Shown here piece by piece: positions 1-64,000 of a stretch of 64,000 nt of DNA (position 1 is the stretch's first letter; each line of letters starts with the position of its first letter). Source of the stretch: an uncultured Bacteroidota bacterium. Its GTDB lineage: Bacteria; Bacteroidota; Bacteroidia; Flavobacteriales; Flavobacteriaceae. The stretch lies in assembly GCA_902535165.1 (NCBI GenBank), contig CACASE010000007.1:1-64000 (forward strand), given 5' to 3'. The notes beneath the pieces are model-generated. The model was given only the letters and a program-made list of their open reading frames with translations, did not search any database and was not told the origin of the DNA. The translations under genes were made by a program, and so were the position numbers.

Positions 1-514
1 CTTCTTCAGCAGCGGGAGCTTCTTCAGCAGCAGGTGCTTCTTCAACAGCTTCAGCTTCCAAAGCTGCTTGTTCAGCAGCTAACTTTCTTTTTTCACTAGC
101 TTCCTTTTCAAGTTCTAAATCTTTTTTCTTCTTATCAGCAGCATCTTTTTCAAGCTTAGATAGTTTGTCTTGAGCTCTTTTGCCTGCATCTTTTAACCAT
201 TCATCAAACTTTTTATCAGCATCTTCTTGAGAAATTGCACCTTTTTTTACTCCATTTAAAAGATGATTCTTTAATAGCGCACCCTCTTTTGAAATGATAT
301 TTCTAGCTGTATCAGATGGTTGAGCACCAAATTGAATCCATTTAACGGTTGCATCAACATCTAATGATACAATTGGTGGATTTACATTTGGATTGTATGT
401 ACCTAATTTTTCTAAATATTTACCGTCTCTTTTAGATCTTGAGTCGGCTGCGACGATCCAGTAAAAAGGTTTTCCTTTTTTACCATGTCTTTGAAGTCTA
501 ATTCTTACTGCCAT
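1..514 (-). CDS. rpsP: 30S ribosomal protein S16 with long Ala/Glu/Lys-rich C-terminal extension (partial, runs off window)
   Basis: Reverse-strand translation starts MAVRIRLQRHGKKGKPFYWIVAADSRSKRDGKYLEKLGTYNPNVNPP..., the S16 signature; then a low-complexity K/E/A tail to the window edge. Confidence 0.95.
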   Translation of the reverse strand, partial: MAVRIRLQRHGKKGKPFYWIVAADSRSKRDGKYLEKLGTYNPNVNPPIVSLDVDATVKWIQFGAQPSDTARNIISKEGALLKNHLLNGVKKGAISQEDADKKFDEWLKDAGKRAQDKLSKLEKDAADKKKKDLELEKEASEKRKLAAEQAALEAEAVEEAPAAEEAPAAEE

Positions 515-653
515 AATTATTAATTTTTGAGGTTCGAAACCACTTTTATTAATGAGGAGCAAAAATAATTTAATTTCTTAAAAAACCAATAATAATTAAT
601 TTTTTTTTAAAGCATAAAAAATCAAAAAAATCTTTATTTTCATTAGCTATATC

Positions 654-2870
654 ATGTTTTTAATTTTTGATACTGAAACAACTGGATTACCAAAAAAATG
701 GAATGCTCCACTATCTGATTCTCAAAATTGGCCTAGATGTATTCAACTTGCCTGGCAACTTCATGATAATAAAGGAAAATTAATCAATAACAATAGTTGT
801 TTGATCAAACCAGATGGTTTTGATATTCCTTTTGAATCTCAGAAAGTTCATGGAATATCTACTGACCTTGCTAAAAATATTGGTCTTAATCTAGATCAGG
901 TCATCAAGTCTTTCTTGGAAGATTTAAAGAGAACTAAATATTTAGTGGGACACAATGTAAAATTTGACATAAATATAATTGGAGCTGAGCTTTACAGACT
1001 TGGTATTTCATCAAATTTGAGTGAACTTAAAGTGCTGGATACATGTACTGAGTCAACTGCAAATTTATGTAAAATTAAAGGTGGAAAATCTGGAAAGTTT
1101 AAATTCCCAACCTTAGTTGAATTATATGATTTTATTTATAAGGAATCATTCACTCAGGCACATAATGCTTCTGCTGATGTTGAAGCAACTGCAAGATCAT
1201 TTTTTGAATTAGTAAGAACAAATATTTTTTCAATAAACGACTTTGAAGATTTTGAATCTGTTAAGAATTCTTTAAATAAAGAACACAAAGCCAAAATTCC
1301 ACCATATGGTATTAATCATTTGAACTTAAAGAATGAATCAAAAAAAATTAAAGATTCAATCGATGATAAAAATATAATTTCAAACGAATTATCTGACATA
1401 AATATGTCTGATAATACATTTGTACATCTTCACAATAATTCTCAGTTCTCAGTTTTACAATCTACCTCTAGAATAGCAGACTTAGTAAAAAAAACTGCAG
1501 AGCTTAATATGTCAGCAGTTGCTCTTACTGATAAAGCAAACATGATGGGAGCTTTTCATTTTTATAGGTCAATAAGAAAACATAATGAGGATGACCAAAA
1601 TCAACATAAACAAATTAAGCCCATAATAGGGTGCGAGTTAAATGTTTGCGAAGACCACACAGATAGGACACACAGAGATGATGGATATCAAACAGTATTT
1701 TTAGCTAAAAATAAAACAGGCTATCAGAATCTAATTAAAATGTGTTCTTTGGGCCATACTGAAGGATTTTACTACGTCCCAAGAATTGATAAAAAAATAG
1801 TCGAAAATTTTAAAGATGGATTAATTGTACTTTCTGGCGATAAATATGGTGAAGTTTCAAATAAAATCTTGAATGTTGGAGAGAATCAAGCTGAAGATGC
1901 TCTGAAATGGTGGAAATCAATTTTTAAGGATGATTATTACCTTGAGTTAAACAGACATGGAGAGGAAGAAGATGAAATAGTCAATAAAGTTTTATTGAAA
2001 TTTTCAAAAAATTATTCTGTAAAAGTTGTTGCAACAAATACTTCAAAATACATAAATAAAGAAGATGCAAATGCCCATGACATTCTTCTTTGTGTTAAAG
2101 ATGGAGAAAAACAATCCACTCCAATAGGTAAAGGAAGAAATTTTAGATATGGTTTAAAAAATCAGGAATATTATTTCAAAAGTTCTGATGAAATGAATAA
2201 ACTTTTTAACGATATTCCTGAGGCAATCGCTAATATTAAAGAAATTGTAGAAAAAGTAGATTTTTACGATTTAAACAGGGATGTATTACTGCCTAAATTT
2301 ACGATTCCAAATGATTTTAGTCCAAATACTAATGATATTGAAAATGAGTATTTAAAACATATAACTTATTTAGGTGCAAAAAAAGTTTATCAAAAAATTG
2401 ATGATAGTTTAAAAGAAAAAATTGATTTTGAATTATCAGTGATAAAAAATTCAGGTTATCCAGGATATTTTCTCATTGTTCAAGATTTGATAAATGCAGC
2501 TCGAGAAATGGGAGTTTCTGTTGGACCTGGAAGAGGATCAGTTGCAGGATCTATTGTTGCATATGCACTCGGAATTACCAAAATAGATCCAATCAAATAT
2601 GATTTACTTTTTGAAAGATTTTTAAATCCAGACAGAGTTAGTATGCCTGATATTGATATTGATTTTGATGATGAAGGTAGATCTAAAGTTATTGATTATG
2701 TAATTGAAAAATATGGAGCCAAGCAAGTTGCGCAAATAATTACTTATGGAAAAATGGCAGCTAAATCATCAATCAGAGATACTGCAAGGGTATTAGACTT
2801 GTCTTTAGGCGATGCTGACTTTTTAGCTAAACTAGTTCCCAATAATAAAAAATTATCAGACATTTTTTAA
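654..2870 (+). CDS. dnaE: DNA polymerase III alpha subunit, N-terminal part: DnaQ-like 3'-5' exonuclease plus PHP plus start of polymerase domain; interrupted by a frameshift at 2870
   Basis: FDTETTG, HNVKFDI and HNASADVEAT exonuclease motifs; PHP FVHLHNNSQFSVLQ; GPGRGSVAGSIVAYALGIT and MPDIDIDFDDEGR polymerase motifs. Confidence 0.93.
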   Translation: MFLIFDTETTGLPKKWNAPLSDSQNWPRCIQLAWQLHDNKGKLINNNSCLIKPDGFDIPFESQKVHGISTDLAKNIGLNLDQVIKSFLEDLKRTKYLVGHNVKFDINIIGAELYRLGISSNLSELKVLDTCTESTANLCKIKGGKSGKFKFPTLVELYDFIYKESFTQAHNASADVEATARSFFELVRTNIFSINDFEDFESVKNSLNKEHKAKIPPYGINHLNLKNESKKIKDSIDDKNIISNELSDINMSDNTFVHLHNNSQFSVLQSTSRIADLVKKTAELNMSAVALTDKANMMGAFHFYRSIRKHNEDDQNQHKQIKPIIGCELNVCEDHTDRTHRDDGYQTVFLAKNKTGYQNLIKMCSLGHTEGFYYVPRIDKKIVENFKDGLIVLSGDKYGEVSNKILNVGENQAEDALKWWKSIFKDDYYLELNRHGEEEDEIVNKVLLKFSKNYSVKVVATNTSKYINKEDANAHDILLCVKDGEKQSTPIGKGRNFRYGLKNQEYYFKSSDEMNKLFNDIPEAIANIKEIVEKVDFYDLNRDVLLPKFTIPNDFSPNTNDIENEYLKHITYLGAKKVYQKIDDSLKEKIDFELSVIKNSGYPGYFLIVQDLINAAREMGVSVGPGRGSVAGSIVAYALGITKIDPIKYDLLFERFLNPDRVSMPDIDIDFDDEGRSKVIDYVIEKYGAKQVAQIITYGKMAAKSSIRDTARVLDLSLGDADFLAKLVPNNKKLSDIF

Positions 2871-2886
2871 TTCAGATAAAAAGAAA

Positions 2887-4968
2887 TTGAGTAGTGATTT
2901 AAGATCCGATGACTATTCGAATGCAATTGAACTCAAAAGTCTTGCTGAAGGTGATGACCTTCAAGCCGAAACTATAAATCAAGCGAGAGTAATTGAAGGA
3001 AGTTTAAGAAATGTTGGTGTTCATGCTTGTGGTGTAATCATTACACCTGATGATTTGACTGAATTTGTTCCAATTGCTATAGCAAAAGATTCATCCTTAG
3101 CTGTGACTCAGTATGATAACTCTGTTGTTGAAAGTGCAGGTCTATTAAAAATGGATTTTCTAGGATTGAAGACATTGACTTTGATAAAAGATACAATAAA
3201 GCTTGTAAAATATAGACATCAGAAACAGATTGACATTGATAATATCCCCCTTGACGATAAAAAAACATATGAGCTTTTTCAAAGAGGAGATACAGTTGGA
3301 ATTTTTCAATATGAAAGTTTGGGTATGCAGAAATATTTGAGAGATCTAAAACCTACAATATTTGAAGATTTAATTGCAATGAATGCATTGTATAGACCAG
3401 GTCCACTTGAGTATATTCCATCATTTGTTAGAAGAAAGAATGGTCAAGAAAAAATTCAATATGATATTCCAGAAATGGAGAACTATTTAAAGGAGACATA
3501 TGGAATTACAGTTTATCAAGAACAAGTGATGCAGCTCTCCCAAAAGCTTGCAGATTTTTCAAAGGGTGATGCAGACTTGTTGAGAAAAGCGATGGGAAAA
3601 AAGATTTTTTCTTTACTTGAAAAGCTCAAGCCAAAATTTATTAATGGAGGAATTAACAATGGTTATGACAAGGAAATTTTAGAGAAGATATGGAAAGATT
3701 GGGAGGCTTTTGCATCATACGCTTTTAATAAATCACATTCAACATGTTATGCTTTAATTGCTTACCAAACAGCATATTTAAAAGCTCACTATCCAGCTGA
3801 GTACATGGCTGCTGTTTTGTCTAATAACATGAACGATATTAAACAAGTAAGCTTCTTTATGGAAGAGTGTAAGCATATGGATATTAATGTTTTAGGACCT
3901 GACATCAACGAATCTTATTACAAGTTTACTGTAAATGATGACAACGCAATTAGATTTGGAATGGGCGCTGTTAAAGGAGTAGGGGAAAATGCTGTCTCAG
4001 CGATTATTGAGTCAAGAAAAGAGTCTAAGTATAAATCGATATTCGATTTTGCTAAACGTGTAGATTTAAGATCTGCTAATAAAAAGGCGTTTGATAGCTT
4101 AGTTTTGGCTGGAGCATTTGATTCTGTAGATTCAGCGCATAGAGCTCAGTATTTTTTTGAAAATCAAGAAGGTCAAACATTTATTGAAAAAGCAATAAGA
4201 TTTGGATCAAAATATCAGGAAAAAAAGAATTCAGCACAAACTAATTTATTTGCAGATTTTGGAGAATTGAATTTAGTTGAACCAGAATTCCCAGTTTGTG
4301 AAAATTGGTCTAAACTCAATCAACTAAAAAAAGAAAAAGATGTAATTGGTATATATATAAGTGGTCATCCATTGGATGATTATATGGATAGCGTAAAATT
4401 TTTCTCAAATATAAAGTTAAATGATCTTAAAAATTTAAATCCACTTGTTGATAAAGAAGTAAGAATTGCAGGTATTATTGGGGAGGTAGAACATAAAATA
4501 TCAAAAAATGGAAAAGGTTGGGCAACATTTATACTAGAGGATTATTATGAGTCCTATGAGCTAAGAATTTTTGGTGAAGATTATTTAAAGTTTAAACATT
4601 TTTTGAATGAAAATAATTTTGTTTGTATTAAAATGTTTGTGAAAGAAGGCTGGAAAAATAGAGAAAGTGGAAGAATAGGTGACCCTCGAATTCAATACTT
4701 AAGTTTTCATCAATTACAAGACAGTCTGTCTAGCAATGCAAAAAGGATTATAGTTAAACTTGATGCACACTTGCTAGAGAAAAATCATATTAAGTTTTTT
4801 AAAGATATTTTCAAAAAACACAAAGGAGACCAAGAAATCATTTTTAATGTTTTGGGTAATGGTGATGGTTTAAGGCTAAATCTGTCATCATCTAAAAATA
4901 AAGTTATGATATCAGAGAAGCTTCTAAAAACTTTAAAACAAAATAAATTTGATTTTATATTAAATTAA
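2887..4968 (+). CDS. dnaE: DNA polymerase III alpha subunit, C-terminal part (continuation of the same gene in another frame; annotated TTG start is probably artificial)
   Basis: GVHACGVIITPDDLTEFVPIA, AMNALYRPGPLEYIPSFVRRK, FNKSHSTCYALIAYQTAYLKAHYPAEYMAAVLS; joins in register with the upstream ORF if one T is skipped. Confidence 0.93.
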   Translation: MSSDLRSDDYSNAIELKSLAEGDDLQAETINQARVIEGSLRNVGVHACGVIITPDDLTEFVPIAIAKDSSLAVTQYDNSVVESAGLLKMDFLGLKTLTLIKDTIKLVKYRHQKQIDIDNIPLDDKKTYELFQRGDTVGIFQYESLGMQKYLRDLKPTIFEDLIAMNALYRPGPLEYIPSFVRRKNGQEKIQYDIPEMENYLKETYGITVYQEQVMQLSQKLADFSKGDADLLRKAMGKKIFSLLEKLKPKFINGGINNGYDKEILEKIWKDWEAFASYAFNKSHSTCYALIAYQTAYLKAHYPAEYMAAVLSNNMNDIKQVSFFMEECKHMDINVLGPDINESYYKFTVNDDNAIRFGMGAVKGVGENAVSAIIESRKESKYKSIFDFAKRVDLRSANKKAFDSLVLAGAFDSVDSAHRAQYFFENQEGQTFIEKAIRFGSKYQEKKNSAQTNLFADFGELNLVEPEFPVCENWSKLNQLKKEKDVIGIYISGHPLDDYMDSVKFFSNIKLNDLKNLNPLVDKEVRIAGIIGEVEHKISKNGKGWATFILEDYYESYELRIFGEDYLKFKHFLNENNFVCIKMFVKEGWKNRESGRIGDPRIQYLSFHQLQDSLSSNAKRIIVKLDAHLLEKNHIKFFKDIFKKHKGDQEIIFNVLGNGDGLRLNLSSSKNKVMISEKLLKTLKQNKFDFILN

Positions 4969-4984
4969 ATTAAAATATTTTTTA

Positions 4985-5007
4985 TTTGAAAATATAAATT
5001 AAATTTG
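4985..5007 (+). promoter_or_regulatory. Putative Bacteroidota promoter (-7 TAAATTTG at 5000-5007) for trxA; upstream TTTG present but with short spacing
   Basis: Match to TANNTTTG, 20 nt upstream of the trxA ATG. Confidence 0.4.
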
Positions 5008-5026
5008 GACTCTAATTTATAAAACT

Positions 5027-5344
5027 ATGGCATTAGAAATCACAGACGCTAATTTTGAAGAGTTAGTTTTAAAATCAGATAAGCCCGTATTAATCGATTT
5101 TTGGGCAGAGTGGTGTGGACCATGTAGAATGTTAGGACCCATAATTGAAGAGCTTAGTACTGAATTTAAAGATAAAGCAGTTATTGGAAAAGTTGATGTT
5201 GATTCACATCAGCAATTTGCAGCTCAATTTGGAGTAAGAAATATTCCTACTGTTTTAGTTTTTAATAAAGGAGAATTAGTAAATAGACAAGTTGGTGTAG
5301 CTCAAAAAAATGTTTACGCTGATTTTTTAAATCCTTTGATTTGA
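5027..5344 (+). CDS. trxA: Thioredoxin
   Basis: FWAEWCGPCRMLGP active site, NIPTVLVFNKGE. Confidence 0.96.
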   Translation: MALEITDANFEELVLKSDKPVLIDFWAEWCGPCRMLGPIIEELSTEFKDKAVIGKVDVDSHQQFAAQFGVRNIPTVLVFNKGELVNRQVGVAQKNVYADFLNPLI

Positions 5345-5353
5345 TAAAGTATT

Positions 5354-5427
5354 GGTCTGGTAGTTCAGCTGGTTAGAATACATGCCTGTCACGCATGGGG
5401 TCGCGGGTTCGAGTCCCGTCCAGACCG
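5354..5427 (+). tRNA. tRNA-Asp (anticodon GTC)
   Basis: Acceptor GGTCTGG/CCAGACC, anticodon loop ctGTCac in catgc/gcatg stem, GGTTCGAGTCC T-arm. Confidence 0.97.
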
Positions 5428-5428
5428 C

Positions 5429-5455
5429 AAAACCCTCATTTTGAGGGTTTTTTTA
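5429..5455 (+). terminator. Intrinsic terminator after tRNA-Asp
   Basis: AAACCCTCA-tt-TTGAGGGTTTTTTT hairpin plus T-tract. Confidence 0.9.
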
Positions 5456-5486
5456 TATTTATATTTGAATCAATAAAACAATAATT

Positions 5487-6521
5487 ATGAAAAAAAATAA
5501 TAACTGGATTTTACCCGTAGCTTTTATAATTTTTATAATATTTTGGAAATTTATCTCAGATGAACAACCAACTCCAAATCCAAAAATCGAAATTTACAAT
5601 AGTTCAATTGAATCAATAATTGATGTCAGCTCAGAAATTGAAGTTTTAGCAGATTCGATATCATTACCCGAGGGACCTGTTTGGGATAGTAATTCAAAAT
5701 CCTTGCTCTTTGTTGATGTAATGGGTAACAAATTATATAAATGGAATGAAACGGAAGGTGCTTCCGAATATATATCACCAAGTGGAAACACAGGGTATGC
5801 TCCTAATGTTGATTTTGGACTATTAGGTGCAAATGGACTTGCAATTAATTCAAATGGAGATATAGTTGTTTGTCAGCATGGAGACAGGCGAGTAGCATTA
5901 ATTGAGAACTCACCTTCTACAAATCCAAATTTTGTCACAGTTGTGGATAATTTTGAAGGGAAAAAATTTAATAGCCCTAATGATTTAGTTTATGCAAGTG
6001 ATGGGTCTTTTTACTTTACGGATCCAGCATTTGGTTTTTTTAACCTACAAACTTTTCAATTTGTGGAAGATGAAATAAAGAAGTTAGACTTTAATGGAGT
6101 ATATAATTTTAATCCAAGTGATAATAAACTTTCTTTAATAACTAAAGAAATTGATTTGCCAAATGGACTTGGTCTTTCACCAGACAATAAAACCTTGTAT
6201 GTTAATAAGATGTCGTTATTGGATGGGAATCCAAGAATTATTTCTTTAAATCTTGAGACAAATGAATCAAGTATTTTATTTGACGGAAAAGATTTATCTG
6301 AAAGTTATGAAGGTAATTTTGATGGTATGACTGTTCATTCCTCTGGAAATATTTTCACGTCTGGTCCCGGTGGACTTTTAGTCATTTCGCCTGAAGGAGA
6401 TTTAATGGCTAAAATTGATTTTGGACATTTAACCAATGCAACATTTGATGATGATGAGTCTTATTTATATGTAACTGGGTTTGTCAATAATCCAAAAGTA
6501 TATAGAATCAAGCTCAATTAA
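5487..6521 (+). CDS. SMP-30/gluconolactonase/LRE family protein (membrane-anchored or exported)
   Basis: EGPVWDSNSKSLLFVDV, NSPNDLVYASDGSFYFTDPAFG, LPNGLGLSPDNKTLYV. Confidence 0.88.
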   Translation: MKKNNNWILPVAFIIFIIFWKFISDEQPTPNPKIEIYNSSIESIIDVSSEIEVLADSISLPEGPVWDSNSKSLLFVDVMGNKLYKWNETEGASEYISPSGNTGYAPNVDFGLLGANGLAINSNGDIVVCQHGDRRVALIENSPSTNPNFVTVVDNFEGKKFNSPNDLVYASDGSFYFTDPAFGFFNLQTFQFVEDEIKKLDFNGVYNFNPSDNKLSLITKEIDLPNGLGLSPDNKTLYVNKMSLLDGNPRIISLNLETNESSILFDGKDLSESYEGNFDGMTVHSSGNIFTSGPGGLLVISPEGDLMAKIDFGHLTNATFDDDESYLYVTGFVNNPKVYRIKLN

Positions 6522-6530
6522 TTAACTATT

Positions 6531-7943
6531 ATGGTAAGGATTTTTATCATTTTTCTTTGTTTTCTGATAAGTTCATGTGATAACAAAAAAAAGTCTGATT
6601 ACCCTAATATTATATTAGTTATGACTGATGATCAAGGATGGGGTCAAACGGGCTATTATAAACATCCTATTTTGAAGACACCAAATTTGGATGCTATGGC
6701 AAAAAATGGATTACGCTTTGATAGATTTTATGCTGGAGCTCCTCAATGTTCGCCTACTAGAGCAAGTGTTCTAACTGGAAGAAATAATGATAGAACTGGT
6801 GTTTTTTATCATGGATATTATTTAAACAAAAATGAAAAAACGATAGCACAGGAGCTAAAAAAAATTGGATATTCTAACGGTCATTTTGGTAAGTGGCATT
6901 TAAATGGAATTCGAGGACCTGGCGTACCAATTTTTGAAGATGATGAATATGGTCCTGGTGAATTTGGGTTTGATAAATGGTTAAGTGTAACTAATTTTTT
7001 TGACATTAATCCCATTTTAGCAGATAATGGAAATATTTCCGAGTTTAAAGGAACCTCATCAGAAATAATTGTAAATAATGCATTAGAATTTATTGAAAAA
7101 AATATAAATGATAATAAACCTTCCTTTGCTGTAATATGGGACGGTTCTCCTCATGATCCCTTTGTTGCTACTAAAGATGATAAAAAAGACTTTAAAGATT
7201 TAGATAAGAATAGCAGGAATCATTATGGGGAAATGGTCGCATTTGATAGAAGTATTGGAATTTTGAGAAAGAAAATAAATGAACTTGGTATTTCTGATAA
7301 TACAATTATATGGTATTGTAGTGATAACGGAGGATTAAAAAACATTTCACCATCTACTGTTGGTAATTTAAGAGGAGGTAAAAATACAATGTGGGAGGGA
7401 GGATTAAGAGTTCCTGGAATCATTGAGTGGCCTGAAAAAATTAATCCAGGTATCACTAAATACCCAGTATCTACAATGGATATTTTTCCAACAATTTTAG
7501 AGATTGTTGGATTATTTCCTAATTACAAAAAATTAAATTTGGATGGTAAAAGCATCACAAACCTTTTCGAAGACAAAAACCAAAAAAGAAGTTTAAAAAT
7601 CCCATTTAGGCATGACAATAGAGGAGCACTAATTGATAATAATATTAAACTCATTGTTCATGATATTGAAAAACTTGACTTTGAGCTTTATGACTTATCT
7701 AAAGATCCCACTGAATCTAACAATATTGCAGATAGCAATCCACAATTATTCCAATCAATGAAAAATGAATTTATTATGTGGAGTAAATCTGTTGAAAATG
7801 AAATAAATCAAATGAAAATTAATGACCCTAAGTATTGGGTTGCAATGGATAATTATATAAGATATTTTGAGGATTGGGTCGATAGGCCTGAATACACAAA
7901 ATGGATTGTAAGAGCCTTAAAAAATGAAGGACCAGGTTATTAA
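6531..7943 (+). CDS. Sulfatase (Cys-type, lipoprotein-like N-terminus)
   Basis: NIILVMTDDQGWGQTGYY, CSPTRASVLTGR formylglycine motif, GKWHLNG, SDNGGLK. Confidence 0.93.
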   Translation: MVRIFIIFLCFLISSCDNKKKSDYPNIILVMTDDQGWGQTGYYKHPILKTPNLDAMAKNGLRFDRFYAGAPQCSPTRASVLTGRNNDRTGVFYHGYYLNKNEKTIAQELKKIGYSNGHFGKWHLNGIRGPGVPIFEDDEYGPGEFGFDKWLSVTNFFDINPILADNGNISEFKGTSSEIIVNNALEFIEKNINDNKPSFAVIWDGSPHDPFVATKDDKKDFKDLDKNSRNHYGEMVAFDRSIGILRKKINELGISDNTIIWYCSDNGGLKNISPSTVGNLRGGKNTMWEGGLRVPGIIEWPEKINPGITKYPVSTMDIFPTILEIVGLFPNYKKLNLDGKSITNLFEDKNQKRSLKIPFRHDNRGALIDNNIKLIVHDIEKLDFELYDLSKDPTESNNIADSNPQLFQSMKNEFIMWSKSVENEINQMKINDPKYWVAMDNYIRYFEDWVDRPEYTKWIVRALKNEGPGY

Positions 7944-7951
7944 AATTTGGA

Positions 7952-8872
7952 TTATCTTATTTTAAATTTAGTTACAACAATTCCATGATCTGATGGATAT
8001 AGAATCTCCTTATCATTAATTTTAAGTGGTTCATTAAAAAATGTCATGTAAGACTCAGATTCAATAGCTTTTATTCCTCCTCCTTTGTAAAAAATATAAT
8101 CGATACGATGTGAATCATTTCTTGTTTTATTATCCCATGTGATACCAGGTTTTTTTAGTGGATTTGGATTTTTTTCTCTAAATGAATCTGAAAAACCCAA
8201 ATCTTCAAAAATTTTTGTTGCGTACCATGGCACGACTAAATCATTATGGATTTTTTTTGTTTTTTTATTCCAGTCAAGGTGTGAGGGACTATTCATATCT
8301 CCACCAACAATAATAGGTATCGAATCGGATTGAGAACCATATTTTTTAAAATATGGTAGAACCCTTTGAATCATTTTATATCTGTGTTCTGTTTTTTCCC
8401 ACTCCAAAAGTTCTTCTGATGTTTTTCCCATTTTTTCGGGTTCATTATTCCAAGGTAAATAATGAAACCAATTTGAAAAAAAATTCATTTTGGTTCCGTG
8501 AACAATAATTTCAGTTCCACCAAGAAAAAAAGGAAAGTCCGTATCAATTCTTTCACCAAATGGAAACTTTGAGAAAACAGACAAATTAACTGATTTATCA
8601 TTTAATGCTGTATCCTTTGATGCAATAAGATGAAAGTTATAACCAAGTTCATTTGATATATAAGGTCCTGAACCATATGTTTCAACCATTAGAATAATAT
8701 CTGGATTAATTTCCCTTACTATTTTAACAACATTTTGTTGACCATTTTCAATATCATTACCCCCATGAAGAATATTCCATGCCATCACTTTAAAAGTTTC
8801 TTTTTGTGCATAAAAATCGCTGCAAAATAGCGATGCTGATATTAATATTATTATTCTTATTGTAGTAGTCAC
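7952..8872 (-). CDS. Endonuclease/exonuclease/phosphatase family protein, exported
   Basis: FKVMAWNILHGG, VGGDMNSPSHLDW, RIDYIFYKG, SDHGIVVTKF. Confidence 0.88.
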   Translation of the reverse strand: MTTTIRIIILISASLFCSDFYAQKETFKVMAWNILHGGNDIENGQQNVVKIVREINPDIILMVETYGSGPYISNELGYNFHLIASKDTALNDKSVNLSVFSKFPFGERIDTDFPFFLGGTEIIVHGTKMNFFSNWFHYLPWNNEPEKMGKTSEELLEWEKTEHRYKMIQRVLPYFKKYGSQSDSIPIIVGGDMNSPSHLDWNKKTKKIHNDLVVPWYATKIFEDLGFSDSFREKNPNPLKKPGITWDNKTRNDSHRIDYIFYKGGGIKAIESESYMTFFNEPLKINDKEILYPSDHGIVVTKFKIR

Positions 8873-8918
8873 TTATTAAACTAAAATATTAACTAAATCA
8901 ATTAAAAAAAAATAATTG

Positions 8919-8926
8919 TACATTTG
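8919..8926 (+). promoter_or_regulatory. Putative -7 element TACATTTG of a small RNA; lies in inverted repeat GTACA-TT-TGTAC (8918-8929)
   Basis: TANNTTTG match in a 136-nt intergenic gap; no clear -33 TTG. Confidence 0.4.
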
Positions 8927-8932
8927 TACTGT

Positions 8933-9007
8933 TGTGTAATCTTGGTTTAATCACCAAGGGTTTGTAGAAACCAATGAGAAGCTTTCCAATAGGGGAGCTT
9001 TTTTTAT
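8933..9007 (+). ncRNA. Candidate small RNA ending in a strong plus-strand intrinsic terminator
   Basis: CTTGGT(8941-46)/ACCAAG(8953-58); GGTTT(8959-63)/AAACC(8968-72); terminator AAGCTTTCC-AATA-GGGGAGCTT plus T7 (8979-9007). Two G-U pairs in the terminator stem fit only the plus-strand RNA. Not 3' of any plus-strand gene. Confidence 0.5.
8979..9007 (+). terminator. Intrinsic terminator of candidate small RNA
   Basis: AAGCTTTCC AATA GGGGAGCTT TTTTTTA. Confidence 0.8.
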
Positions 9008-9008
9008 T

Positions 9009-10385
9009 TTATAAAACTATTTCGAGAGGTTTTGTTTTTTTCCATTCTCCTCTTGTAAAATCGGGAAATATCTGAGGCATGCCGTCCTCCTGTACTGATT
9101 TACCACTTAGTGGAGTAACAGCAGACCAAAAACAACCCTCGTATACATTTTGATCTAGTGGGAGACCTTTGTGTAAACACTCAACTATTCTATACATCAT
9201 AATGCCATCCATTCCACCATGTCCAGATTTCTTTGTTTTAGAATTTAATCTTTTGTAAAGTGGGTGATCATATTTTTCGTAAAGTTTTTCAAGATCATCA
9301 CCTTGAATCCAAGAGTGGTGATCTTTAGTGATATCTTTGAAACCACCCTCAAGCGCAACCCTTGTAGGATAACCTGCTAGCGTTCCTTGTGTGCCTTGAA
9401 TTAAATTTAATCTAGTATATGGTCTTGGACTAGTTTCATCCCATTGAACCAGTACTGTTCTTCCAAGCTCTGTTTTTATAATAGATGTATTAAGATCTCC
9501 ATTTTTAAACTCCATTTTATTCCACTTATGATCTTTGGAAAAGTTTTTTTCAGCATATAATTTTCTTCCTAAAGCTGGACTTGAAAATGATACAAGGGAT
9601 TTAAAATTATCATCTCCTCTAGATAGATTCATATACTGGGCAACAGGACCTAAACCATGGGTTGGGTAAACGTTTCCATTTAATTCTCTGTAGTGAAGTG
9701 TTCTCCAGGAGCCAGTACCCTTTTCATCTTGCATCATTTGCCATCTTAATTCATGTATGTAGGCAGCTTCTCCGTGCAGTAGTTCTCCAATTACATTTTG
9801 CCTACACATATTTAAATACATCAATTCAGCTCTTCCATAATTTACATTTTCTAGCATCATACAATGTTTCTGAGTTTTTTCAGATGTATTAACAATATCC
9901 CACATTTCTTCAAGTGTTACAGCAAGTGGAACTTCCACAAAAGCATGTGAACCTGCTTTCATTGATTCAATTGCCATTGGAGCATGATTATTCCAGTTAG
10001 TACTTATGAATACAACATCAGGTTTAACTTCTTTTAACATTATTTTCCAATTATTTTCATCACCCCAATATGTTTTAACGTTACTTGTTTTTGGACTATA
10101 TTGATATAATCTTTCAAGTTCTCTTTTAACATTATTTTCATATAAATCACAAAGTGCAACAACTTCTGTATTTTCAATTGTTGCAAAGTTTCTTAGGTGC
10201 GAACCACCTCTATTCAATCCTATAAATGCAGCTTTAATTTTTTTCATAGGTTTATCTGAAAAATCACCCATGTATATGCCCTCCCTTGGTATAGATAAAT
10301 TATTTTGACAATTAATACTCAATGTTGATGCAGCAATTGCTCCTAAACTTGATTTTTTTATAAAATTTCTTCTACTGTAAGTCAT
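9009..10385 (-). CDS. Gfo/Idh/MocA family protein resembling GH109 (alpha-N-acetylgalactosaminidase-like, NAD-dependent), Tat signal
   Basis: MTYSRRNFIKKSSLGA Tat motif; IGLNRGGSHLRNF; EVPLAVTLEEMWDIV; HCMMLENVNYGRAELMYLNMCRQNVIGELLHGEAAYIHELR. Confidence 0.82.
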   Translation of the reverse strand: MTYSRRNFIKKSSLGAIAASTLSINCQNNLSIPREGIYMGDFSDKPMKKIKAAFIGLNRGGSHLRNFATIENTEVVALCDLYENNVKRELERLYQYSPKTSNVKTYWGDENNWKIMLKEVKPDVVFISTNWNNHAPMAIESMKAGSHAFVEVPLAVTLEEMWDIVNTSEKTQKHCMMLENVNYGRAELMYLNMCRQNVIGELLHGEAAYIHELRWQMMQDEKGTGSWRTLHYRELNGNVYPTHGLGPVAQYMNLSRGDDNFKSLVSFSSPALGRKLYAEKNFSKDHKWNKMEFKNGDLNTSIIKTELGRTVLVQWDETSPRPYTRLNLIQGTQGTLAGYPTRVALEGGFKDITKDHHSWIQGDDLEKLYEKYDHPLYKRLNSKTKKSGHGGMDGIMMYRIVECLHKGLPLDQNVYEGCFWSAVTPLSGKSVQEDGMPQIFPDFTRGEWKKTKPLEIVL

Positions 10386-10387
10386 AA

Positions 10388-11305
10388 TTATTCAATATAT
10401 CTACTAAAGAATTTCCAAATTTCTTCACTTGCACTTATGTCCATATTTCCCCACGCGCCGGGCCACGTATGGCCTCCACCATAAATAGTATAAAGCCATA
10501 TCTCATGATTACTGTAGCAATCAATTTTTTTATCAAGTTTTACGTAAGAATTATCAGTATTATCAACATCGAGAACATTTTCACTTTTTGTTTTATTACA
10601 TTCATTAATATTTGACCAGTAAGTCATAATTTTCTCAATATGTGGTGCACCTCCCCATCCACCTGCAGATGACATTGAACCGTCTATAGGAACCACCATA
10701 TCATTGGTTCCTGAAATTTGTAGAACTGGGACCTTTCCAGGGTTACAGTTTCTCCAATCATATCCACTCATTGTACCAGTGATTGATGCAATTGCTTTAA
10801 AAGTATCGGACCTCTCACATCCAAGGGTATAGCTCATAAATCCACCATTTGACATTCCACCTACAAATGTATTTTTATCACTTAGGTTATACTCTGCTTG
10901 TAATTTTTTTGCTAAATCTTTAAGAAAAGCTGAATCATCGACTGAACTCATTTCTTTTAAATTCGCATTCCAATGAGTTTGACCAGTGTATAAATTTCGT
11001 GTTCCTTGAGGATAACAAACCATAAAACCATGTCTATCTGCAATGCTGTTCATTGCAGAATAGTTCATAATATTTGTTGAATTACTTGTATAACCATGAA
11101 GAATAAAAACTAAAGGAGCTTTTTCTTTCAAATTATCAGGCTTATATAATGTATACATTCTGTTTAAACCATTATGATTTATAAAAAAATCATATGGATA
11201 AGATATTTCGTTCGAAAAATTATCGTTAAAATCAGAAATTTCACCTTCACACGAAAATGAAATTAAAATCAAAAAAATAGAAAAAAACTTATAAATTTTT
11301 CTCAT
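10388..11305 (-). CDS. PHB depolymerase/feruloyl esterase-like alpha/beta hydrolase (CE1/LpqC type), lipoprotein
   Basis: PLVFILHGYTSNSTNIM, FVGGMSNGGFMSYTLGCE (GxSxG), GGGHTWPG. Confidence 0.85.
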   Translation of the reverse strand: MRKIYKFFSIFLILISFSCEGEISDFNDNFSNEISYPYDFFINHNGLNRMYTLYKPDNLKEKAPLVFILHGYTSNSTNIMNYSAMNSIADRHGFMVCYPQGTRNLYTGQTHWNANLKEMSSVDDSAFLKDLAKKLQAEYNLSDKNTFVGGMSNGGFMSYTLGCERSDTFKAIASITGTMSGYDWRNCNPGKVPVLQISGTNDMVVPIDGSMSSAGGWGGAPHIEKIMTYWSNINECNKTKSENVLDVDNTDNSYVKLDKKIDCYSNHEIWLYTIYGGGHTWPGAWGNMDISASEEIWKFFSRYIE

Positions 11306-11313
11306 CGAAATTT

Positions 11314-12627
11314 TTATGAGATTTTATACTCACCTGGAACTGGAATTTTATAAATTCCATTTTTGTCAGGCATTACTGGCGGATTGGAATCCCAACTTGG
11401 ATTTTCAGGTATCATATTATCATTTGCATTCATAGCCTCATCCCATGTAACCAATTTACCAGAGTAAGTAGCCATTCTTCCAAGAATAGCAGACATAGTT
11501 GATTTAGCTCCATATTCTGTATCATTTAAATGACCACCATCTCTTATAGATTTAAAAAGTCTGTTGTGCTCAATTTGATATGGGCTTTCATCCTTTCTTC
11601 CATCATAAGTGTGAATAATATTTCCTTCATGATCTTCAATGTCAATAACTCCTTTATTAGTCATATTTACTTTTCCTTTAGTTCCAACTAAAAGTTCATT
11701 CACTTGTCTGTGGGTGCCGGGTTGATGTCGACACTGACTTGAAATTGTGGCCCCACTAGCATATTTAAACTCTACAAAATGATGATCAAAAATTTCACCA
11801 TGATCTTTACCTTTTCGAACTTCTCTACCACCCATTCCCTGAGCACTTATTGGAAATTCATTAATAAACCAATTAGCTACATCAATGTTGTGAATGTGTT
11901 GTTCCACTATGTGATCTCCACATAACCAGTTAAAATAATACCAATTTCTCATTTGGTATTCCATTTCAGTTTGATTAGATTGTCTTTCTTTGACCCATAC
12001 TCCAGATGAATTCCATCTTACCTGACCAGAGGTTATTTTTCCTATTACACCTCTTCTAACTTGCTTTAAAATATTGAGATAACTGTACTGATATCGTCTT
12101 TGAAGTCCAACTACTACATTCAATTTTTTTTGATTTGCAACTTTAGCTGTTTCTAAAACCTGTCTTACTCCGTGTGCATCAGTCGCAACTGGCTTTTCCA
12201 TAAATACATGCTTGTCCTGATTAATTGCATATTTAAAATGCAGTGGTCTAAAACCTGGCGGTGTTGCCAAGATTACAACATCTGCTAAATCTATAGCCTT
12301 TTTATAACTATTAAATCCAACCAGCATATTTTTTTCTTTAACTTCTATTTTCTTTTCTCCATCAAATTCCTGTTTAATAGCATTAAGGCTTTTATCTAAT
12401 CTGTCTTTGAATGCATCAGCCATAGCAACTAATTCAACATTTTCATCAGCTCTTAATGCTTGAACTGCAGCACCTGTCCCTCTACCTCCACAACCAACTA
12501 CCGATACCTTAAGTTTCTTATTATTTGCACTATTTGCCATTCTGTTAATATTAAAAGAGGGCAGAACAAGACCTCCTGCCACTAACGATGAACTTTTGAT
12601 AAAAAATCTTCTTTTTAAATTTTTCAT
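11314..12627 (-). CDS. Gfo/Idh/MocA family oxidoreductase with Tat signal
   Basis: KRRFFIKSSSLVAGG; VSVVGCGGRGTGAAVQAL; HVFMEKPVATDAHG. Confidence 0.9.
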   Translation of the reverse strand: MKNLKRRFFIKSSSLVAGGLVLPSFNINRMANSANNKKLKVSVVGCGGRGTGAAVQALRADENVELVAMADAFKDRLDKSLNAIKQEFDGEKKIEVKEKNMLVGFNSYKKAIDLADVVILATPPGFRPLHFKYAINQDKHVFMEKPVATDAHGVRQVLETAKVANQKKLNVVVGLQRRYQYSYLNILKQVRRGVIGKITSGQVRWNSSGVWVKERQSNQTEMEYQMRNWYYFNWLCGDHIVEQHIHNIDVANWFINEFPISAQGMGGREVRKGKDHGEIFDHHFVEFKYASGATISSQCRHQPGTHRQVNELLVGTKGKVNMTNKGVIDIEDHEGNIIHTYDGRKDESPYQIEHNRLFKSIRDGGHLNDTEYGAKSTMSAILGRMATYSGKLVTWDEAMNANDNMIPENPSWDSNPPVMPDKNGIYKIPVPGEYKIS

Positions 12628-12633
12628 TATTTC

Positions 12634-13554
12634 TTAAGTTTTAAAATTATCTATTTTTTTATATGCTTCAATCACAGCAATTTCACCATCTTTTCCTTTC
12701 ATGCTATTTCCATGTTCCATACCTAAAATTCCATTAAATCCTTTATTGTAAATATATTCGAAAATTTTGTTATAATTTATTTCTCCAGTTGTTGGTTCTT
12801 TTCTTCCAGGATTATCACCAATTTGAAAATACGCAACTTCATCCCAACAATTTTTAATATTGGTAATTAAATTACCTTCTTGAATTTGTTGATGGTAAAT
12901 ATCAAATAATATTTTACATGATTTTGAATTAACCGATTTACATATTTCATAAGCTTGTGGACTTTCAGTAAGGAACAGCCCAGGATGATTAATAAAATTT
13001 AAGGGTTCCAAAACCATAACTAAACCATGTGGTTCCAGGATATCACAAGCATATTTTAATGAATCTATTACATTAACAGTTTGGTATGATATGTTTAGTC
13101 TTAAATCCTTGTATCCTGGTACAACTGTCATCCATTTAGCATTAATTCTTTTTGCAACCTCAACGGAAGATTTTATTTCATTTAAAAATTCCTGTCTTTT
13201 TGATTTATCTCCACTAGCTAGGTTAGGATCTTTCCAATGAATGGTGTGTGCAACAAAGACACCCATTTGAATTTCTCTTCTTCCCATAACTTTTGCCATT
13301 TTATTTTGAGTTTCAATAGTTCTTTTTTTAAGATTATTATCCTCAAAAGCAGTGAATCCTTGATCAGCAATATAATTTAGCTGATCAAAAAGATCATCAC
13401 CCGCAATATTTTTAAACATTCCAAAGTGGGGAGCATATTTTAGATTAAACTCATTTTTAGCTAAGAAAAAATTGGAAAAATTAGAATTAATTTGAGGCAT
13501 AGACATGCTCATTGATGTTAAACCAAGACTGTTTAAAAAATGTCTTCTTACCAC
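12634..13554 (-). CDS. Hydroxypyruvate isomerase-like / sugar phosphate isomerase-epimerase TIM-barrel protein
   Basis: GLVMVLEPLNFINHPGLFLTESPQAYEICKSVNSKSCKILFDIYHQQIQEGNLI; YFQIGDNPGRKEPTTGEINY. Confidence 0.88.
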   Translation of the reverse strand: MVRRHFLNSLGLTSMSMSMPQINSNFSNFFLAKNEFNLKYAPHFGMFKNIAGDDLFDQLNYIADQGFTAFEDNNLKKRTIETQNKMAKVMGRREIQMGVFVAHTIHWKDPNLASGDKSKRQEFLNEIKSSVEVAKRINAKWMTVVPGYKDLRLNISYQTVNVIDSLKYACDILEPHGLVMVLEPLNFINHPGLFLTESPQAYEICKSVNSKSCKILFDIYHQQIQEGNLITNIKNCWDEVAYFQIGDNPGRKEPTTGEINYNKIFEYIYNKGFNGILGMEHGNSMKGKDGEIAVIEAYKKIDNFKT

Positions 13555-13574
13555 AACGTTAAATTAATAATAAT

Positions 13575-14543
13575 TTATTTAATCCAGTATTTTTTTCTAT
13601 CCTCTTCAGATGGGGTATTAAATGGTCGAACAACACGAAAACCTAGAAATTGAGCATCGGTATGCCACCACAAACTTCTAGGTATTTGAGGATCTTGTTT
13701 TTTCCATTCTTTATTGGAAGCTAACCTTGCAGAGCTTCTTAGTCTGAAAGACTTACTCATGAATGAGCCTCCTCGAACAACTCGGGGGTATAATTTTGTA
13801 GCAACCTCAATTGGATTATTTGAAATTTCACTAAGTTTTTTATTGTATGCAGTCGGGCTATATTGATCTAATGTCCACTCTGAAACATTCCCATGCATAT
13901 CATGGAGACCCCACGGGTTTGGTTTTTTTTGACCAACCTTTTGATATTTTCCATTACTATTATTCTCAAACCATGCATATTCTTCAATTTCATCAGTATT
14001 TTCAAAACTAAATGCATTTTCCGTACCAGCTCTACACGCATATTCCCATTCAGCTTCAGTAGGTAAACGATAATAATTTCCTGTCATTGCTGATAACCAC
14101 TCACAAAATTTTGATGCTGCTAACTGTGTCATGGAAATTGCAGGATAACCTTCAACTCCCATTCCAAAACTCATTTCGACATATGGTGTTGTAGCAGAAC
14201 TTATTGCATCAACATCAAGGTTAACTTCATTTTTAATATCATTTATAATTTGTTTGTTATCAATTTCTCTACTCATGAAGAGCTCATATAAATCCCATGT
14301 AATTTCAAATTTTCCCATCCAAAATGAGTCTACGTAAACTTTATGAACTGGACCTTCATCAGCCATTCTATTTTTCTCATAATTAGGACTACCCATTTTA
14401 AATTCACCTCCTTTTATGGAAACCATTTCAAGTCCGTAATCTGATCCACCTATTTTTTGATTATAGTTTTGAAAATTATTTTTTTGAGAAAAATTTTGTG
14501 ATAAAGAAAATAGCAAACTAAATATTAATAGATAAAACCTCAT
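13575..14543 (-). CDS. SUMF1/FGE-fold protein lacking the catalytic cysteine pair
   Basis: MVSIKGGEFKMGSPNYEKNR, YRLPTEAEWEYACRAGT, GLHDMHGNVSEWTLD, VVRGGSFMSKSFRLRSSAR...LGFRVVRP; no Cys in the C-terminal active-site segment. Confidence 0.88.
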   Translation of the reverse strand: MRFYLLIFSLLFSLSQNFSQKNNFQNYNQKIGGSDYGLEMVSIKGGEFKMGSPNYEKNRMADEGPVHKVYVDSFWMGKFEITWDLYELFMSREIDNKQIINDIKNEVNLDVDAISSATTPYVEMSFGMGVEGYPAISMTQLAASKFCEWLSAMTGNYYRLPTEAEWEYACRAGTENAFSFENTDEIEEYAWFENNSNGKYQKVGQKKPNPWGLHDMHGNVSEWTLDQYSPTAYNKKLSEISNNPIEVATKLYPRVVRGGSFMSKSFRLRSSARLASNKEWKKQDPQIPRSLWWHTDAQFLGFRVVRPFNTPSEEDRKKYWIK

Positions 14544-14558
14544 AAAATTTATTCTATT

Positions 14559-16028
14559 CTAAGTTAAGATATCATGTTTAATTTCACCATGAACATCTGT
14601 TAACCTAAATCTTCTTCCTTGATATTTATAAGTCATTTTCTCATGATTAATTCCAAACAAATGAAGAATAGTTGCTTGCAAATCATGAACATGAACTGGG
14701 TCTTTAACAATATTATATCCTAGATCATCTGTTTCACCATATGAAAAACCTGGTTTAACACCAGCACCTGCCATAAAAATGGTAAAACACCTTGGGTGGT
14801 GGTCCCTTCCATAAGTATTATTTTTAAGTGCAGCTTGTGATCCTTGACTGTATGATGTTCTTCCAAATTCTCCACCCCAAACTACAAGGGTGTCTTCTAA
14901 AAGCCCTCTCTGTTTCAAATCCATTATTAGTGCTGCTGTTGGTTGGTCAATGTCGTTAGCTTGTCCTCTTATTTGTGTTGGTAAATTTTCGTGTTGATCC
15001 CATCCCATATGGTATAATTGAACAAATCGAACATCTTTCTCTATTAGTTTTCTAGCAAGTATACAATTTGCAGCGTATGTTCCAGGTTTTTTTGAGTTAG
15101 GACCATACATTTTCAAAATATTTTCAGGTTCATCAGAAATATCCATTGTCTCAGGAACAGATGTTTGCATTCTATAAGCCATCTCATATTGAGAAATTCT
15201 ACTTTCTATTTCCTTATCACCAAACATATTTATTTGCTCCTCATTTAACTCTGACAGATAGTCTAACATTTTTCTTCTTTCTTGACGAGATAAATTTTCC
15301 GGGTTCTTCAAAAAAAGAACTGGATCTTTTGCAGATCTAAACTGAACTCCCTGGTGTAGGGAGCTTAAAAATCCATTCCCCCACAATCTTGAATATAAAG
15401 GTTGACCTTTTGGTCTACCCGTTCCTCTGGAAAGTAATACTACAAAAGAAGGAAGATTTTTATTTAAACTTCCCAAGCCATAACTAAGCCATGAACCCAT
15501 ACTAGGCCTTCCAGGCTGCTGTGAACCTGTCTGAAAAAAAGTTACTGCCGGATCATGATTGATAGCTTCAGTATTCATTGATTTAATGAAACATAATTCA
15601 TCAACTACTTTACTTAAGTAAGGCAAAAGATCACTTACCCATGCCCTGGATTCACCATATTGCTTAAACTTAGTAGTTCCACCAACCAATGAAAACTTAT
15701 CTTGACCTGATGTCATTCCTGTAAGTCTTTGCCCCATTCTAACGGATTCAGGTAAGTCTATGCCACGCATATCCGTTAATTTTGGTTTGTAGTCAAAAAG
15801 GTCTTGCTGAGCAGGCCCTCCACTTTGAAATAAATAAATAATTCTTTTAGCTTTTGGAGCAAAGTGAGGTAAATTCAGTTGATTTTTTATAACTGAAAAT
15901 GGATCATCATTCGAATTATCAAATGGATTTACAATAGAACCAAGAGCCAAGCCGCCTATGCAAAGACCAGTTTTCTTAAGAAAATTTCGTCTATTATTAT
16001 TTATAAAATGTTTATGAATTTCTTCCAT
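14559..16028 (-). CDS. DUF1501 domain protein (alkaline phosphatase/sulfatase-superfamily-like), Tat signal
   Basis: NNRRNFLKKTGLCIGG; YLFQSGGPAQQDLFDYKPKL; VWGGEFGRTSYSQGSQ...GRDHHPRCFTIFMAGAGVKPG. Confidence 0.9.
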   Translation of the reverse strand: MEEIHKHFINNNRRNFLKKTGLCIGGLALGSIVNPFDNSNDDPFSVIKNQLNLPHFAPKAKRIIYLFQSGGPAQQDLFDYKPKLTDMRGIDLPESVRMGQRLTGMTSGQDKFSLVGGTTKFKQYGESRAWVSDLLPYLSKVVDELCFIKSMNTEAINHDPAVTFFQTGSQQPGRPSMGSWLSYGLGSLNKNLPSFVVLLSRGTGRPKGQPLYSRLWGNGFLSSLHQGVQFRSAKDPVLFLKNPENLSRQERRKMLDYLSELNEEQINMFGDKEIESRISQYEMAYRMQTSVPETMDISDEPENILKMYGPNSKKPGTYAANCILARKLIEKDVRFVQLYHMGWDQHENLPTQIRGQANDIDQPTAALIMDLKQRGLLEDTLVVWGGEFGRTSYSQGSQAALKNNTYGRDHHPRCFTIFMAGAGVKPGFSYGETDDLGYNIVKDPVHVHDLQATILHLFGINHEKMTYKYQGRRFRLTDVHGEIKHDILT

Positions 16029-18304
16029 TAGCTCTTTTGACTAGTTTCATCTAAATTATAAATTAACATGCAAAGTTTATCAAAAGCAACTCTTTCATTA
16101 TTAATAGAATTTTCATCATTAAAATAATTTTTCAGTTTTGATAATTCATTTTTGTTAGGAGATCTTCCAGTTATTGTTCTGTAAAGCTTGGTAATTTTAT
16201 CATTTATATCAATATCCATATTATACACATTTGTTGACAAATGGAGAGCAGCTTTTTGAAACTCGGGATTATTCATCAAGGTCAATGATTGTAATGGAGT
16301 ACTTGTATTTTGTCTTTGAACTTCACAATTGTCTCTAGAGGCGGCATCAAAAATCATCATTGCTGGTGGTGGTACAGTCCTTTTCCAAAATGTGTAGAGA
16401 CTTCTGCGATATAAATTGTCACCAGTGCTCATAACATATTTTGCTAAACTACCACCCCCTCCGCCAGTTACCTCGTCCCAGAGTCCTTCAGGTTGAAGTG
16501 GTTTTACACTTGGGCCTCCTAATTTATTTACCAATAATCCACTGGATTTTAAAATATTGTCACGAATCATCTCAGCTGAAAGTTTTTGTCTCGGGTAGCG
16601 AGATAGATATACGTTTTCTGGATCTAAACTATAATTTAGATCACTTGTACGGCTAGTCTGCTTGTAAGTTGAAGACATAACAATTCTCTTTATTAATTTT
16701 TTTGTATCCCATTGATCACTCTTCATGTAAGTCACTGCAAGCCAATCTAAAAGTTCTGGATTAATAGGTCTATTACCTTGACTTCCAAAGTCATCCGGTG
16801 TTGCAACTATTCCAACTCCAAAAAATTGTTGCCATATCCTGTTTACTACCACTCTTGAAGTTAGTGGGTTTTCTTCATCAAAAAACCATTGAGCAAGGTC
16901 AAGTCTGTTTGCATTAGCTTTTTTCAATGGCATTACAGCTGATGGTGTCATGGATTTAACTTCATTTAACTGAAGATTGTATAGGCCTCTGTTTAGAACA
17001 TAGGTTTTTCTTAAGTTTTCACTTTCTTTCATAACCATGAAAGTTACTTTGTCTAAACTGTCTGGTAATTTTATAAAGTCAAGATTATCATTAACATCAG
17101 ATTTTGATATAGTTAGTCTTGGTTTTGGAGCATAATCTCCATACTGAATTAATCCCTCTTCATCAATATTATTGAAGAAACTATAAAATCCGTAAAATTC
17201 ATCGTGTGTAATATTATCATATTTATGACTATGACATCTGGCACACTCCATGGTCAAACCCATCATTAATTTAGAAGTTGTAATAGCCCTATCTGCAACA
17301 TATTCGACTCTATATTCTTCTGGAATTACCCCACCTTCCTGTGTAATTTTATGATTTCTATTAAAGCCTGTTGCAATAATTTGTTCCTTAGTTGCATTTG
17401 GAATCAGGTCACCTGCAAGTTGCCAAGTGATAAATTCATCATATGGGATATTGGAGTTATATGCATGAATTATCCAATCACGCCAAGGCCACATAGTTCT
17501 TTCCGTATCATCTTGATAACCATGACTATCTCCATATCTAGCGATATCCATCCAAATGGATGCCATTCTTTCACCATAATTTTTTGAGTCAAGTAATCGG
17601 TTGACCAGATTCTCGTAGGAATCTGGGGATTGATCATTTAAAAAATTATCTATTTCTTCAACTGTTGGTGGAAGTCCAATAATATCAAAATATAACCTTC
17701 TAATTAGTATTTCTTTTGATTCTAATTTTGAAAATTCAAGATTATTATTTTCAATATTTTTTGCAATAAAAAAATCAATTTCATTTGATGTCCACTGTGT
17801 GTTGATGATTTCTGGTATTTCTGGTATTTCTGGCTTAATGAAAGACCAATGTTTTTTCCATATAGCACCTTGATGTATCCATTTCTTTAAAACCTCTTTT
17901 TCATATTCCGACAGTGCTAAATTTGACTCCGGAGGGGGCATAACAATAGATTCATTTTCATGATAAATTCTTCTAATCATTTCACTTTCTTCAAGGTTTT
18001 CAAGATCAACAACTTTTTTTAACAGGTCTTCTGTCATTTGATATAAGCCGTCTTTGGTATCTAATCTTAAATTTGCTTTTCTTTGTTTGTCATCAGGCCC
18101 ATGACAGGCAAAACATTTATCAGAAATTATTGGGTTTACATGAAAATTAAAATCAATATTCTCTGGGACATTAGCAACATCCTTGACCTCAAAATTCAAA
18201 TCATTATTTTCAATGTATGAATCTGTGTAAGATTTTGATTTAAAATAATTTAATCCAAAGATTAGCAGGAATGGAATTATTAAATATGGAAGATTTTTTT
18301 TCAT
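16028..18304 (-). CDS. PSCyt1/DUF1549/DUF1553 protein (Planctomycete-type cytochrome c domain)
   Basis: IISDKCFACHGPDDKQRKANLRLDTK (CXXCH), second CARCHSHKYD, AQWFFDEENPLTSRVVVNRIWQQFFGVGIV, QRQNTSTPLQSLTLMNNPEF. Confidence 0.92.
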   Translation of the reverse strand: MKKNLPYLIIPFLLIFGLNYFKSKSYTDSYIENNDLNFEVKDVANVPENIDFNFHVNPIISDKCFACHGPDDKQRKANLRLDTKDGLYQMTEDLLKKVVDLENLEESEMIRRIYHENESIVMPPPESNLALSEYEKEVLKKWIHQGAIWKKHWSFIKPEIPEIPEIINTQWTSNEIDFFIAKNIENNNLEFSKLESKEILIRRLYFDIIGLPPTVEEIDNFLNDQSPDSYENLVNRLLDSKNYGERMASIWMDIARYGDSHGYQDDTERTMWPWRDWIIHAYNSNIPYDEFITWQLAGDLIPNATKEQIIATGFNRNHKITQEGGVIPEEYRVEYVADRAITTSKLMMGLTMECARCHSHKYDNITHDEFYGFYSFFNNIDEEGLIQYGDYAPKPRLTISKSDVNDNLDFIKLPDSLDKVTFMVMKESENLRKTYVLNRGLYNLQLNEVKSMTPSAVMPLKKANANRLDLAQWFFDEENPLTSRVVVNRIWQQFFGVGIVATPDDFGSQGNRPINPELLDWLAVTYMKSDQWDTKKLIKRIVMSSTYKQTSRTSDLNYSLDPENVYLSRYPRQKLSAEMIRDNILKSSGLLVNKLGGPSVKPLQPEGLWDEVTGGGGGSLAKYVMSTGDNLYRRSLYTFWKRTVPPPAMMIFDAASRDNCEVQRQNTSTPLQSLTLMNNPEFQKAALHLSTNVYNMDIDINDKITKLYRTITGRSPNKNELSKLKNYFNDENSINNERVAFDKLCMLIYNLDETSQKS

Positions 18305-18335
18305 TTTACGCCTTAACTAATTTAAAAAAAATTAG

Positions 18336-19058
18336 TTATTTAAAAGCCAAAAAATTCAAGATCACCCCCTCCATAACTTTATAACCGTCTTTATTTGGGT
18401 GAACTAAATCATTTTCTGTAGTATGTTCTGGAACTTTTAAACCTCCATTTCCATTATCCATTACAGAATGATAGTCGACATATTGAATGTTGTTTTCCAG
18501 ACAGTAATCTTTTAATAATAAATTCAATTCTATTACCTTTTTTGAAACATTTTTTATTGACGGTGACCAAGGAAAAGCCTTAGCTGGTAAAACAGAGCAA
18601 ATGAATACCTCTATGTTATTTGCCAATGCAATTTCACTCATTGAAAAAATATTTTCAGCAATATTTTCAATTTTTATCGGACCAGTATTTCCTGCAATAT
18701 CATTTATTCCAGCAAGTATAACTACAGCGTTAGGTTTAAGATTTACCACATCTGGTTTAAATCTAATCAACATTTGTGGAGTAGTTTGACCACTAATCCC
18801 CCTGTTCACAAAGGGGTTATTAATAAAAAAATCAGGATTAAAGTTTGACCATCCTTCGGTTATTGAGTTACCCATAAAAACAACTCTGTTTTCATCTAGA
18901 TCATCAATTAATTCTTTATTAGATTCGGCATACTTTGATAGATTTGCCCAATCATCTAGTGTGCCCCCGCCTTGAATAAAAACAGTGTTATTTTTATTTT
19001 CAGAGTTGCATGATAATAGGCTAAAAATTATTACAGATAGTATTAAATATTTATTCAT
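18336..19058 (-). CDS. SGNH/GDSL hydrolase lipoprotein (start chosen at [20 protein letters not shown] track begins at 19106)
   Basis: VVFMGNSITEGW, NRGISGQTTPQMLIRF, VILAGINDI, DLVHPNKDGY. Confidence 0.9.
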   Translation of the reverse strand: MNKYLILSVIIFSLLSCNSENKNNTVFIQGGGTLDDWANLSKYAESNKELIDDLDENRVVFMGNSITEGWSNFNPDFFINNPFVNRGISGQTTPQMLIRFKPDVVNLKPNAVVILAGINDIAGNTGPIKIENIAENIFSMSEIALANNIEVFICSVLPAKAFPWSPSIKNVSKKVIELNLLLKDYCLENNIQYVDYHSVMDNGNGGLKVPEHTTENDLVHPNKDGYKVMEGVILNFLAFK

Positions 19059-19812
19059 TTTTTTTTGTTTTTGAGTGAATCCATTTGAGAAAATCTTTTT
19101 CAGCAAATGCTATATCCCAACTATTGTGATATACATTTTCATAAAATGTAATCCTAGGATTTCCGCCATTTTTTATAATAGCATCAGCCATTTTTAAAGA
19201 GTGTTGCGGTAAAACAGTTTTATCCAATGAGCCGTGAAAAATCCACAGAGCTACTTTTTTAGCAAAATTTGACACATTATTAGGGTTACCATCTCCACAA
19301 ATAGGAGTTGCGGCAGCAAACATGTCAGGTCTTTGAGCTAAAATAGCATATGTTCCCATACCGCCCATTGACAGTCCAGTTACATACACTCTATTGCTGT
19401 CAACATCTTTACGGTTTATAAATTTATCCATGAATAACACTACTAAGTTTAGTGCATTTGATTTTCTTACATCATAGTCAAATTTATATGGATCATAGTG
19501 TCCACCCCACCAATCATTTTCTGGTGATTGTGGAAAAATAACCCAAGATTTAAATTTTTCTCTGCTAGATTTTTTTAAAAAAAGTTCAGATCCATGGATT
19601 AATTGCAATTCATTGTCACCTCCTCTTTCACCTGCTCCATGCAAAAAAAGGTGAACTGGATATTTTTTATTTTCATCGTAATCTAAGGGCGCTAAAATTC
19701 TGTATTTTAAAGTATCACTCTTTACAATAAATTCTTTCTTCTCAAACAGATTTTTTTGCGAGAATAAAAAAACAGGTAATAATAAAATCAATAAATGTCT
19801 AAAGATCATCAT
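19051..19812 (-). CDS. Exported alpha/beta hydrolase (prolyl oligopeptidase/esterase family)
   Basis: [46 protein letters not shown]. Confidence 0.87.
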
Positions 19813-21475
19813 CACTTGGTAATCTAATATTTTCAACAAGCTTTATAATTTTTTCTGGTGGTTGTGAAGTAAAATTGGACACTGTAATTGAAACAATTAA
19901 ATTAATTAACATAGCTATTGTACCAAACCCTTCAGGCGAAATACCAAACCACCAATCTTCAGGACCACCTCCACCAAACCATCCAAATTTAAATTTCGTC
20001 ATGTAAAAGAGCATAGATAAAATACCTATCAACATCCCAGAAATTGCACCCTCCTTATTCATTTTCTTGTAAAAAATTCCTAGAACAATTGCAGGAAAAA
20101 ATGAAGCAGCAGCTAATCCAAATGCCAGTGCCACTGTTGCAGCAACAAAATCGGGTGGGTTAATACCGAAATATCCAGCTAAAAGAACAGCAAAAAATGC
20201 GGAGATTCTGGCAGCAATTAATTCACCCTTATCACTTATATCGGGCTTAACCATCCTTTTTATTAAATCATGAGAAATTGATGATGATATGACAAGAAGT
20301 AAACCAGCGGCAGTTGAAAGAGCAGCAGCAATAGCTCCAGCAGCAAGAAGGGCAATTACCCAATTTGGAAGTTGTGCAATTTCAGGATTAGCCAATACCA
20401 TTATATCCTTGTCAATAGTTAATTCATTAAGCTGTTCATCTCCAAAATATTGTATAATATTATCATCATTTTTATCATCATATGTCAAAAGTCCTGTATC
20501 TTCCCATTTCTTAAACCAGTAGGGCATTGTTGAATATTCTTTTTCAGAAACTGTTTCAATAAGATTAGTCCTAGCAAAGACTGCAATTGCTGGAGCTGTT
20601 GTATATAAAATAGCAATAAAAAGCAGTGCCCAACCAGCTGACTTTCTTGCATCACTTACCTTCTTGACAGTGAAAAATCTAACAATAACGTGTGGAAGTC
20701 CTGCTGTTCCAATCATTAAAGCAGCTGTTATTAAAAATACATCCAATGTAGATTTAGAACCAGACGTATATTCACTAAAACCTAATTCTTCGTGTAAACC
20801 ATTTAATTTGTCTAATAAATAAACACCATCAGCAGATTGAGATCCAAATCCAAGTTGTGGAATTGGATTTCCAGTCATTTGGATTGAAATAAAAATTGCA
20901 GGAACCATAAAAGCAAATATCAACACGCAGTATTGAGCAACTTGAGTATAAGTTATGCCTTTCATTCCACCAAGTATTGCATAAAATAGTACAATACCCA
21001 TTCCTATAAACACACCTGAATTAATATCAACTTCAAGGTATCTTGAGAATACAATACCAACTCCCCTCATTTGACCAGCAATGTAAGTGAAGGAAACAAT
21101 TAAAGCACAAAAAACAGCAACAGTTCTCGCTACATTTGAGTAATACCGGTCACCAATAAAATCAGGAACTGTAAATTTTCCAAATTTTCGTAAATAAGGT
21201 GCAAGCAATAGAGCTAATAAAACATAACCTCCAGTCCATCCCATAAGATAAACTGACCCATCGTAACCAATAAAAGAAATTATTCCAGCCATTGAAATAA
21301 ATGATGCGGCACTCATCCAATCTGCAGCAGTTGCCATTCCATTAGCAATAGGATTAACACCCTTACCTGCAATGTAAAACTCATTTGTTGATCCTGCCTT
21401 TGACCAAATTGCAATCCCAATGTAGAGAGCAAAAGTCAAACCCACTATAATCCAAATCCAAATTTGTAAAGACAT
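19799..21475 (-). CDS. Sodium:solute symporter (SSS family, VC_2705-like large subunit)
   Basis: 12-14 TM-like segments; [32 protein letters not shown]; paired with DUF4212 gene upstream. Confidence 0.9.
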
Positions 21476-21488
21476 ATTACTTTATTTA

Positions 21489-21737
21489 TTAAGACCTGTA
21501 AAATTTATCAAGTCTATTCATTAAAAAAATGTAAATAAAAATTAAAATAACGAAAGTATAAATGGATCCCTGCTGAGCAAACCAAAAGCCAAGCTTAAAC
21601 CCAAAAAATTGAAATTCATTCAATTGATCAACCATAATAATTCCAAAACCAAATGAAACTGTAAACCAAATTGAAAGAAGAATAGTTAGATATTTAAGAT
21701 TTTTTTTCCAGTAAATATCAGCCTTGTTGGTTTTCAT
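21489..21737 (-). CDS. DUF4212 small subunit of sodium/solute symporter
   Basis: YWKKNLKYLTILLSIWFTVSFGFGIIMVDQLN...GFWFAQQGSIYTFVILIFIYIFLMNRLDK, adjacent to SSS gene. Confidence 0.88.
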   Translation of the reverse strand: MKTNKADIYWKKNLKYLTILLSIWFTVSFGFGIIMVDQLNEFQFFGFKLGFWFAQQGSIYTFVILIFIYIFLMNRLDKFYRS

Positions 21738-21779
21738 TGTTGTTGTATGTAATTTAGTAATAATTTATTTCAATTAAAA

Positions 21780-22811
21780 GTGAAGCATTTCAATTTTATT
21801 TTCAAAGTTATTTTTCTATTAATAACAGTAATTTTTGTGTCATGTGATAGCAAATTGAAAACACAAAAAAATGAATTAAAAAAAGATGGAATGGTATTCA
21901 TTGAAGGAGGGAAGTTTTTAATGGGAGGAGATAATGATGAAGCTAGGAGTGATGAGTACCCTAAACATAGTGTTGAGATTAGTTCTTTTTGGATGGATGA
22001 AACAGAGGTTACAAATGCGCAGTTCAAAAAATTCATTGATGAGACAGGTTATATAACAACTGCAGAACGAAAAATTAATTGGGATGAAATTAAGTCTGCA
22101 TTGCCACCAGGCACTCCAAAGCCTAACGATAGTTTATTGGAACCAGCATCTTTGGTTTTTAAAGAATATGAAACAAAAAATTTAAATGATTACTCAAATT
22201 GGTGGTCACTTGTTAGGAATGCTAATTGGAGGCAGCCATTTGGACCAGACAGCAATATTACTGGCAAAGAAAATTATCCAGTTGTCCATGTTAGTTGGGA
22301 GGATGCACAGGCATATTGTGAATGGGCAGGAAAAAGATTACCAACAGAAGCTGAATTTGAGTATGCCTCTAGAGGAGGTAAATTAAACAATATATATAGC
22401 TGGGGAAATGAAAAAATTGATGTGAAAGAAATTAAAGCAAATAGTTGGAATGGTTCCTTTCCATCTAAAAACACAGTATTGGATAAGTTTTATTATTCTG
22501 CTCCAGTAAAGTCTTTTTCACCAAATGGATACGGTTTGTATGATATGGGCGGAAATGTATGGGAATGGTGTTCAGATTGGTATCATTCTAATTATTATTC
22601 AATGCTCCCAAAGTCAGGAACTTTGAATCCAAAAGGACCAGATACTAGCTATGACCCAATTGAACCTTTTAGTCAAAAGAAAGTAATTCGGGGTGGTAGT
22701 TTTTTATGTAATGATTCATATTGTAGTGGCTATAGGAATGCCGCAAGAATGAAAACAACACCAGATTCAAGTTCACTACATACTGGGTTTAGAACAGTTT
22801 ATTCAGAATAA
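21780..22811 (+). CDS. Formylglycine-generating enzyme family protein with both catalytic cysteines conserved (sulfatase maturase candidate)
   Basis: MVFIEGGKFLMGGDNDEARSDEYPKH, RLPTEAEFEYASRGG, VIRGGSFLCNDSYCSGYRNAARMKTTPDSSSLHTGFR. Confidence 0.92.
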   Translation: MKHFNFIFKVIFLLITVIFVSCDSKLKTQKNELKKDGMVFIEGGKFLMGGDNDEARSDEYPKHSVEISSFWMDETEVTNAQFKKFIDETGYITTAERKINWDEIKSALPPGTPKPNDSLLEPASLVFKEYETKNLNDYSNWWSLVRNANWRQPFGPDSNITGKENYPVVHVSWEDAQAYCEWAGKRLPTEAEFEYASRGGKLNNIYSWGNEKIDVKEIKANSWNGSFPSKNTVLDKFYYSAPVKSFSPNGYGLYDMGGNVWEWCSDWYHSNYYSMLPKSGTLNPKGPDTSYDPIEPFSQKKVIRGGSFLCNDSYCSGYRNAARMKTTPDSSSLHTGFRTVYSE

Positions 22812-22817
22812 AAAGTA

Positions 22818-22852
22818 AAATGCCCAAACCGTTTGAGATGGCTTGGGCATTT
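22818..22852. terminator. Hairpin terminator between convergent genes; fully paired on the minus strand (G-T wobble), one A-C mismatch on plus
   Basis: AAATGCCCAAACC-GTTTGAGAT-GGCTTGGGCATTT, flanked by A/T tracts. Confidence 0.7.
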
Positions 22853-22925
22853 AAAACAACAACTAACCAAAAAATATTATGTGTACTTATTTTGTGTTAT
22901 GCATGAACCATGCCAAACTTAATTC

Positions 22926-23834
22926 TTAAGAATTATTTAACATACTATTAAAAGAAATAATAGTTTTATAACCTTTGTTTTTAAAATATTCAGCTGAATT
23001 TACATCTCCAATTACAAGAGCAAAATCACCACCCCAGGCACCTAAACTTTTAATTTCTCCACTAAAATCATTAAACAACTTTTCTTTTATAGTTTTCTTA
23101 TTTAAAGTATTTGAAGTTAGGTTTTCATGTTTAATAATTAAATTTTTAAACTCATCCATTTCATCACATTTTACTATGTCGTCTGTTATTTGAGTAATTT
23201 GATTAATTACATCATCATCAATAATTATTTTTTGGAATAAATTAATTTCATCATCTGTTTTTTGTTTTTTATTTAAGTGAACAAAAAATAAATTTTCATG
23301 AAATTTAGGTTTGAATTGAACTTTATTGATAATAGGATTTTTATTGTTTATTTGATAAACTATTGGTGATTCATGAATTGAGGATGCGATATCGTATCCA
23401 CTTCCTTTGCTAACTGCCCAAAGTAATTGATATGGATCAGTTTGAGACCATTTTGATAGATTGCATATTAATGTTGATGATGATCCTAGACCCCAGCTTC
23501 TATCAAAATTCATATTTGATTCTAATTTATATCCATATTTGAATTTGAAGATTTGTGGATTTAATTTTTTGATTTCTAATAGAAGCTTTTGAAGGTATAA
23601 AAGTTCATCAGTTGAGTCATTAATAATCTCAAGATTTGGTAATTTAAAATCTCCATAAATCCATATGTTTTTTTTGTTATCATAGCTCTTCCAACTAATA
23701 ATTTTACTTTCAATTTTATCAACCTTTAAAGTTTGATAATAGCTTGTTGGAATAGATAAAGCTTTTGCACCATTTAAAACAAAATACTCTCCAGTGATTA
23801 AAAGTTTTCCATGACTTTTAAAAGTTGAGTTCAT
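22926..23834 (-). CDS. GYDIA family GHMP kinase (candidate phosphomevalonate kinase)
   Basis: GKLLITGEYFVLNGAKALSIPT, WGLGSSSTLI, SGYDIASSI; follows HMG-CoA reductase. Confidence 0.88.
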   Translation of the reverse strand: MNSTFKSHGKLLITGEYFVLNGAKALSIPTSYYQTLKVDKIESKIISWKSYDNKKNIWIYGDFKLPNLEIINDSTDELLYLQKLLLEIKKLNPQIFKFKYGYKLESNMNFDRSWGLGSSSTLICNLSKWSQTDPYQLLWAVSKGSGYDIASSIHESPIVYQINNKNPIINKVQFKPKFHENLFFVHLNKKQKTDDEINLFQKIIIDDDVINQITQITDDIVKCDEMDEFKNLIIKHENLTSNTLNKKTIKEKLFNDFSGEIKSLGAWGGDFALVIGDVNSAEYFKNKGYKTIISFNSMLNNS

Positions 23835-25137
23835 CGTTTCTTAATTTTTTTAAAGCTGTTTCAGCTGATCTAAAACTTACTTTATTCTTTTTAAAATAAT
23901 TAATTAAAATTTCTTTTTCTGTTTTGTTTGCACTTAATGTATTTAAAATATTAATAAGATGCATTTTCATGTGACCAAGTTGAATACCAGATGTAATTAA
24001 AGATCTTATCGCAGCAAAATTTTGTGCTAATCCAGCTACTGCAATAATTCTCATTAAATCTTTTCCGTTTGGGTTTTTTAATAATTTTAAACACCATTTC
24101 ACAAGCGGATGAAGATTTGTTATTCCACCAACAGTTCCAATTGCTAATGGAATTTCAATCCAATAGATAAATTCATCTTTTTCAATTTTTGCATGTGTTA
24201 AGCTTGAATATTTGCCTTCTTTAGCTGCATAAGCATGCGCACAAGCCTCAACTGATCTAAAGTCATTGCCAGTAGCAATAACAACAGCATCAATACCATT
24301 CATTATACCTTTATTGTGTGTAACGGCTCTACTAATATCATTCTTTGCAATTTCTACTGCATCTATAAATTTTCTAGCAAATTTTATTGGTTCTTCAATA
24401 TCTCCATTTTTCAAATCATTTAATTTACATCGTACTTCAGCTTTTACTAAACATTGAGGTACATAATTGGAAAGAATACTCATAACTATTTCTAAATTTT
24501 CACCTTTATCAAATAATTTTGATTCCAAAAACTCTGTCTCAAAACTTTTTGCAAATTGCTCAAGACAAGAATTTATAAAATTTGCTCCCATTGAATCAAC
24601 AGTGTTAAAATCAGAACTTAATTGGTAATAATCACTTATTTCAGATGTCTTATCAATTAAATTAATATTAAGAATACCACCTCCCCTAGCTTTCATGTTT
24701 TCTGAAATTTCATTACAATCATTAAGAATTTTACTTTTTGAATTTTCAAAAAATTCATAAAGTTTATTTTTATCACCGTTAAATTTAAAATGTACTTGCC
24801 CTGTTTTAATAACATTAATTACTTCAGTTTTGAAACCTCCTCTATTCGACCAAAATTTTGCTGATTTACAAGCTGCAGCGACAACAGAGCTTTCTTCAAT
24901 TGCCATTGGAATTGTGTAATTTTTGTTATCAATCAGAAAGTTTGGAGCAATTCCTAATGGAATAAAGAAATTTGTTAGTGTATTTTCAGAAAATTCATCA
25001 TGAATTTTTTGAAGTTCTTCATCCTCACTCCAATATTGTTTTAAGATCTCAAGATCATCATTTGATGAATTAAAAAAATTCTCAATTACCCAATCAATCT
25101 TTTCACTCTTTGTGAGTTTTGAAAAACCATCTTTCAT
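23818..25137 (-). CDS. Hydroxymethylglutaryl-CoA reductase, degradative (class II) type
   Basis: VPMAIEESSVVAAACKSAKFWS; MGANFINSCLEQ; GIDAVVIATGNDFRSVEACAHAYA; GTVGGITNLHPLVKWCLKLL. Confidence 0.93.
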   Translation of the reverse strand: MKDGFSKLTKSEKIDWVIENFFNSSNDDLEILKQYWSEDEELQKIHDEFSENTLTNFFIPLGIAPNFLIDNKNYTIPMAIEESSVVAAACKSAKFWSNRGGFKTEVINVIKTGQVHFKFNGDKNKLYEFFENSKSKILNDCNEISENMKARGGGILNINLIDKTSEISDYYQLSSDFNTVDSMGANFINSCLEQFAKSFETEFLESKLFDKGENLEIVMSILSNYVPQCLVKAEVRCKLNDLKNGDIEEPIKFARKFIDAVEIAKNDISRAVTHNKGIMNGIDAVVIATGNDFRSVEACAHAYAAKEGKYSSLTHAKIEKDEFIYWIEIPLAIGTVGGITNLHPLVKWCLKLLKNPNGKDLMRIIAVAGLAQNFAAIRSLITSGIQLGHMKMHLINILNTLSANKTEKEILINYFKKNKVSFRSAETALKKLRNDELNF

Positions 25138-25212
25138 ACAACTTAACAAAGATAGTTATTGTTAAATTCTTTTAATAAACATATCTTTAAAAGCTAAACA
25201 GCTAATTAAAAA

Positions 25213-26757
25213 ATGAAAAAAAAATCAATATTAAATTTGCCACTACATTTATTTTTATCATTTGTAATTTTTTACAGTATTAGCTGTGAATCTCCAAATA
25301 AAAATATTGATAACCCTAATATAATCTACATACTTGCTGATGACCTAGGCTATGGTGAATTAGGTGTTTATGGGCAAAAAATTATTGAAACTCCTAATAT
25401 AGATGCTCTTGCAAAAAAAGGTTTGTTATTTACAGATCATTACACTGGATCTCCAGTATGTGCTCCAGCAAGGAGTGTACTTATGACAGGTCAACATTCT
25501 GGTCATACTCATATTAGAAATAATGGAGAGTGGTCCGATAGAGGTGATGTTTGGAGCTTTGAAGCTATGTTTAATGACCCGTCACTTGAAGGTCAAAGAC
25601 CTCTTCCTGACTCAACCATCACTGTAGCTAAAGTTTTCAAAGATAACGGTTACAAAACTGGAATGGTAGGTAAATGGGGATTGGGAGCCCCACACACTAA
25701 TAGTATACCAAATTTGATGGGTTTTGATTTTTTTTATGGGTATAATTGTCAAAGACAAGCTCACACATTTTATCCAACACATTTATGGAAAAATACTGAA
25801 AAAGATATTTTGAATAATTATATAGTTACAAAACAAGAGGGTCTTGATTCTGGTGCAGATATCAATTCAGAGGAAAGCTACAAGAAATATAATCAGGCTG
25901 ATTATTCAGCAACATTAATGCATGATGAAGCACTAAATTTTATTGAAGAAAATAAAGACTTGAATTTCTTTCTTTATTATGCATCTCCAATACCTCATTT
26001 ACCTTTACAGGCACCCAAAGAATGGGTTGATTACTACAGAGACAAAATAGGATCTGAAAAACCTTATACAGGTAGGCGATATTATCCTAATCAATATCCC
26101 AAAGCTACATATGCTGCAATGATTTCATATTTAGATGAGCAAGTTGGAGAAATAGTTGAGAAGCTAAAGGAAATTGGAAAATATGAAAATACTTTGATAA
26201 TCTTTACAAGTGATAATGGACCCACACATGTAGATCATGTGGATATAGATTATTTTAATAGTGCTGGTATTTTAAACGGAGACAGAAGCAGAGTTAAAGG
26301 TAGAGTCTTTGAGGGAGGAATTAGAGTACCAATGATTGCACATTGGCCAAGTCAAATTAAAAGTGAAAGAACTACTAATCACATTTCTGCATTTCAAGAT
26401 TTTTATGCAACTGCTTTAGATATTTTAAAATTAGATAAACCCGATTATATTGATGGTTTGAGTTATTTACCACTACTAACAAATAAAAATCAAAAAAAAC
26501 ATGAGTACTTATACTGGGAATTTTCTACTCAAAGTGGTCAACAAGCAGTGAGGTATGGAAAATGGAAGGGTGTAAAAACTAATCTTCAGAAAGGGCCCCA
26601 ACCTTTACAATTATTTAATCTTGAAGATGATCTGAAGGAATCAATAAATGTTTCAAATGAAAACCCTGATATTGTTGAAAAAATTGAATCTATTATTTTG
26701 AATGCTAGAACAACACCAACACTTGAAAATTTTAAAATTAAAGCTTTAGATAATTAG
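25213..26757 (+). CDS. Arylsulfatase (Cys-type), lipoprotein
   Basis: NIIYILADDLGYGELGVYGQ, CAPARSVLMTGQHSG, GKWGLGAP, TSDNGPTHVDHV. Confidence 0.94.
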   Translation: MKKKSILNLPLHLFLSFVIFYSISCESPNKNIDNPNIIYILADDLGYGELGVYGQKIIETPNIDALAKKGLLFTDHYTGSPVCAPARSVLMTGQHSGHTHIRNNGEWSDRGDVWSFEAMFNDPSLEGQRPLPDSTITVAKVFKDNGYKTGMVGKWGLGAPHTNSIPNLMGFDFFYGYNCQRQAHTFYPTHLWKNTEKDILNNYIVTKQEGLDSGADINSEESYKKYNQADYSATLMHDEALNFIEENKDLNFFLYYASPIPHLPLQAPKEWVDYYRDKIGSEKPYTGRRYYPNQYPKATYAAMISYLDEQVGEIVEKLKEIGKYENTLIIFTSDNGPTHVDHVDIDYFNSAGILNGDRSRVKGRVFEGGIRVPMIAHWPSQIKSERTTNHISAFQDFYATALDILKLDKPDYIDGLSYLPLLTNKNQKKHEYLYWEFSTQSGQQAVRYGKWKGVKTNLQKGPQPLQLFNLEDDLKESINVSNENPDIVEKIESIILNARTTPTLENFKIKALDN

Positions 26758-26759
26758 AC

Positions 26760-27593
26760 ATGACTAATACAATTGTAATTCTTGCAGCAGGTATGTCCTC
26801 AAGAATGAAAAAATCAACTGACTCTTCAATAGGCTCAACAAAAGCTGATGAAGCAAATAAAAAAAGTAAATCTCTTATCACATTTGGTAATAAACCATTT
26901 ATATATTTTCTTCTTGAAAATATAGTTGATGCTGGTTTTCAAAATGTGATAATGGTAGTTGGACAAGATTACGAAGATTTTAAAAATGAAATGGATAAAT
27001 TTCCTAGTATTTCTAAAATAAATATTGAATACGCTATTCAATCAATACCTGAAAATAGGGTTAAGCCTTTCGGAACTGCTGATGCTGTTTATCAAACAAT
27101 GGATCAAATTGATAAATTAAAAAACCAAAGCTTTTGTGTTTGTAATAGCGACAACTTGTATTCAACAAAATCCTTGAAATTAATTAGGGAAAACTCATAT
27201 GACAATGCTGTTTTAGCATATGATAGAGACTCTTTGAATTTTCCTAAAGACAGAGTTTCATCATTCTCAATTTTAATGACAAACAGCGAATTCAATCTAG
27301 TAAATTTCATTGAAAAACCAACTCTAGAACAGGTCGAACAAAACTTAGATGATAATGGTAAAATAAGAGTCAGCATGAATATATTTAAATTTGATGGAAG
27401 TCAGGCTTTTGAATTTATTAAAAGTTGTCCTGTAAATCCGTTGCGAAATGAAAAAGAACTTCCATCTGCGATTGTCAATATGATTAGTCATGATTCACTT
27501 TACATGAAGGGGATTCCAATTGCTGAGCATGTACCAGATTTAACATCAAAATCTGATATTCAAATAATTCAAAAATTAATTGAATCAAAATGA
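26760..27593 (+). CDS. Sugar-nucleotide-type nucleotidyltransferase
   Basis: TIVILAAGMSSRMK, VCNSDNLYS, NFIEKPTLEQ. Confidence 0.85.
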   Translation: MTNTIVILAAGMSSRMKKSTDSSIGSTKADEANKKSKSLITFGNKPFIYFLLENIVDAGFQNVIMVVGQDYEDFKNEMDKFPSISKINIEYAIQSIPENRVKPFGTADAVYQTMDQIDKLKNQSFCVCNSDNLYSTKSLKLIRENSYDNAVLAYDRDSLNFPKDRVSSFSILMTNSEFNLVNFIEKPTLEQVEQNLDDNGKIRVSMNIFKFDGSQAFEFIKSCPVNPLRNEKELPSAIVNMISHDSLYMKGIPIAEHVPDLTSKSDIQIIQKLIESK

Positions 27594-27624
27594 TTAAAAG
27601 AAAAATAATTTTAAATTTAAGTTA

Positions 27625-29409
27625 GTGATAGAATTAAGTGTAATAGATAAAATTATTATAGTATTCTTTTTTGTGCTAGTCCTTACAATTGGATTTGCCG
27701 TTTCTAAAAGATCATCTAAAAATACATCTGAATACTTTCTTTCAGGAAGAACACTGCCTTGGTGGCTGTTAGGCTTGTCAATGGTAGCAACAACTTTTTC
27801 AACTGATACACCAAATTTAGTAACCGATATTGTTAGAACAAATGGAGTTTCTGGGAATTGGGTTTGGTGGGTTTTTCTATTAACTGGTTTACTTACAGTT
27901 TTCGTTTATGCGAAGCTTTGGAGAAGGTCGGATGTAGCAACTGATATGGAATTTTATGAACTCAGATATAGTGGTAAGGCTGGAAGATTTCTAAGAGGTT
28001 TTAGATCCGTCTACTTAGGCATTATATTTAATGTACTGGCTATGGCAGGAGTAACTTTAGCTGCAATTAAAATTGGAGCTATCATGCTTGATTTGTCTGC
28101 TATTGAAACTGTACTTTACGCTGGAGGTGTAACTCTAATTTTTAGCACTGCTGGTGGATTCAGAGGAGTGGTTTACACTGACTTTATTTTATTTTTTACA
28201 GCTATGGCCGGTTCAATTGGTGCAGCTATATATTTAGTTAATCTTCCCGAAGTTGGAGGGGTTTCATCAATAATGAGTAATGAAGCTATTTCAGAAAAAA
28301 TATCAATGTTCCCTGACCTTTCAGATAAAGAAACTTTATGGACATTATTAATTATACCTTTTGCTGTTCAGTGGTGGAGTTCTTGGTATCCTGGTGCAGA
28401 ACCAGGTGGAGGAGGGTATATTGCCCAAAGAATGCTAGCGGCGAAAAATGAAAACCATGCCTTAGGTGCCACTTTGTTTTTTAATGTTATGCATTATGCT
28501 TTAAGACCATGGCCATGGATTATTGTTGCGCTTGCTTCACTAATTGTTTATCCGGATTTAGCATCTTTAAGTGAGGCATTTCCAAATATATCTGAAGATA
28601 AGTTAGGACAAGATTTAGCATACCCAGCTATGTTAACTTTACTTCCAACTGGTCTTCTTGGACTTGTTTTAGCATCATTGATTTCTGCATATATGTCAAC
28701 AATTTCAACACACCTGAATTGGGGATCATCATATGTTGTTAATGATTTTTATTTACAACTCATTAATAAAAATGCATCTCAGAAAGAGCTGGTAAATGTT
28801 GGAAGATTTTCAGTTGTGATCTTAATGATTATTAGTTCTGTTATAGCTATACTGCTTACAAATGCTTATCAATTATTTGATATCATTTTGATGTTTGGTG
28901 CAGGAACTGGTTCAATCTTTATCCTTAGATGGTTTTGGTGGAGAATAAATGCTTGGAGTGAAATAGCTGCAATGTTAAGCTCAGGAATAATTTCAATTGC
29001 TTTAACAAATGAATCTTTATTCAATTTAATTTTCAATGATGATGGTTTACCAGTTTACATGAAATTTCCATTTATTGTATTGGTAACTACTTCAATATGG
29101 TTAATTGTTACATTTATGACACCTGCAGACGAAAAAGAAACTCTTATTGAATTTTATAAAAAAACAAAGCCTGGAGGTCCTGGATGGAATAAAATTAAAG
29201 AGCACGTTACCATCAGCGATCAGAAAGTAAAATGGATTGTTCCTAAAGGAATACTATGTATGATTATAGGATGCATAACCATATATTCTGCCCTATTTTC
29301 AACTGGTTACTTTATTTATGGGGAAATTAGTTCAGCATTAATATTTTTATTGGTTACAATTATTTCTGGATTGATTTTATTTAAAAATGCCAAAAAAATT
29401 ATGCTGTAA
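27625..29409 (+). CDS. Sodium:solute symporter family transporter (SSS; sugar-type)
   Basis: SEYFLSGRTLPWWLLGLSMVATTFSTDTP, multi-TM, GTG start. Confidence 0.9.
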   Translation: MIELSVIDKIIIVFFFVLVLTIGFAVSKRSSKNTSEYFLSGRTLPWWLLGLSMVATTFSTDTPNLVTDIVRTNGVSGNWVWWVFLLTGLLTVFVYAKLWRRSDVATDMEFYELRYSGKAGRFLRGFRSVYLGIIFNVLAMAGVTLAAIKIGAIMLDLSAIETVLYAGGVTLIFSTAGGFRGVVYTDFILFFTAMAGSIGAAIYLVNLPEVGGVSSIMSNEAISEKISMFPDLSDKETLWTLLIIPFAVQWWSSWYPGAEPGGGGYIAQRMLAAKNENHALGATLFFNVMHYALRPWPWIIVALASLIVYPDLASLSEAFPNISEDKLGQDLAYPAMLTLLPTGLLGLVLASLISAYMSTISTHLNWGSSYVVNDFYLQLINKNASQKELVNVGRFSVVILMIISSVIAILLTNAYQLFDIILMFGAGTGSIFILRWFWWRINAWSEIAAMLSSGIISIALTNESLFNLIFNDDGLPVYMKFPFIVLVTTSIWLIVTFMTPADEKETLIEFYKKTKPGGPGWNKIKEHVTISDQKVKWIVPKGILCMIIGCITIYSALFSTGYFIYGEISSALIFLLVTIISGLILFKNAKKIML

Positions 29410-29414
29410 GATTT

Positions 29415-31325
29415 ATGAACCCCAATTCTATTAAATATAAAAGTCCTGGAACATCTTCAATAACACGTTTTGAGAGAATTCACACTGTAATTTTTGATAA
29501 TAAAAAAAGTGGGGAACTGTTAGTAGCCAAGGAAATAAAAAAATTAATTGAAAAAAACAATAAAAAGAGTAAAAAAACTGTACTTGGTCTTGCAACAGGA
29601 TCATCTCCAAAAGGTATTTATAAAATTTTAATTGATTTTCATAAAAATGAAAATCTAAGCTTCAAAAATGTAGTAACATTTAATCTTGATGAATATTATG
29701 GTTTAAAAAAAGATCATTCACAAAGTTATCATCAGTTTATGTATGATAATTTATTTAATCATATTGATATCGATGTTAAAAACATAAATATTCCTGATGG
29801 AAAAATTGATAAAAAATCTATTGATAATTACTGTAAAGATTATGAAAAAAAAATTAAATCAAGTGGAGGTATAGATATTCAATTATTAGGAATTGGGGCG
29901 AATGGACATATTGGATTTAATGAGCCTGGTTCAAATTTAAATTCTATTACAAGATTAGTTAAACTTGATTATAAAACAAGGAAAGATGCAAGGTTTGACT
30001 TTAATGGAATAAAAAATGTTCCAAGTTCTGCAATAACTATGGGTGTTAAAACAATATTATCTTCAAAGAGAATAATTTTGTTAGCTTGGGGATTAGGTAA
30101 ATCTGAGTCTATTAAATCTGCAGTTGAATCTAGACAAAATGTTAAAATTCCAGCAAGTTTACTTCAATCTCATAATAATGCAACATTTGTTTTAGATTCA
30201 GGTTCCTCATGCGAGTTGACGCGAATTTCTCAGCCTTGGCAAGTTGGAGCTCAACTAATGGATGGTGAAATGAAAACAAGAGCTATTCATTGGTTATCCA
30301 GTGTCACAAAAAAACCAATCCTTAGATTGACAGAAAAAGATTATAATCAAAATAACCTTTCTGACTTATTAATTGATAAATCTCACTATGATATTAACTT
30401 GGAAGCTTTCAACAAACTTCAGAGAACCATTACAGGATGGCCTGGTGGTAAACCAAATGCTGATGATATGCTTAGACCCGAAAGAAAAAATCCTGCAAAA
30501 AAACGAGTCATAATTTTTAGTCCACATCCTGATGATGATGTTGTTTCTATGGGTGGAACATTTGATAGACTTGTTAGTCAAGGGCATGAAGTACATGTTG
30601 CATACCAAACTTCAGGTAATATTGCTGTCTCAAATGAAGAGGTTTTGAAGTTTGTTGAACTCTATGAGGATTATTTTGATCGTTCTTCAAATTTCGTTGA
30701 CGAATTAAAAAAATTACTGTCCGACGAGAAGAAAATAATTAATGACCCTAGAATTAGAAAATTAGCGTCACTAATTAGAGAAAAAGAATCTTTGGCAGCT
30801 ACAAGATTTATTGGTCTAGCGGACTCAAATGTTCATTTTTTGGGGCTACCATTTTATGAAACTGGTAAAATCAAAAAGAACGAACCAGGTCCCAAAGATT
30901 TAAAAATTATGTGCGATTTTATTAAATCAATTAAACCACACCAAATTTATGCAGCTGGTGATTTAGCAGATCCGCATGGAACTCATAAAGTTTGTATAGA
31001 ATTATTATTTGATTCTTTGAAGAAATTAAAGAAGTTTGATTATATGAAGGACTGTTGGGTTTGGTTGTATCGTGGAGCTTGGCATGAGTGGGATTCACAT
31101 GAAATTGAAATGGCAGTTCCTCTAAGTCCAGAACAAGTTTTGAGAAAAAGAAGAGCAATTTTTTATCATCAATCACAAAATAATAGCGTGATGTTTCAGG
31201 GTGATGATGAAAGGGAATTTTGGCAAAGAGTTGAGGAGAGAAATCGCGATATTGCTATTACATACAATGAGCTTGGAACTGCAGATTACCAGGCAATGGA
31301 AACTTTTAAAAGATACCATTTCTAA
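29415..31325 (+). CDS. nagB: Glucosamine-6-phosphate deaminase fused to a PIG-L/LmbE deacetylase-like domain
   Basis: VLGLATGSSPKGIYKILI, FNLDEYYGL, LLGIGANGHIGFNEPGSNL; then FSPHPDDDVVSMGGTFDRL and DPHGTHKVC. Confidence 0.93.
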   Translation: MNPNSIKYKSPGTSSITRFERIHTVIFDNKKSGELLVAKEIKKLIEKNNKKSKKTVLGLATGSSPKGIYKILIDFHKNENLSFKNVVTFNLDEYYGLKKDHSQSYHQFMYDNLFNHIDIDVKNINIPDGKIDKKSIDNYCKDYEKKIKSSGGIDIQLLGIGANGHIGFNEPGSNLNSITRLVKLDYKTRKDARFDFNGIKNVPSSAITMGVKTILSSKRIILLAWGLGKSESIKSAVESRQNVKIPASLLQSHNNATFVLDSGSSCELTRISQPWQVGAQLMDGEMKTRAIHWLSSVTKKPILRLTEKDYNQNNLSDLLIDKSHYDINLEAFNKLQRTITGWPGGKPNADDMLRPERKNPAKKRVIIFSPHPDDDVVSMGGTFDRLVSQGHEVHVAYQTSGNIAVSNEEVLKFVELYEDYFDRSSNFVDELKKLLSDEKKIINDPRIRKLASLIREKESLAATRFIGLADSNVHFLGLPFYETGKIKKNEPGPKDLKIMCDFIKSIKPHQIYAAGDLADPHGTHKVCIELLFDSLKKLKKFDYMKDCWVWLYRGAWHEWDSHEIEMAVPLSPEQVLRKRRAIFYHQSQNNSVMFQGDDEREFWQRVEERNRDIAITYNELGTADYQAMETFKRYHF

Positions 31326-31337
31326 TAAGAATTTTTA

Positions 31338-31964
31338 ATGACTGTTGTAAAAGAAGCATGTGTCGATAATATTCAAGATGCAATTAATGCTTTTAAAAAA
31401 GGGGCAGACAGAATTGAATTTTGCTCAAATCTTGAAGAAGATGGTTTAACACCATCCAATTATGATTTAATTTATTTAAAAAAAAGTATTTCTATTCCAT
31501 TAAGGGTAATGGTAAGACCTCATTCAAATTCATTCAATTATAATGAAGATGATTTAATTCAGATGAAGGAAACAATTGAGTTTTGTAAAAAACAAAAATT
31601 TGATGGTGTAGTTTTTGGATGTTTGAATGATAATAATGAATTAGATTTAAATAAAATTAAAGATCTAGCTGATTTTGCAAAACCATTAAATGTAATTATT
31701 CACAAAGCCATTGATTTAACATCATCACCAGTAAATTCATTAAAGAAATTACTTGAGATCAATAATGTCAATGGAGTGCTTTCATCAGGTGGTTTTAAAA
31801 CAGCTGAATTAGGTTCTGAAGTTTTAAAAAAGATGATTTGTATTTCACCAAATGACTTTGAAATAATATCTGCTGGAAAAATTACAAATCAAAATTTTGA
31901 GATTTTACATGAAAAAATTGATGGAAAGTTTTATCATGGAAGAAAAATCGTTGGAGAATTATAA
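31338..31964 (+). CDS. cutC: CutC family protein
   Basis: VKEACVDNIQDAINAFKKGADRIEFCSNLEEDGLTPS, LRVMVRPHSNSFNY, VLSSGGFKTA. Confidence 0.92.
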   Translation: MTVVKEACVDNIQDAINAFKKGADRIEFCSNLEEDGLTPSNYDLIYLKKSISIPLRVMVRPHSNSFNYNEDDLIQMKETIEFCKKQKFDGVVFGCLNDNNELDLNKIKDLADFAKPLNVIIHKAIDLTSSPVNSLKKLLEINNVNGVLSSGGFKTAELGSEVLKKMICISPNDFEIISAGKITNQNFEILHEKIDGKFYHGRKIVGEL

Positions 31965-31994
31965 TTAAATAAATACATTTAAAAAAATTTAGAG

Positions 31995-33542
31995 ATGATA
32001 GGAGCACAATTTAATGGATCAGAATTAAATCAAAAAACAATTTTTGATCATCCAACAGGTTTATTTGTTTTGTTTTTCACTGAAATGTGGGAGCGATTCA
32101 GTTATTATGGAATGAGAGCAATACTTGTACTTTTTCTGACCTCATCGATTATGAATGAAGGATGGGGATGGGAAAGAGAAGATGCGTTAGTTTTATACGG
32201 TTGGTATACAGGACTTGTATATTTTACTCCTTTAATCGGTGGAATCTTAGCGGACAAGTTTTTAGGTTACAGAAACGCAACGGTAATGGGTGCTTTTATT
32301 ATGGCTTTGGGTCATGGTTCAATGGCATTAGAATATTTTGCTGATACTTTCTTCTTTTTAGGAATTGGGTTATTAATAATTGGTAATGGTTTGTTTAAGC
32401 CAAATATTTCATCGATTGTTGGACAGCTATATAAAGATGACGATATTAGAAAAGATGGAGCATATACCATATTTTACATGGGTATAAATGCAGGTGCATT
32501 CTTGGGTATTCTCTTGTGCGGTTATTTAGGTGAAAAAGTTGGATGGCATTGGGGATTTGGACTAGCAGGAATTTTTATGTTTTTTGGTATGCTTCAATTT
32601 TATTATGCCCAAGAAATTTTTGGATCTATTGGTCTTAAGCCTGAGAAAAAAGCTAAAAATTCTGACGAAAAAGTTAAGACACCAATTACAAGCGTTGAGT
32701 GGGATAGAATTTCAGTTATTCTAGTTTTTTCTGCAGCAACCATATTTTTTTGGTGGGCCTTTGAACAAGCAGGTGGTTCCATGACAATTTTTGCAAATGA
32801 CTATACTGAAAGAAATTTAACAGGTGAGTCAGCTACAATTTTTAAAACTGTAAATACTATTATTACTATTGTTCCAATGCTAGTTATAACTTATGTTTTG
32901 TATAAATTGTTTCAAAATATATTTCAAAAGTATTTTGTTTCAAATTTCTTCCTAGGTACAAGTTTTGTCATAATTTGGGGAATCGTTATATGGATGATTG
33001 ATAATGAGTTTAGTCAAGAAGCAACTGAAATTCCAGCATCCTGGTTTTCAGTTTTAAATTCACTGTTTATTATACTTTTTGCCCCTGTTTTTTCTAAAAT
33101 ATGGGCTTCAAAGTATAATCCCTCAGGACCAATAAAGTTCTCAATTGGCTTAATTCTATTAGGTCTAGGATTTGGGTTCTTAGCATATGGTTCTATGTCA
33201 ATACCCTATGGTGCTCAAACAGCCAGCGTTAGTATATTTTGGTTAGTTTTTGCTTATTTATTTCATACCCTTGGTGAGTTATGTGTATCACCTGTAGGAC
33301 TTTCTTATGTCAGTAAATTAGCACCAGTTAGATTAGTAGGCTTAATGTTTGGATTTTGGTTGTTATCTAGTTTTTTTGCAAATCTAATCGGAGGTGTGAC
33401 TGGTAGCTATATCAATGTTATTTCCGAAAAAGCAGGTTTATCAGGATTCTTCCTAATTTTTACATTAATTCCTGTTGGTGCTGGTATAATAATGTTTTTA
33501 CTAAATGGGTTTTTAAAGAAAAGAATGCATGGTTTCAATTAG
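31995..33542 (+). CDS. Peptide MFS transporter (POT/PTR family)
   Basis: FDHPTGLFVLFFTEMWERFSYYGMRAILVLFL, GGILADKFLGYRNATVMGA, FYMGINAGAFLG. Confidence 0.93.
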   Translation: MIGAQFNGSELNQKTIFDHPTGLFVLFFTEMWERFSYYGMRAILVLFLTSSIMNEGWGWEREDALVLYGWYTGLVYFTPLIGGILADKFLGYRNATVMGAFIMALGHGSMALEYFADTFFFLGIGLLIIGNGLFKPNISSIVGQLYKDDDIRKDGAYTIFYMGINAGAFLGILLCGYLGEKVGWHWGFGLAGIFMFFGMLQFYYAQEIFGSIGLKPEKKAKNSDEKVKTPITSVEWDRISVILVFSAATIFFWWAFEQAGGSMTIFANDYTERNLTGESATIFKTVNTIITIVPMLVITYVLYKLFQNIFQKYFVSNFFLGTSFVIIWGIVIWMIDNEFSQEATEIPASWFSVLNSLFIILFAPVFSKIWASKYNPSGPIKFSIGLILLGLGFGFLAYGSMSIPYGAQTASVSIFWLVFAYLFHTLGELCVSPVGLSYVSKLAPVRLVGLMFGFWLLSSFFANLIGGVTGSYINVISEKAGLSGFFLIFTLIPVGAGIIMFLLNGFLKKRMHGFN

Positions 33543-34071
33543 ACTGAGTTTTATTTTTCTATTTATCATAAACATTACTTACAGCCAGGAGGTTAATTGG
33601 ATTTCTATGGATAAGGCTCAAGAATTACAAAAAAAAGTTCCAAAAAATATAATGATGGATGTTTACACTGATTGGTGTGGGCCTTGTAAATTAATGGACA
33701 AAAATACTTTCCAAAATCCTGACGTTGCTAATTTCTTAAATGAAAACTTTTACGCTGTAAAGTTTAATGCTGAGGGAAATTCCACTCTTAAGCATAATGG
33801 AAAAGTATTTAGTAACCCCGGTTATTCCTCATCAAAGTCAGCGAGAAACTCAACTCACAACTTTACAAAATACCTTGGTGTTTATGGATATCCTACTATA
33901 GTTTTTTTTGATGATGCTTCAAATCCTATAGCACCAATCACAGGATATTTAACACCTGAACAAATAGAAATTTATTTAAACTTGTTTAGTGATAAAAAGT
34001 ACCTAAATATTAAATCTCAAGAAGACTTTAAAGTTTTTATTGAGAATTTTGAAAGTAAATTTAAAAGCTAA
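33529..34071 (+). CDS. Thioredoxin-family protein, exported
   Basis: DVYTDWCGPCKLMDKNTF; overlaps upstream CDS by 14 nt. Confidence 0.88.
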   Translation: MVSIRLSFIFLFIINITYSQEVNWISMDKAQELQKKVPKNIMMDVYTDWCGPCKLMDKNTFQNPDVANFLNENFYAVKFNAEGNSTLKHNGKVFSNPGYSSSKSARNSTHNFTKYLGVYGYPTIVFFDDASNPIAPITGYLTPEQIEIYLNLFSDKKYLNIKSQEDFKVFIENFESKFKS

Positions 34072-34869
34072 TTATTTTTTATTAGCTTTTTCAATGTATA
34101 GATAAAGAGCCCTAGACATCGAAGGAATTTTATTTAATGGAGCCTCAATGTCAATTCTTAAACCAGAATTTTTGGCAGCATTAGCAGTGTTTTTTCCAAA
34201 CACAGCTATTCTAGTATCATTTTGCTTAAAATCAGGAAAGTTTGAAAATAATGATTCAATCCCTGAGGGACTGAAGAATACAAGAATATCGTAATAAACA
34301 TTTTTCAAATCGGACAAATCACTTATGACGGTTTTGTAAAATATACCTTTGGTCCATTTTACTTCAAGATCATTTAATTTTTTTTCAATTCTAGGCGATA
34401 ATACATCAGATCCCGGTAGAAGATAGTTCTCTTCACCATACTTTGAAATGATTTCGGCAAGTTCATCAAATGTTCTACCTCCAACGTAGATTTTTCTTTT
34501 TCTGTATACGACATATTTTTGTAGGTAAAATGCTACAGCCTCTGATAGACAAAAATATTTTAAGGCATTTGGAATTGGATACCTCATTTCTTCTGCAATT
34601 CTAAAGAAGTGATCCACCGAATTTCTACTTGTTAAGATAATTGCTGAGAACTTTGATAAATCTATTTTTTGTTGTCTAACTTCTCTACTAGTTTTACCTT
34701 CAATGTGAATAAATGGTCTAAAATCGATTTTTAATTTAAACTTTTTAATAAGCTCAACATATGGGGAGTTTTTAATTTCTGGCCTAGGTTGTGAAATTAA
34801 AATTGATTTTATTTTCATACTAATTAAAAAGAATCGGGTCTGCAAAAATACAAATTCCTCGCAAACCAA
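34072..34869 (-). CDS. hemD: Uroporphyrinogen-III synthase
   Basis: SILISQPRPEIKNSPYVELIKKFKLKIDFRPF, AIILTSRNSVDHFFR, LVFFSPSGIESLF. Confidence 0.85.
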   Translation of the reverse strand: MVCEEFVFLQTRFFLISMKIKSILISQPRPEIKNSPYVELIKKFKLKIDFRPFIHIEGKTSREVRQQKIDLSKFSAIILTSRNSVDHFFRIAEEMRYPIPNALKYFCLSEAVAFYLQKYVVYRKRKIYVGGRTFDELAEIISKYGEENYLLPGSDVLSPRIEKKLNDLEVKWTKGIFYKTVISDLSDLKNVYYDILVFFSPSGIESLFSNFPDFKQNDTRIAVFGKNTANAAKNSGLRIDIEAPLNKIPSMSRALYLYIEKANKK

Positions 34870-34927
34870 ACATATTAAACTTTAAAGGATTTATTTTTCT
34901 AAAGAAAATAAGTCTTAATTTTACTAA

Positions 34928-35665
34928 GTGTCTGACATAAAATCTATAGTAATTATCCCTACTTACAATGAATCAGAAAATATTATTAAAATAATAGATG
35001 AGGTTTTTTTATTAAAAGACAACTTTAACGTCCTGGTGGTTGACGATAACTCACCTGATAAAACTTCTCAGTTAGTCGAGGACAAAATACCATTTCACAA
35101 GGAAAGACTGTTTCTAATAAAAAGAGAAAAAAAATTGGGAATTGGCCCTGCTTATATAAATGGTTTTGAATGGGCAATTAAAAATGGTTATGAAAATATT
35201 TATGAAATGGATGCTGACTTTTCTCACAATCCAAAGGATCTCTCGAGAATGCAAGTTTTTCTAACAAATAATGGATATGATGTTGTAATTGGCTCAAGAT
35301 ATAAAACTGGTGTTAATGTAATTAATTGGCCAATACAAAGGGTTTTAATTTCTTATTTTGCATCTTGGTATGCAAGATCTATTACAGGTACACCGATAAT
35401 GGATTTAACCTCTGGTTTTGTGGGATATAAAGCCTCTGTGATACAAGAAGTTTTGAAAGAAGGTATAATGTTTAAAGGTTATGCCTTTCAAATAGAAATG
35501 AAATTTAAAGCTTATAATTTAAAATATAAATTATATGAAATTCCAATAATTTTCACCGACAGAATAAGAGGTGAATCTAAATTAAATTTATCAATAATTT
35601 ATGAAGCAGTATTTGGATTGATATCAATGAAGTTCGGTCAAGTTTTCTCAAAAATGTTCAAATGA
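34928..35665 (+). CDS. Polyprenol monophosphomannose synthase (GT2)
   Basis: SIVIIPTYNESENI, VLVVDDNSPDKTSQLV, EMDADFSHNPKDL, GSRYKTGV. Confidence 0.92.
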   Translation: MSDIKSIVIIPTYNESENIIKIIDEVFLLKDNFNVLVVDDNSPDKTSQLVEDKIPFHKERLFLIKREKKLGIGPAYINGFEWAIKNGYENIYEMDADFSHNPKDLSRMQVFLTNNGYDVVIGSRYKTGVNVINWPIQRVLISYFASWYARSITGTPIMDLTSGFVGYKASVIQEVLKEGIMFKGYAFQIEMKFKAYNLKYKLYEIPIIFTDRIRGESKLNLSIIYEAVFGLISMKFGQVFSKMFK

Positions 35666-36993
35666 AAACAATTATAAAAAATGCAAGAATTGTTAACGAG
35701 GGAAATATTTCTAAGAGTGATATTTTAATAAATGGAGATTTAATACAAGAAATAGATCAAAATATTTTAGCTAATGGTGAAGAAAAAATAATTGATGCTG
35801 AGGGATGTTTTTTGATACCAGGAATTATTGACGATCAAGTGCATTTCAGAGAACCAGGATTTACTCACAAAGGAACTATTTACAGTGAATCAAAAGCTGC
35901 AGTTGCAGGTGGCATTACATCATATTTTGAAATGCCTAATACAAATCCACAAACAACAACTATATCTGAACTTAAAAATAAGTTTGAAATTGCTGCCAAA
36001 AATTCTTTTTCAAATTATTCGTTTATGTTTGGTGGAACTAATAATAATTTTGGAGAAATTGAAAAACTGGACTTCTCTGAAATTCCTGCTATAAAACTAT
36101 TTTTAGGCTCATCAACTGGAAACATGCTTGTTGATGACTACAGTGTAATTGAAAAAATATTATCATTTTCTAAAGTTCCAGTTGTTGTTCACAGCGAGGA
36201 TGAGGAAATAATTAATAGAAATTTAGATTTTTACAGAGAAAAATATAATGATGAAATACCATTTGAGTGCCATTCTAAAATTAGATCTGAGGAGGCTTGT
36301 TTAAAGTCAACTGAAAAAATTATTGCTTTAGCAAGAAAAACAAATGCAAGGCTTCATGTCTTTCATTTATCAACTGGTGTCGAGTCTAGATTATTCTCTA
36401 ATGATAAACCCTTAGAGGATAAAAAAATAACGAGTGAGGTTTGTATTCATCATCTTTCATTTAACGAAAATGATTATAAAAAAAAGAAGGGATTCATTAA
36501 ATGGAATCCATCAATCAAGACTCTGAGTGATCAACAAGCTTTATGGAAATCATTAAATGACGACAGAATTGATGTAATTGCAACAGATCACGCCCCTCAC
36601 ACTTTAAATGAAAAGAGTAATAATTATTTGAACTGTCCATCTGGTGGCCCATTAGTTCAACATTCACTTAACATGATGTTTGAACATTATTTAAATAAAA
36701 AAATTACATTAGAAAAAATTGTTCAAAAGATGTGTCACAATCCTGCTATACTTTTTAGAGTTAATAAAAGAGGTTTTATAAGAAAAAATTATTTTGCAGA
36801 CATGGTGATTATAGATCCAAGAAAAAATTATACAGTAGATTCAAATAATATATTATATAAATGTGGATGGTCACCATTTGAAGGAACAAAATTTAATTCC
36901 CAGATTACACATACTTTTATTAATGGTAATTTGGTTTATGAGAATGGATTAATAAATGAGGATTTCAGAGGAAAGAAAATATCATTTGAATAA
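35662..36993 (+). CDS. pyrC: Dihydroorotase
   Basis: GIIDDQVHFREPGFTHKGTIYSESKAAVAGGITSYFEMPNTNP; VIATDHAPHT. Confidence 0.93.
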   Translation: MKTIIKNARIVNEGNISKSDILINGDLIQEIDQNILANGEEKIIDAEGCFLIPGIIDDQVHFREPGFTHKGTIYSESKAAVAGGITSYFEMPNTNPQTTTISELKNKFEIAAKNSFSNYSFMFGGTNNNFGEIEKLDFSEIPAIKLFLGSSTGNMLVDDYSVIEKILSFSKVPVVVHSEDEEIINRNLDFYREKYNDEIPFECHSKIRSEEACLKSTEKIIALARKTNARLHVFHLSTGVESRLFSNDKPLEDKKITSEVCIHHLSFNENDYKKKKGFIKWNPSIKTLSDQQALWKSLNDDRIDVIATDHAPHTLNEKSNNYLNCPSGGPLVQHSLNMMFEHYLNKKITLEKIVQKMCHNPAILFRVNKRGFIRKNYFADMVIIDPRKNYTVDSNNILYKCGWSPFEGTKFNSQITHTFINGNLVYENGLINEDFRGKKISFE

Positions 36994-37326
36994 ATGAAAA
37001 AAATATATTTAATATTGATTGTTTTTTTCTCATGTACAAATGAGGTCAATATTCCTGATGATGTCATGTCCAAAGATGAAATGATTGAATTCTTGTTTGA
37101 TGTTAATTTAATTAATTCAAGCAGAGGATTTATAAGCAAATCAAATAATAATTATTTCATGGTAAGAGATACCATGTTGTTTAGAAAGCATTCTATTGAT
37201 TGTTTAACATTTGTTAGAAGTAATAGTTTTTACACAAAAAACCCAAAACTTTATATGGATATTTATGATGGAATTAATAAAAAAATTAAAATCATTAAAG
37301 ATTCATTGAATAATGTTAAGAACTAA
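36994..37326 (+). CDS. DUF4296 lipoprotein
   Basis: Lipobox FFSCTN; IPDDVMSKDEMIEFLFDVNLINSS; position between dihydroorotase and tyrS. Confidence 0.75.
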   Translation: MKKIYLILIVFFSCTNEVNIPDDVMSKDEMIEFLFDVNLINSSRGFISKSNNNYFMVRDTMLFRKHSIDCLTFVRSNSFYTKNPKLYMDIYDGINKKIKIIKDSLNNVKN

Positions 37327-37343
37327 TTAAATATCTTTGTATT

Positions 37344-38639
37344 ATGCCCAAAAATTTTAAAAATGAACTTGAATGGAGAGGTTTAATTCAAGACGTTAGC
37401 AATGGATTTGACGAAGAAGCTAGCAAGGATTCTGTAGTTGGGTACATAGGTTTCGATCCAACATCTGATTCTCTTCACATAGGAAGTCTTGTTCAGCTCA
37501 TAATTTTGAAACATTTTCAACAATGTGGTCACAAACCAATTGTGCTGATTGGTGGTGCAACTGGTATGATTGGTGATCCCTCTGGAAAATCAAAAGAAAG
37601 AAATTTACTTAGCGCAGATAAAATTGATTCCAATATTTCATCAATTAAAAAACAACTTTCAAAGTTTTTAGATTTTGATACTGGCAATTCCAATTCTGCT
37701 ATTATCATAAATAACTATGAATGGAATAGTAAGTTAAATATTATAGATTTTTTTAGGGATTACGGAAAACTATTGACTGTGAATTACATGATGTCAAAAG
37801 ATTCTGTAAAAAAAAGATTGACCTCAACTGACTCAAATGAAGGTATGTCTTTTACTGAATTTACTTATCAGTTATTCCAAGCATATGATTTTTATTATTT
37901 ATTAGAAAATTATGATTGCACAATCCAAATGGGAGGAAGTGATCAGTGGGGTAATATAACATCCGGAGTTGAACTCATAAGAAAAAAAAATGGGAAAAAA
38001 GCTTATGCGCTAACTTGTCCATTGATTACTAAGTCAGATGGATCTAAATTTGGAAAGACTGAGGATGGTAACATTTGGTTAGATAGAGCAAAGACTTCAC
38101 CTTATAAATTTTACCAGTATTGGCTAAATTCATCTGATGAGGATTCAGCTAATTATATTAAAATTTTCACTTTTGCTGCTAAAGATTTTATTGATAATTT
38201 AATTTCAGAACATAATGAAGCTCCTCACGAAAGAAAGCTTCAAAAATTTATAGCAGAGGAGATTACTAGGATGGTACATAGTGATGCAGATTTAATCAAT
38301 GTTAAAAATGCTTCCAATATTTTGTTCAGTAAAAACACAAATGAAAACTTATCTAAAATTGATGAAGCAACATTTCTAGATGTTTTTGATGGAGTACCTA
38401 ACTTTTCGATGAATAACGATGATATAATTAATTTTAAAACAATAGTAGATTTACTTGATCATACAAATTTCTTCAACTCTAAGTCTGAAATTGTCAGACT
38501 TCTAAATCAAAATTCAATTTCATTAAACAAAGCTAAAATTGATTCTTCTTTTAAGCTTTCAGAATTAAATTTTATAAATAACAAGTACATCTTGGTACAA
38601 AAGGGCAAAAAGAACTACTATTTAATTAGTGTCAGCTAA
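37344..38639 (+). CDS. tyrS: Tyrosyl-tRNA synthetase
   Basis: VGYIGFDPTSDSLHIGSLVQL, IGGATGMIGDPSGKS, MGGSDQWGNI, KSDGSKFGKT. Confidence 0.96.
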   Translation: MPKNFKNELEWRGLIQDVSNGFDEEASKDSVVGYIGFDPTSDSLHIGSLVQLIILKHFQQCGHKPIVLIGGATGMIGDPSGKSKERNLLSADKIDSNISSIKKQLSKFLDFDTGNSNSAIIINNYEWNSKLNIIDFFRDYGKLLTVNYMMSKDSVKKRLTSTDSNEGMSFTEFTYQLFQAYDFYYLLENYDCTIQMGGSDQWGNITSGVELIRKKNGKKAYALTCPLITKSDGSKFGKTEDGNIWLDRAKTSPYKFYQYWLNSSDEDSANYIKIFTFAAKDFIDNLISEHNEAPHERKLQKFIAEEITRMVHSDADLINVKNASNILFSKNTNENLSKIDEATFLDVFDGVPNFSMNNDDIINFKTIVDLLDHTNFFNSKSEIVRLLNQNSISLNKAKIDSSFKLSELNFINNKYILVQKGKKNYYLISVS

Positions 38640-39590
38640 CATTAAATTACATCCTCTTAAATCTGCTTGACTGCCTCTGCCGAATAATTTAAATTCTCCA
38701 TTTTCAAATACTTCACCCACATCTTCTGTTGAAATAAATGGACAAGAATATTTATTGGCTAAGTCAATAATATTTAAAAACCCTCTCCCAACTCTTGATA
38801 CATTCATTGGATCATTAAAGTCTTTGATTAAAATTTTTTTCCATGCAGGAGTACTAAAAATTTGATTTTTTAATGAATAGCTTTGAGACATAAGTTCAGT
38901 CATAGCATATTCGGAATGAATTTTATTCGTATTAAAGGCAGTTGATAGAATTTTATGAAGGTCTTCTTTATCTATTTCTTCCCTTGATCCTTTCATACCA
39001 CCAGTTTCAATAATGATTGAGTTTTTCAAATCAAATTTATTTTTTTCAATTAAATCCATCAATGCATAAGAGAGACCATAAATTATATATTTTTTATTGC
39101 CAGTCTCAAGCTCTTTTGTAACAGATTTAAATTTTTTTAAATCCATTATAAATTGACTTTGTTTTTTATTTGATTTTTGAATAAGATGATTAATCATATA
39201 AATCAGAGAAGATGTTTTTTTTGTGGTGTAATTTGGAGTTACACCAATGATTACATAATCTGTGACTTTTCCATAAATTCTTTCAAAACATTTTTCAATA
39301 CTTATATGATAATTATCAATTTTATGAATGTAGTGGGAACTTTTAGATCCACCTGTCCCACTGCTTTTAAATAATTTTTGGAAATCAATATTATCAATCA
39401 AAATTTTTTTATTCTTAAAAAAAATAATTGGGAAAAATGGTATTTTTTCAATTCGGTCAACTTCAGAATTATTTATGTTTAAACTTTCACAATAAGCTCT
39501 ATAAAATTTATTTTTTTTAAAGTGATAGTTGAATAACTTAATAGCATATTTATCAAAAGATTTTTCATTTTTAATATTAATGAAGTCCAT
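38622..39590 (-). CDS. LuxE/acyl-protein synthetase-like protein
   Basis: IPFFPIIFFKNKKIL; FKSSGTGGSKSSHYI; IIETGGMKGSREEIDKEDLHKIL; no lux genes in window. Confidence 0.78.
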   Translation of the reverse strand: MDFINIKNEKSFDKYAIKLFNYHFKKNKFYRAYCESLNINNSEVDRIEKIPFFPIIFFKNKKILIDNIDFQKLFKSSGTGGSKSSHYIHKIDNYHISIEKCFERIYGKVTDYVIIGVTPNYTTKKTSSLIYMINHLIQKSNKKQSQFIMDLKKFKSVTKELETGNKKYIIYGLSYALMDLIEKNKFDLKNSIIIETGGMKGSREEIDKEDLHKILSTAFNTNKIHSEYAMTELMSQSYSLKNQIFSTPAWKKILIKDFNDPMNVSRVGRGFLNIIDLANKYSCPFISTEDVGEVFENGEFKLFGRGSQADLRGCNLMLADTN

Positions 39591-39652
39591 TTATATTAAG
39601 TTATTATTAATAATTGTTAAACTTAAACTTTAAATATTAAATTAGTGAAATA

Positions 39653-40336
39653 ATGGATATTTCTTCAATAAAAGTTTTAGTAGTAGACGATGACCCAGAT
39701 ATTGTTGAAATTTTAAAATATAACCTTAAAAATTCAGGTTATTCTGTAAAGTCTGCGGGTAATGGAGTTGAGGCTATAAAAAAAGCTAAAAAATTCATTC
39801 CTGATATAATACTAATGGATGTAATGATGCCTGAAATGTCTGGAATTGAGGCATGTGAAGAAATTAAAAATATTGATCAACTTAGTCAAGCTATTATTAT
39901 ATTCCTTTCAGCTAGAAGTGAGGATTACACTCAAATTTCAGCTTATGAAGCCGGAGCTGATGATTATATTTCAAAGCCAGTAAAACCAAAGATTCTACTT
40001 AAGAAAATTTCTAATATTGCTAAAAAAATTAATTCTGAAAAAAAAGCCCCGTGGATTATTGATTTAGGGTCAATTAAAATAAATAAAGAGGAATACGTTG
40101 CTATTAAAGATAAAAAAGAAATATTATTACCTAGAAAAGAATTTGAATTATTATTTTTATTAGCAACTAAGCCTGATAAAGTTTTCACTAGGGAGGAAAT
40201 AATGAATAAAGTTTGGGGAACCCAAGTTGTTGTTGGAGATAGAACAATTGATGTTCATGTAAGAAAGTTAAGAGAAAAAATTGGTGAAAAACATATAAAA
40301 ACATTGAAGGGTGTAGGTTACAAATTTAAGTCCTAG
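39653..40336 (+). CDS. Response regulator transcription factor (OmpR/PhoB type)
   Basis: VLVVDDDPDIVEIL, DVMMPEMSGIEACEE, winged-helix C-terminus ...VGDRTIDVHVRKLREKIG...GVGYKF. Confidence 0.94.
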   Translation: MDISSIKVLVVDDDPDIVEILKYNLKNSGYSVKSAGNGVEAIKKAKKFIPDIILMDVMMPEMSGIEACEEIKNIDQLSQAIIIFLSARSEDYTQISAYEAGADDYISKPVKPKILLKKISNIAKKINSEKKAPWIIDLGSIKINKEEYVAIKDKKEILLPRKEFELLFLLATKPDKVFTREEIMNKVWGTQVVVGDRTIDVHVRKLREKIGEKHIKTLKGVGYKFKS

Positions 40337-41365
40337 ATGTTCAAAATTAAAAGTAGACTTTTACTACTCATAATAACTTTATTTATCTCAGCTCTTATTT
40401 CATTCGCTTCATTACTATTGCTTTTTGGAATTGATAATTTAGGTTTTGTTGATTTTACTAAAGTTTTTTTATTAACCTTTTTAGTAGTTTATATACTTGG
40501 GAATGTGTATACTCGATCATTTTTATACTCCAAATTGAAAGAAATTTCCAAAGATATTCTTCCTGAGAAAAATATTAGTCAGACTGTAACAACTAACATG
40601 GAAGAGTTGGTTTCGGAAATCAAAGATTATGATTCAAAAAGAAAATCTGAGTTCTCAGAAATGAAAAAATTGGAATCATTTAGAAGAGAATTTATTGGGA
40701 ACTTAGCCCATGAAATAAAAACACCACTTTTTACAAGTCAAAGCTATATTTTAACACTACTTGATGGAGCTTTAAAGGATGAAAATGTAAACATTAAGTA
40801 TTTGAAAACTGCTTCTAAAGCAATCGACAGGTTAAACCTTATAGTTAAAGATTTGGATTTAATTACCAAAATTGAAAGTGGAGAATCAATTCTAAATAAG
40901 AATAAATTTGACATCATTAATCTTACAAAAAATGTCTTTGAAATGCTAGAATTTACAGCTAAAAAGAAAAAAATTAAGTTAACTGTAAATAAAGATAAAG
41001 GTTTAGAAACCAAGGTTAATGCAGATAAAGAAAAAATAGAGCAGGTATTAACAAATTTAATTGATAACTCAATTAAGTACGGTAAGGATAATGGAACAAC
41101 TGAGATAGTAATTCAAAGCTTAAATGAAGATAAAATAATTGTTAGAGTAACAGATAATGGTGTTGGTTTTAAAAAGGAGAACTATACGAGAATATTTGAA
41201 AGATTCTTTAGAGTTGATAGAAGTGGAAGTAGAAGTGCAGGAGGATCAGGTTTGGGACTTGCTATTGTAAAACACATAATTGATGCTCATGATGAAAAAA
41301 TATATGTTGAAAGTGAATTTGGTGTTGGATCAGAGTTTTCCTTTACTCTAGAAAAATCAAAATAG
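40337..41365 (+). CDS. Sensor histidine kinase (PhoR-like)
   Basis: EFIGNLAHEIKTPLFT H-box, LIDNSIKYGKDNG, VTDNGVGF, GGSGLGLAIVKHI. Confidence 0.94.
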   Translation: MFKIKSRLLLLIITLFISALISFASLLLLFGIDNLGFVDFTKVFLLTFLVVYILGNVYTRSFLYSKLKEISKDILPEKNISQTVTTNMEELVSEIKDYDSKRKSEFSEMKKLESFRREFIGNLAHEIKTPLFTSQSYILTLLDGALKDENVNIKYLKTASKAIDRLNLIVKDLDLITKIESGESILNKNKFDIINLTKNVFEMLEFTAKKKKIKLTVNKDKGLETKVNADKEKIEQVLTNLIDNSIKYGKDNGTTEIVIQSLNEDKIIVRVTDNGVGFKKENYTRIFERFFRVDRSGSRSAGGSGLGLAIVKHIIDAHDEKIYVESEFGVGSEFSFTLEKSK

Positions 41366-41384
41366 GTATTTTTATTAAAAAAAA

Positions 41385-42056
41385 TTGGGAAGTAAAAATA
41401 AGCTCAAGAGATTTAAAGAAAATTTAAACTTTAAAAATTTATTTCAGCCCGATAGAGATGAATTGATTAATAAATCTTTCAAATTAAAAGGCAAGTGGAA
41501 TAAGGATTTTTTTAAAAATGAAAATCCAATTGTATTAGAGCTTGGATGCGGTAAAGGTGAATACACTACAACACTTTCCAAATGGAATAATAATGTCAAT
41601 TACATTGGGATAGATATCAAAGGTGCCAGAATTTGGAAAGGTGCTAAAGACTCATTTGAAAACCATCTAAAAAATGTTTGTTTTATTAGAACTCAAATTG
41701 AATTGATTGATCATTTTTTCTCGAAAAATGAAGTTGATGAAATTTGGATTACCTTTCCTGACCCACAACAAAAAATACAGAGAAAAAAACATAGATTAAC
41801 AAACCCTAATTTTTTGAAAATGTATAAAAAAATTCTAAAAAAAGGCGGTATAGTAAACTTAAAAACAGATAGTGAATTTCTTCACGGCTACACTCTTGGA
41901 TTAATCGAAGCAATGGGCATTACACCAATTTTTTCTAACCATGACATATATTCAAATAATAATGCTCCCAGAGAGGCTCTTGAAATTCAAACATTTTATG
42001 AAAAAAAGTTTTTAGACAGTAAAAAAATTACTTTTCTTCAATTTAAATTTGATTGA
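41385..42056 (+). CDS. trmB: tRNA (guanine-N7-)-methyltransferase
   Basis: VLELGCGKGEYTTTLS, YIGIDIKGARIWKGA, EIWITFPDPQQKIQRKKHRLTNP. Confidence 0.95.
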   Translation: MGSKNKLKRFKENLNFKNLFQPDRDELINKSFKLKGKWNKDFFKNENPIVLELGCGKGEYTTTLSKWNNNVNYIGIDIKGARIWKGAKDSFENHLKNVCFIRTQIELIDHFFSKNEVDEIWITFPDPQQKIQRKKHRLTNPNFLKMYKKILKKGGIVNLKTDSEFLHGYTLGLIEAMGITPIFSNHDIYSNNNAPREALEIQTFYEKKFLDSKKITFLQFKFD

Positions 42057-42058
42057 TA

Positions 42059-42388
42059 ATGTCTAAAAAATTTTCTTTTGAAGAAGTTTACAAAGTAGTC
42101 AAACAAATTCCTCATGGCAAGGTGACTACTTATGGTGCCATTGCTAATTATTTAGGTTCTGGAAAAAGTGCTAGAACAGTTGGCTGGGCTATGAATTCTT
42201 CTCATCAATATAATGATATACCCGCTCACAGAGTAGTAAATAGAAATGGTTGTTTAACTGGAAAACATCACTTCAATGGCACTAATTTGATGAAGCAACT
42301 ACTAGAAAATGAGGGAATGGTTATTAAAAATGATCAAATTGTTGATTTTAAATCTTTTTTTTGGAATCCAAAAAAAGGTTTAAAATAA
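42059..42388 (+). CDS. Alkyltransferase-like protein (MGMT fold; Cys active site replaced, PAHR)
   Basis: VYKVVKQIPHGKVTTYGAIANYLG..SARTVGWAMN...DIPAHRVVNRNGCLTG. Confidence 0.9.
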   Translation: MSKKFSFEEVYKVVKQIPHGKVTTYGAIANYLGSGKSARTVGWAMNSSHQYNDIPAHRVVNRNGCLTGKHHFNGTNLMKQLLENEGMVIKNDQIVDFKSFFWNPKKGLK

Positions 42389-42400
42389 GACACATAGTCA

Positions 42401-42408
42401 TATATTTG
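42401..42408 (+). promoter_or_regulatory. Putative -7 element TATATTTG upstream of the Mrp/ApbC gene
   Basis: TANNTTTG match 13 nt before ATG at 42422. Confidence 0.5.
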
Positions 42409-42421
42409 TACTGTAAAATAT

Positions 42422-43519
42422 ATGAGTAATTTAAAATTTAAAAAAGAAGACATCATTGCTGTTCTTAAGAGTGTTTTGAAAGAAGACCAAATTGTTAATA
42501 TTAATAATTTTAACAATGAAGTATTATTAGATATTATTCCATCTAATCCAACGCACAAAGCAAAATCCGAATTATCTAAAACAATTATCGAAACCCTAAA
42601 AAATGATTACAACTCAAATTTTGATTATAAAATAGATTTTAAGTCTATACCTAAAACAATTCAAAATAATGATAGTGAAGTATTATCATCTGTTAAAAAT
42701 GTGATAGCAATATCATCTGCAAAAGGAGGGGTCGGAAAATCAACAGTTACATCTAACATTGCTGTAACCCTCAAGGAAATGGGCTTTAAGGTTGGTATAC
42801 TTGATGCGGATATTTATGGACCATCAATGCACATAATGTTTGATTTGATTGGTAGAAAGCCATTAGCAGTAGATGTTGATGGTAAATCAAAAATGAAACC
42901 TATTGAAAGTTTTGGCATTAAAATACTTTCAATTGGTTTTTTCACTAAAATGGATCAGGCTGTTATTTGGAGGGGTCCTATGGCTACAAAAGCACTAAAC
43001 CAATTAATTTTTGATGCAGATTGGGGAGATTTAGATTTTTTATTAATTGATTTACCACCAGGCACTGGTGATATTCATTTAAGTATTATGCAAAAAATAT
43101 CAGTAAATGGAGCTGTTGTGGTAAGCACACCGCAAATTGTTGCACTGGCTGATGCAAGAAAAGGTGTTACAATGTACAGACAAGAAAACATAAATATCCC
43201 AATTTTAGGTATTGTTGAGAATATGTCATATTACATTCCAGATTTAAAAACTCAAGAAAAACATTATATCTTTGGAAAAGATGGGGCAAAAAATATGTCA
43301 GAAGACTTTGACATACCCTTTTTAGGAGAAGTTCCAATCATTCAAGGTTTGCGTGAAGCAGGAGATATTGGTAGGCCAGGTGCATTACAGGATGATTCTG
43401 AAATAAAGAAGATATTTTCTGAAATGACGAAAACCTTAATTGAATGCTTGTTGGAGAGAAATAAAAAACTACCTCCAACTGAAATTTTAAAAATTAAAAC
43501 CATGGCAGGTTGCTCTTAA
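42422..43519 (+). CDS. apbC: Mrp/NBP35 (ApbC) Fe-S cluster carrier ATPase
   Basis: IAISSAKGGVGKSTVTSNIAVTL, LDADIYGPSMHIMF, LIDLPPGTGDIHLS. Confidence 0.94.
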   Translation: MSNLKFKKEDIIAVLKSVLKEDQIVNINNFNNEVLLDIIPSNPTHKAKSELSKTIIETLKNDYNSNFDYKIDFKSIPKTIQNNDSEVLSSVKNVIAISSAKGGVGKSTVTSNIAVTLKEMGFKVGILDADIYGPSMHIMFDLIGRKPLAVDVDGKSKMKPIESFGIKILSIGFFTKMDQAVIWRGPMATKALNQLIFDADWGDLDFLLIDLPPGTGDIHLSIMQKISVNGAVVVSTPQIVALADARKGVTMYRQENINIPILGIVENMSYYIPDLKTQEKHYIFGKDGAKNMSEDFDIPFLGEVPIIQGLREAGDIGRPGALQDDSEIKKIFSEMTKTLIECLLERNKKLPPTEILKIKTMAGCS

Positions 43520-43522
43520 ATT

Positions 43523-43756
43523 ATGGACAAGAAAATCATAAATAATATAGAAAAAGCATTGGACGAAATAAGACCATTTTTACAATCAGATGGAGGAAAT
43601 ATTGAATTGGTTGATGTAAAGAATGATACTGTAAAAGTTAGGTTATTGGGAAACTGTATTGACTGCAGTGTAAATCAAATGACCTTAAAAAATGGAGTTG
43701 AAATGACAATTAAAAAACATGCTCCATCAATTCAAAAAGTTATAAACGTAGAATGA
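43523..43756 (+). CDS. NifU family Fe-S scaffold
   Basis: EIRPFLQSDGGNIELV, LLGNCIDCSVNQMTLKNGVE. Confidence 0.92.
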   Translation: MDKKIINNIEKALDEIRPFLQSDGGNIELVDVKNDTVKVRLLGNCIDCSVNQMTLKNGVEMTIKKHAPSIQKVINVE

Positions 43757-44802
43757 TTGATACTGATATTGCAGTAATTGGAGCTGGACCGACAGGCTTG
43801 TTTACAGTTTTTGAAGCTGGTCTTTTGGGAATGAGATGCCATTTAATAGACTCATTATCAAAACCAGGGGGTCAATGTTCAGAAATTTATCCAAACAAAC
43901 CAATTTATGACATACCTGCTTACCCTGAAATCAAAGCAGGGGAGTTAGTAGATAAACTTCTTGAGCAAATTAAACCATTTAGTCCTGGTTACTCTTTAGG
44001 TGAAACTGCAGAGGGATTATCTAAGGAGGATGATAAATTCATAATTACAACAGATAAAAAAACAAAAATTTCTGCAAAAGTTATTGCAATTGCAGGAGGA
44101 TTAGGAAATTTTGAACCAAGAAAACCTAAACTTGAAAATCTAGAAAAATATGAGGATAATGGTGTTCAGTATGGTGTATTAGATCCTGAAAAATTTAGAA
44201 ATAAATCTGTGATAATTTCAGGTGGTGGAGATTCAGCATTAGATTGGACAATTGTTCTGTCTGAAATAGCAAAAAAAGTCACTCTGATTCATAGAAGAAA
44301 TCAATTCAGAGGAGCTGTGGACTCAGTAAATAAAATTCAAAAATTAAAAGACAAAGGTATTCTTGAAATATTAACACCTGCAGTAATTAGTAAATTACAT
44401 GGTGATAAAAAATTAGAGAATGTTGAAATTAAAGTGGAAGATAAAAGTTTAAATTTAGCTACAGATTATTTAATTCCCTTATATGGTTTAGTTCCGAAGA
44501 TGGATGTTTTTAAAAGTTGGGGATTAGAAATTGATAAAAATGCAATAAAGGTTAATAATTCACTAGACTATCAAACTAATAAAAATGGTATTTATGCTAT
44601 TGGGGATATAAATTCATATCCTGGAAAATTAAAACTTATATTATCAGGATTTCATGAGGCAGCAATTATGTGTCACAGTGCATTTCAAATTGTAAATCCT
44701 GGTAAAAAAAATGTTTTAAAGTATACAACTGTCTCAGGTATTTCTGGTTTTGATGGTTCAAAGAAAGAACCAAAAAAAACTGAAATAAATTCATTTAAAT
44801 AA
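43753..44802 (+). CDS. Ferredoxin--NADP reductase-like FAD oxidoreductase
   Basis: DIAVIGAGPTGLFTVFEAGLLGMRCHLIDSL, GGQCSEIYPNKPIYDIPAYP, GDSALDW, AIGDINSYPGKLKLI. Confidence 0.93.
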   Translation: MIDTDIAVIGAGPTGLFTVFEAGLLGMRCHLIDSLSKPGGQCSEIYPNKPIYDIPAYPEIKAGELVDKLLEQIKPFSPGYSLGETAEGLSKEDDKFIITTDKKTKISAKVIAIAGGLGNFEPRKPKLENLEKYEDNGVQYGVLDPEKFRNKSVIISGGGDSALDWTIVLSEIAKKVTLIHRRNQFRGAVDSVNKIQKLKDKGILEILTPAVISKLHGDKKLENVEIKVEDKSLNLATDYLIPLYGLVPKMDVFKSWGLEIDKNAIKVNNSLDYQTNKNGIYAIGDINSYPGKLKLILSGFHEAAIMCHSAFQIVNPGKKNVLKYTTVSGISGFDGSKKEPKKTEINSFK

Positions 44803-45870
44803 ATGATATTTAAACCAACGTATAAATTAGATTTCGATAAAGAAAATTTATCTGGATTTACTGGTTGGAAATCACCCTCAAATATTGCATTAATTAAATA
44901 CTGGGGAAAAAAGGAATTACAAATTCCAATGAATCCATCATTAAGTTTCACACTAACTAATTGCTATAGTTCAACAAGTATAGACTATAGTTTTAGTAAA
45001 GATGGTTTTAAATATGAGTTTTATTTTCATGATGAGTTAAAACCTGAATTCAATAAAAAGTTGGATATTTTTTTTGAAAGAGTGATTGAGTACTTACCCG
45101 TTCTCCAAAAACTTTCATTAAAAATTAAATCAAAAAATACGTTTCCACATAGTAGTGGAATAGCATCATCTGCGTCAGCATTTAGTTCTCTTGCTTTGTG
45201 TTTGGTTGATATTGAAAAATCCATTACCAAAATAGATGATTTTTATTCTAAATCCTCATTTATTTCAAGATTGGGTTCTGGAAGTGCATGTAGAAGTGTG
45301 TATGGACCAGCTGCAATTTGGGGAGAAACAAATTTGATAGCTGACAGTAATAACCTTTATTCTGTACCCTTTAAACTCTCAACCTATTTTGATCAATATT
45401 GTGATACAATCTTGATTGTTGATGAAGGATCAAAATCGGTATCAAGTTCAGTTGGACATGATTTAATGAATAAACATCAATTTAAAAACAATAGAATTCT
45501 TCAAGCAAATAAAAATTTTGAAAAAATAACTCAATTTATAAATCATCAGAATGTTTCAGATTTTTCTAAGATTGTAGAGAATGAAGCTTTGACTTTACAC
45601 GCTATGATGTTATCATCAAATCCATCTTTCATTTTATTTAAACCAAATACTATAAACATAATTAATAAAGTTTGGAGTTTTAGAAAACAAAATGATTGTT
45701 CTCTGTGTTTCACTTTAGATGCTGGGGCTAATTTACATTTATTATATCACAAAAATGATTTTGATTTAGTCCAAAAGTTCGTCAAAAATGAATTATTAGT
45801 TTTTTGCTCTGGTGGAAAATATATCGATGATAAATTAGGTTCAGGACCTGAAAAAATAATCTCATCCTAA
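44803..45870 (+). CDS. mvaD: Diphosphomevalonate decarboxylase
   Basis: WKSPSNIALIKYWGKKELQIPMNPSLSFTLTNCYSSTSI, SSGIASSASAFSSLALCLVDIE, GSGSACRSVYG. Confidence 0.94.
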   Translation: MIFKPTYKLDFDKENLSGFTGWKSPSNIALIKYWGKKELQIPMNPSLSFTLTNCYSSTSIDYSFSKDGFKYEFYFHDELKPEFNKKLDIFFERVIEYLPVLQKLSLKIKSKNTFPHSSGIASSASAFSSLALCLVDIEKSITKIDDFYSKSSFISRLGSGSACRSVYGPAAIWGETNLIADSNNLYSVPFKLSTYFDQYCDTILIVDEGSKSVSSSVGHDLMNKHQFKNNRILQANKNFEKITQFINHQNVSDFSKIVENEALTLHAMMLSSNPSFILFKPNTINIINKVWSFRKQNDCSLCFTLDAGANLHLLYHKNDFDLVQKFVKNELLVFCSGGKYIDDKLGSGPEKIISS

Positions 45871-46797
45871 ATGAATTCATCTTCTTTTTTTGCTAAGATT
45901 TTACTTTTCGGTGAGTATGGTATAATAAAAAATTCTAAAGGAATTTCAATTCCTTTCAATAACTATTCTGGATCTTTAAAAATTGACAAACCATTAAATG
46001 ATAAGATTAAATTATCCAATGAACAAATAAAAAGTTTTTATGATTTTTTAAAATTAAAATTTGATAATAATGAATTTAATTTTAAAAGATTTAAATCTGA
46101 TATTGATGATGGACTATATTTTAAAAGTTCTATTCCCTTAGGCTATGGAGTTGGAAGTAGTGGAGCACTAGTAGCCGCTGTTTATGATAATTATTCATTA
46201 AAGAAAATTAAAATAAAAAAGAAAATAGATACAGAAAAAATTATCATTCTAAAAAATATTTTTTCAAAGATGGAATCTTTTTTTCATGGTGAATCATCTG
46301 GCCTAGATCCAATTAATAGCTATTTGTCTAACCCTATATTAATTAGGTCAAAAAATGATATCGAAACCACCTCAATTCCTAAGCAGATAAAAAATGGAAA
46401 TAAAGGTTTTTTCTTGCTTGACAGTGGGGTGTCAAGTAATACAAGAATGCTAGTAAATAAATTTTTAGAATCTATTAAAAACGAGGAATTTGAACAATTA
46501 TTTCAAAACGAATTTGTTGAATTCACAAATTTATGCATTGACGATTTTTTGAATTCAAAGTTTATTTCACTTCAAAAAAATATTAAAAAATTATCCAAAT
46601 TCACATATGAGAATTTTAAAGATATGATCCCTAAACAATTTGGTTCAATTTGGAGTAAGGGATATAACTCTGATGATTATTTTTTAAAGCTCTGTGGCTC
46701 TGGAGGAGGAGGGTTTATATTGGGTTTTTCTTCAAATCTGGCTAAATCACAAGAATTATTAAAAGATTATAATTTTAAAGTAGTGTTAACTTATTAA
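45871..46797 (+). CDS. Mevalonate kinase (GHMP)
   Basis: AKILLFGEYGIIKNSKGISIP, PLGYGVGSSGALVAAVY, HGESSGLDPINSYLSNPILI. Confidence 0.85.
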   Translation: MNSSSFFAKILLFGEYGIIKNSKGISIPFNNYSGSLKIDKPLNDKIKLSNEQIKSFYDFLKLKFDNNEFNFKRFKSDIDDGLYFKSSIPLGYGVGSSGALVAAVYDNYSLKKIKIKKKIDTEKIIILKNIFSKMESFFHGESSGLDPINSYLSNPILIRSKNDIETTSIPKQIKNGNKGFFLLDSGVSSNTRMLVNKFLESIKNEEFEQLFQNEFVEFTNLCIDDFLNSKFISLQKNIKKLSKFTYENFKDMIPKQFGSIWSKGYNSDDYFLKLCGSGGGGFILGFSSNLAKSQELLKDYNFKVVLTY

Positions 46798-46798
46798 A

Positions 46799-47512
46799 TT
46801 ATCTAGTTGCCCATTTTAATCCTCTAGTCAATAACTTCCAAGCATTTTCATTGTTTGTAAATTCATTTGGGTTATGACCAATTGTTAAACAGAAAACTTT
46901 ACCTTTTCCATATAATTTTTTCCATGCTATAGGCATTACCACGCCATCTATTTCAGGAAAATATTTTCCATCAAATGTAGTTGTTGCAATAATATCTATA
47001 TTGGGATCAAAATGGACATACCATTGTTCTGAAAAAAGTTCGAAATCCATAATACCTACAGTTAACTCATCATTTAATATATTAACAATAAATTTCACTT
47101 TGCCCCCTGGGTGACTAACCCATTGTCCACCGACCATAAATTGATAAGATGGATTATTTCTAAATGAATCTGCTATACCTCCGTGTGCACCTGAAAAACC
47201 AACACCATTTTTAACTGCCTTAAGTAAATTATTTAATTCCAATTCATTGATTTGACCCATTGTTATAGATTGAATTATTAGGTCATATTTGATTAATTCT
47301 TCATAATCACTGTAAGCATCAACACCATTATGAATTTTGTAATTCACGTTTTCAGAAATTAGCCATTTTTCGATATGTTTTGCAAACAATTCTGGCTGAT
47401 GTCCATCCCAACCTCCCCAGACAACTAAAATATTTTTATCTTTTAAATTTTGACCAAAAGAAAAATTTAACGTTATAGCAAATAGTATGAGGTAAATAGT
47501 ATTTTTTTTCAT
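46799..47512 (-). CDS. ThuA domain-containing protein, exported
   Basis: LVVWGGWDGHQPELFAKHIEKWL, GVGFSGAHGGIADSFRNNPSYQFMVGGQWVSHPGG. Confidence 0.9.
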   Translation of the reverse strand: MKKNTIYLILFAITLNFSFGQNLKDKNILVVWGGWDGHQPELFAKHIEKWLISENVNYKIHNGVDAYSDYEELIKYDLIIQSITMGQINELELNNLLKAVKNGVGFSGAHGGIADSFRNNPSYQFMVGGQWVSHPGGKVKFIVNILNDELTVGIMDFELFSEQWYVHFDPNIDIIATTTFDGKYFPEIDGVVMPIAWKKLYGKGKVFCLTIGHNPNEFTNNENAWKLLTRGLKWATR

Positions 47513-47561
47513 TATTATTTTTTAAATTTATGAAATCAGAATTTAATCCAACTAATAAACT

Positions 47562-49022
47562 ATGAAAAACAAAAGGAGAAATTTTTTAAAAAAGTCAGCT
47601 GCAGTGGGTGCTGGGTTTTTTATTGTTCCACGTAATGTTCTAGGTGGAAATGGATTTATATCGCCAAGTGACCAATTAAATATTGCTGCGATAGGTGCTG
47701 GGGGAAAGGGTAATGACATTACTGATTCTTGGGCAAGTGGAGAAAGAGTTATTGCACTTTGTGATGTTCATCCTGATGGAGAACATGGAGTTACTGACTC
47801 GAGAAAAACATATCCCAAAGCAAATTTTTATGTTGATTTTAGAGAAATGCTTGATAAAGAAAAAGATTTAGATGCTGTTACAATTAGTACCCCTGACCAC
47901 ACACATGCCGTAATTGCCATTAATGCAATGAATAGAGGGTTACACGTCTATGTTCAAAAACCACTAACTCATAATATTGAAGAAGCCAGAGTTTTAACTC
48001 AGATTGCCGCAAAAAATAAAGTGGTTACTCAGATGGGTAACCAGGGAGGATCAAGTTCTGGAGTTGTTAAAATCCAAGAATGGGTAGATAAGAAGATGAT
48101 TGGAAAAATTAATAAAATCTATGCTTGGACTAACAGACCAGTATGGCCTCAAGGTTTTGACATGAAGGATAATAATGAGGTTAAACCACCAAATTTAAAT
48201 TGGGATTTATGGCTAGGACCTGCTGCTTCCTCAAAGTATACATCACAACTTCACCCATTTAATTGGAGAGGTTGGTGGGATTATGGTACGGGTGCTTTGG
48301 GTGATATGGCATGCCATATATTGGACGCTCCATATAAAACTCTAGGCTTGCATTATCCAACAGACGTTGAGTGTAGTGTAGGTCAGGTATTTGAGCAAGC
48401 CTGGAGCCAAAATTTTGTTCCTAAAGGTTGTCCAGCGTCATCAATTGTGACAATCAATTTTAATAAAACTGAAAAAAATGATTCAAAAATTCAATTAGTC
48501 TGGATGGATGGAGGTTTAAGGCCCAGCCACCCAGAAGCTATACCAGCAGATGATTTCTTAGGTGAAGTAAATAGTACCAATGGCGTTCTTATGATTGGTG
48601 AAAAAGGCGTGATTTCATGTGGAGTATATGGATTAGAGCCTAAGCTTTACAGAAAAGGTAAAGAAACTATTGTTTTTAAAACACCAGATAGAAGTAATTT
48701 GGATTACAATCACCACATGGAATGGATTAATGGAATAAAAGCAGGTTATGGAAGTGATGAGTATAAAAAAATTACTGCACCATTTGAATATGCTGGACCA
48801 TTTACTGAGACGGTCCTAATGGGTAATCTTGCAATAAGATCTTACATGAGTATGGGTAAAGATAAGCCTGAGTATGCACCAAATAGATATCATACATCAG
48901 AATACAATAAATTCGTTGGAAGAAAAAAATTATTATGGGATGGAGAAAATATGAAAATCACGAATTTTGATGAAGCAAATCAATTTGTTGGTAGAATTAG
49001 GAGACAAGGTTGGGAACTTTAA
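47562..49022 (+). CDS. Gfo/Idh/MocA family oxidoreductase with Tat signal
   Basis: MKNKRRNFLKKSAAVGAGFF; IAAIGAGGKGNDI; VTISTPDHTHAVIAINAMNRGLHVYVQKPLTHNIEEAR. Confidence 0.92.
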   Translation: MKNKRRNFLKKSAAVGAGFFIVPRNVLGGNGFISPSDQLNIAAIGAGGKGNDITDSWASGERVIALCDVHPDGEHGVTDSRKTYPKANFYVDFREMLDKEKDLDAVTISTPDHTHAVIAINAMNRGLHVYVQKPLTHNIEEARVLTQIAAKNKVVTQMGNQGGSSSGVVKIQEWVDKKMIGKINKIYAWTNRPVWPQGFDMKDNNEVKPPNLNWDLWLGPAASSKYTSQLHPFNWRGWWDYGTGALGDMACHILDAPYKTLGLHYPTDVECSVGQVFEQAWSQNFVPKGCPASSIVTINFNKTEKNDSKIQLVWMDGGLRPSHPEAIPADDFLGEVNSTNGVLMIGEKGVISCGVYGLEPKLYRKGKETIVFKTPDRSNLDYNHHMEWINGIKAGYGSDEYKKITAPFEYAGPFTETVLMGNLAIRSYMSMGKDKPEYAPNRYHTSEYNKFVGRKKLLWDGENMKITNFDEANQFVGRIRRQGWEL

Positions 49023-49023
49023 A

Positions 49024-49767
49024 ATGAAAAAACTTTTATTTTTTTTCATTATGATTATTTCATTTTCATGCTCAAATGAAAAAAATTGGGTTGTTTTATT
49101 AAATGACAATGATCTGAATGGCTGGCATTACTATAATGATAACGGAAACAAAATTGGTTGGAGTGTTGAAAATGGTATTCTATCCTTTGATCCGACTTTA
49201 GCTAAATTTAAACGTGATCAAGATGGGAATACTATTAATGACGAGAATGGAAATCCAAAGATTGAAAGAAATGATATTGTCACTGATTTAGATTATGAAA
49301 ATTTTAAAATATATTTTGAGTGGAAAGTTGACTCTCTCACCAACAGCGGTTTTATGTGGGGAGTTAAAGAGGGTGATCAATATGAGGAGCCATATGTTAC
49401 TGGACCAGAAATACAAATTATGGATAATGAATATCCAGACGGTATAAAAGCAGGTAGTTTATATGGGATGGTATATCCAGAAGAAGATATGTCTAAGCCT
49501 GTGGGTGAGTGGAATTCATATTTAATAACTATCGACTATAAAAATAATTTTGGAAATGTAATTTTCAATGGAAAAGAAGTTGTTAATTTTCCGGTTGAGG
49601 GTAAAGAGTGGGATTCTATGGTAGCTGGCACAAAATTTGCTAATTGTGATGAGAAGCCATGGGATAATTGTGAGTTTGGAAAATTTAAGTCTGGAAAAAT
49701 ATGTTTACAAGATCATGGTGGATCAATTTATTTTAGAAACATTAAAATTAAAGAACTAGAACTTTAG
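49024..49767 (+). CDS. DUF1080 (3-keto-disaccharide hydrolase-type) lipoprotein
   Basis: MKKLLFFFIMIISFSCSN; WVVLLNDNDLNGWHYYND; SGFMWGVKEGDQYEEPYVTGPEIQIMDN. Confidence 0.9.
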   Translation: MKKLLFFFIMIISFSCSNEKNWVVLLNDNDLNGWHYYNDNGNKIGWSVENGILSFDPTLAKFKRDQDGNTINDENGNPKIERNDIVTDLDYENFKIYFEWKVDSLTNSGFMWGVKEGDQYEEPYVTGPEIQIMDNEYPDGIKAGSLYGMVYPEEDMSKPVGEWNSYLITIDYKNNFGNVIFNGKEVVNFPVEGKEWDSMVAGTKFANCDEKPWDNCEFGKFKSGKICLQDHGGSIYFRNIKIKELEL

Positions 49768-49771
49768 ATTT

Positions 49772-51496
49772 ATGCAGATAAAAAATTCAGCTAAGGAATA
49801 CGATGTTATAATCGTAGGCTCTGGGGCTGGTGGTGGAATGGCCACAAAAATTCTTTCCGAAGCAGGGTTGTCAGTAGCTGTTGTTGAGGCTGGACCGTAT
49901 TATGACCCAGCTAATCCAGAACAAATGACTCAGTTAAAATGGGCATGGCATTCACCTAGGCGTGGTGCAGGCACCAGAAGATTTTTTGGTGATTATGATC
50001 AAGCGTATGGTGGATGGGAAATAGATGGTGAACCATATGGTCAAGTTGGTGATACTGATTTTAAATGGTTTAGATCAAGAATGCTCGGTGGTAGAACAAA
50101 CCACTGGGGAAGAATTTCTTTAAGGTTTGGACCGAATGATTTTAAAAGAAAAAGTATTGATGGTCTTGGTGAAAATTGGCCAATTTCTTATGATGATATC
50201 AAACCTTATTACGATAAGGTTGATAAATTAATTGGAGTTTTCGGAACAAAAGAAAACATGTATAACGAACCTGATGGATTTTTTCTTCCTCCCCCTAAAC
50301 CAAGACTTCATGAGCTCTTTTATATTAAAGGTGCAAGAAAAAGTAATGTTAAAGTAATTCCGTCAAGACTCTCGGTTGTAACAAAAAGGATTAATAATGA
50401 TAGAGGAGTTTGTTATTACTGTAATGGTTGTGCAAGAAGTTGTAATGTATATGCCGACTTTTCCTCTGGATCATGTTTGATTTTTCCAGCACAAAAATCT
50501 GGTGGTCAAATTGATCTTTATGTAAACTCAATGGTTCGGACTGTAACTACAAACGATGAGGGAAAAGCTACTGGTGTTTCATTTATTGACAAAGAAGAAA
50601 ATAAAGAATACAAATTAAAAGGAAAAGTCGTTGTATTAGCAGCATCTGCATGTAGTTCCGCAAGAATTCTTCTAAATTCAAAGTCAAAACAGCATCCTAA
50701 TGGATTAGGAAATAGCAGTGACCTAATTGGTAAGTACTTGCATGATTCAACGGGTGGTGATATGATGGCCTTTATCCCAGAACTCATTGATAGAAAAACA
50801 TATAATGAAGATGGTGTTGGAGGAATGCATGTTTACTCTCCTTGGTGGCTTGACAACAAAAAATTAGATTTCCCAAGAGGATACCACATTGAGGTTTGGG
50901 GTGGAATGGGTAATCCAACATACGGAACAGGTTTCAATGTTAACAGTTTTAACAAATTCTTCGGGATAAATAAGGCTGGTGGATATGGAGATGTTTTAAG
51001 ATCAGACATGAAAAAGTATTATGGTTCTACAATTGGTATTTCTGGAAGAGGAGAGTCTGTAGCGCAAAAGACAAACTACTGTGAAATTGACCCAACTAAA
51101 GTTGATAAATATGGCGTTCCAACTTTAAGATTCAATTATAAATGGACAGACAATGAAATTAAGCAAGCCAAACACATGCAAGATACTTTTGAAGAAATTA
51201 TTCATAATATGGGTGGCATTCCTCTTTGGGGAAAGCCAGGAAAAGATGCCAATTATGGTTTAAATAAACCTGGATGGATAATTCATGAGGTTGGAACAAC
51301 AAGGATGGGTAATAACCCAAAAACATCTGTAACTAATGAGTTTGAGAGGCTTCACGATGTTAATAATGTATATGTTGTTGATGCAGGCCCATTTGTTTCA
51401 CAAGCTGATAAGAATCCAACATGGACAATTTTAGCACTTGCTTGGAGATCATCAGAACATATTGTCGAGCAATTCAAAAAACAAAATTTTTCATAA
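49772..51496 (+). CDS. GMC family oxidoreductase, no own signal peptide, Cys-rich motif
   Basis: YDVIIVGSGAGGGMATKILSEAGLSVAVVEAGP, LGGRTNHWGRISLR, CYYCNGCARSCNVYADFSSGSC, HEVGTTRMGNNPKTSV. Confidence 0.93.
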   Translation: MQIKNSAKEYDVIIVGSGAGGGMATKILSEAGLSVAVVEAGPYYDPANPEQMTQLKWAWHSPRRGAGTRRFFGDYDQAYGGWEIDGEPYGQVGDTDFKWFRSRMLGGRTNHWGRISLRFGPNDFKRKSIDGLGENWPISYDDIKPYYDKVDKLIGVFGTKENMYNEPDGFFLPPPKPRLHELFYIKGARKSNVKVIPSRLSVVTKRINNDRGVCYYCNGCARSCNVYADFSSGSCLIFPAQKSGGQIDLYVNSMVRTVTTNDEGKATGVSFIDKEENKEYKLKGKVVVLAASACSSARILLNSKSKQHPNGLGNSSDLIGKYLHDSTGGDMMAFIPELIDRKTYNEDGVGGMHVYSPWWLDNKKLDFPRGYHIEVWGGMGNPTYGTGFNVNSFNKFFGINKAGGYGDVLRSDMKKYYGSTIGISGRGESVAQKTNYCEIDPTKVDKYGVPTLRFNYKWTDNEIKQAKHMQDTFEEIIHNMGGIPLWGKPGKDANYGLNKPGWIIHEVGTTRMGNNPKTSVTNEFERLHDVNNVYVVDAGPFVSQADKNPTWTILALAWRSSEHIVEQFKKQNFS

Positions 51497-52201
51497 ATGA
51501 AAAGAAGAGATTCATTAAAAACCATGGCATTAGCATCATTAGGTGCTAGTTTATTTTTGGAGTCATGTTATGGTATAAGTAGAGAGACTATCACCAGGTC
51601 ACTCACCAGATATGAATATGGAAGAACACCTGAAGAGAAAGAAATTGATGATAAACTTTTTGCTCAAAAATTCTTCACAAATGATGAGTTATTGACTTTA
51701 GATAAGTTATGTAATATAATTCTTCCACCTAACGAATTTGGATCAATAAGAGATGCTGAGGTTGTACAATTAATTGAATTTATGGCTAAGGATATTCCAT
51801 CATATCAGGAGCCATTAAGAAATGGTTTGGTATGGATTGACAAAGAATGCAAAACAAGATTTACTAAAATATTTATTGACTGTGAGCTTTCGCAACAAAA
51901 AGAAATTTTAGATGAAATTGCTTATTATAATCCAAATGAAAATATGGATGACCAGTCTGAACCAGTTCAATGGTTCAACTTAGTTAGAAATTTAACTATG
52001 ACTGGTTATTTTACATCTGAAGTGGGTATAAAAGAATTAGGTTATAAAGGTAATTTTCCAAATGTTTGGGATGGTGTTCCACAAGACGTACTTGATCAAT
52101 ATGGTTTAGAGTATGATAAAGAATGGTTGGATAAGTTCGTCGATCAATCTAAAAGGAATATAATTGCTGAGTGGGATGATGATGGAAATCTAATAACATA
52201 A
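51497..52201 (+). CDS. Gluconate 2-dehydrogenase subunit 3 family protein (Tat-type/lipobox N-terminus)
   Basis: MKRRDSLKTMALASLGASLFLESC; FFTNDELLTLDKLCNIILP; abuts GMC gene. Confidence 0.9.
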   Translation: MKRRDSLKTMALASLGASLFLESCYGISRETITRSLTRYEYGRTPEEKEIDDKLFAQKFFTNDELLTLDKLCNIILPPNEFGSIRDAEVVQLIEFMAKDIPSYQEPLRNGLVWIDKECKTRFTKIFIDCELSQQKEILDEIAYYNPNENMDDQSEPVQWFNLVRNLTMTGYFTSEVGIKELGYKGNFPNVWDGVPQDVLDQYGLEYDKEWLDKFVDQSKRNIIAEWDDDGNLIT

Positions 52202-52230
52202 AAAAAGCCACTCTTAAGTGGCTTTTTTTT
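52201..52230 (+). terminator. Intrinsic terminator
   Basis: AAAAAAGCCACTcttaAGTGGCTTTTTTTT. Confidence 0.92.
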
Positions 52231-52247
52231 ATAAATATACTTTTTTA

Positions 52248-52892
52248 CTATTTCACAGGATCCTGATAATCATAATATCCCTCAACAGGAATCATAAGAT
52301 GAGCATATTTAGTTCCAGCATACATCACATATGGTGCACCACTATTAAAATTTGTTGTCTGACCATCAAGTGTACTTGGATCAGCAGGAAATAACATTAA
52401 ATGAGCTCCTGACTCAATCCATTGTCCATCAGCTTTTGCTTTTGCTATTCCTTCTTCATCTGTAACTAGGTACATTCTGTTATCTTCACCAATATCTCCG
52501 TGTAGCATCCATGCCCAACCATCTACTTCAACATCTGGTACTTCACCAACCATAAAAGCCTGAAGCCATGCAAACGAAGCTGCATCGCCAACCATTGGCA
52601 TAGCTTCGTGAGGATCCTTCCATCCGTTTTCAGGATCTGAAGGTGCTCCATTTGGATTACCAGACATAGCTGTCCATCCATTTGTACCCTCTCTTAAAAC
52701 TGTACCATCCGTATCAACTACTGTGCATTCAGCTGCGATAAATGAAGGGGCTGCTGTACTATATGCCCAAATTTTCCACTCAGCAGATGTGTGTGGACCC
52801 TCAGGCTCACCATTAGTTTCAACTTTTTCAACAACTGCTGTTTCGCAAGAAATTAAAAAAATTGTAAGCATAAATAATAATATTTTTTTCAT
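52248..52892 (-). CDS. Conserved-looking hypothetical lipoprotein, function unknown
   Basis: MKKILLFMLTIFLISCET lipobox, W/G/D-rich mature region; no family recognised. Confidence 0.75.
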   Translation of the reverse strand: MKKILLFMLTIFLISCETAVVEKVETNGEPEGPHTSAEWKIWAYSTAAPSFIAAECTVVDTDGTVLREGTNGWTAMSGNPNGAPSDPENGWKDPHEAMPMVGDAASFAWLQAFMVGEVPDVEVDGWAWMLHGDIGEDNRMYLVTDEEGIAKAKADGQWIESGAHLMLFPADPSTLDGQTTNFNSGAPYVMYAGTKYAHLMIPVEGYYDYQDPVK

Positions 52893-52917
52893 AATTAAAT
52901 TTTTATTTAAATATATA

Positions 52918-52946
52918 AAAAAACCCCCATAGAAGGAGGTTTTTTG
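52918..52946 (-). terminator. Likely terminator downstream of tRNA-Phe
   Basis: AACCTCC-ttctat-GGGGGTT with T-tract on the minus strand, one mismatch. Confidence 0.6.
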
Positions 52947-53019
52947 TGGTACCTCGCAGAATCGAACTGCGGACACAAGGATTTTCAGTCCTTTGCTCTA
53001 CCAACTGAGCTAAGGTACC
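52947..53019 (-). tRNA. tRNA-Phe (anticodon GAA)
   Basis: RC GGTACCTTAGCTCAGTTGGTAGAGCAAAGGACTGAAAATCCTTGTGTCCGCAGTTCGATTCTGCGAGGTACCA. Confidence 0.97.
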
Positions 53020-53103
53020 TTTAAAAATTGCAAGAGCAAATATAAACGTTTTAACTAGAAATGTAAAGTTTGAAAAAAACTTGTTTAATTTTACGGAAGT
53101 TTT

Positions 53104-53820
53104 ATGAATCTTCTCATTGACATAGGAAATAGCTTAACTAAAGTTGCAATTTCAAACAATAAAAAAATAATCAAAGAATTTAAATTCAAAAAATTTGAAG
53201 TTTCAGATTTGATTAATATAATAAATGAACATAATATTACATTTTCGGCCCTTTCAAATGTTTCTAAACCTAATGATAGTTTAGTAAAAGCTTTAAAAGA
53301 AAAAACAGTTTTTTTTTCTTTTAATAAAAACACTAAACTTCCATTTATATTGAACCATGACATAAACGAGGTTGGCCATGATAGGCTAGCTTTAATGTGC
53401 GCTGCAAAAAGAGATTTTCCAGATAAGAATGTTTTAGTTATTGATTTAGGAACATGTATTACATATGATATTAAATCATCAGATAATATTTATAATCCTG
53501 GTGGTATTTCCCCTGGATTAAAAATGAGAATAAAGTCTATTTCTCAGGATGCATTTAATTTATTTGAGACTGATCTTGATTATCCAAAAAAATTCATTGC
53601 TGATGATACCAAAACATCTCTTGATATTGGGGTTTTAGGAGGAATAAAATTTGAAATCGAAGGGTTTATAAAGCAATATGAAAGTCTTTTTGATAATTTA
53701 ATTGTTGTAATTACCGGTGGTGACTCAAAATTTTTGTCAGGGAAAATAAAAAACACCATATTTACAAATTCAAATTATATATTTAAAGGATTAGATTATT
53801 TAATCGAATATAACAAGTAA
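53104..53820 (+). CDS. coaX: Type III pantothenate kinase
   Basis: NLLIDIGNSLTKVAI, VGHDRLALMCAAKRDFP, VIDLGTCITYDI, GGISPGLKMR. Confidence 0.92.
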   Translation: MNLLIDIGNSLTKVAISNNKKIIKEFKFKKFEVSDLINIINEHNITFSALSNVSKPNDSLVKALKEKTVFFSFNKNTKLPFILNHDINEVGHDRLALMCAAKRDFPDKNVLVIDLGTCITYDIKSSDNIYNPGGISPGLKMRIKSISQDAFNLFETDLDYPKKFIADDTKTSLDIGVLGGIKFEIEGFIKQYESLFDNLIVVITGGDSKFLSGKIKNTIFTNSNYIFKGLDYLIEYNK

Positions 53821-53821
53821 A

Positions 53822-55072
53822 ATGTATAGAATACTCCTTCTGCTTATCTTTATTTCATCATTTTCATATTCACAGAAATCAAGTTATTCGCCATATTCTT
53901 ATTTTGGTGTTGGAGATACAAATTTTACTGCTACAGTAGAAAATCAAATGATGGGTGGCAACACTATTTATTATGATAGTGTCCATCAAAATATGAATAA
54001 TGCAGCATCTCTTTCTAAATTAAAATTTGTTAATTATTCCGTGGGTGTTGGACTAAAAAGTACTGGGTTTAAGACAGAATCTGATAGAGAATCATCAACT
54101 GCCGCAGGAATCAAATACATTTCAGTTGCGATTCCTACCAAATTATTATCTTTTTCCTTTGGAATTAAACCTCAAACATCCGTTGGTTATTTACTAGAAA
54201 ATGATGATAAATCGCAGACTCCTGCGGAATTAAATAGATTTACAGGTAGTGGTGGATTAAGCAACGCTTTTGTTTCTTTAGGATTTGAGTTGTTTAAGAA
54301 TTGGGGTTTTGGAGTATCTAGTTCTTATGCCTTCGGAAATTTAAATCACTATCATACAAAAATTTTGGAAGGTATTGAACTATACACTACTGTAGCCAGT
54401 GAATCTTCAGTCAGTGGTCTGGATTATAATTTTTCAACTGTATATCAAAAAACATTTGGAGAAAAAATTACTATGTATACTGGCATTGTTTATCAACCTG
54501 AGGCAAGCTATACATCTCAAAATAAACAAGTTATCAGTACTATTAACCCGAATGGAAATTTTGGAGGTGATACTGAAGAAATTGATTTATTATCAATGGG
54601 ATTAAAAGAAACTGATATTAAAATTCCAAAAAGTATGAGTTTTGGATTAGGGCTTGGAGAGGATAAAAAGTGGTTTTTAGGATTAAATTATAAAAAGACA
54701 GATTCTGGAGGTTATAAAAATCAATTGATGTCATTAGACAATGTAGAATTTAAATCATCACAGACCTTTTCTGTTGGTGGTTTTTATCTACCTAAGTATG
54801 ATTCATTTACTAATTATTTAAACACCATTACTTACAGAGCTGGTATAAGATATAAGAGTGGAGGATTGTACATTAATGGTCAGCAAATCAATGAAATTGG
54901 AGTTAATCTGGGTTTTGGCATACCTCTTGCTGGTATTTCAAGCGCAAACCTTGGTTTTGAGTTTGGTCAAAGGGGAACTAGCAAGTCCAGTTTGATAAAA
55001 GAAAATTTTTTCAGTATAAAACTGGGAGTTTCGTTAAATGATTTATGGTTTGTTAGAAGTATGTATAATTAA
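53822..55072 (+). CDS. Predicted outer membrane beta-barrel protein
   Basis: Signal peptide, SSYSPYSYFGVGDTNF, alternating aromatic beta-strand pattern. Confidence 0.75.
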   Translation: MYRILLLLIFISSFSYSQKSSYSPYSYFGVGDTNFTATVENQMMGGNTIYYDSVHQNMNNAASLSKLKFVNYSVGVGLKSTGFKTESDRESSTAAGIKYISVAIPTKLLSFSFGIKPQTSVGYLLENDDKSQTPAELNRFTGSGGLSNAFVSLGFELFKNWGFGVSSSYAFGNLNHYHTKILEGIELYTTVASESSVSGLDYNFSTVYQKTFGEKITMYTGIVYQPEASYTSQNKQVISTINPNGNFGGDTEEIDLLSMGLKETDIKIPKSMSFGLGLGEDKKWFLGLNYKKTDSGGYKNQLMSLDNVEFKSSQTFSVGGFYLPKYDSFTNYLNTITYRAGIRYKSGGLYINGQQINEIGVNLGFGIPLAGISSANLGFEFGQRGTSKSSLIKENFFSIKLGVSLNDLWFVRSMYN

Positions 55073-55082
55073 TTTAATGTAA

Positions 55083-56474
55083 ATGAAATATCTCATAATA
55101 CTTATTTCCTTATTGTATTCAAACATTTTATTGTCTCAATCTGCTGATGACTGTATGTCCAACTTATCAATATTTGCTGAGTATTACAAGGTAAAAAATT
55201 ATGATTCTGCATATGAGCCATGGATGGAAGTACGAAAAAATTGCCCCAAAATAAATGTAGCCATTTATACCTATGGAAAAAGAATGCTTGAAAATTTTAT
55301 AAAAGAGAGCTTGAAAAAAGGCGATGAAGGAGTTGCCGATGCAAAAAAATATCAGCAGGATTTATTAGATCTATATGATGAGTGGTTAATAAATTTTCCT
55401 GAGTACAGGGGTAGAAAGATAGTTGGAGAGATTATTTCTAATAAAGCTCAAGTGATGGTTGATTACAAATTAGCTTCAAATCAAGAAATATATAATATTT
55501 TCAACAATGCATACACTGAAGACAGGTCTAGTTTTGATGATCCAAAGCCATTATATAATTATTTTAAAGTTTATTTCCAACTATACAAGGAAGGGTCAGT
55601 AACAATGGAAGAAATTTTTGATAAATATGAAGAAATATCTGAAAGATTTGAGGAAGTTATTGATGGTTATTCAAAGCAGTTAGATATCATTATAAAGAAA
55701 GAAGAATCTGGACAAAAACTTTCCTCCAGAGAGAGCTCAAACAAAAGAGCTTATGGAATAAATTCTACTGCTTCATCTACATATTTAAAAAATTTAAATG
55801 CAATTATTGCCAAGGAGTCAACATGCGAAAATTTAATTCCACTTTACAGAAAAAATCTTGAAGAGAATAAGGCCAACCCTGTTTGGTTAAATAGAGCAGC
55901 TAGCAGAATGGACAGCAAAGATTGTTCAGATGATCCACTTTTCGTGGAATTAGTAGAATTGTTACATAACTTAAATCCATCTGCAAATTCAGCTTATTAT
56001 TTAGGATTATTAAATGACAAAAAAGGTAATAATCAAGAAGCACTTAATTTTTATAATGAATCTATTGAATTAGAAACTGATAATATTAAAAAAGCTAGGA
56101 TTTCATATAAGATTGCAACAAAATTTAAAAACACAAAACAATTTTCTAAATCTAGAAGCTATGCTAGAGCTGCACTTGATTACCAACCCTCAATGGGCAG
56201 AGCTTATTTACTAATTTCTAATCTATATGCATCGAGTGCAAATAATTGTGGTACTTCACAATTTGATAAAAGAGCTGTTTATTGGTTAGCTGCTAAAGAA
56301 GCTAGAAAAGCAGCCTCTGTTGACCCAACAATTAGGAGAACAGCTGTTAAAACAGCAGAAAGCTACGAGGGCAGAGCACCTACTAAGACTGACATTTTTA
56401 CTGAGGGCAATGCAGGTGCTGTAATATCTTTTAAATGCTGGATTGGCTTGTCCGTTACAGTACCATCATTATAG
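55083..56474 (+). CDS. Tetratricopeptide repeat protein, exported
   Basis: SAYYLGLLNDKKGNNQEALNFYNESIELE TPR-like repeats; signal peptide. Confidence 0.8.
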   Translation: MKYLIILISLLYSNILLSQSADDCMSNLSIFAEYYKVKNYDSAYEPWMEVRKNCPKINVAIYTYGKRMLENFIKESLKKGDEGVADAKKYQQDLLDLYDEWLINFPEYRGRKIVGEIISNKAQVMVDYKLASNQEIYNIFNNAYTEDRSSFDDPKPLYNYFKVYFQLYKEGSVTMEEIFDKYEEISERFEEVIDGYSKQLDIIIKKEESGQKLSSRESSNKRAYGINSTASSTYLKNLNAIIAKESTCENLIPLYRKNLEENKANPVWLNRAASRMDSKDCSDDPLFVELVELLHNLNPSANSAYYLGLLNDKKGNNQEALNFYNESIELETDNIKKARISYKIATKFKNTKQFSKSRSYARAALDYQPSMGRAYLLISNLYASSANNCGTSQFDKRAVYWLAAKEARKAASVDPTIRRTAVKTAESYEGRAPTKTDIFTEGNAGAVISFKCWIGLSVTVPSL

Positions 56475-56477
56475 TTT

Positions 56478-57008
56478 TTGAAAAATTTTCTTTTCATAAT
56501 AGCTATTTCATTTTTATCATGTGAGAATAATTTTAGGGAGGTCTTAGAGATAAATAAAGAAAATAAAATTCCAGTTGGAGTTACAAACAACTTTGTTTTA
56601 AAATATTCAGACTCAGCAAAGGTTAAAGCAATACTTGAGTCGCCTAAAAATGTAGATTTTACAAACCAGCCTTTTCCATACTCTGAATTTCCTAATGGGT
56701 TAAAAATCGAGTTTTTTGATTCATTTAGCGGCTCAACTATTGTTAGCTCAGATTATGGAGTTGTTTATTATCAAACTAAAATGGTTAGTCTTGAAGGTAA
56801 TGTAAAGATCGTTTCACCAGATGGTTCTTCAATTTTATCTCCTCAAATTTATTGGGACCCTGATGAGGAATGGTTATTTACTGAAAAAAATATAGTATTT
56901 TCAGGAAATGATTATGCTATTAAAGCATCTAAATTAGATGCTGATAAATCATTTACATTATTAAAGACTGGTCAGTTAAATGGAAATTTTTTATTTGAAG
57001 ATAATTAA
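56478..57008 (+). CDS. lptC: LPS export ABC transporter periplasmic protein LptC-like
   Basis: Lipobox SFLSCEN; YPYSEFPNGLKIEFFDS...SSDYGVVYYQTKMVSLEGNVKIVSPDGSSILSPQIYWD. Confidence 0.85.
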   Translation: MKNFLFIIAISFLSCENNFREVLEINKENKIPVGVTNNFVLKYSDSAKVKAILESPKNVDFTNQPFPYSEFPNGLKIEFFDSFSGSTIVSSDYGVVYYQTKMVSLEGNVKIVSPDGSSILSPQIYWDPDEEWLFTEKNIVFSGNDYAIKASKLDADKSFTLLKTGQLNGNFLFEDN

Positions 57009-57202
57009 TGAAGTATTATAAAATTTCTGAATATTTATATCTTGTTATTGGTTCTGTTATACTAGTTGATCTAGTTTTATTCAAAGACTCAATTACTGAC
57101 AATCTTCCACTATTATTTTTCTGTATATTATCTTTTTCAATGTATTTTTTTAGAAGATATTACAGAATTAAGTTCAATAAAAGAAATAAAAACAAACAAT
57201 AG
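57008..57202 (+). CDS. Small two-TM hypothetical membrane protein
   Basis: Two hydrophobic segments, overlaps the lptC stop. Confidence 0.65.
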   Translation: MKYYKISEYLYLVIGSVILVDLVLFKDSITDNLPLLFFCILSFSMYFFRRYYRIKFNKRNKNKQ

Positions 57203-57274
57203 ACTAAATATTAATAAAATTTAGTTGTGGATTCTTTAAGTAATATTTGTATTTTCGTTACCCAATTTTGAAAT

Positions 57275-59383
57275 ATGGCAGTACTAGGTAATCTTAGAAA
57301 AAATTCATTTGTTCTTATAGCAGTAATAGGAATGGCATTATTTGCTTTCGTAATTGCCGGTGTATTTGATGGTAGTGGATTTCAATCTCAAGAGCCAATT
57401 GGTAAAGTAAACGGTGAGGAACTCTCAATTTCAGATTTCAGAAATCAAATGGATGTCCTTAAAAAATCATATAATTTTAATGATTTACAAGCTTTGACAA
57501 CTGCATGGGATGAATCTGTTAGAATAGAATTATTAAATCAGGAAATTAATGAACTAGGAATTGGGTCATCATCTGATCATCTTGAATATTTTTTATCACA
57601 AAGTCCTAGTTTTAATTCAGATGAACGCTTTATTAATGATGCAGGACTATTTGATGTTAATAAGTTCTCAAATTTTATTTCCGAGCTAAAAGAGATCAAT
57701 CCTGAGGCTTATTTTCAATGGAGTAACCAAGAAAATCAATTTAATAATCAAATAAAAGCTAATACTTATTTTAATTTGATTTCATCTGGTTTAAATTCAA
57801 CTTTTTTTGAGGGTAAAAAACAATATTCCACATCTAATTCTAATGCAAATATTTCATTTGTTAAAATACCTTATTCTTTTATACCTGACTCACTCGTTTC
57901 TGTAAAGAATTCGGATATTTCTAAATATATCAAAGATAACCCAGAAGATTTTGAACAAGAATCAACCAGAAGTATTGATTATGTAATTTTTGATGAGTCC
58001 CCATCAAAAAAAGATCAAAATGATTTAAGATTAAGATTAGAAAACCTTTTAAATGAAAGAGAGGAATATAATCAAGTTTCAAAGCTTAATGAAGTTGTTC
58101 CTGGTTTTTTAACTACCTCTGATTTAGAATTATTTTTAAGTGAAAATTCAGATATTCCATATGACTCTATTTACAGACCAAAGGGATTTTTTAGCTCTGA
58201 TCATGCCCAAATGATTTTTAATCTTGATAATAATAAAACTTATGGTCCATACACTGACGGTGAGTTTCTTAAATATTCAAAAATGATTGATAAAAAAAGA
58301 AACGGTAATGTTAGAGCCAGCCATATACTTGTTTCATACCAGGGTGCGCAAGGTGCTTCGTTAGAAATTACAAGAACCAAAGAAGATGCGAGAAAAGAAG
58401 CTAGTAGAATTTTAAATTTAGCCAGAACTAATCCTGACAGTTTCTCAAGCTATGCTCTGGAATTTTCAGATGGGCCATCCAAATCAAATGGTGGAGATTT
58501 AGGTTTTTTTCAAGAGGGCATGATGGTTAAACCCTTTAATGATTATGTTTTTTCTAACAGAATCGGTAGAATAGGGTTAGTGGAGACAGATTTTGGTTTT
58601 CATGTAATTAAGGTTGTTGCGAAAGAAGATGTTGTTTTAGTTGGAACGATAGGTCTTAAAAATATTCCATCCGACAGAACCAGTGATTCTATATTTAATA
58701 TTGCCTCTAAGTTTGAAATTGACTTAGGAAAAAGTATTGATATTAATAAAACAGCAGCTGATTTAGATTTTGAGATTAAATCTTTAAATAGTATTGGAGA
58801 GCTTGATCACGATCTTCCTAACATGGAGAATCAAAGAAGATTGGTTCAATGGTTGTTCAATGAAGACTCAAATGTTGGTGATTACAAAAGATTTGATTTG
58901 TCTGAAGGAGGGTTTGTAATTGTACAGATTAATGACAAACAAGATAAAGGATTGATGCCAGCTAGATTAGCTACATTGACTGTAACGCCAATTCTTAAAA
59001 ATCAGAAAAAAGCTGAAATGATTATCAGTGAAAATAAAAAGTATACAACATTAGAAGATTTATCAGCAATTAATAATCTTGAAATTATTAATGTATCAGC
59101 CTTGAATCAGATCACACCTGTGGTCTCTCAAGCTGGTTTTGAACCTAAACTTGTTGGAACTGCATTTGGTCTTAAAATTGGTGAGACTTCAAAGTTAATT
59201 GAGGGTGAAACGGGGGTATATTTGGTTAAGCTGAATAGTTTAAATAGTGTAGATGAAATAGAATCATACTCCGCATTTGAAAATCAATTGACAAGTAAAT
59301 TAAGAACTAATCTTGATTTCAATATAGTTCAGAGCTTAAAAAAATCTGCTGATGTGGTTGATAATAGGAGCGATTACTATTAG
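57275..59383 (+). CDS. Membrane-anchored peptidylprolyl isomerase (SurA/PpiD type)
   Basis: N-terminal TM then GKVNGEELSISDFRNQMD; RASHILVSYQG...SDGPSKSNGGDLGFFQEGMMVKPFNDYVF. Confidence 0.93.
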   Translation: MAVLGNLRKNSFVLIAVIGMALFAFVIAGVFDGSGFQSQEPIGKVNGEELSISDFRNQMDVLKKSYNFNDLQALTTAWDESVRIELLNQEINELGIGSSSDHLEYFLSQSPSFNSDERFINDAGLFDVNKFSNFISELKEINPEAYFQWSNQENQFNNQIKANTYFNLISSGLNSTFFEGKKQYSTSNSNANISFVKIPYSFIPDSLVSVKNSDISKYIKDNPEDFEQESTRSIDYVIFDESPSKKDQNDLRLRLENLLNEREEYNQVSKLNEVVPGFLTTSDLELFLSENSDIPYDSIYRPKGFFSSDHAQMIFNLDNNKTYGPYTDGEFLKYSKMIDKKRNGNVRASHILVSYQGAQGASLEITRTKEDARKEASRILNLARTNPDSFSSYALEFSDGPSKSNGGDLGFFQEGMMVKPFNDYVFSNRIGRIGLVETDFGFHVIKVVAKEDVVLVGTIGLKNIPSDRTSDSIFNIASKFEIDLGKSIDINKTAADLDFEIKSLNSIGELDHDLPNMENQRRLVQWLFNEDSNVGDYKRFDLSEGGFVIVQINDKQDKGLMPARLATLTVTPILKNQKKAEMIISENKKYTTLEDLSAINNLEIINVSALNQITPVVSQAGFEPKLVGTAFGLKIGETSKLIEGETGVYLVKLNSLNSVDEIESYSAFENQLTSKLRTNLDFNIVQSLKKSADVVDNRSDYY

Positions 59384-59880
59384 AAAAAGTTATCTTTAAA
59401 GTTCCAAAAAATATTCAAATAAAAGAATAGATAAACTAGCGATAAACAGAATTTTATCCCAGATCCAATCATAATTCCTAACAAAGAGCCTAAAGCCGGT
59501 TTTAATGATTCTTTGAGGTTTTTTTTGTTAATCATTTCACCAGCAATAGCACCTACAAATGGTCCAAAAAGTATACCTAAGGGGCCTAAAATTATAAAGC
59601 CAATAACTAGACCTATAGAAGCACCTATTAACCCCCCCTTTGATCCACCTAATTTTTTGACTCCAATTATTGGTATGATATAATCAAGAGCAGAGATTAT
59701 TAATGCAAAAATGAAAGTTATTATTACAAAATAAAAGTTAAAATCAACTGCACTAGTTAAGTTTAAAATCAAGATGCCAATCCATGAAGTAATTGGTCCA
59801 GGTATAATAGGAATAAAACTTCCTACGATTCCAGCCATACATAAAATAACACCAATTAACAACAGAATTAAATCAATCAT
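59380..59880 (-). CDS. DUF456 family membrane protein
   Basis: GIVGSFIPIIPGPITSWIGIL; KLGGSKGGLIGASIGLVIGFIILGPLGILFGPFVGAIAGE. Confidence 0.88.
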   Translation of the reverse strand: MIDLILLLIGVILCMAGIVGSFIPIIPGPITSWIGILILNLTSAVDFNFYFVIITFIFALIISALDYIIPIIGVKKLGGSKGGLIGASIGLVIGFIILGPLGILFGPFVGAIAGEMINKKNLKESLKPALGSLLGIMIGSGIKFCLSLVYLFFYLNIFWNFKDNFF

Positions 59881-59898
59881 AAAATTTGTACAAATTTT
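59881..59898. repeat. 18-bp perfect palindrome AAAATTTGTACAAATTTT in a divergent intergenic region
   Basis: Read directly; abuts the DUF456 start codon. Confidence 0.85.
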
Positions 59899-59913
59899 GT
59901 AATTTCATAGTAA

Positions 59914-60384
59914 GTGAATATCACAAAAATAATATTAATAAGTTTAATACTTACAACATCATGTGATAGTAGAGTTGAGAATAAATTCACAGAAACTTTT
60001 GATGATAAAATTACTTGGAATGAATTAGATGAATTTCCATCGATCAAGGATTGCAATAATTTAAATGAATCTTATCTTGTAAGAGAATGTTTTGAATCAT
60101 TTTTATCAAATCAAATTCTAGAAAAACTTGATATATCTAATGTAATTATTAATAAACCAATCAATGATACTTTAAATATTTCTTTACTAATAAATAATTC
60201 AGGAAAAGTTACAATTTCAGAAAAAGATATTCCACAAAATATTATTGAAAACATTCCAAGTTTTGAAATTTTATTAGTTAATTCAGTTGATTCCCTGCCT
60301 ATAGTTTTACCAGCTATAAAGACAAATTTGGGTATTACAGTCAATTCCAAATTTGAATTACCAATAATTGTAAAGTCAAAATAG
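59914..60384 (+). CDS. Hypothetical lipoprotein (GTG start)
   Basis: NITKIILISLILTTSCDS lipobox; no family recognised. Confidence 0.7.
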   Translation: MNITKIILISLILTTSCDSRVENKFTETFDDKITWNELDEFPSIKDCNNLNESYLVRECFESFLSNQILEKLDISNVIINKPINDTLNISLLINNSGKVTISEKDIPQNIIENIPSFEILLVNSVDSLPIVLPAIKTNLGITVNSKFELPIIVKSK

Positions 60385-60386
60385 GT

Positions 60387-60941
60387 TTGAAAAAAATAGA
60401 CAAAATAATTTTAGGTATTGATCCAGGTACGACAATTATGGGTTTTGGACTAATAAAAGTCATAAATAAAAAAATGGAATTAATCGAAATGGACGAATTA
60501 AAGCTTATTAAAATAAAAGACCATTATGTTAGATTAAAACTAATTTTTGAAAAAACAATAGAGTTGATCGATAAACATAATCCTGATGAAATTTCTATTG
60601 AAGCCCCTTTTTTTGGTAAAAATGTTCAATCCATGCTAAAGTTGGGAAGAGCGCAGGGGGTTGCTATGGCAGCAGGATTATCAAGGCAAATTCCTGTTAC
60701 TGAATATTCTCCAAAGAAAATTAAAATGGCAATAACAGGTAATGGCAATGCTTCAAAGGAGCAAGTGGCCAAAATGTTACAAAATCTACTAAGTATTAAG
60801 GAATTGCCTAAAAATTTAGACTCAACGGATGGCTTAGCTGCTGCTGTTTGTCACTTTTATAATAATAAAAGTATATCAACTGATAAAAAATATTCAGGCT
60901 GGAGCTCTTATATAAAAAACAATCCAAAAAAAATAAATTAA
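60387..60941 (+). CDS. ruvC: Holliday junction endonuclease RuvC (TTG start)
   Basis: IILGIDPGTTIMGFGLI, EAPFFGKNVQSMLKLGRAQGVAMAA, DSTDGLAAAVCHFY. Confidence 0.95.
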   Translation: MKKIDKIILGIDPGTTIMGFGLIKVINKKMELIEMDELKLIKIKDHYVRLKLIFEKTIELIDKHNPDEISIEAPFFGKNVQSMLKLGRAQGVAMAAGLSRQIPVTEYSPKKIKMAITGNGNASKEQVAKMLQNLLSIKELPKNLDSTDGLAAAVCHFYNNKSISTDKKYSGWSSYIKNNPKKIN

Positions 60942-60944
60942 TTT

Positions 60945-62075
60945 TTGACAGGATTATATTTACATATTCCATTTTGTAAACAGTCATGTCATTACTGTAA
61001 TTTTCATTTTTCCACTTCTCAAAATAACAGAGAAGAAGTATTAATTGCGATTAATAAAGAAATCAATCAAAAAGCATTAGAGTTTAATGATAAAATTTCA
61101 ACAATATACTTTGGTGGTGGTACACCAACTGTCTTAACTGAAAAGGAATTAAACACCATTATTGAAAATATTTTAAAAAAATTCGATGTCGAAAAAAATA
61201 TTGAAATAACAATTGAAGCAAATCCTGATGATTTAAATGAGAGTAAGATATCTAGTTTGTCGAATTCAGTTATCAATAGAATAAGTATAGGCGTACAGTC
61301 TTTCATAGATAAGGAACTAAAATCTATGAATAGAGCTCATGACTCAAAAAAAGCAATAAAATCTATAGAAATGGCAAAAAAATATTTCCAGAATATTTCA
61401 ATTGACCTTTTATATGGATTACCAGATTCTACTTTGGAGTCATGCAATTATAATTTAGATTTAACTCAAAAATTTGACTTAAATCATATATCGGCTTATG
61501 CCTTAACAATTGAACCTAAAACGGCTTTGCAATCATACCTAAAAAAATCAATAATTGAAATGCCCGATGAGCAATTAGTTTATGATCAATTCAAATTAAT
61601 AAATGAAAGATTAACCAAAACCGGATTTATTAATTATGAAGTGTGCAGTTTTGCAAAAAAAGATTTCTTTTCTCAAAATAATTCTGCATACTGGTTAAGA
61701 AAAAAATATATTGGAATTGGACCATCTGCTCATAGTTTTGATGGAAATTTTAGAAGTTGGAATATTTCGAATAATAAAAAATACATTGACCATATAAATC
61801 AAGGACTATCTTACTTTAAGAAAGAAAAACTAACAAGAATTGATCATTATAATGAATATATTATGACTGGTTTAAGAACAATTTGGGGTATTTCAATAGA
61901 ACATATTGAATCTAATTTTAATGCAAATTTTAAAAATTATTTTTTGAAAAAAATTCAAAAGCACATTGTTCAAAAAAATGTAAAAATCAAGGATAATGTT
62001 TATCTAACTACCAACTCAGGTAGATTTTTGGCAGATGGAATTGCATCAGACTTATTTTTAGTAAATCTTAAATAA
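60945..62075 (+). CDS. hemW: HemW-like radical SAM protein (coproporphyrinogen oxidase-like)
   Basis: GLYLHIPFCKQSCHYCNFHFS, YFGGGTPTVL, IGVQSF, GIGPSAHSF. Confidence 0.93.
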   Translation: MTGLYLHIPFCKQSCHYCNFHFSTSQNNREEVLIAINKEINQKALEFNDKISTIYFGGGTPTVLTEKELNTIIENILKKFDVEKNIEITIEANPDDLNESKISSLSNSVINRISIGVQSFIDKELKSMNRAHDSKKAIKSIEMAKKYFQNISIDLLYGLPDSTLESCNYNLDLTQKFDLNHISAYALTIEPKTALQSYLKKSIIEMPDEQLVYDQFKLINERLTKTGFINYEVCSFAKKDFFSQNNSAYWLRKKYIGIGPSAHSFDGNFRSWNISNNKKYIDHINQGLSYFKKEKLTRIDHYNEYIMTGLRTIWGISIEHIESNFNANFKNYFLKKIQKHIVQKNVKIKDNVYLTTNSGRFLADGIASDLFLVNLK

Positions 62076-62078
62076 GTA

Positions 62079-63452
62079 TTAACTGTAGAATTTATAAAAA
62101 TTCGATATTGTTTCAATTCCATTATAAAAATTGGATAATCCAAAATGTTCATTTGGTGAATGAATTGCATCACTATCTAATCCAAAACCCATTAATATTG
62201 TTTTAACTCCCAATTCTTTTTCAAATTGAGCAATAATAGGAATTGAACCACCGTCCTTAACAGCAAATGGCTCTTTATTAAATACAGACATATAGGCCTT
62301 ACTCGCAGCTGAATATGCTTTTGAATCTGTAGAAGTTAAATATGGTTGACCACCATGATGTTCGTTAATTTTTATTGACATTCCTTTTGGAGTTATGTTT
62401 TGCATATGTTCTGTAAAAAGACGACTGATTTTTTTCCAGTCTTGGTTACTTACAAGGCGCATTGATATTTTAGCATAAGCTTTACTTGGAATGACTGTTT
62501 TTGATCCTTCCTCTGTGTATCCTCCCCAAATTCCATTCACATCTAAACAAGGTCTGATAGATCTCCTTTCAACTGTACTATAATTCTTTTCGCCAAGGAT
62601 ATCTTTTATTTTTAAAGAATCCTTAAACTCATTCAAGTCAAAGGGTATAAGACTATCCTTTTCTCTTTGCTCATCACTATAATTAATTACATCATCATAA
62701 AAACCTGGAATAGTTACTTTATGATTTTCATTATGTAGAGATGAAATCATTTTAGCTAAACTATTTATAGGATTTGCAACACTTCCTCCATAATGACCTG
62801 AGTGCAGGTCTCTATTAGGACCAGTAAGTTCAACCTCAAGATAAGCTAAACCTCTAAGTCCAACGGTTATAGAAGGCGTGGTTTTATTGATCATTCCTGT
62901 ATCTGAAACAATAATAATGTCGCATTTTAATTTTTCTTTATTTTCTTTTACAAAAGCTTCAAGGTTGTCACTACCAATTTCCTCCTCACCCTCAATCATG
63001 AATTTTACATTGCAGGTCAATCCACCATTATTATTCAATACTTCAATAGCTTTTAGATGCATAAACATCTGACCTTTATCATCACACGATCCACGAGCGA
63101 AAATTGCACCCTCTGGATGAATGTCAGTTTTTTTTATGGTTGGATTAAAAGGTTCTGTATCCCACAGTTCAATAGGATCTACAGGTTGTACATCATAATG
63201 TCCGTAAACAAGAACTGTTGGCAGGTTTTTATCAATAATTTTTTCTGCATAAACAATTGGGTGTCCTTTTGTTTCACAGATTTCACAATTATCCATTCCC
63301 AGACTTTGAAACTGATCAAATAGAAATTTTGCAGCATTTCTGGTGTCATTGTTATGTTCTGTAACAGCACTTACTGAGGGAATTTTTATGAGTTCAAATA
63401 ACTCACTTAAAAACCTTTCTTTATTACTTTCAATGTATGTTTTAAAACTCAT
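62079..63452 (-). CDS. M20 family dipeptidase
   Basis: VLVYGHYDVQPVDP, FMIEGEEEIGSDNLEAFV, GPNRDLHSGHYGG, GFGLDSDAIHSPNEHF. Confidence 0.94.
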   Translation of the reverse strand: MSFKTYIESNKERFLSELFELIKIPSVSAVTEHNNDTRNAAKFLFDQFQSLGMDNCEICETKGHPIVYAEKIIDKNLPTVLVYGHYDVQPVDPIELWDTEPFNPTIKKTDIHPEGAIFARGSCDDKGQMFMHLKAIEVLNNNGGLTCNVKFMIEGEEEIGSDNLEAFVKENKEKLKCDIIIVSDTGMINKTTPSITVGLRGLAYLEVELTGPNRDLHSGHYGGSVANPINSLAKMISSLHNENHKVTIPGFYDDVINYSDEQREKDSLIPFDLNEFKDSLKIKDILGEKNYSTVERRSIRPCLDVNGIWGGYTEEGSKTVIPSKAYAKISMRLVSNQDWKKISRLFTEHMQNITPKGMSIKINEHHGGQPYLTSTDSKAYSAASKAYMSVFNKEPFAVKDGGSIPIIAQFEKELGVKTILMGFGLDSDAIHSPNEHFGLSNFYNGIETISNFYKFYS

Positions 63453-63528
63453 TATAAATAGGCTGTAAATTTAATTAAATTCAATTTTTTACACATAAAA
63501 ATCATAGGATTATTTTAATAAACTTGCT

Positions 63529-63536
63529 TATATTTG
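63529..63536 (+). promoter_or_regulatory. Putative -7 element TATATTTG of tRNA-Leu
   Basis: TANNTTTG match 9 nt upstream of the tRNA 5' end. Confidence 0.5.
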
Positions 63537-63545
63537 AACGCTCTT

Positions 63546-63627
63546 GCGGGTGTGGTGAAATTGGTAGACACGCTAGACTTAGGATCTAGTGCTTAACGGC
63601 ATGGGGGTTCGAGTCCCTTCACCCGCA
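63546..63627 (+). tRNA. tRNA-Leu (anticodon TAG)
   Basis: GCGGGTG/CACCCGC acceptor, loop ctTAGga in ctaga/tctag stem, long variable arm, GGTTCGAGTCC. Confidence 0.96.
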
Positions 63628-63630
63628 CAA

Positions 63631-63662
63631 TAAAACCCTGACACCTGTTGGGGTTTTTATTT
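63631..63662 (+). terminator. Intrinsic terminator after tRNA-Leu
   Basis: AAAACCCtgacacctgttgGGGTTTTTATTTT. Confidence 0.7.
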
Positions 63663-63721
63663 TCCACCCTTCTTTAATCATAAAAGACTTGATTAGGAAA
63701 GTTATCAGACAGTTAGATTAA

Positions 63722-64000
63722 TCAGCCCCAAAATCCTTCCTCTAAATCTTGATTTAATGTATTGTAATCGACATCATCATATTTTGATTCGATTAATTCT
63801 TGAATTTTTGAAAATTTAATTTTTAAATTTTCACACATTTCTATAGAAAATTTAATCCAGATAGATTGTATGGTAAGAATATTTTCAAATTCTAAATCAT
63901 TAATTAAATTTTGATTTGATTTCTGAAATCTTGATTTTCCCAGGTCAGACTTACTAAATTTATAAAGTTCTCTGAACTCTGTAATATTTCGAAGTTTATA
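63722..64000 (-). CDS. Hypothetical protein, C-terminal part (runs off window)
   Basis: Open for 93 codons from the edge, ending ...DYNTLNQDLEEGFWG*; not in the ORF track because truncated. Confidence 0.6.
   Translation of the reverse strand, partial: YKLRNITEFRELYKFSKSDLGKSRFQKSNQNLINDLEFENILTIQSIWIKFSIEMCENLKIKFSKIQELIESKYDDVDYNTLNQDLEEGFWG

Follow-up and report, generated by a model that had tools for sequence, protein, structure and literature searches.

The window analysed here is a stretch of 64,000 nucleotides from an uncultured flavobacterium. On its minus strand, a long run of genes begins at 21475 and reaches down to 9009 with intergenic gaps of -56 to +31 nt, followed by 136 nt to the gene at 7952-8872. 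The interval 9009-13554, in which a sequence-only reading of the same DNA had placed three genes, is the 3' part only of this run. The three open reading frames (9009-10385, 11314-12627 and 12634-13554, all on the minus strand) are real and belong to the families named there, but the gene count was wrong, since four genes are present and the esterase at 10388-11305 had been missed. Upstream of the four, the run includes a symporter, two esterase-type hydrolases, a PSCyt/PSD1 protein, a DUF1501 protein and an FGE-like protein. In addition, the DUF1080/GMC module that had been proposed at 46.8-52.2 kb is confirmed, with genes for ThuA, Gfo, DUF1080/3keto-disac_hyd, GMC and Gluconate_2-dh3. The genes are as follows.

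19799..21475, minus strand: sodium/solute symporter of the VC_2705 type, first gene of the run (TIGR03648, 855 bits, cut-off 320)
19051..19839, minus strand: alpha/beta-hydrolase esterase, same operon
18336..19106, minus strand: SGNH/GDSL hydrolase, same operon (Lipase_GDSL_2, 80 bits)
16028..18304, minus strand: PSCyt1-PSCyt2-PSD1 protein, same operon (CxxCH at residues 64 and 354)
14559..16028, minus strand: DUF1501 protein, same operon (514.5 bits)
13575..14543, minus strand: FGE/SUMF1-fold protein, partner gene of the Gfo-TIM pair (FGE-sulfatase, 152.6 bits)
12634..13554, minus strand: hydroxypyruvate-isomerase-like TIM barrel with Tat signal, uncharacterised clade (AP_endonuc_2, 106.9 bits)
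11314..12627, minus strand: Gfo/Idh/MocA oxidoreductase with Tat signal, uncharacterised clade (GFO_IDH_MocA and C-terminal domains, Pfam)
10388..11305, minus strand: CE1/PHB-depolymerase-like secreted esterase, between the two Gfo-fold genes (NF050058, 160 bits, cut-off 150)
9009..10385, minus strand: GH109 glycosidase (NAD-dependent alpha-N-acetylgalactosaminidase family) with Tat signal (Pfam and similarity to AmGH109A)
7952..8872, minus strand: endonuclease/exonuclease/phosphatase-family protein, downstream end of the conserved block (PF03372)
46799..47512, minus strand: ThuA-family protein, second locus (PF06283, 120 bits)
47562..49022, plus strand: BT_2158-like glycoside 3-dehydrogenase (Gfo), second locus (NF058561, 449 bits, under the cut-off of 750)
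48967..49767, plus strand: DUF1080 / 3-keto-disaccharide hydrolase, second locus (PF06439, 128 bits)
49772..51496, plus strand: GMC oxidoreductase, LacA-like by context, second locus (GMC_oxred_C/N; conserved in the genus)
51497..52201, plus strand: Gluconate_2-dh3 small subunit, second locus (PF13618, 102.6 bits)

Comparison of the relatives' loci shows that the gene order is kept in much of the genus, and the conservation of both order and proteins indicates that the operon arrangement does not arise by chance. The counterpart of the PF03372 gene adjoins GH109 in three loci (L077, L089 and L091), and a compact variant, SSS-FGE-Gfo-esterase-GH109 without the TIM barrel, is present in G007 and G021. 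The esterase at 10388-11305 has its GMSNGG, Asp and His motifs. Also inside this flavobacterial operon, at 14559-18304, is the pair of DUF1501 and PSCyt1/PSCyt2/PSD1 proteins with two CxxCH motifs, a pair of which Planctomycetes are the best-known source.

The protein encoded at 9009-10385, described earlier as GH109-like, matches AmGH109A (6T2B) over nearly its full length with 540 bits and 56.5% identity, and Pfam detects both Glyco_hydro_109_C (PF21252, 187.5 bits) and GFO_IDH_MocA. The residues compared were the His of the GGHGG loop, the Tyr general base and the His acid. In AmGH109A the chemistry is carried out by His404, Tyr226 and His259 (PMC10755693), and all three are kept here, Tyr209, His243 and His389 corresponding to Tyr226, His259 and His404, respectively. 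A Spirosoma GH109 in which Ala replaces the His of the YPT(H)GLGP motif, corresponding to His243, is no longer active (PMC6521355). With the C-terminal domain, the near-full-length match and an intact set of catalytic residues, its assignment as a bona fide GH109 family member is well supported; its activity and substrate would be those of the family, N-acetylgalactosamine being the sugar on which the characterised members work. The published mechanism of GH109 is self-contained, with the whole redox cycle in one active site (PMC10755693, PMC6521355), so that the enzyme needs neither a second Gfo nor a TIM barrel. We therefore reject the suggestion that GH109 forms part of the first half of a multi-enzyme pathway, as it completes the cycle alone.

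The other Gfo-fold protein of the operon, at 11314-12627, has the NAD-binding domain, EKP lysine and catalytic His of the Gfo/Idh/MocA superfamily. Lys145 (of EKP), Glu242 and His246 do not vary among the 47 sequences compared, so that the protein is probably an active oxidoreductase. Nevertheless it falls under every NCBIfam equivalog cut-off: it is a member neither of the BT_2158 family (NF058561, 49.5 bits against 750) nor of IolG (TIGR04380, 70.5 bits against 355), and both identities are rejected by profile score. Its identity to E. coli YcjS is about 25%, over part of the length only. Judged from these scores, it appears to belong to none of the characterised clades tested, be it inositol dehydrogenase or the 3-keto enzymes. 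The sequence-only reading had named two findings that would speak against its proposal, namely lost active-site residues and a place in inositol or other dehydrogenase clades; the residues are in fact kept, and by profile score the Gfo does not group with IolG.

For the TIM barrel, the nearest characterised proteins are Hyi and OtnI at about 30% identity (Hyi with 108 bits in BLAST), and against the hydroxypyruvate isomerase family TIGR03234 it scores 131 bits with a cut-off of 353, and is thus not a member. Among 88 orthologues the predicted metal ligands Glu183, Asp218, Gln244 and Glu280 are invariant, as is the Hyi-like motif R-x-E-P-x-x-G-E-I-N-Y; by these conserved residues the barrel looks catalytically intact. 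In the tree, a single clade unites the orthologues and sets them apart from Hyi and OtnI, although the reference branches are long and the placement relative to the references is less sure. An AlphaFold model with a mean pLDDT of 84 finds its best fold matches in Hyi-like proteins (TMt 0.84) and ketose 3-epimerases, and also matches the 3-keto-glucoside 4-epimerase YcjR and the 2-hydroxy-3-keto-glucal hydratase AtHYD; the fold searches find the right superfamilies, and do not separate isomerase, epimerase and hydratase for this protein. By score, both the operon Gfo and the TIM barrel stay outside the characterised families of 3-keto enzymes.

The GH109, Gfo and TIM proteins begin with the twin-arginine stretches SRRNFIKK, KRRFFIK and VRRHFLN, respectively, and a TatC gene is found in the genome. 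In the structural models of Gfo and TIM, confidence is low over the first 30-33 residues, which fits signal peptides. As for the FGE-like partner at 13575-14543, both cysteines of the formylglycine-generating enzyme are absent, and the positions are not conserved in its orthologues. This cysteine-less FGE-fold protein is a frequent companion of the Gfo-TIM pair across Bacteroidota. A second FGE-like gene at 21780-22811, divergent from the operon, has both cysteines and is a candidate for the maturation of two sulfatases of the window (6531-7943 and 25213-26757).

In the second locus, the Gfo at 47562-49022 is the better match to BT_2158, the Bacteroides thetaiotaomicron glycoside 3-dehydrogenase (taken from NCBIfam and PMC11300592), and would be the window's better candidate for this activity than the operon Gfo. 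The DUF1080/3-keto-disaccharide-hydrolase domain has seven matches in the 1.3 Mb genome (G000), the one at 48967-49767 included, and some copies adjoin BT_2158-like Gfo genes on other contigs (C19 and C9). For a streamlined ocean flavobacterium, this appears to be a heavy investment in C3-oxidation chemistry, spread over several loci.

Elsewhere in the window, a NagB-like deaminase fused to a PIG-L deacetylase domain is encoded at 29415-31325, with a symporter and a sugar nucleotidyltransferase nearby, and the region is possibly a locus for amino-sugar use. At 654-4968, a DNA polymerase III alpha-like gene lies in two frames (654-2870 and 2887-4968), while in a relative (G018, locus L089) it is a single frame of 1437 codons; the split may be either a frameshift or an assembly or sequencing error.

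We then turn to the neighbours of the TIM barrel in other genomes. A contig scan gives at least 588 relatives, and the neighbours of the best 80 were examined. Among these 80 loci, the TIM orthologue has near it a Gfo in 43, an FGE-like gene in 42, Gluconate_2-dh3 in 31, GMC in 30, DUF1080 in 14, and GH109 in 5, all of them near relatives; in 14 neither GMC nor Gfo is nearby. With a background of about 0.55 Gluconate_2-dh3 genes per Mb, derived from 21 of the genomes of these loci, about 1% of 20 kb windows would carry one by chance. The 31 of 80 observed within about 10 kb correspond to a binomial probability of about 1e-38, which is a guide only, since these 80 are the closest in similarity and their loci are related and non-independent. 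On the tree, at least three changes of the GMC-neighbour label are forced by the starred branches. Six flavobacterial loci show the genes in a single run: in L074, GMC, Gluconate_2-dh3, DUF1080, FGE-like, Gfo and TIM are consecutive (confirmed by Pfam), and in L101, L108, L109, L111 and L112 the order is Gluconate_2-dh3, DUF1080, FGE-like, Gfo, TIM and a BT_2158-like Gfo. Outside this group, TIM orthologues of 46% identity lie in plasmid-borne clusters of Sphingomonas (cytochrome c, sugar isomerase, MFS, TIM, DUF1080, Gluconate_2-dh3, sugar isomerase, GMC) and Catenovulum (TIM, haem protein, DUF1080, GMC, Gluconate_2-dh3). Besides, a Gfo orthologue (42%) in the planctomycete Aquisphaera adjoins DUF1080 and a sugar isomerase, and in a Parabacteroides locus SUMF1, Gfo and a distant isomerase follow one another as in the FGE-like/Gfo/TIM trio.

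The orthologues thus stand beside GMC, Gluconate_2-dh3 and DUF1080, as a role in a 3-keto-glycoside pathway would predict, and it is through gene neighbourhood that the operon Gfo and TIM are linked to 3-keto chemistry. The genome studied here has its TIM/Gfo genes and its GMC gene in separate operons 34 kb apart, and in several genus members, represented by incomplete MAGs, GMC is present and TIM was not found. Since the genes are joined in other bacteria, the earlier proposal of two complementary loci was a good call, now backed by linkage that its author could not have known, and the two loci of the window probably belong together.

We consider it fairly probable that the run is an exported amino-sugar glycan operon combining two kinds of redox-assisted sugar chemistry. 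The domains, conserved catalytic residues, export signals, operon and neighbourhood linkage across phyla are seen directly in the data; we infer the substrates, the direction of the Gfo, exactly what the TIM barrel catalyses, and that the symporter serves uptake. GH109, with its own bound NAD, would remove terminal N-acetylgalactosamine, the sugar being oxidised at C3, undergoing elimination, gaining water and being reduced back in one active site. The esterases of the operon would strip acyl groups, and the symporter may import the acid so released. Gfo, TIM and the FGE-like protein would form a separate conserved set that partners a GMC/DUF1080 system, of which the locus at a distance of 34 kb is an example. 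There, the GMC enzyme or the BT_2158-like Gfo would oxidise a glycoside at C3 and DUF1080 would then cleave it, and the TIM barrel, as a divalent-metal isomerase, epimerase or hydratase, would act with Gfo on the 3-keto-sugar or on its glycal, rearranging and reducing it. As GH109 so seldom stands beside TIM, a common promoter may be all that links the two modules. The sequence-only reading is therefore partly supported; its family-level idea stands, while its split of labour does not: GH109 works by itself, and Gfo-TIM-FGE goes with GMC/DUF1080. We propose only tentatively that the exported TIM barrel supplies the missing step for the free 3-keto-sugar or glycal left after GMC/DUF1080 cleavage, acting as isomerase, epimerase or hydratase, with the exported Gfo as its NAD-bound partner.

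Three other explanations have to be weighed. The Gfo might be an exported inositol or polyol dehydrogenase and the TIM barrel a true hydroxypyruvate or 2-oxo-tetronate isomerase, in a sugar-acid or inositol pathway without glycan cleavage. The top NCBIfam scores, IolG for Gfo and hydroxypyruvate isomerase for TIM, point this way, as do the best PDB profile matches (inositol dehydrogenases, and the Hyi-like 3NGF and 1K77), but these scores lie far under the cut-offs. Hyi and IolG are cytosolic enzymes, whereas both proteins here carry Tat signals; moreover, the TIM orthologues form their own clade located with GMC/DUF1080, and no true glyoxylate carboligase is found in the 82% complete genome (best 307 bits, cut-off 711). 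A Hyi role in glyoxylate metabolism is disfavoured by this and by the Tat signal, and we regard this explanation as quite improbable. TIM, Gfo and FGE might also lack any 3-keto role and be mere passengers in a secreted polysaccharide operon of a generic kind, which would suit the mixed neighbours, sulfatases and SusC/D in some loci included; this seems quite unlikely in view of the repeated GMC/Gluconate_2-dh3/DUF1080 linkage in Bacteroidota and Pseudomonadota and the Gfo-DUF1080 adjacency in a planctomycete.

The remaining explanation takes the TIM barrel as a 3-keto-glycoside beta-eliminase of the AtOGE/C-glycoside eliminase type and Gfo as the final reductase, giving a complete oxidise-eliminate-hydrate-reduce set. 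It has in its favour the Pfam families and the logic of gene content shared with the Agrobacterium and levoglucosan operons. In AtOGE and PuCGE, however, a catalytic His lies two residues past the strand-5 metal ligand (His134 in AtOGE; PMC10628242, PMC8563793), and this position is Leu185 in 88 of 88 TIM orthologues, the equivalence being read from the motif without superposed coordinates. The strand-7 metal ligand is Gln instead of His, and DUF1080 already gives the cleavage step in many clusters. With the catalytic His missing, an eliminase is disfavoured, and we hold this explanation to be unlikely. If our own proposal is true, the TIM barrel would have a new function, in at least several hundred species, at a step still open in a known pathway. 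C3-oxidation glycan cleavage is itself a recently recognised alternative to ordinary glycosidases.

Compared with known systems, the GH109 protein shares with AmGH109A and the Elizabethkingia 2IXA the family, the near full-length match, the catalytic Tyr and both His, and the GHGG loop; unlike theirs, its gene shares an operon with those of esterases and of a Gfo-TIM pair. The TIM barrel resembles Hyi and OtnI in its fold, Glu-Asp-Gln-Glu metal-site pattern and conserved motif, and differs in its low identity, Tat signal, separate clade and other neighbours. BT_2158 is likewise an exported Gfo, a likeness much closer for the second-locus Gfo than for that of the operon. As the sequence-only reading recognised, Gfo and AP_endonuc_2 are families of known C3-oxidation pathways, namely AtOGE/AtHYD/Gfo of Agrobacterium (PMC10628242) and LgdA/B1/B2/C for levoglucosan (PMC10066097). 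The Agrobacterium operon, ordered GlycDH-TAT protein-AtOGE-AtHYD-Gfo (PMC10628242), combines an FAD glycoside dehydrogenase, accompanied by a small Tat protein, with AP_endonuc_2 barrels and a Gfo, and orthologues of the window's TIM and Gfo join the same kinds of genes. Unlike in Agrobacterium, the eliminase His is missing from the TIM barrel here, export signals are found on both TIM and Gfo, DUF1080 is among the genes, and the GMC gene of this genome is in another locus. The GMC, Gluconate_2-dh3 and DUF1080 kinds recur in the lactose use of Caulobacter, for which LacABC, DUF1080, two nearby sugar epimerases and a reductase are important, and the fate of the 3-keto-galactose expected from this LacABC/DUF1080 route is stated to be unknown (PMC9007349). 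An exported barrel clade that recurs beside LacABC/DUF1080-type genes, and not in a single phylum only, is a concrete and testable candidate for handling this sugar.
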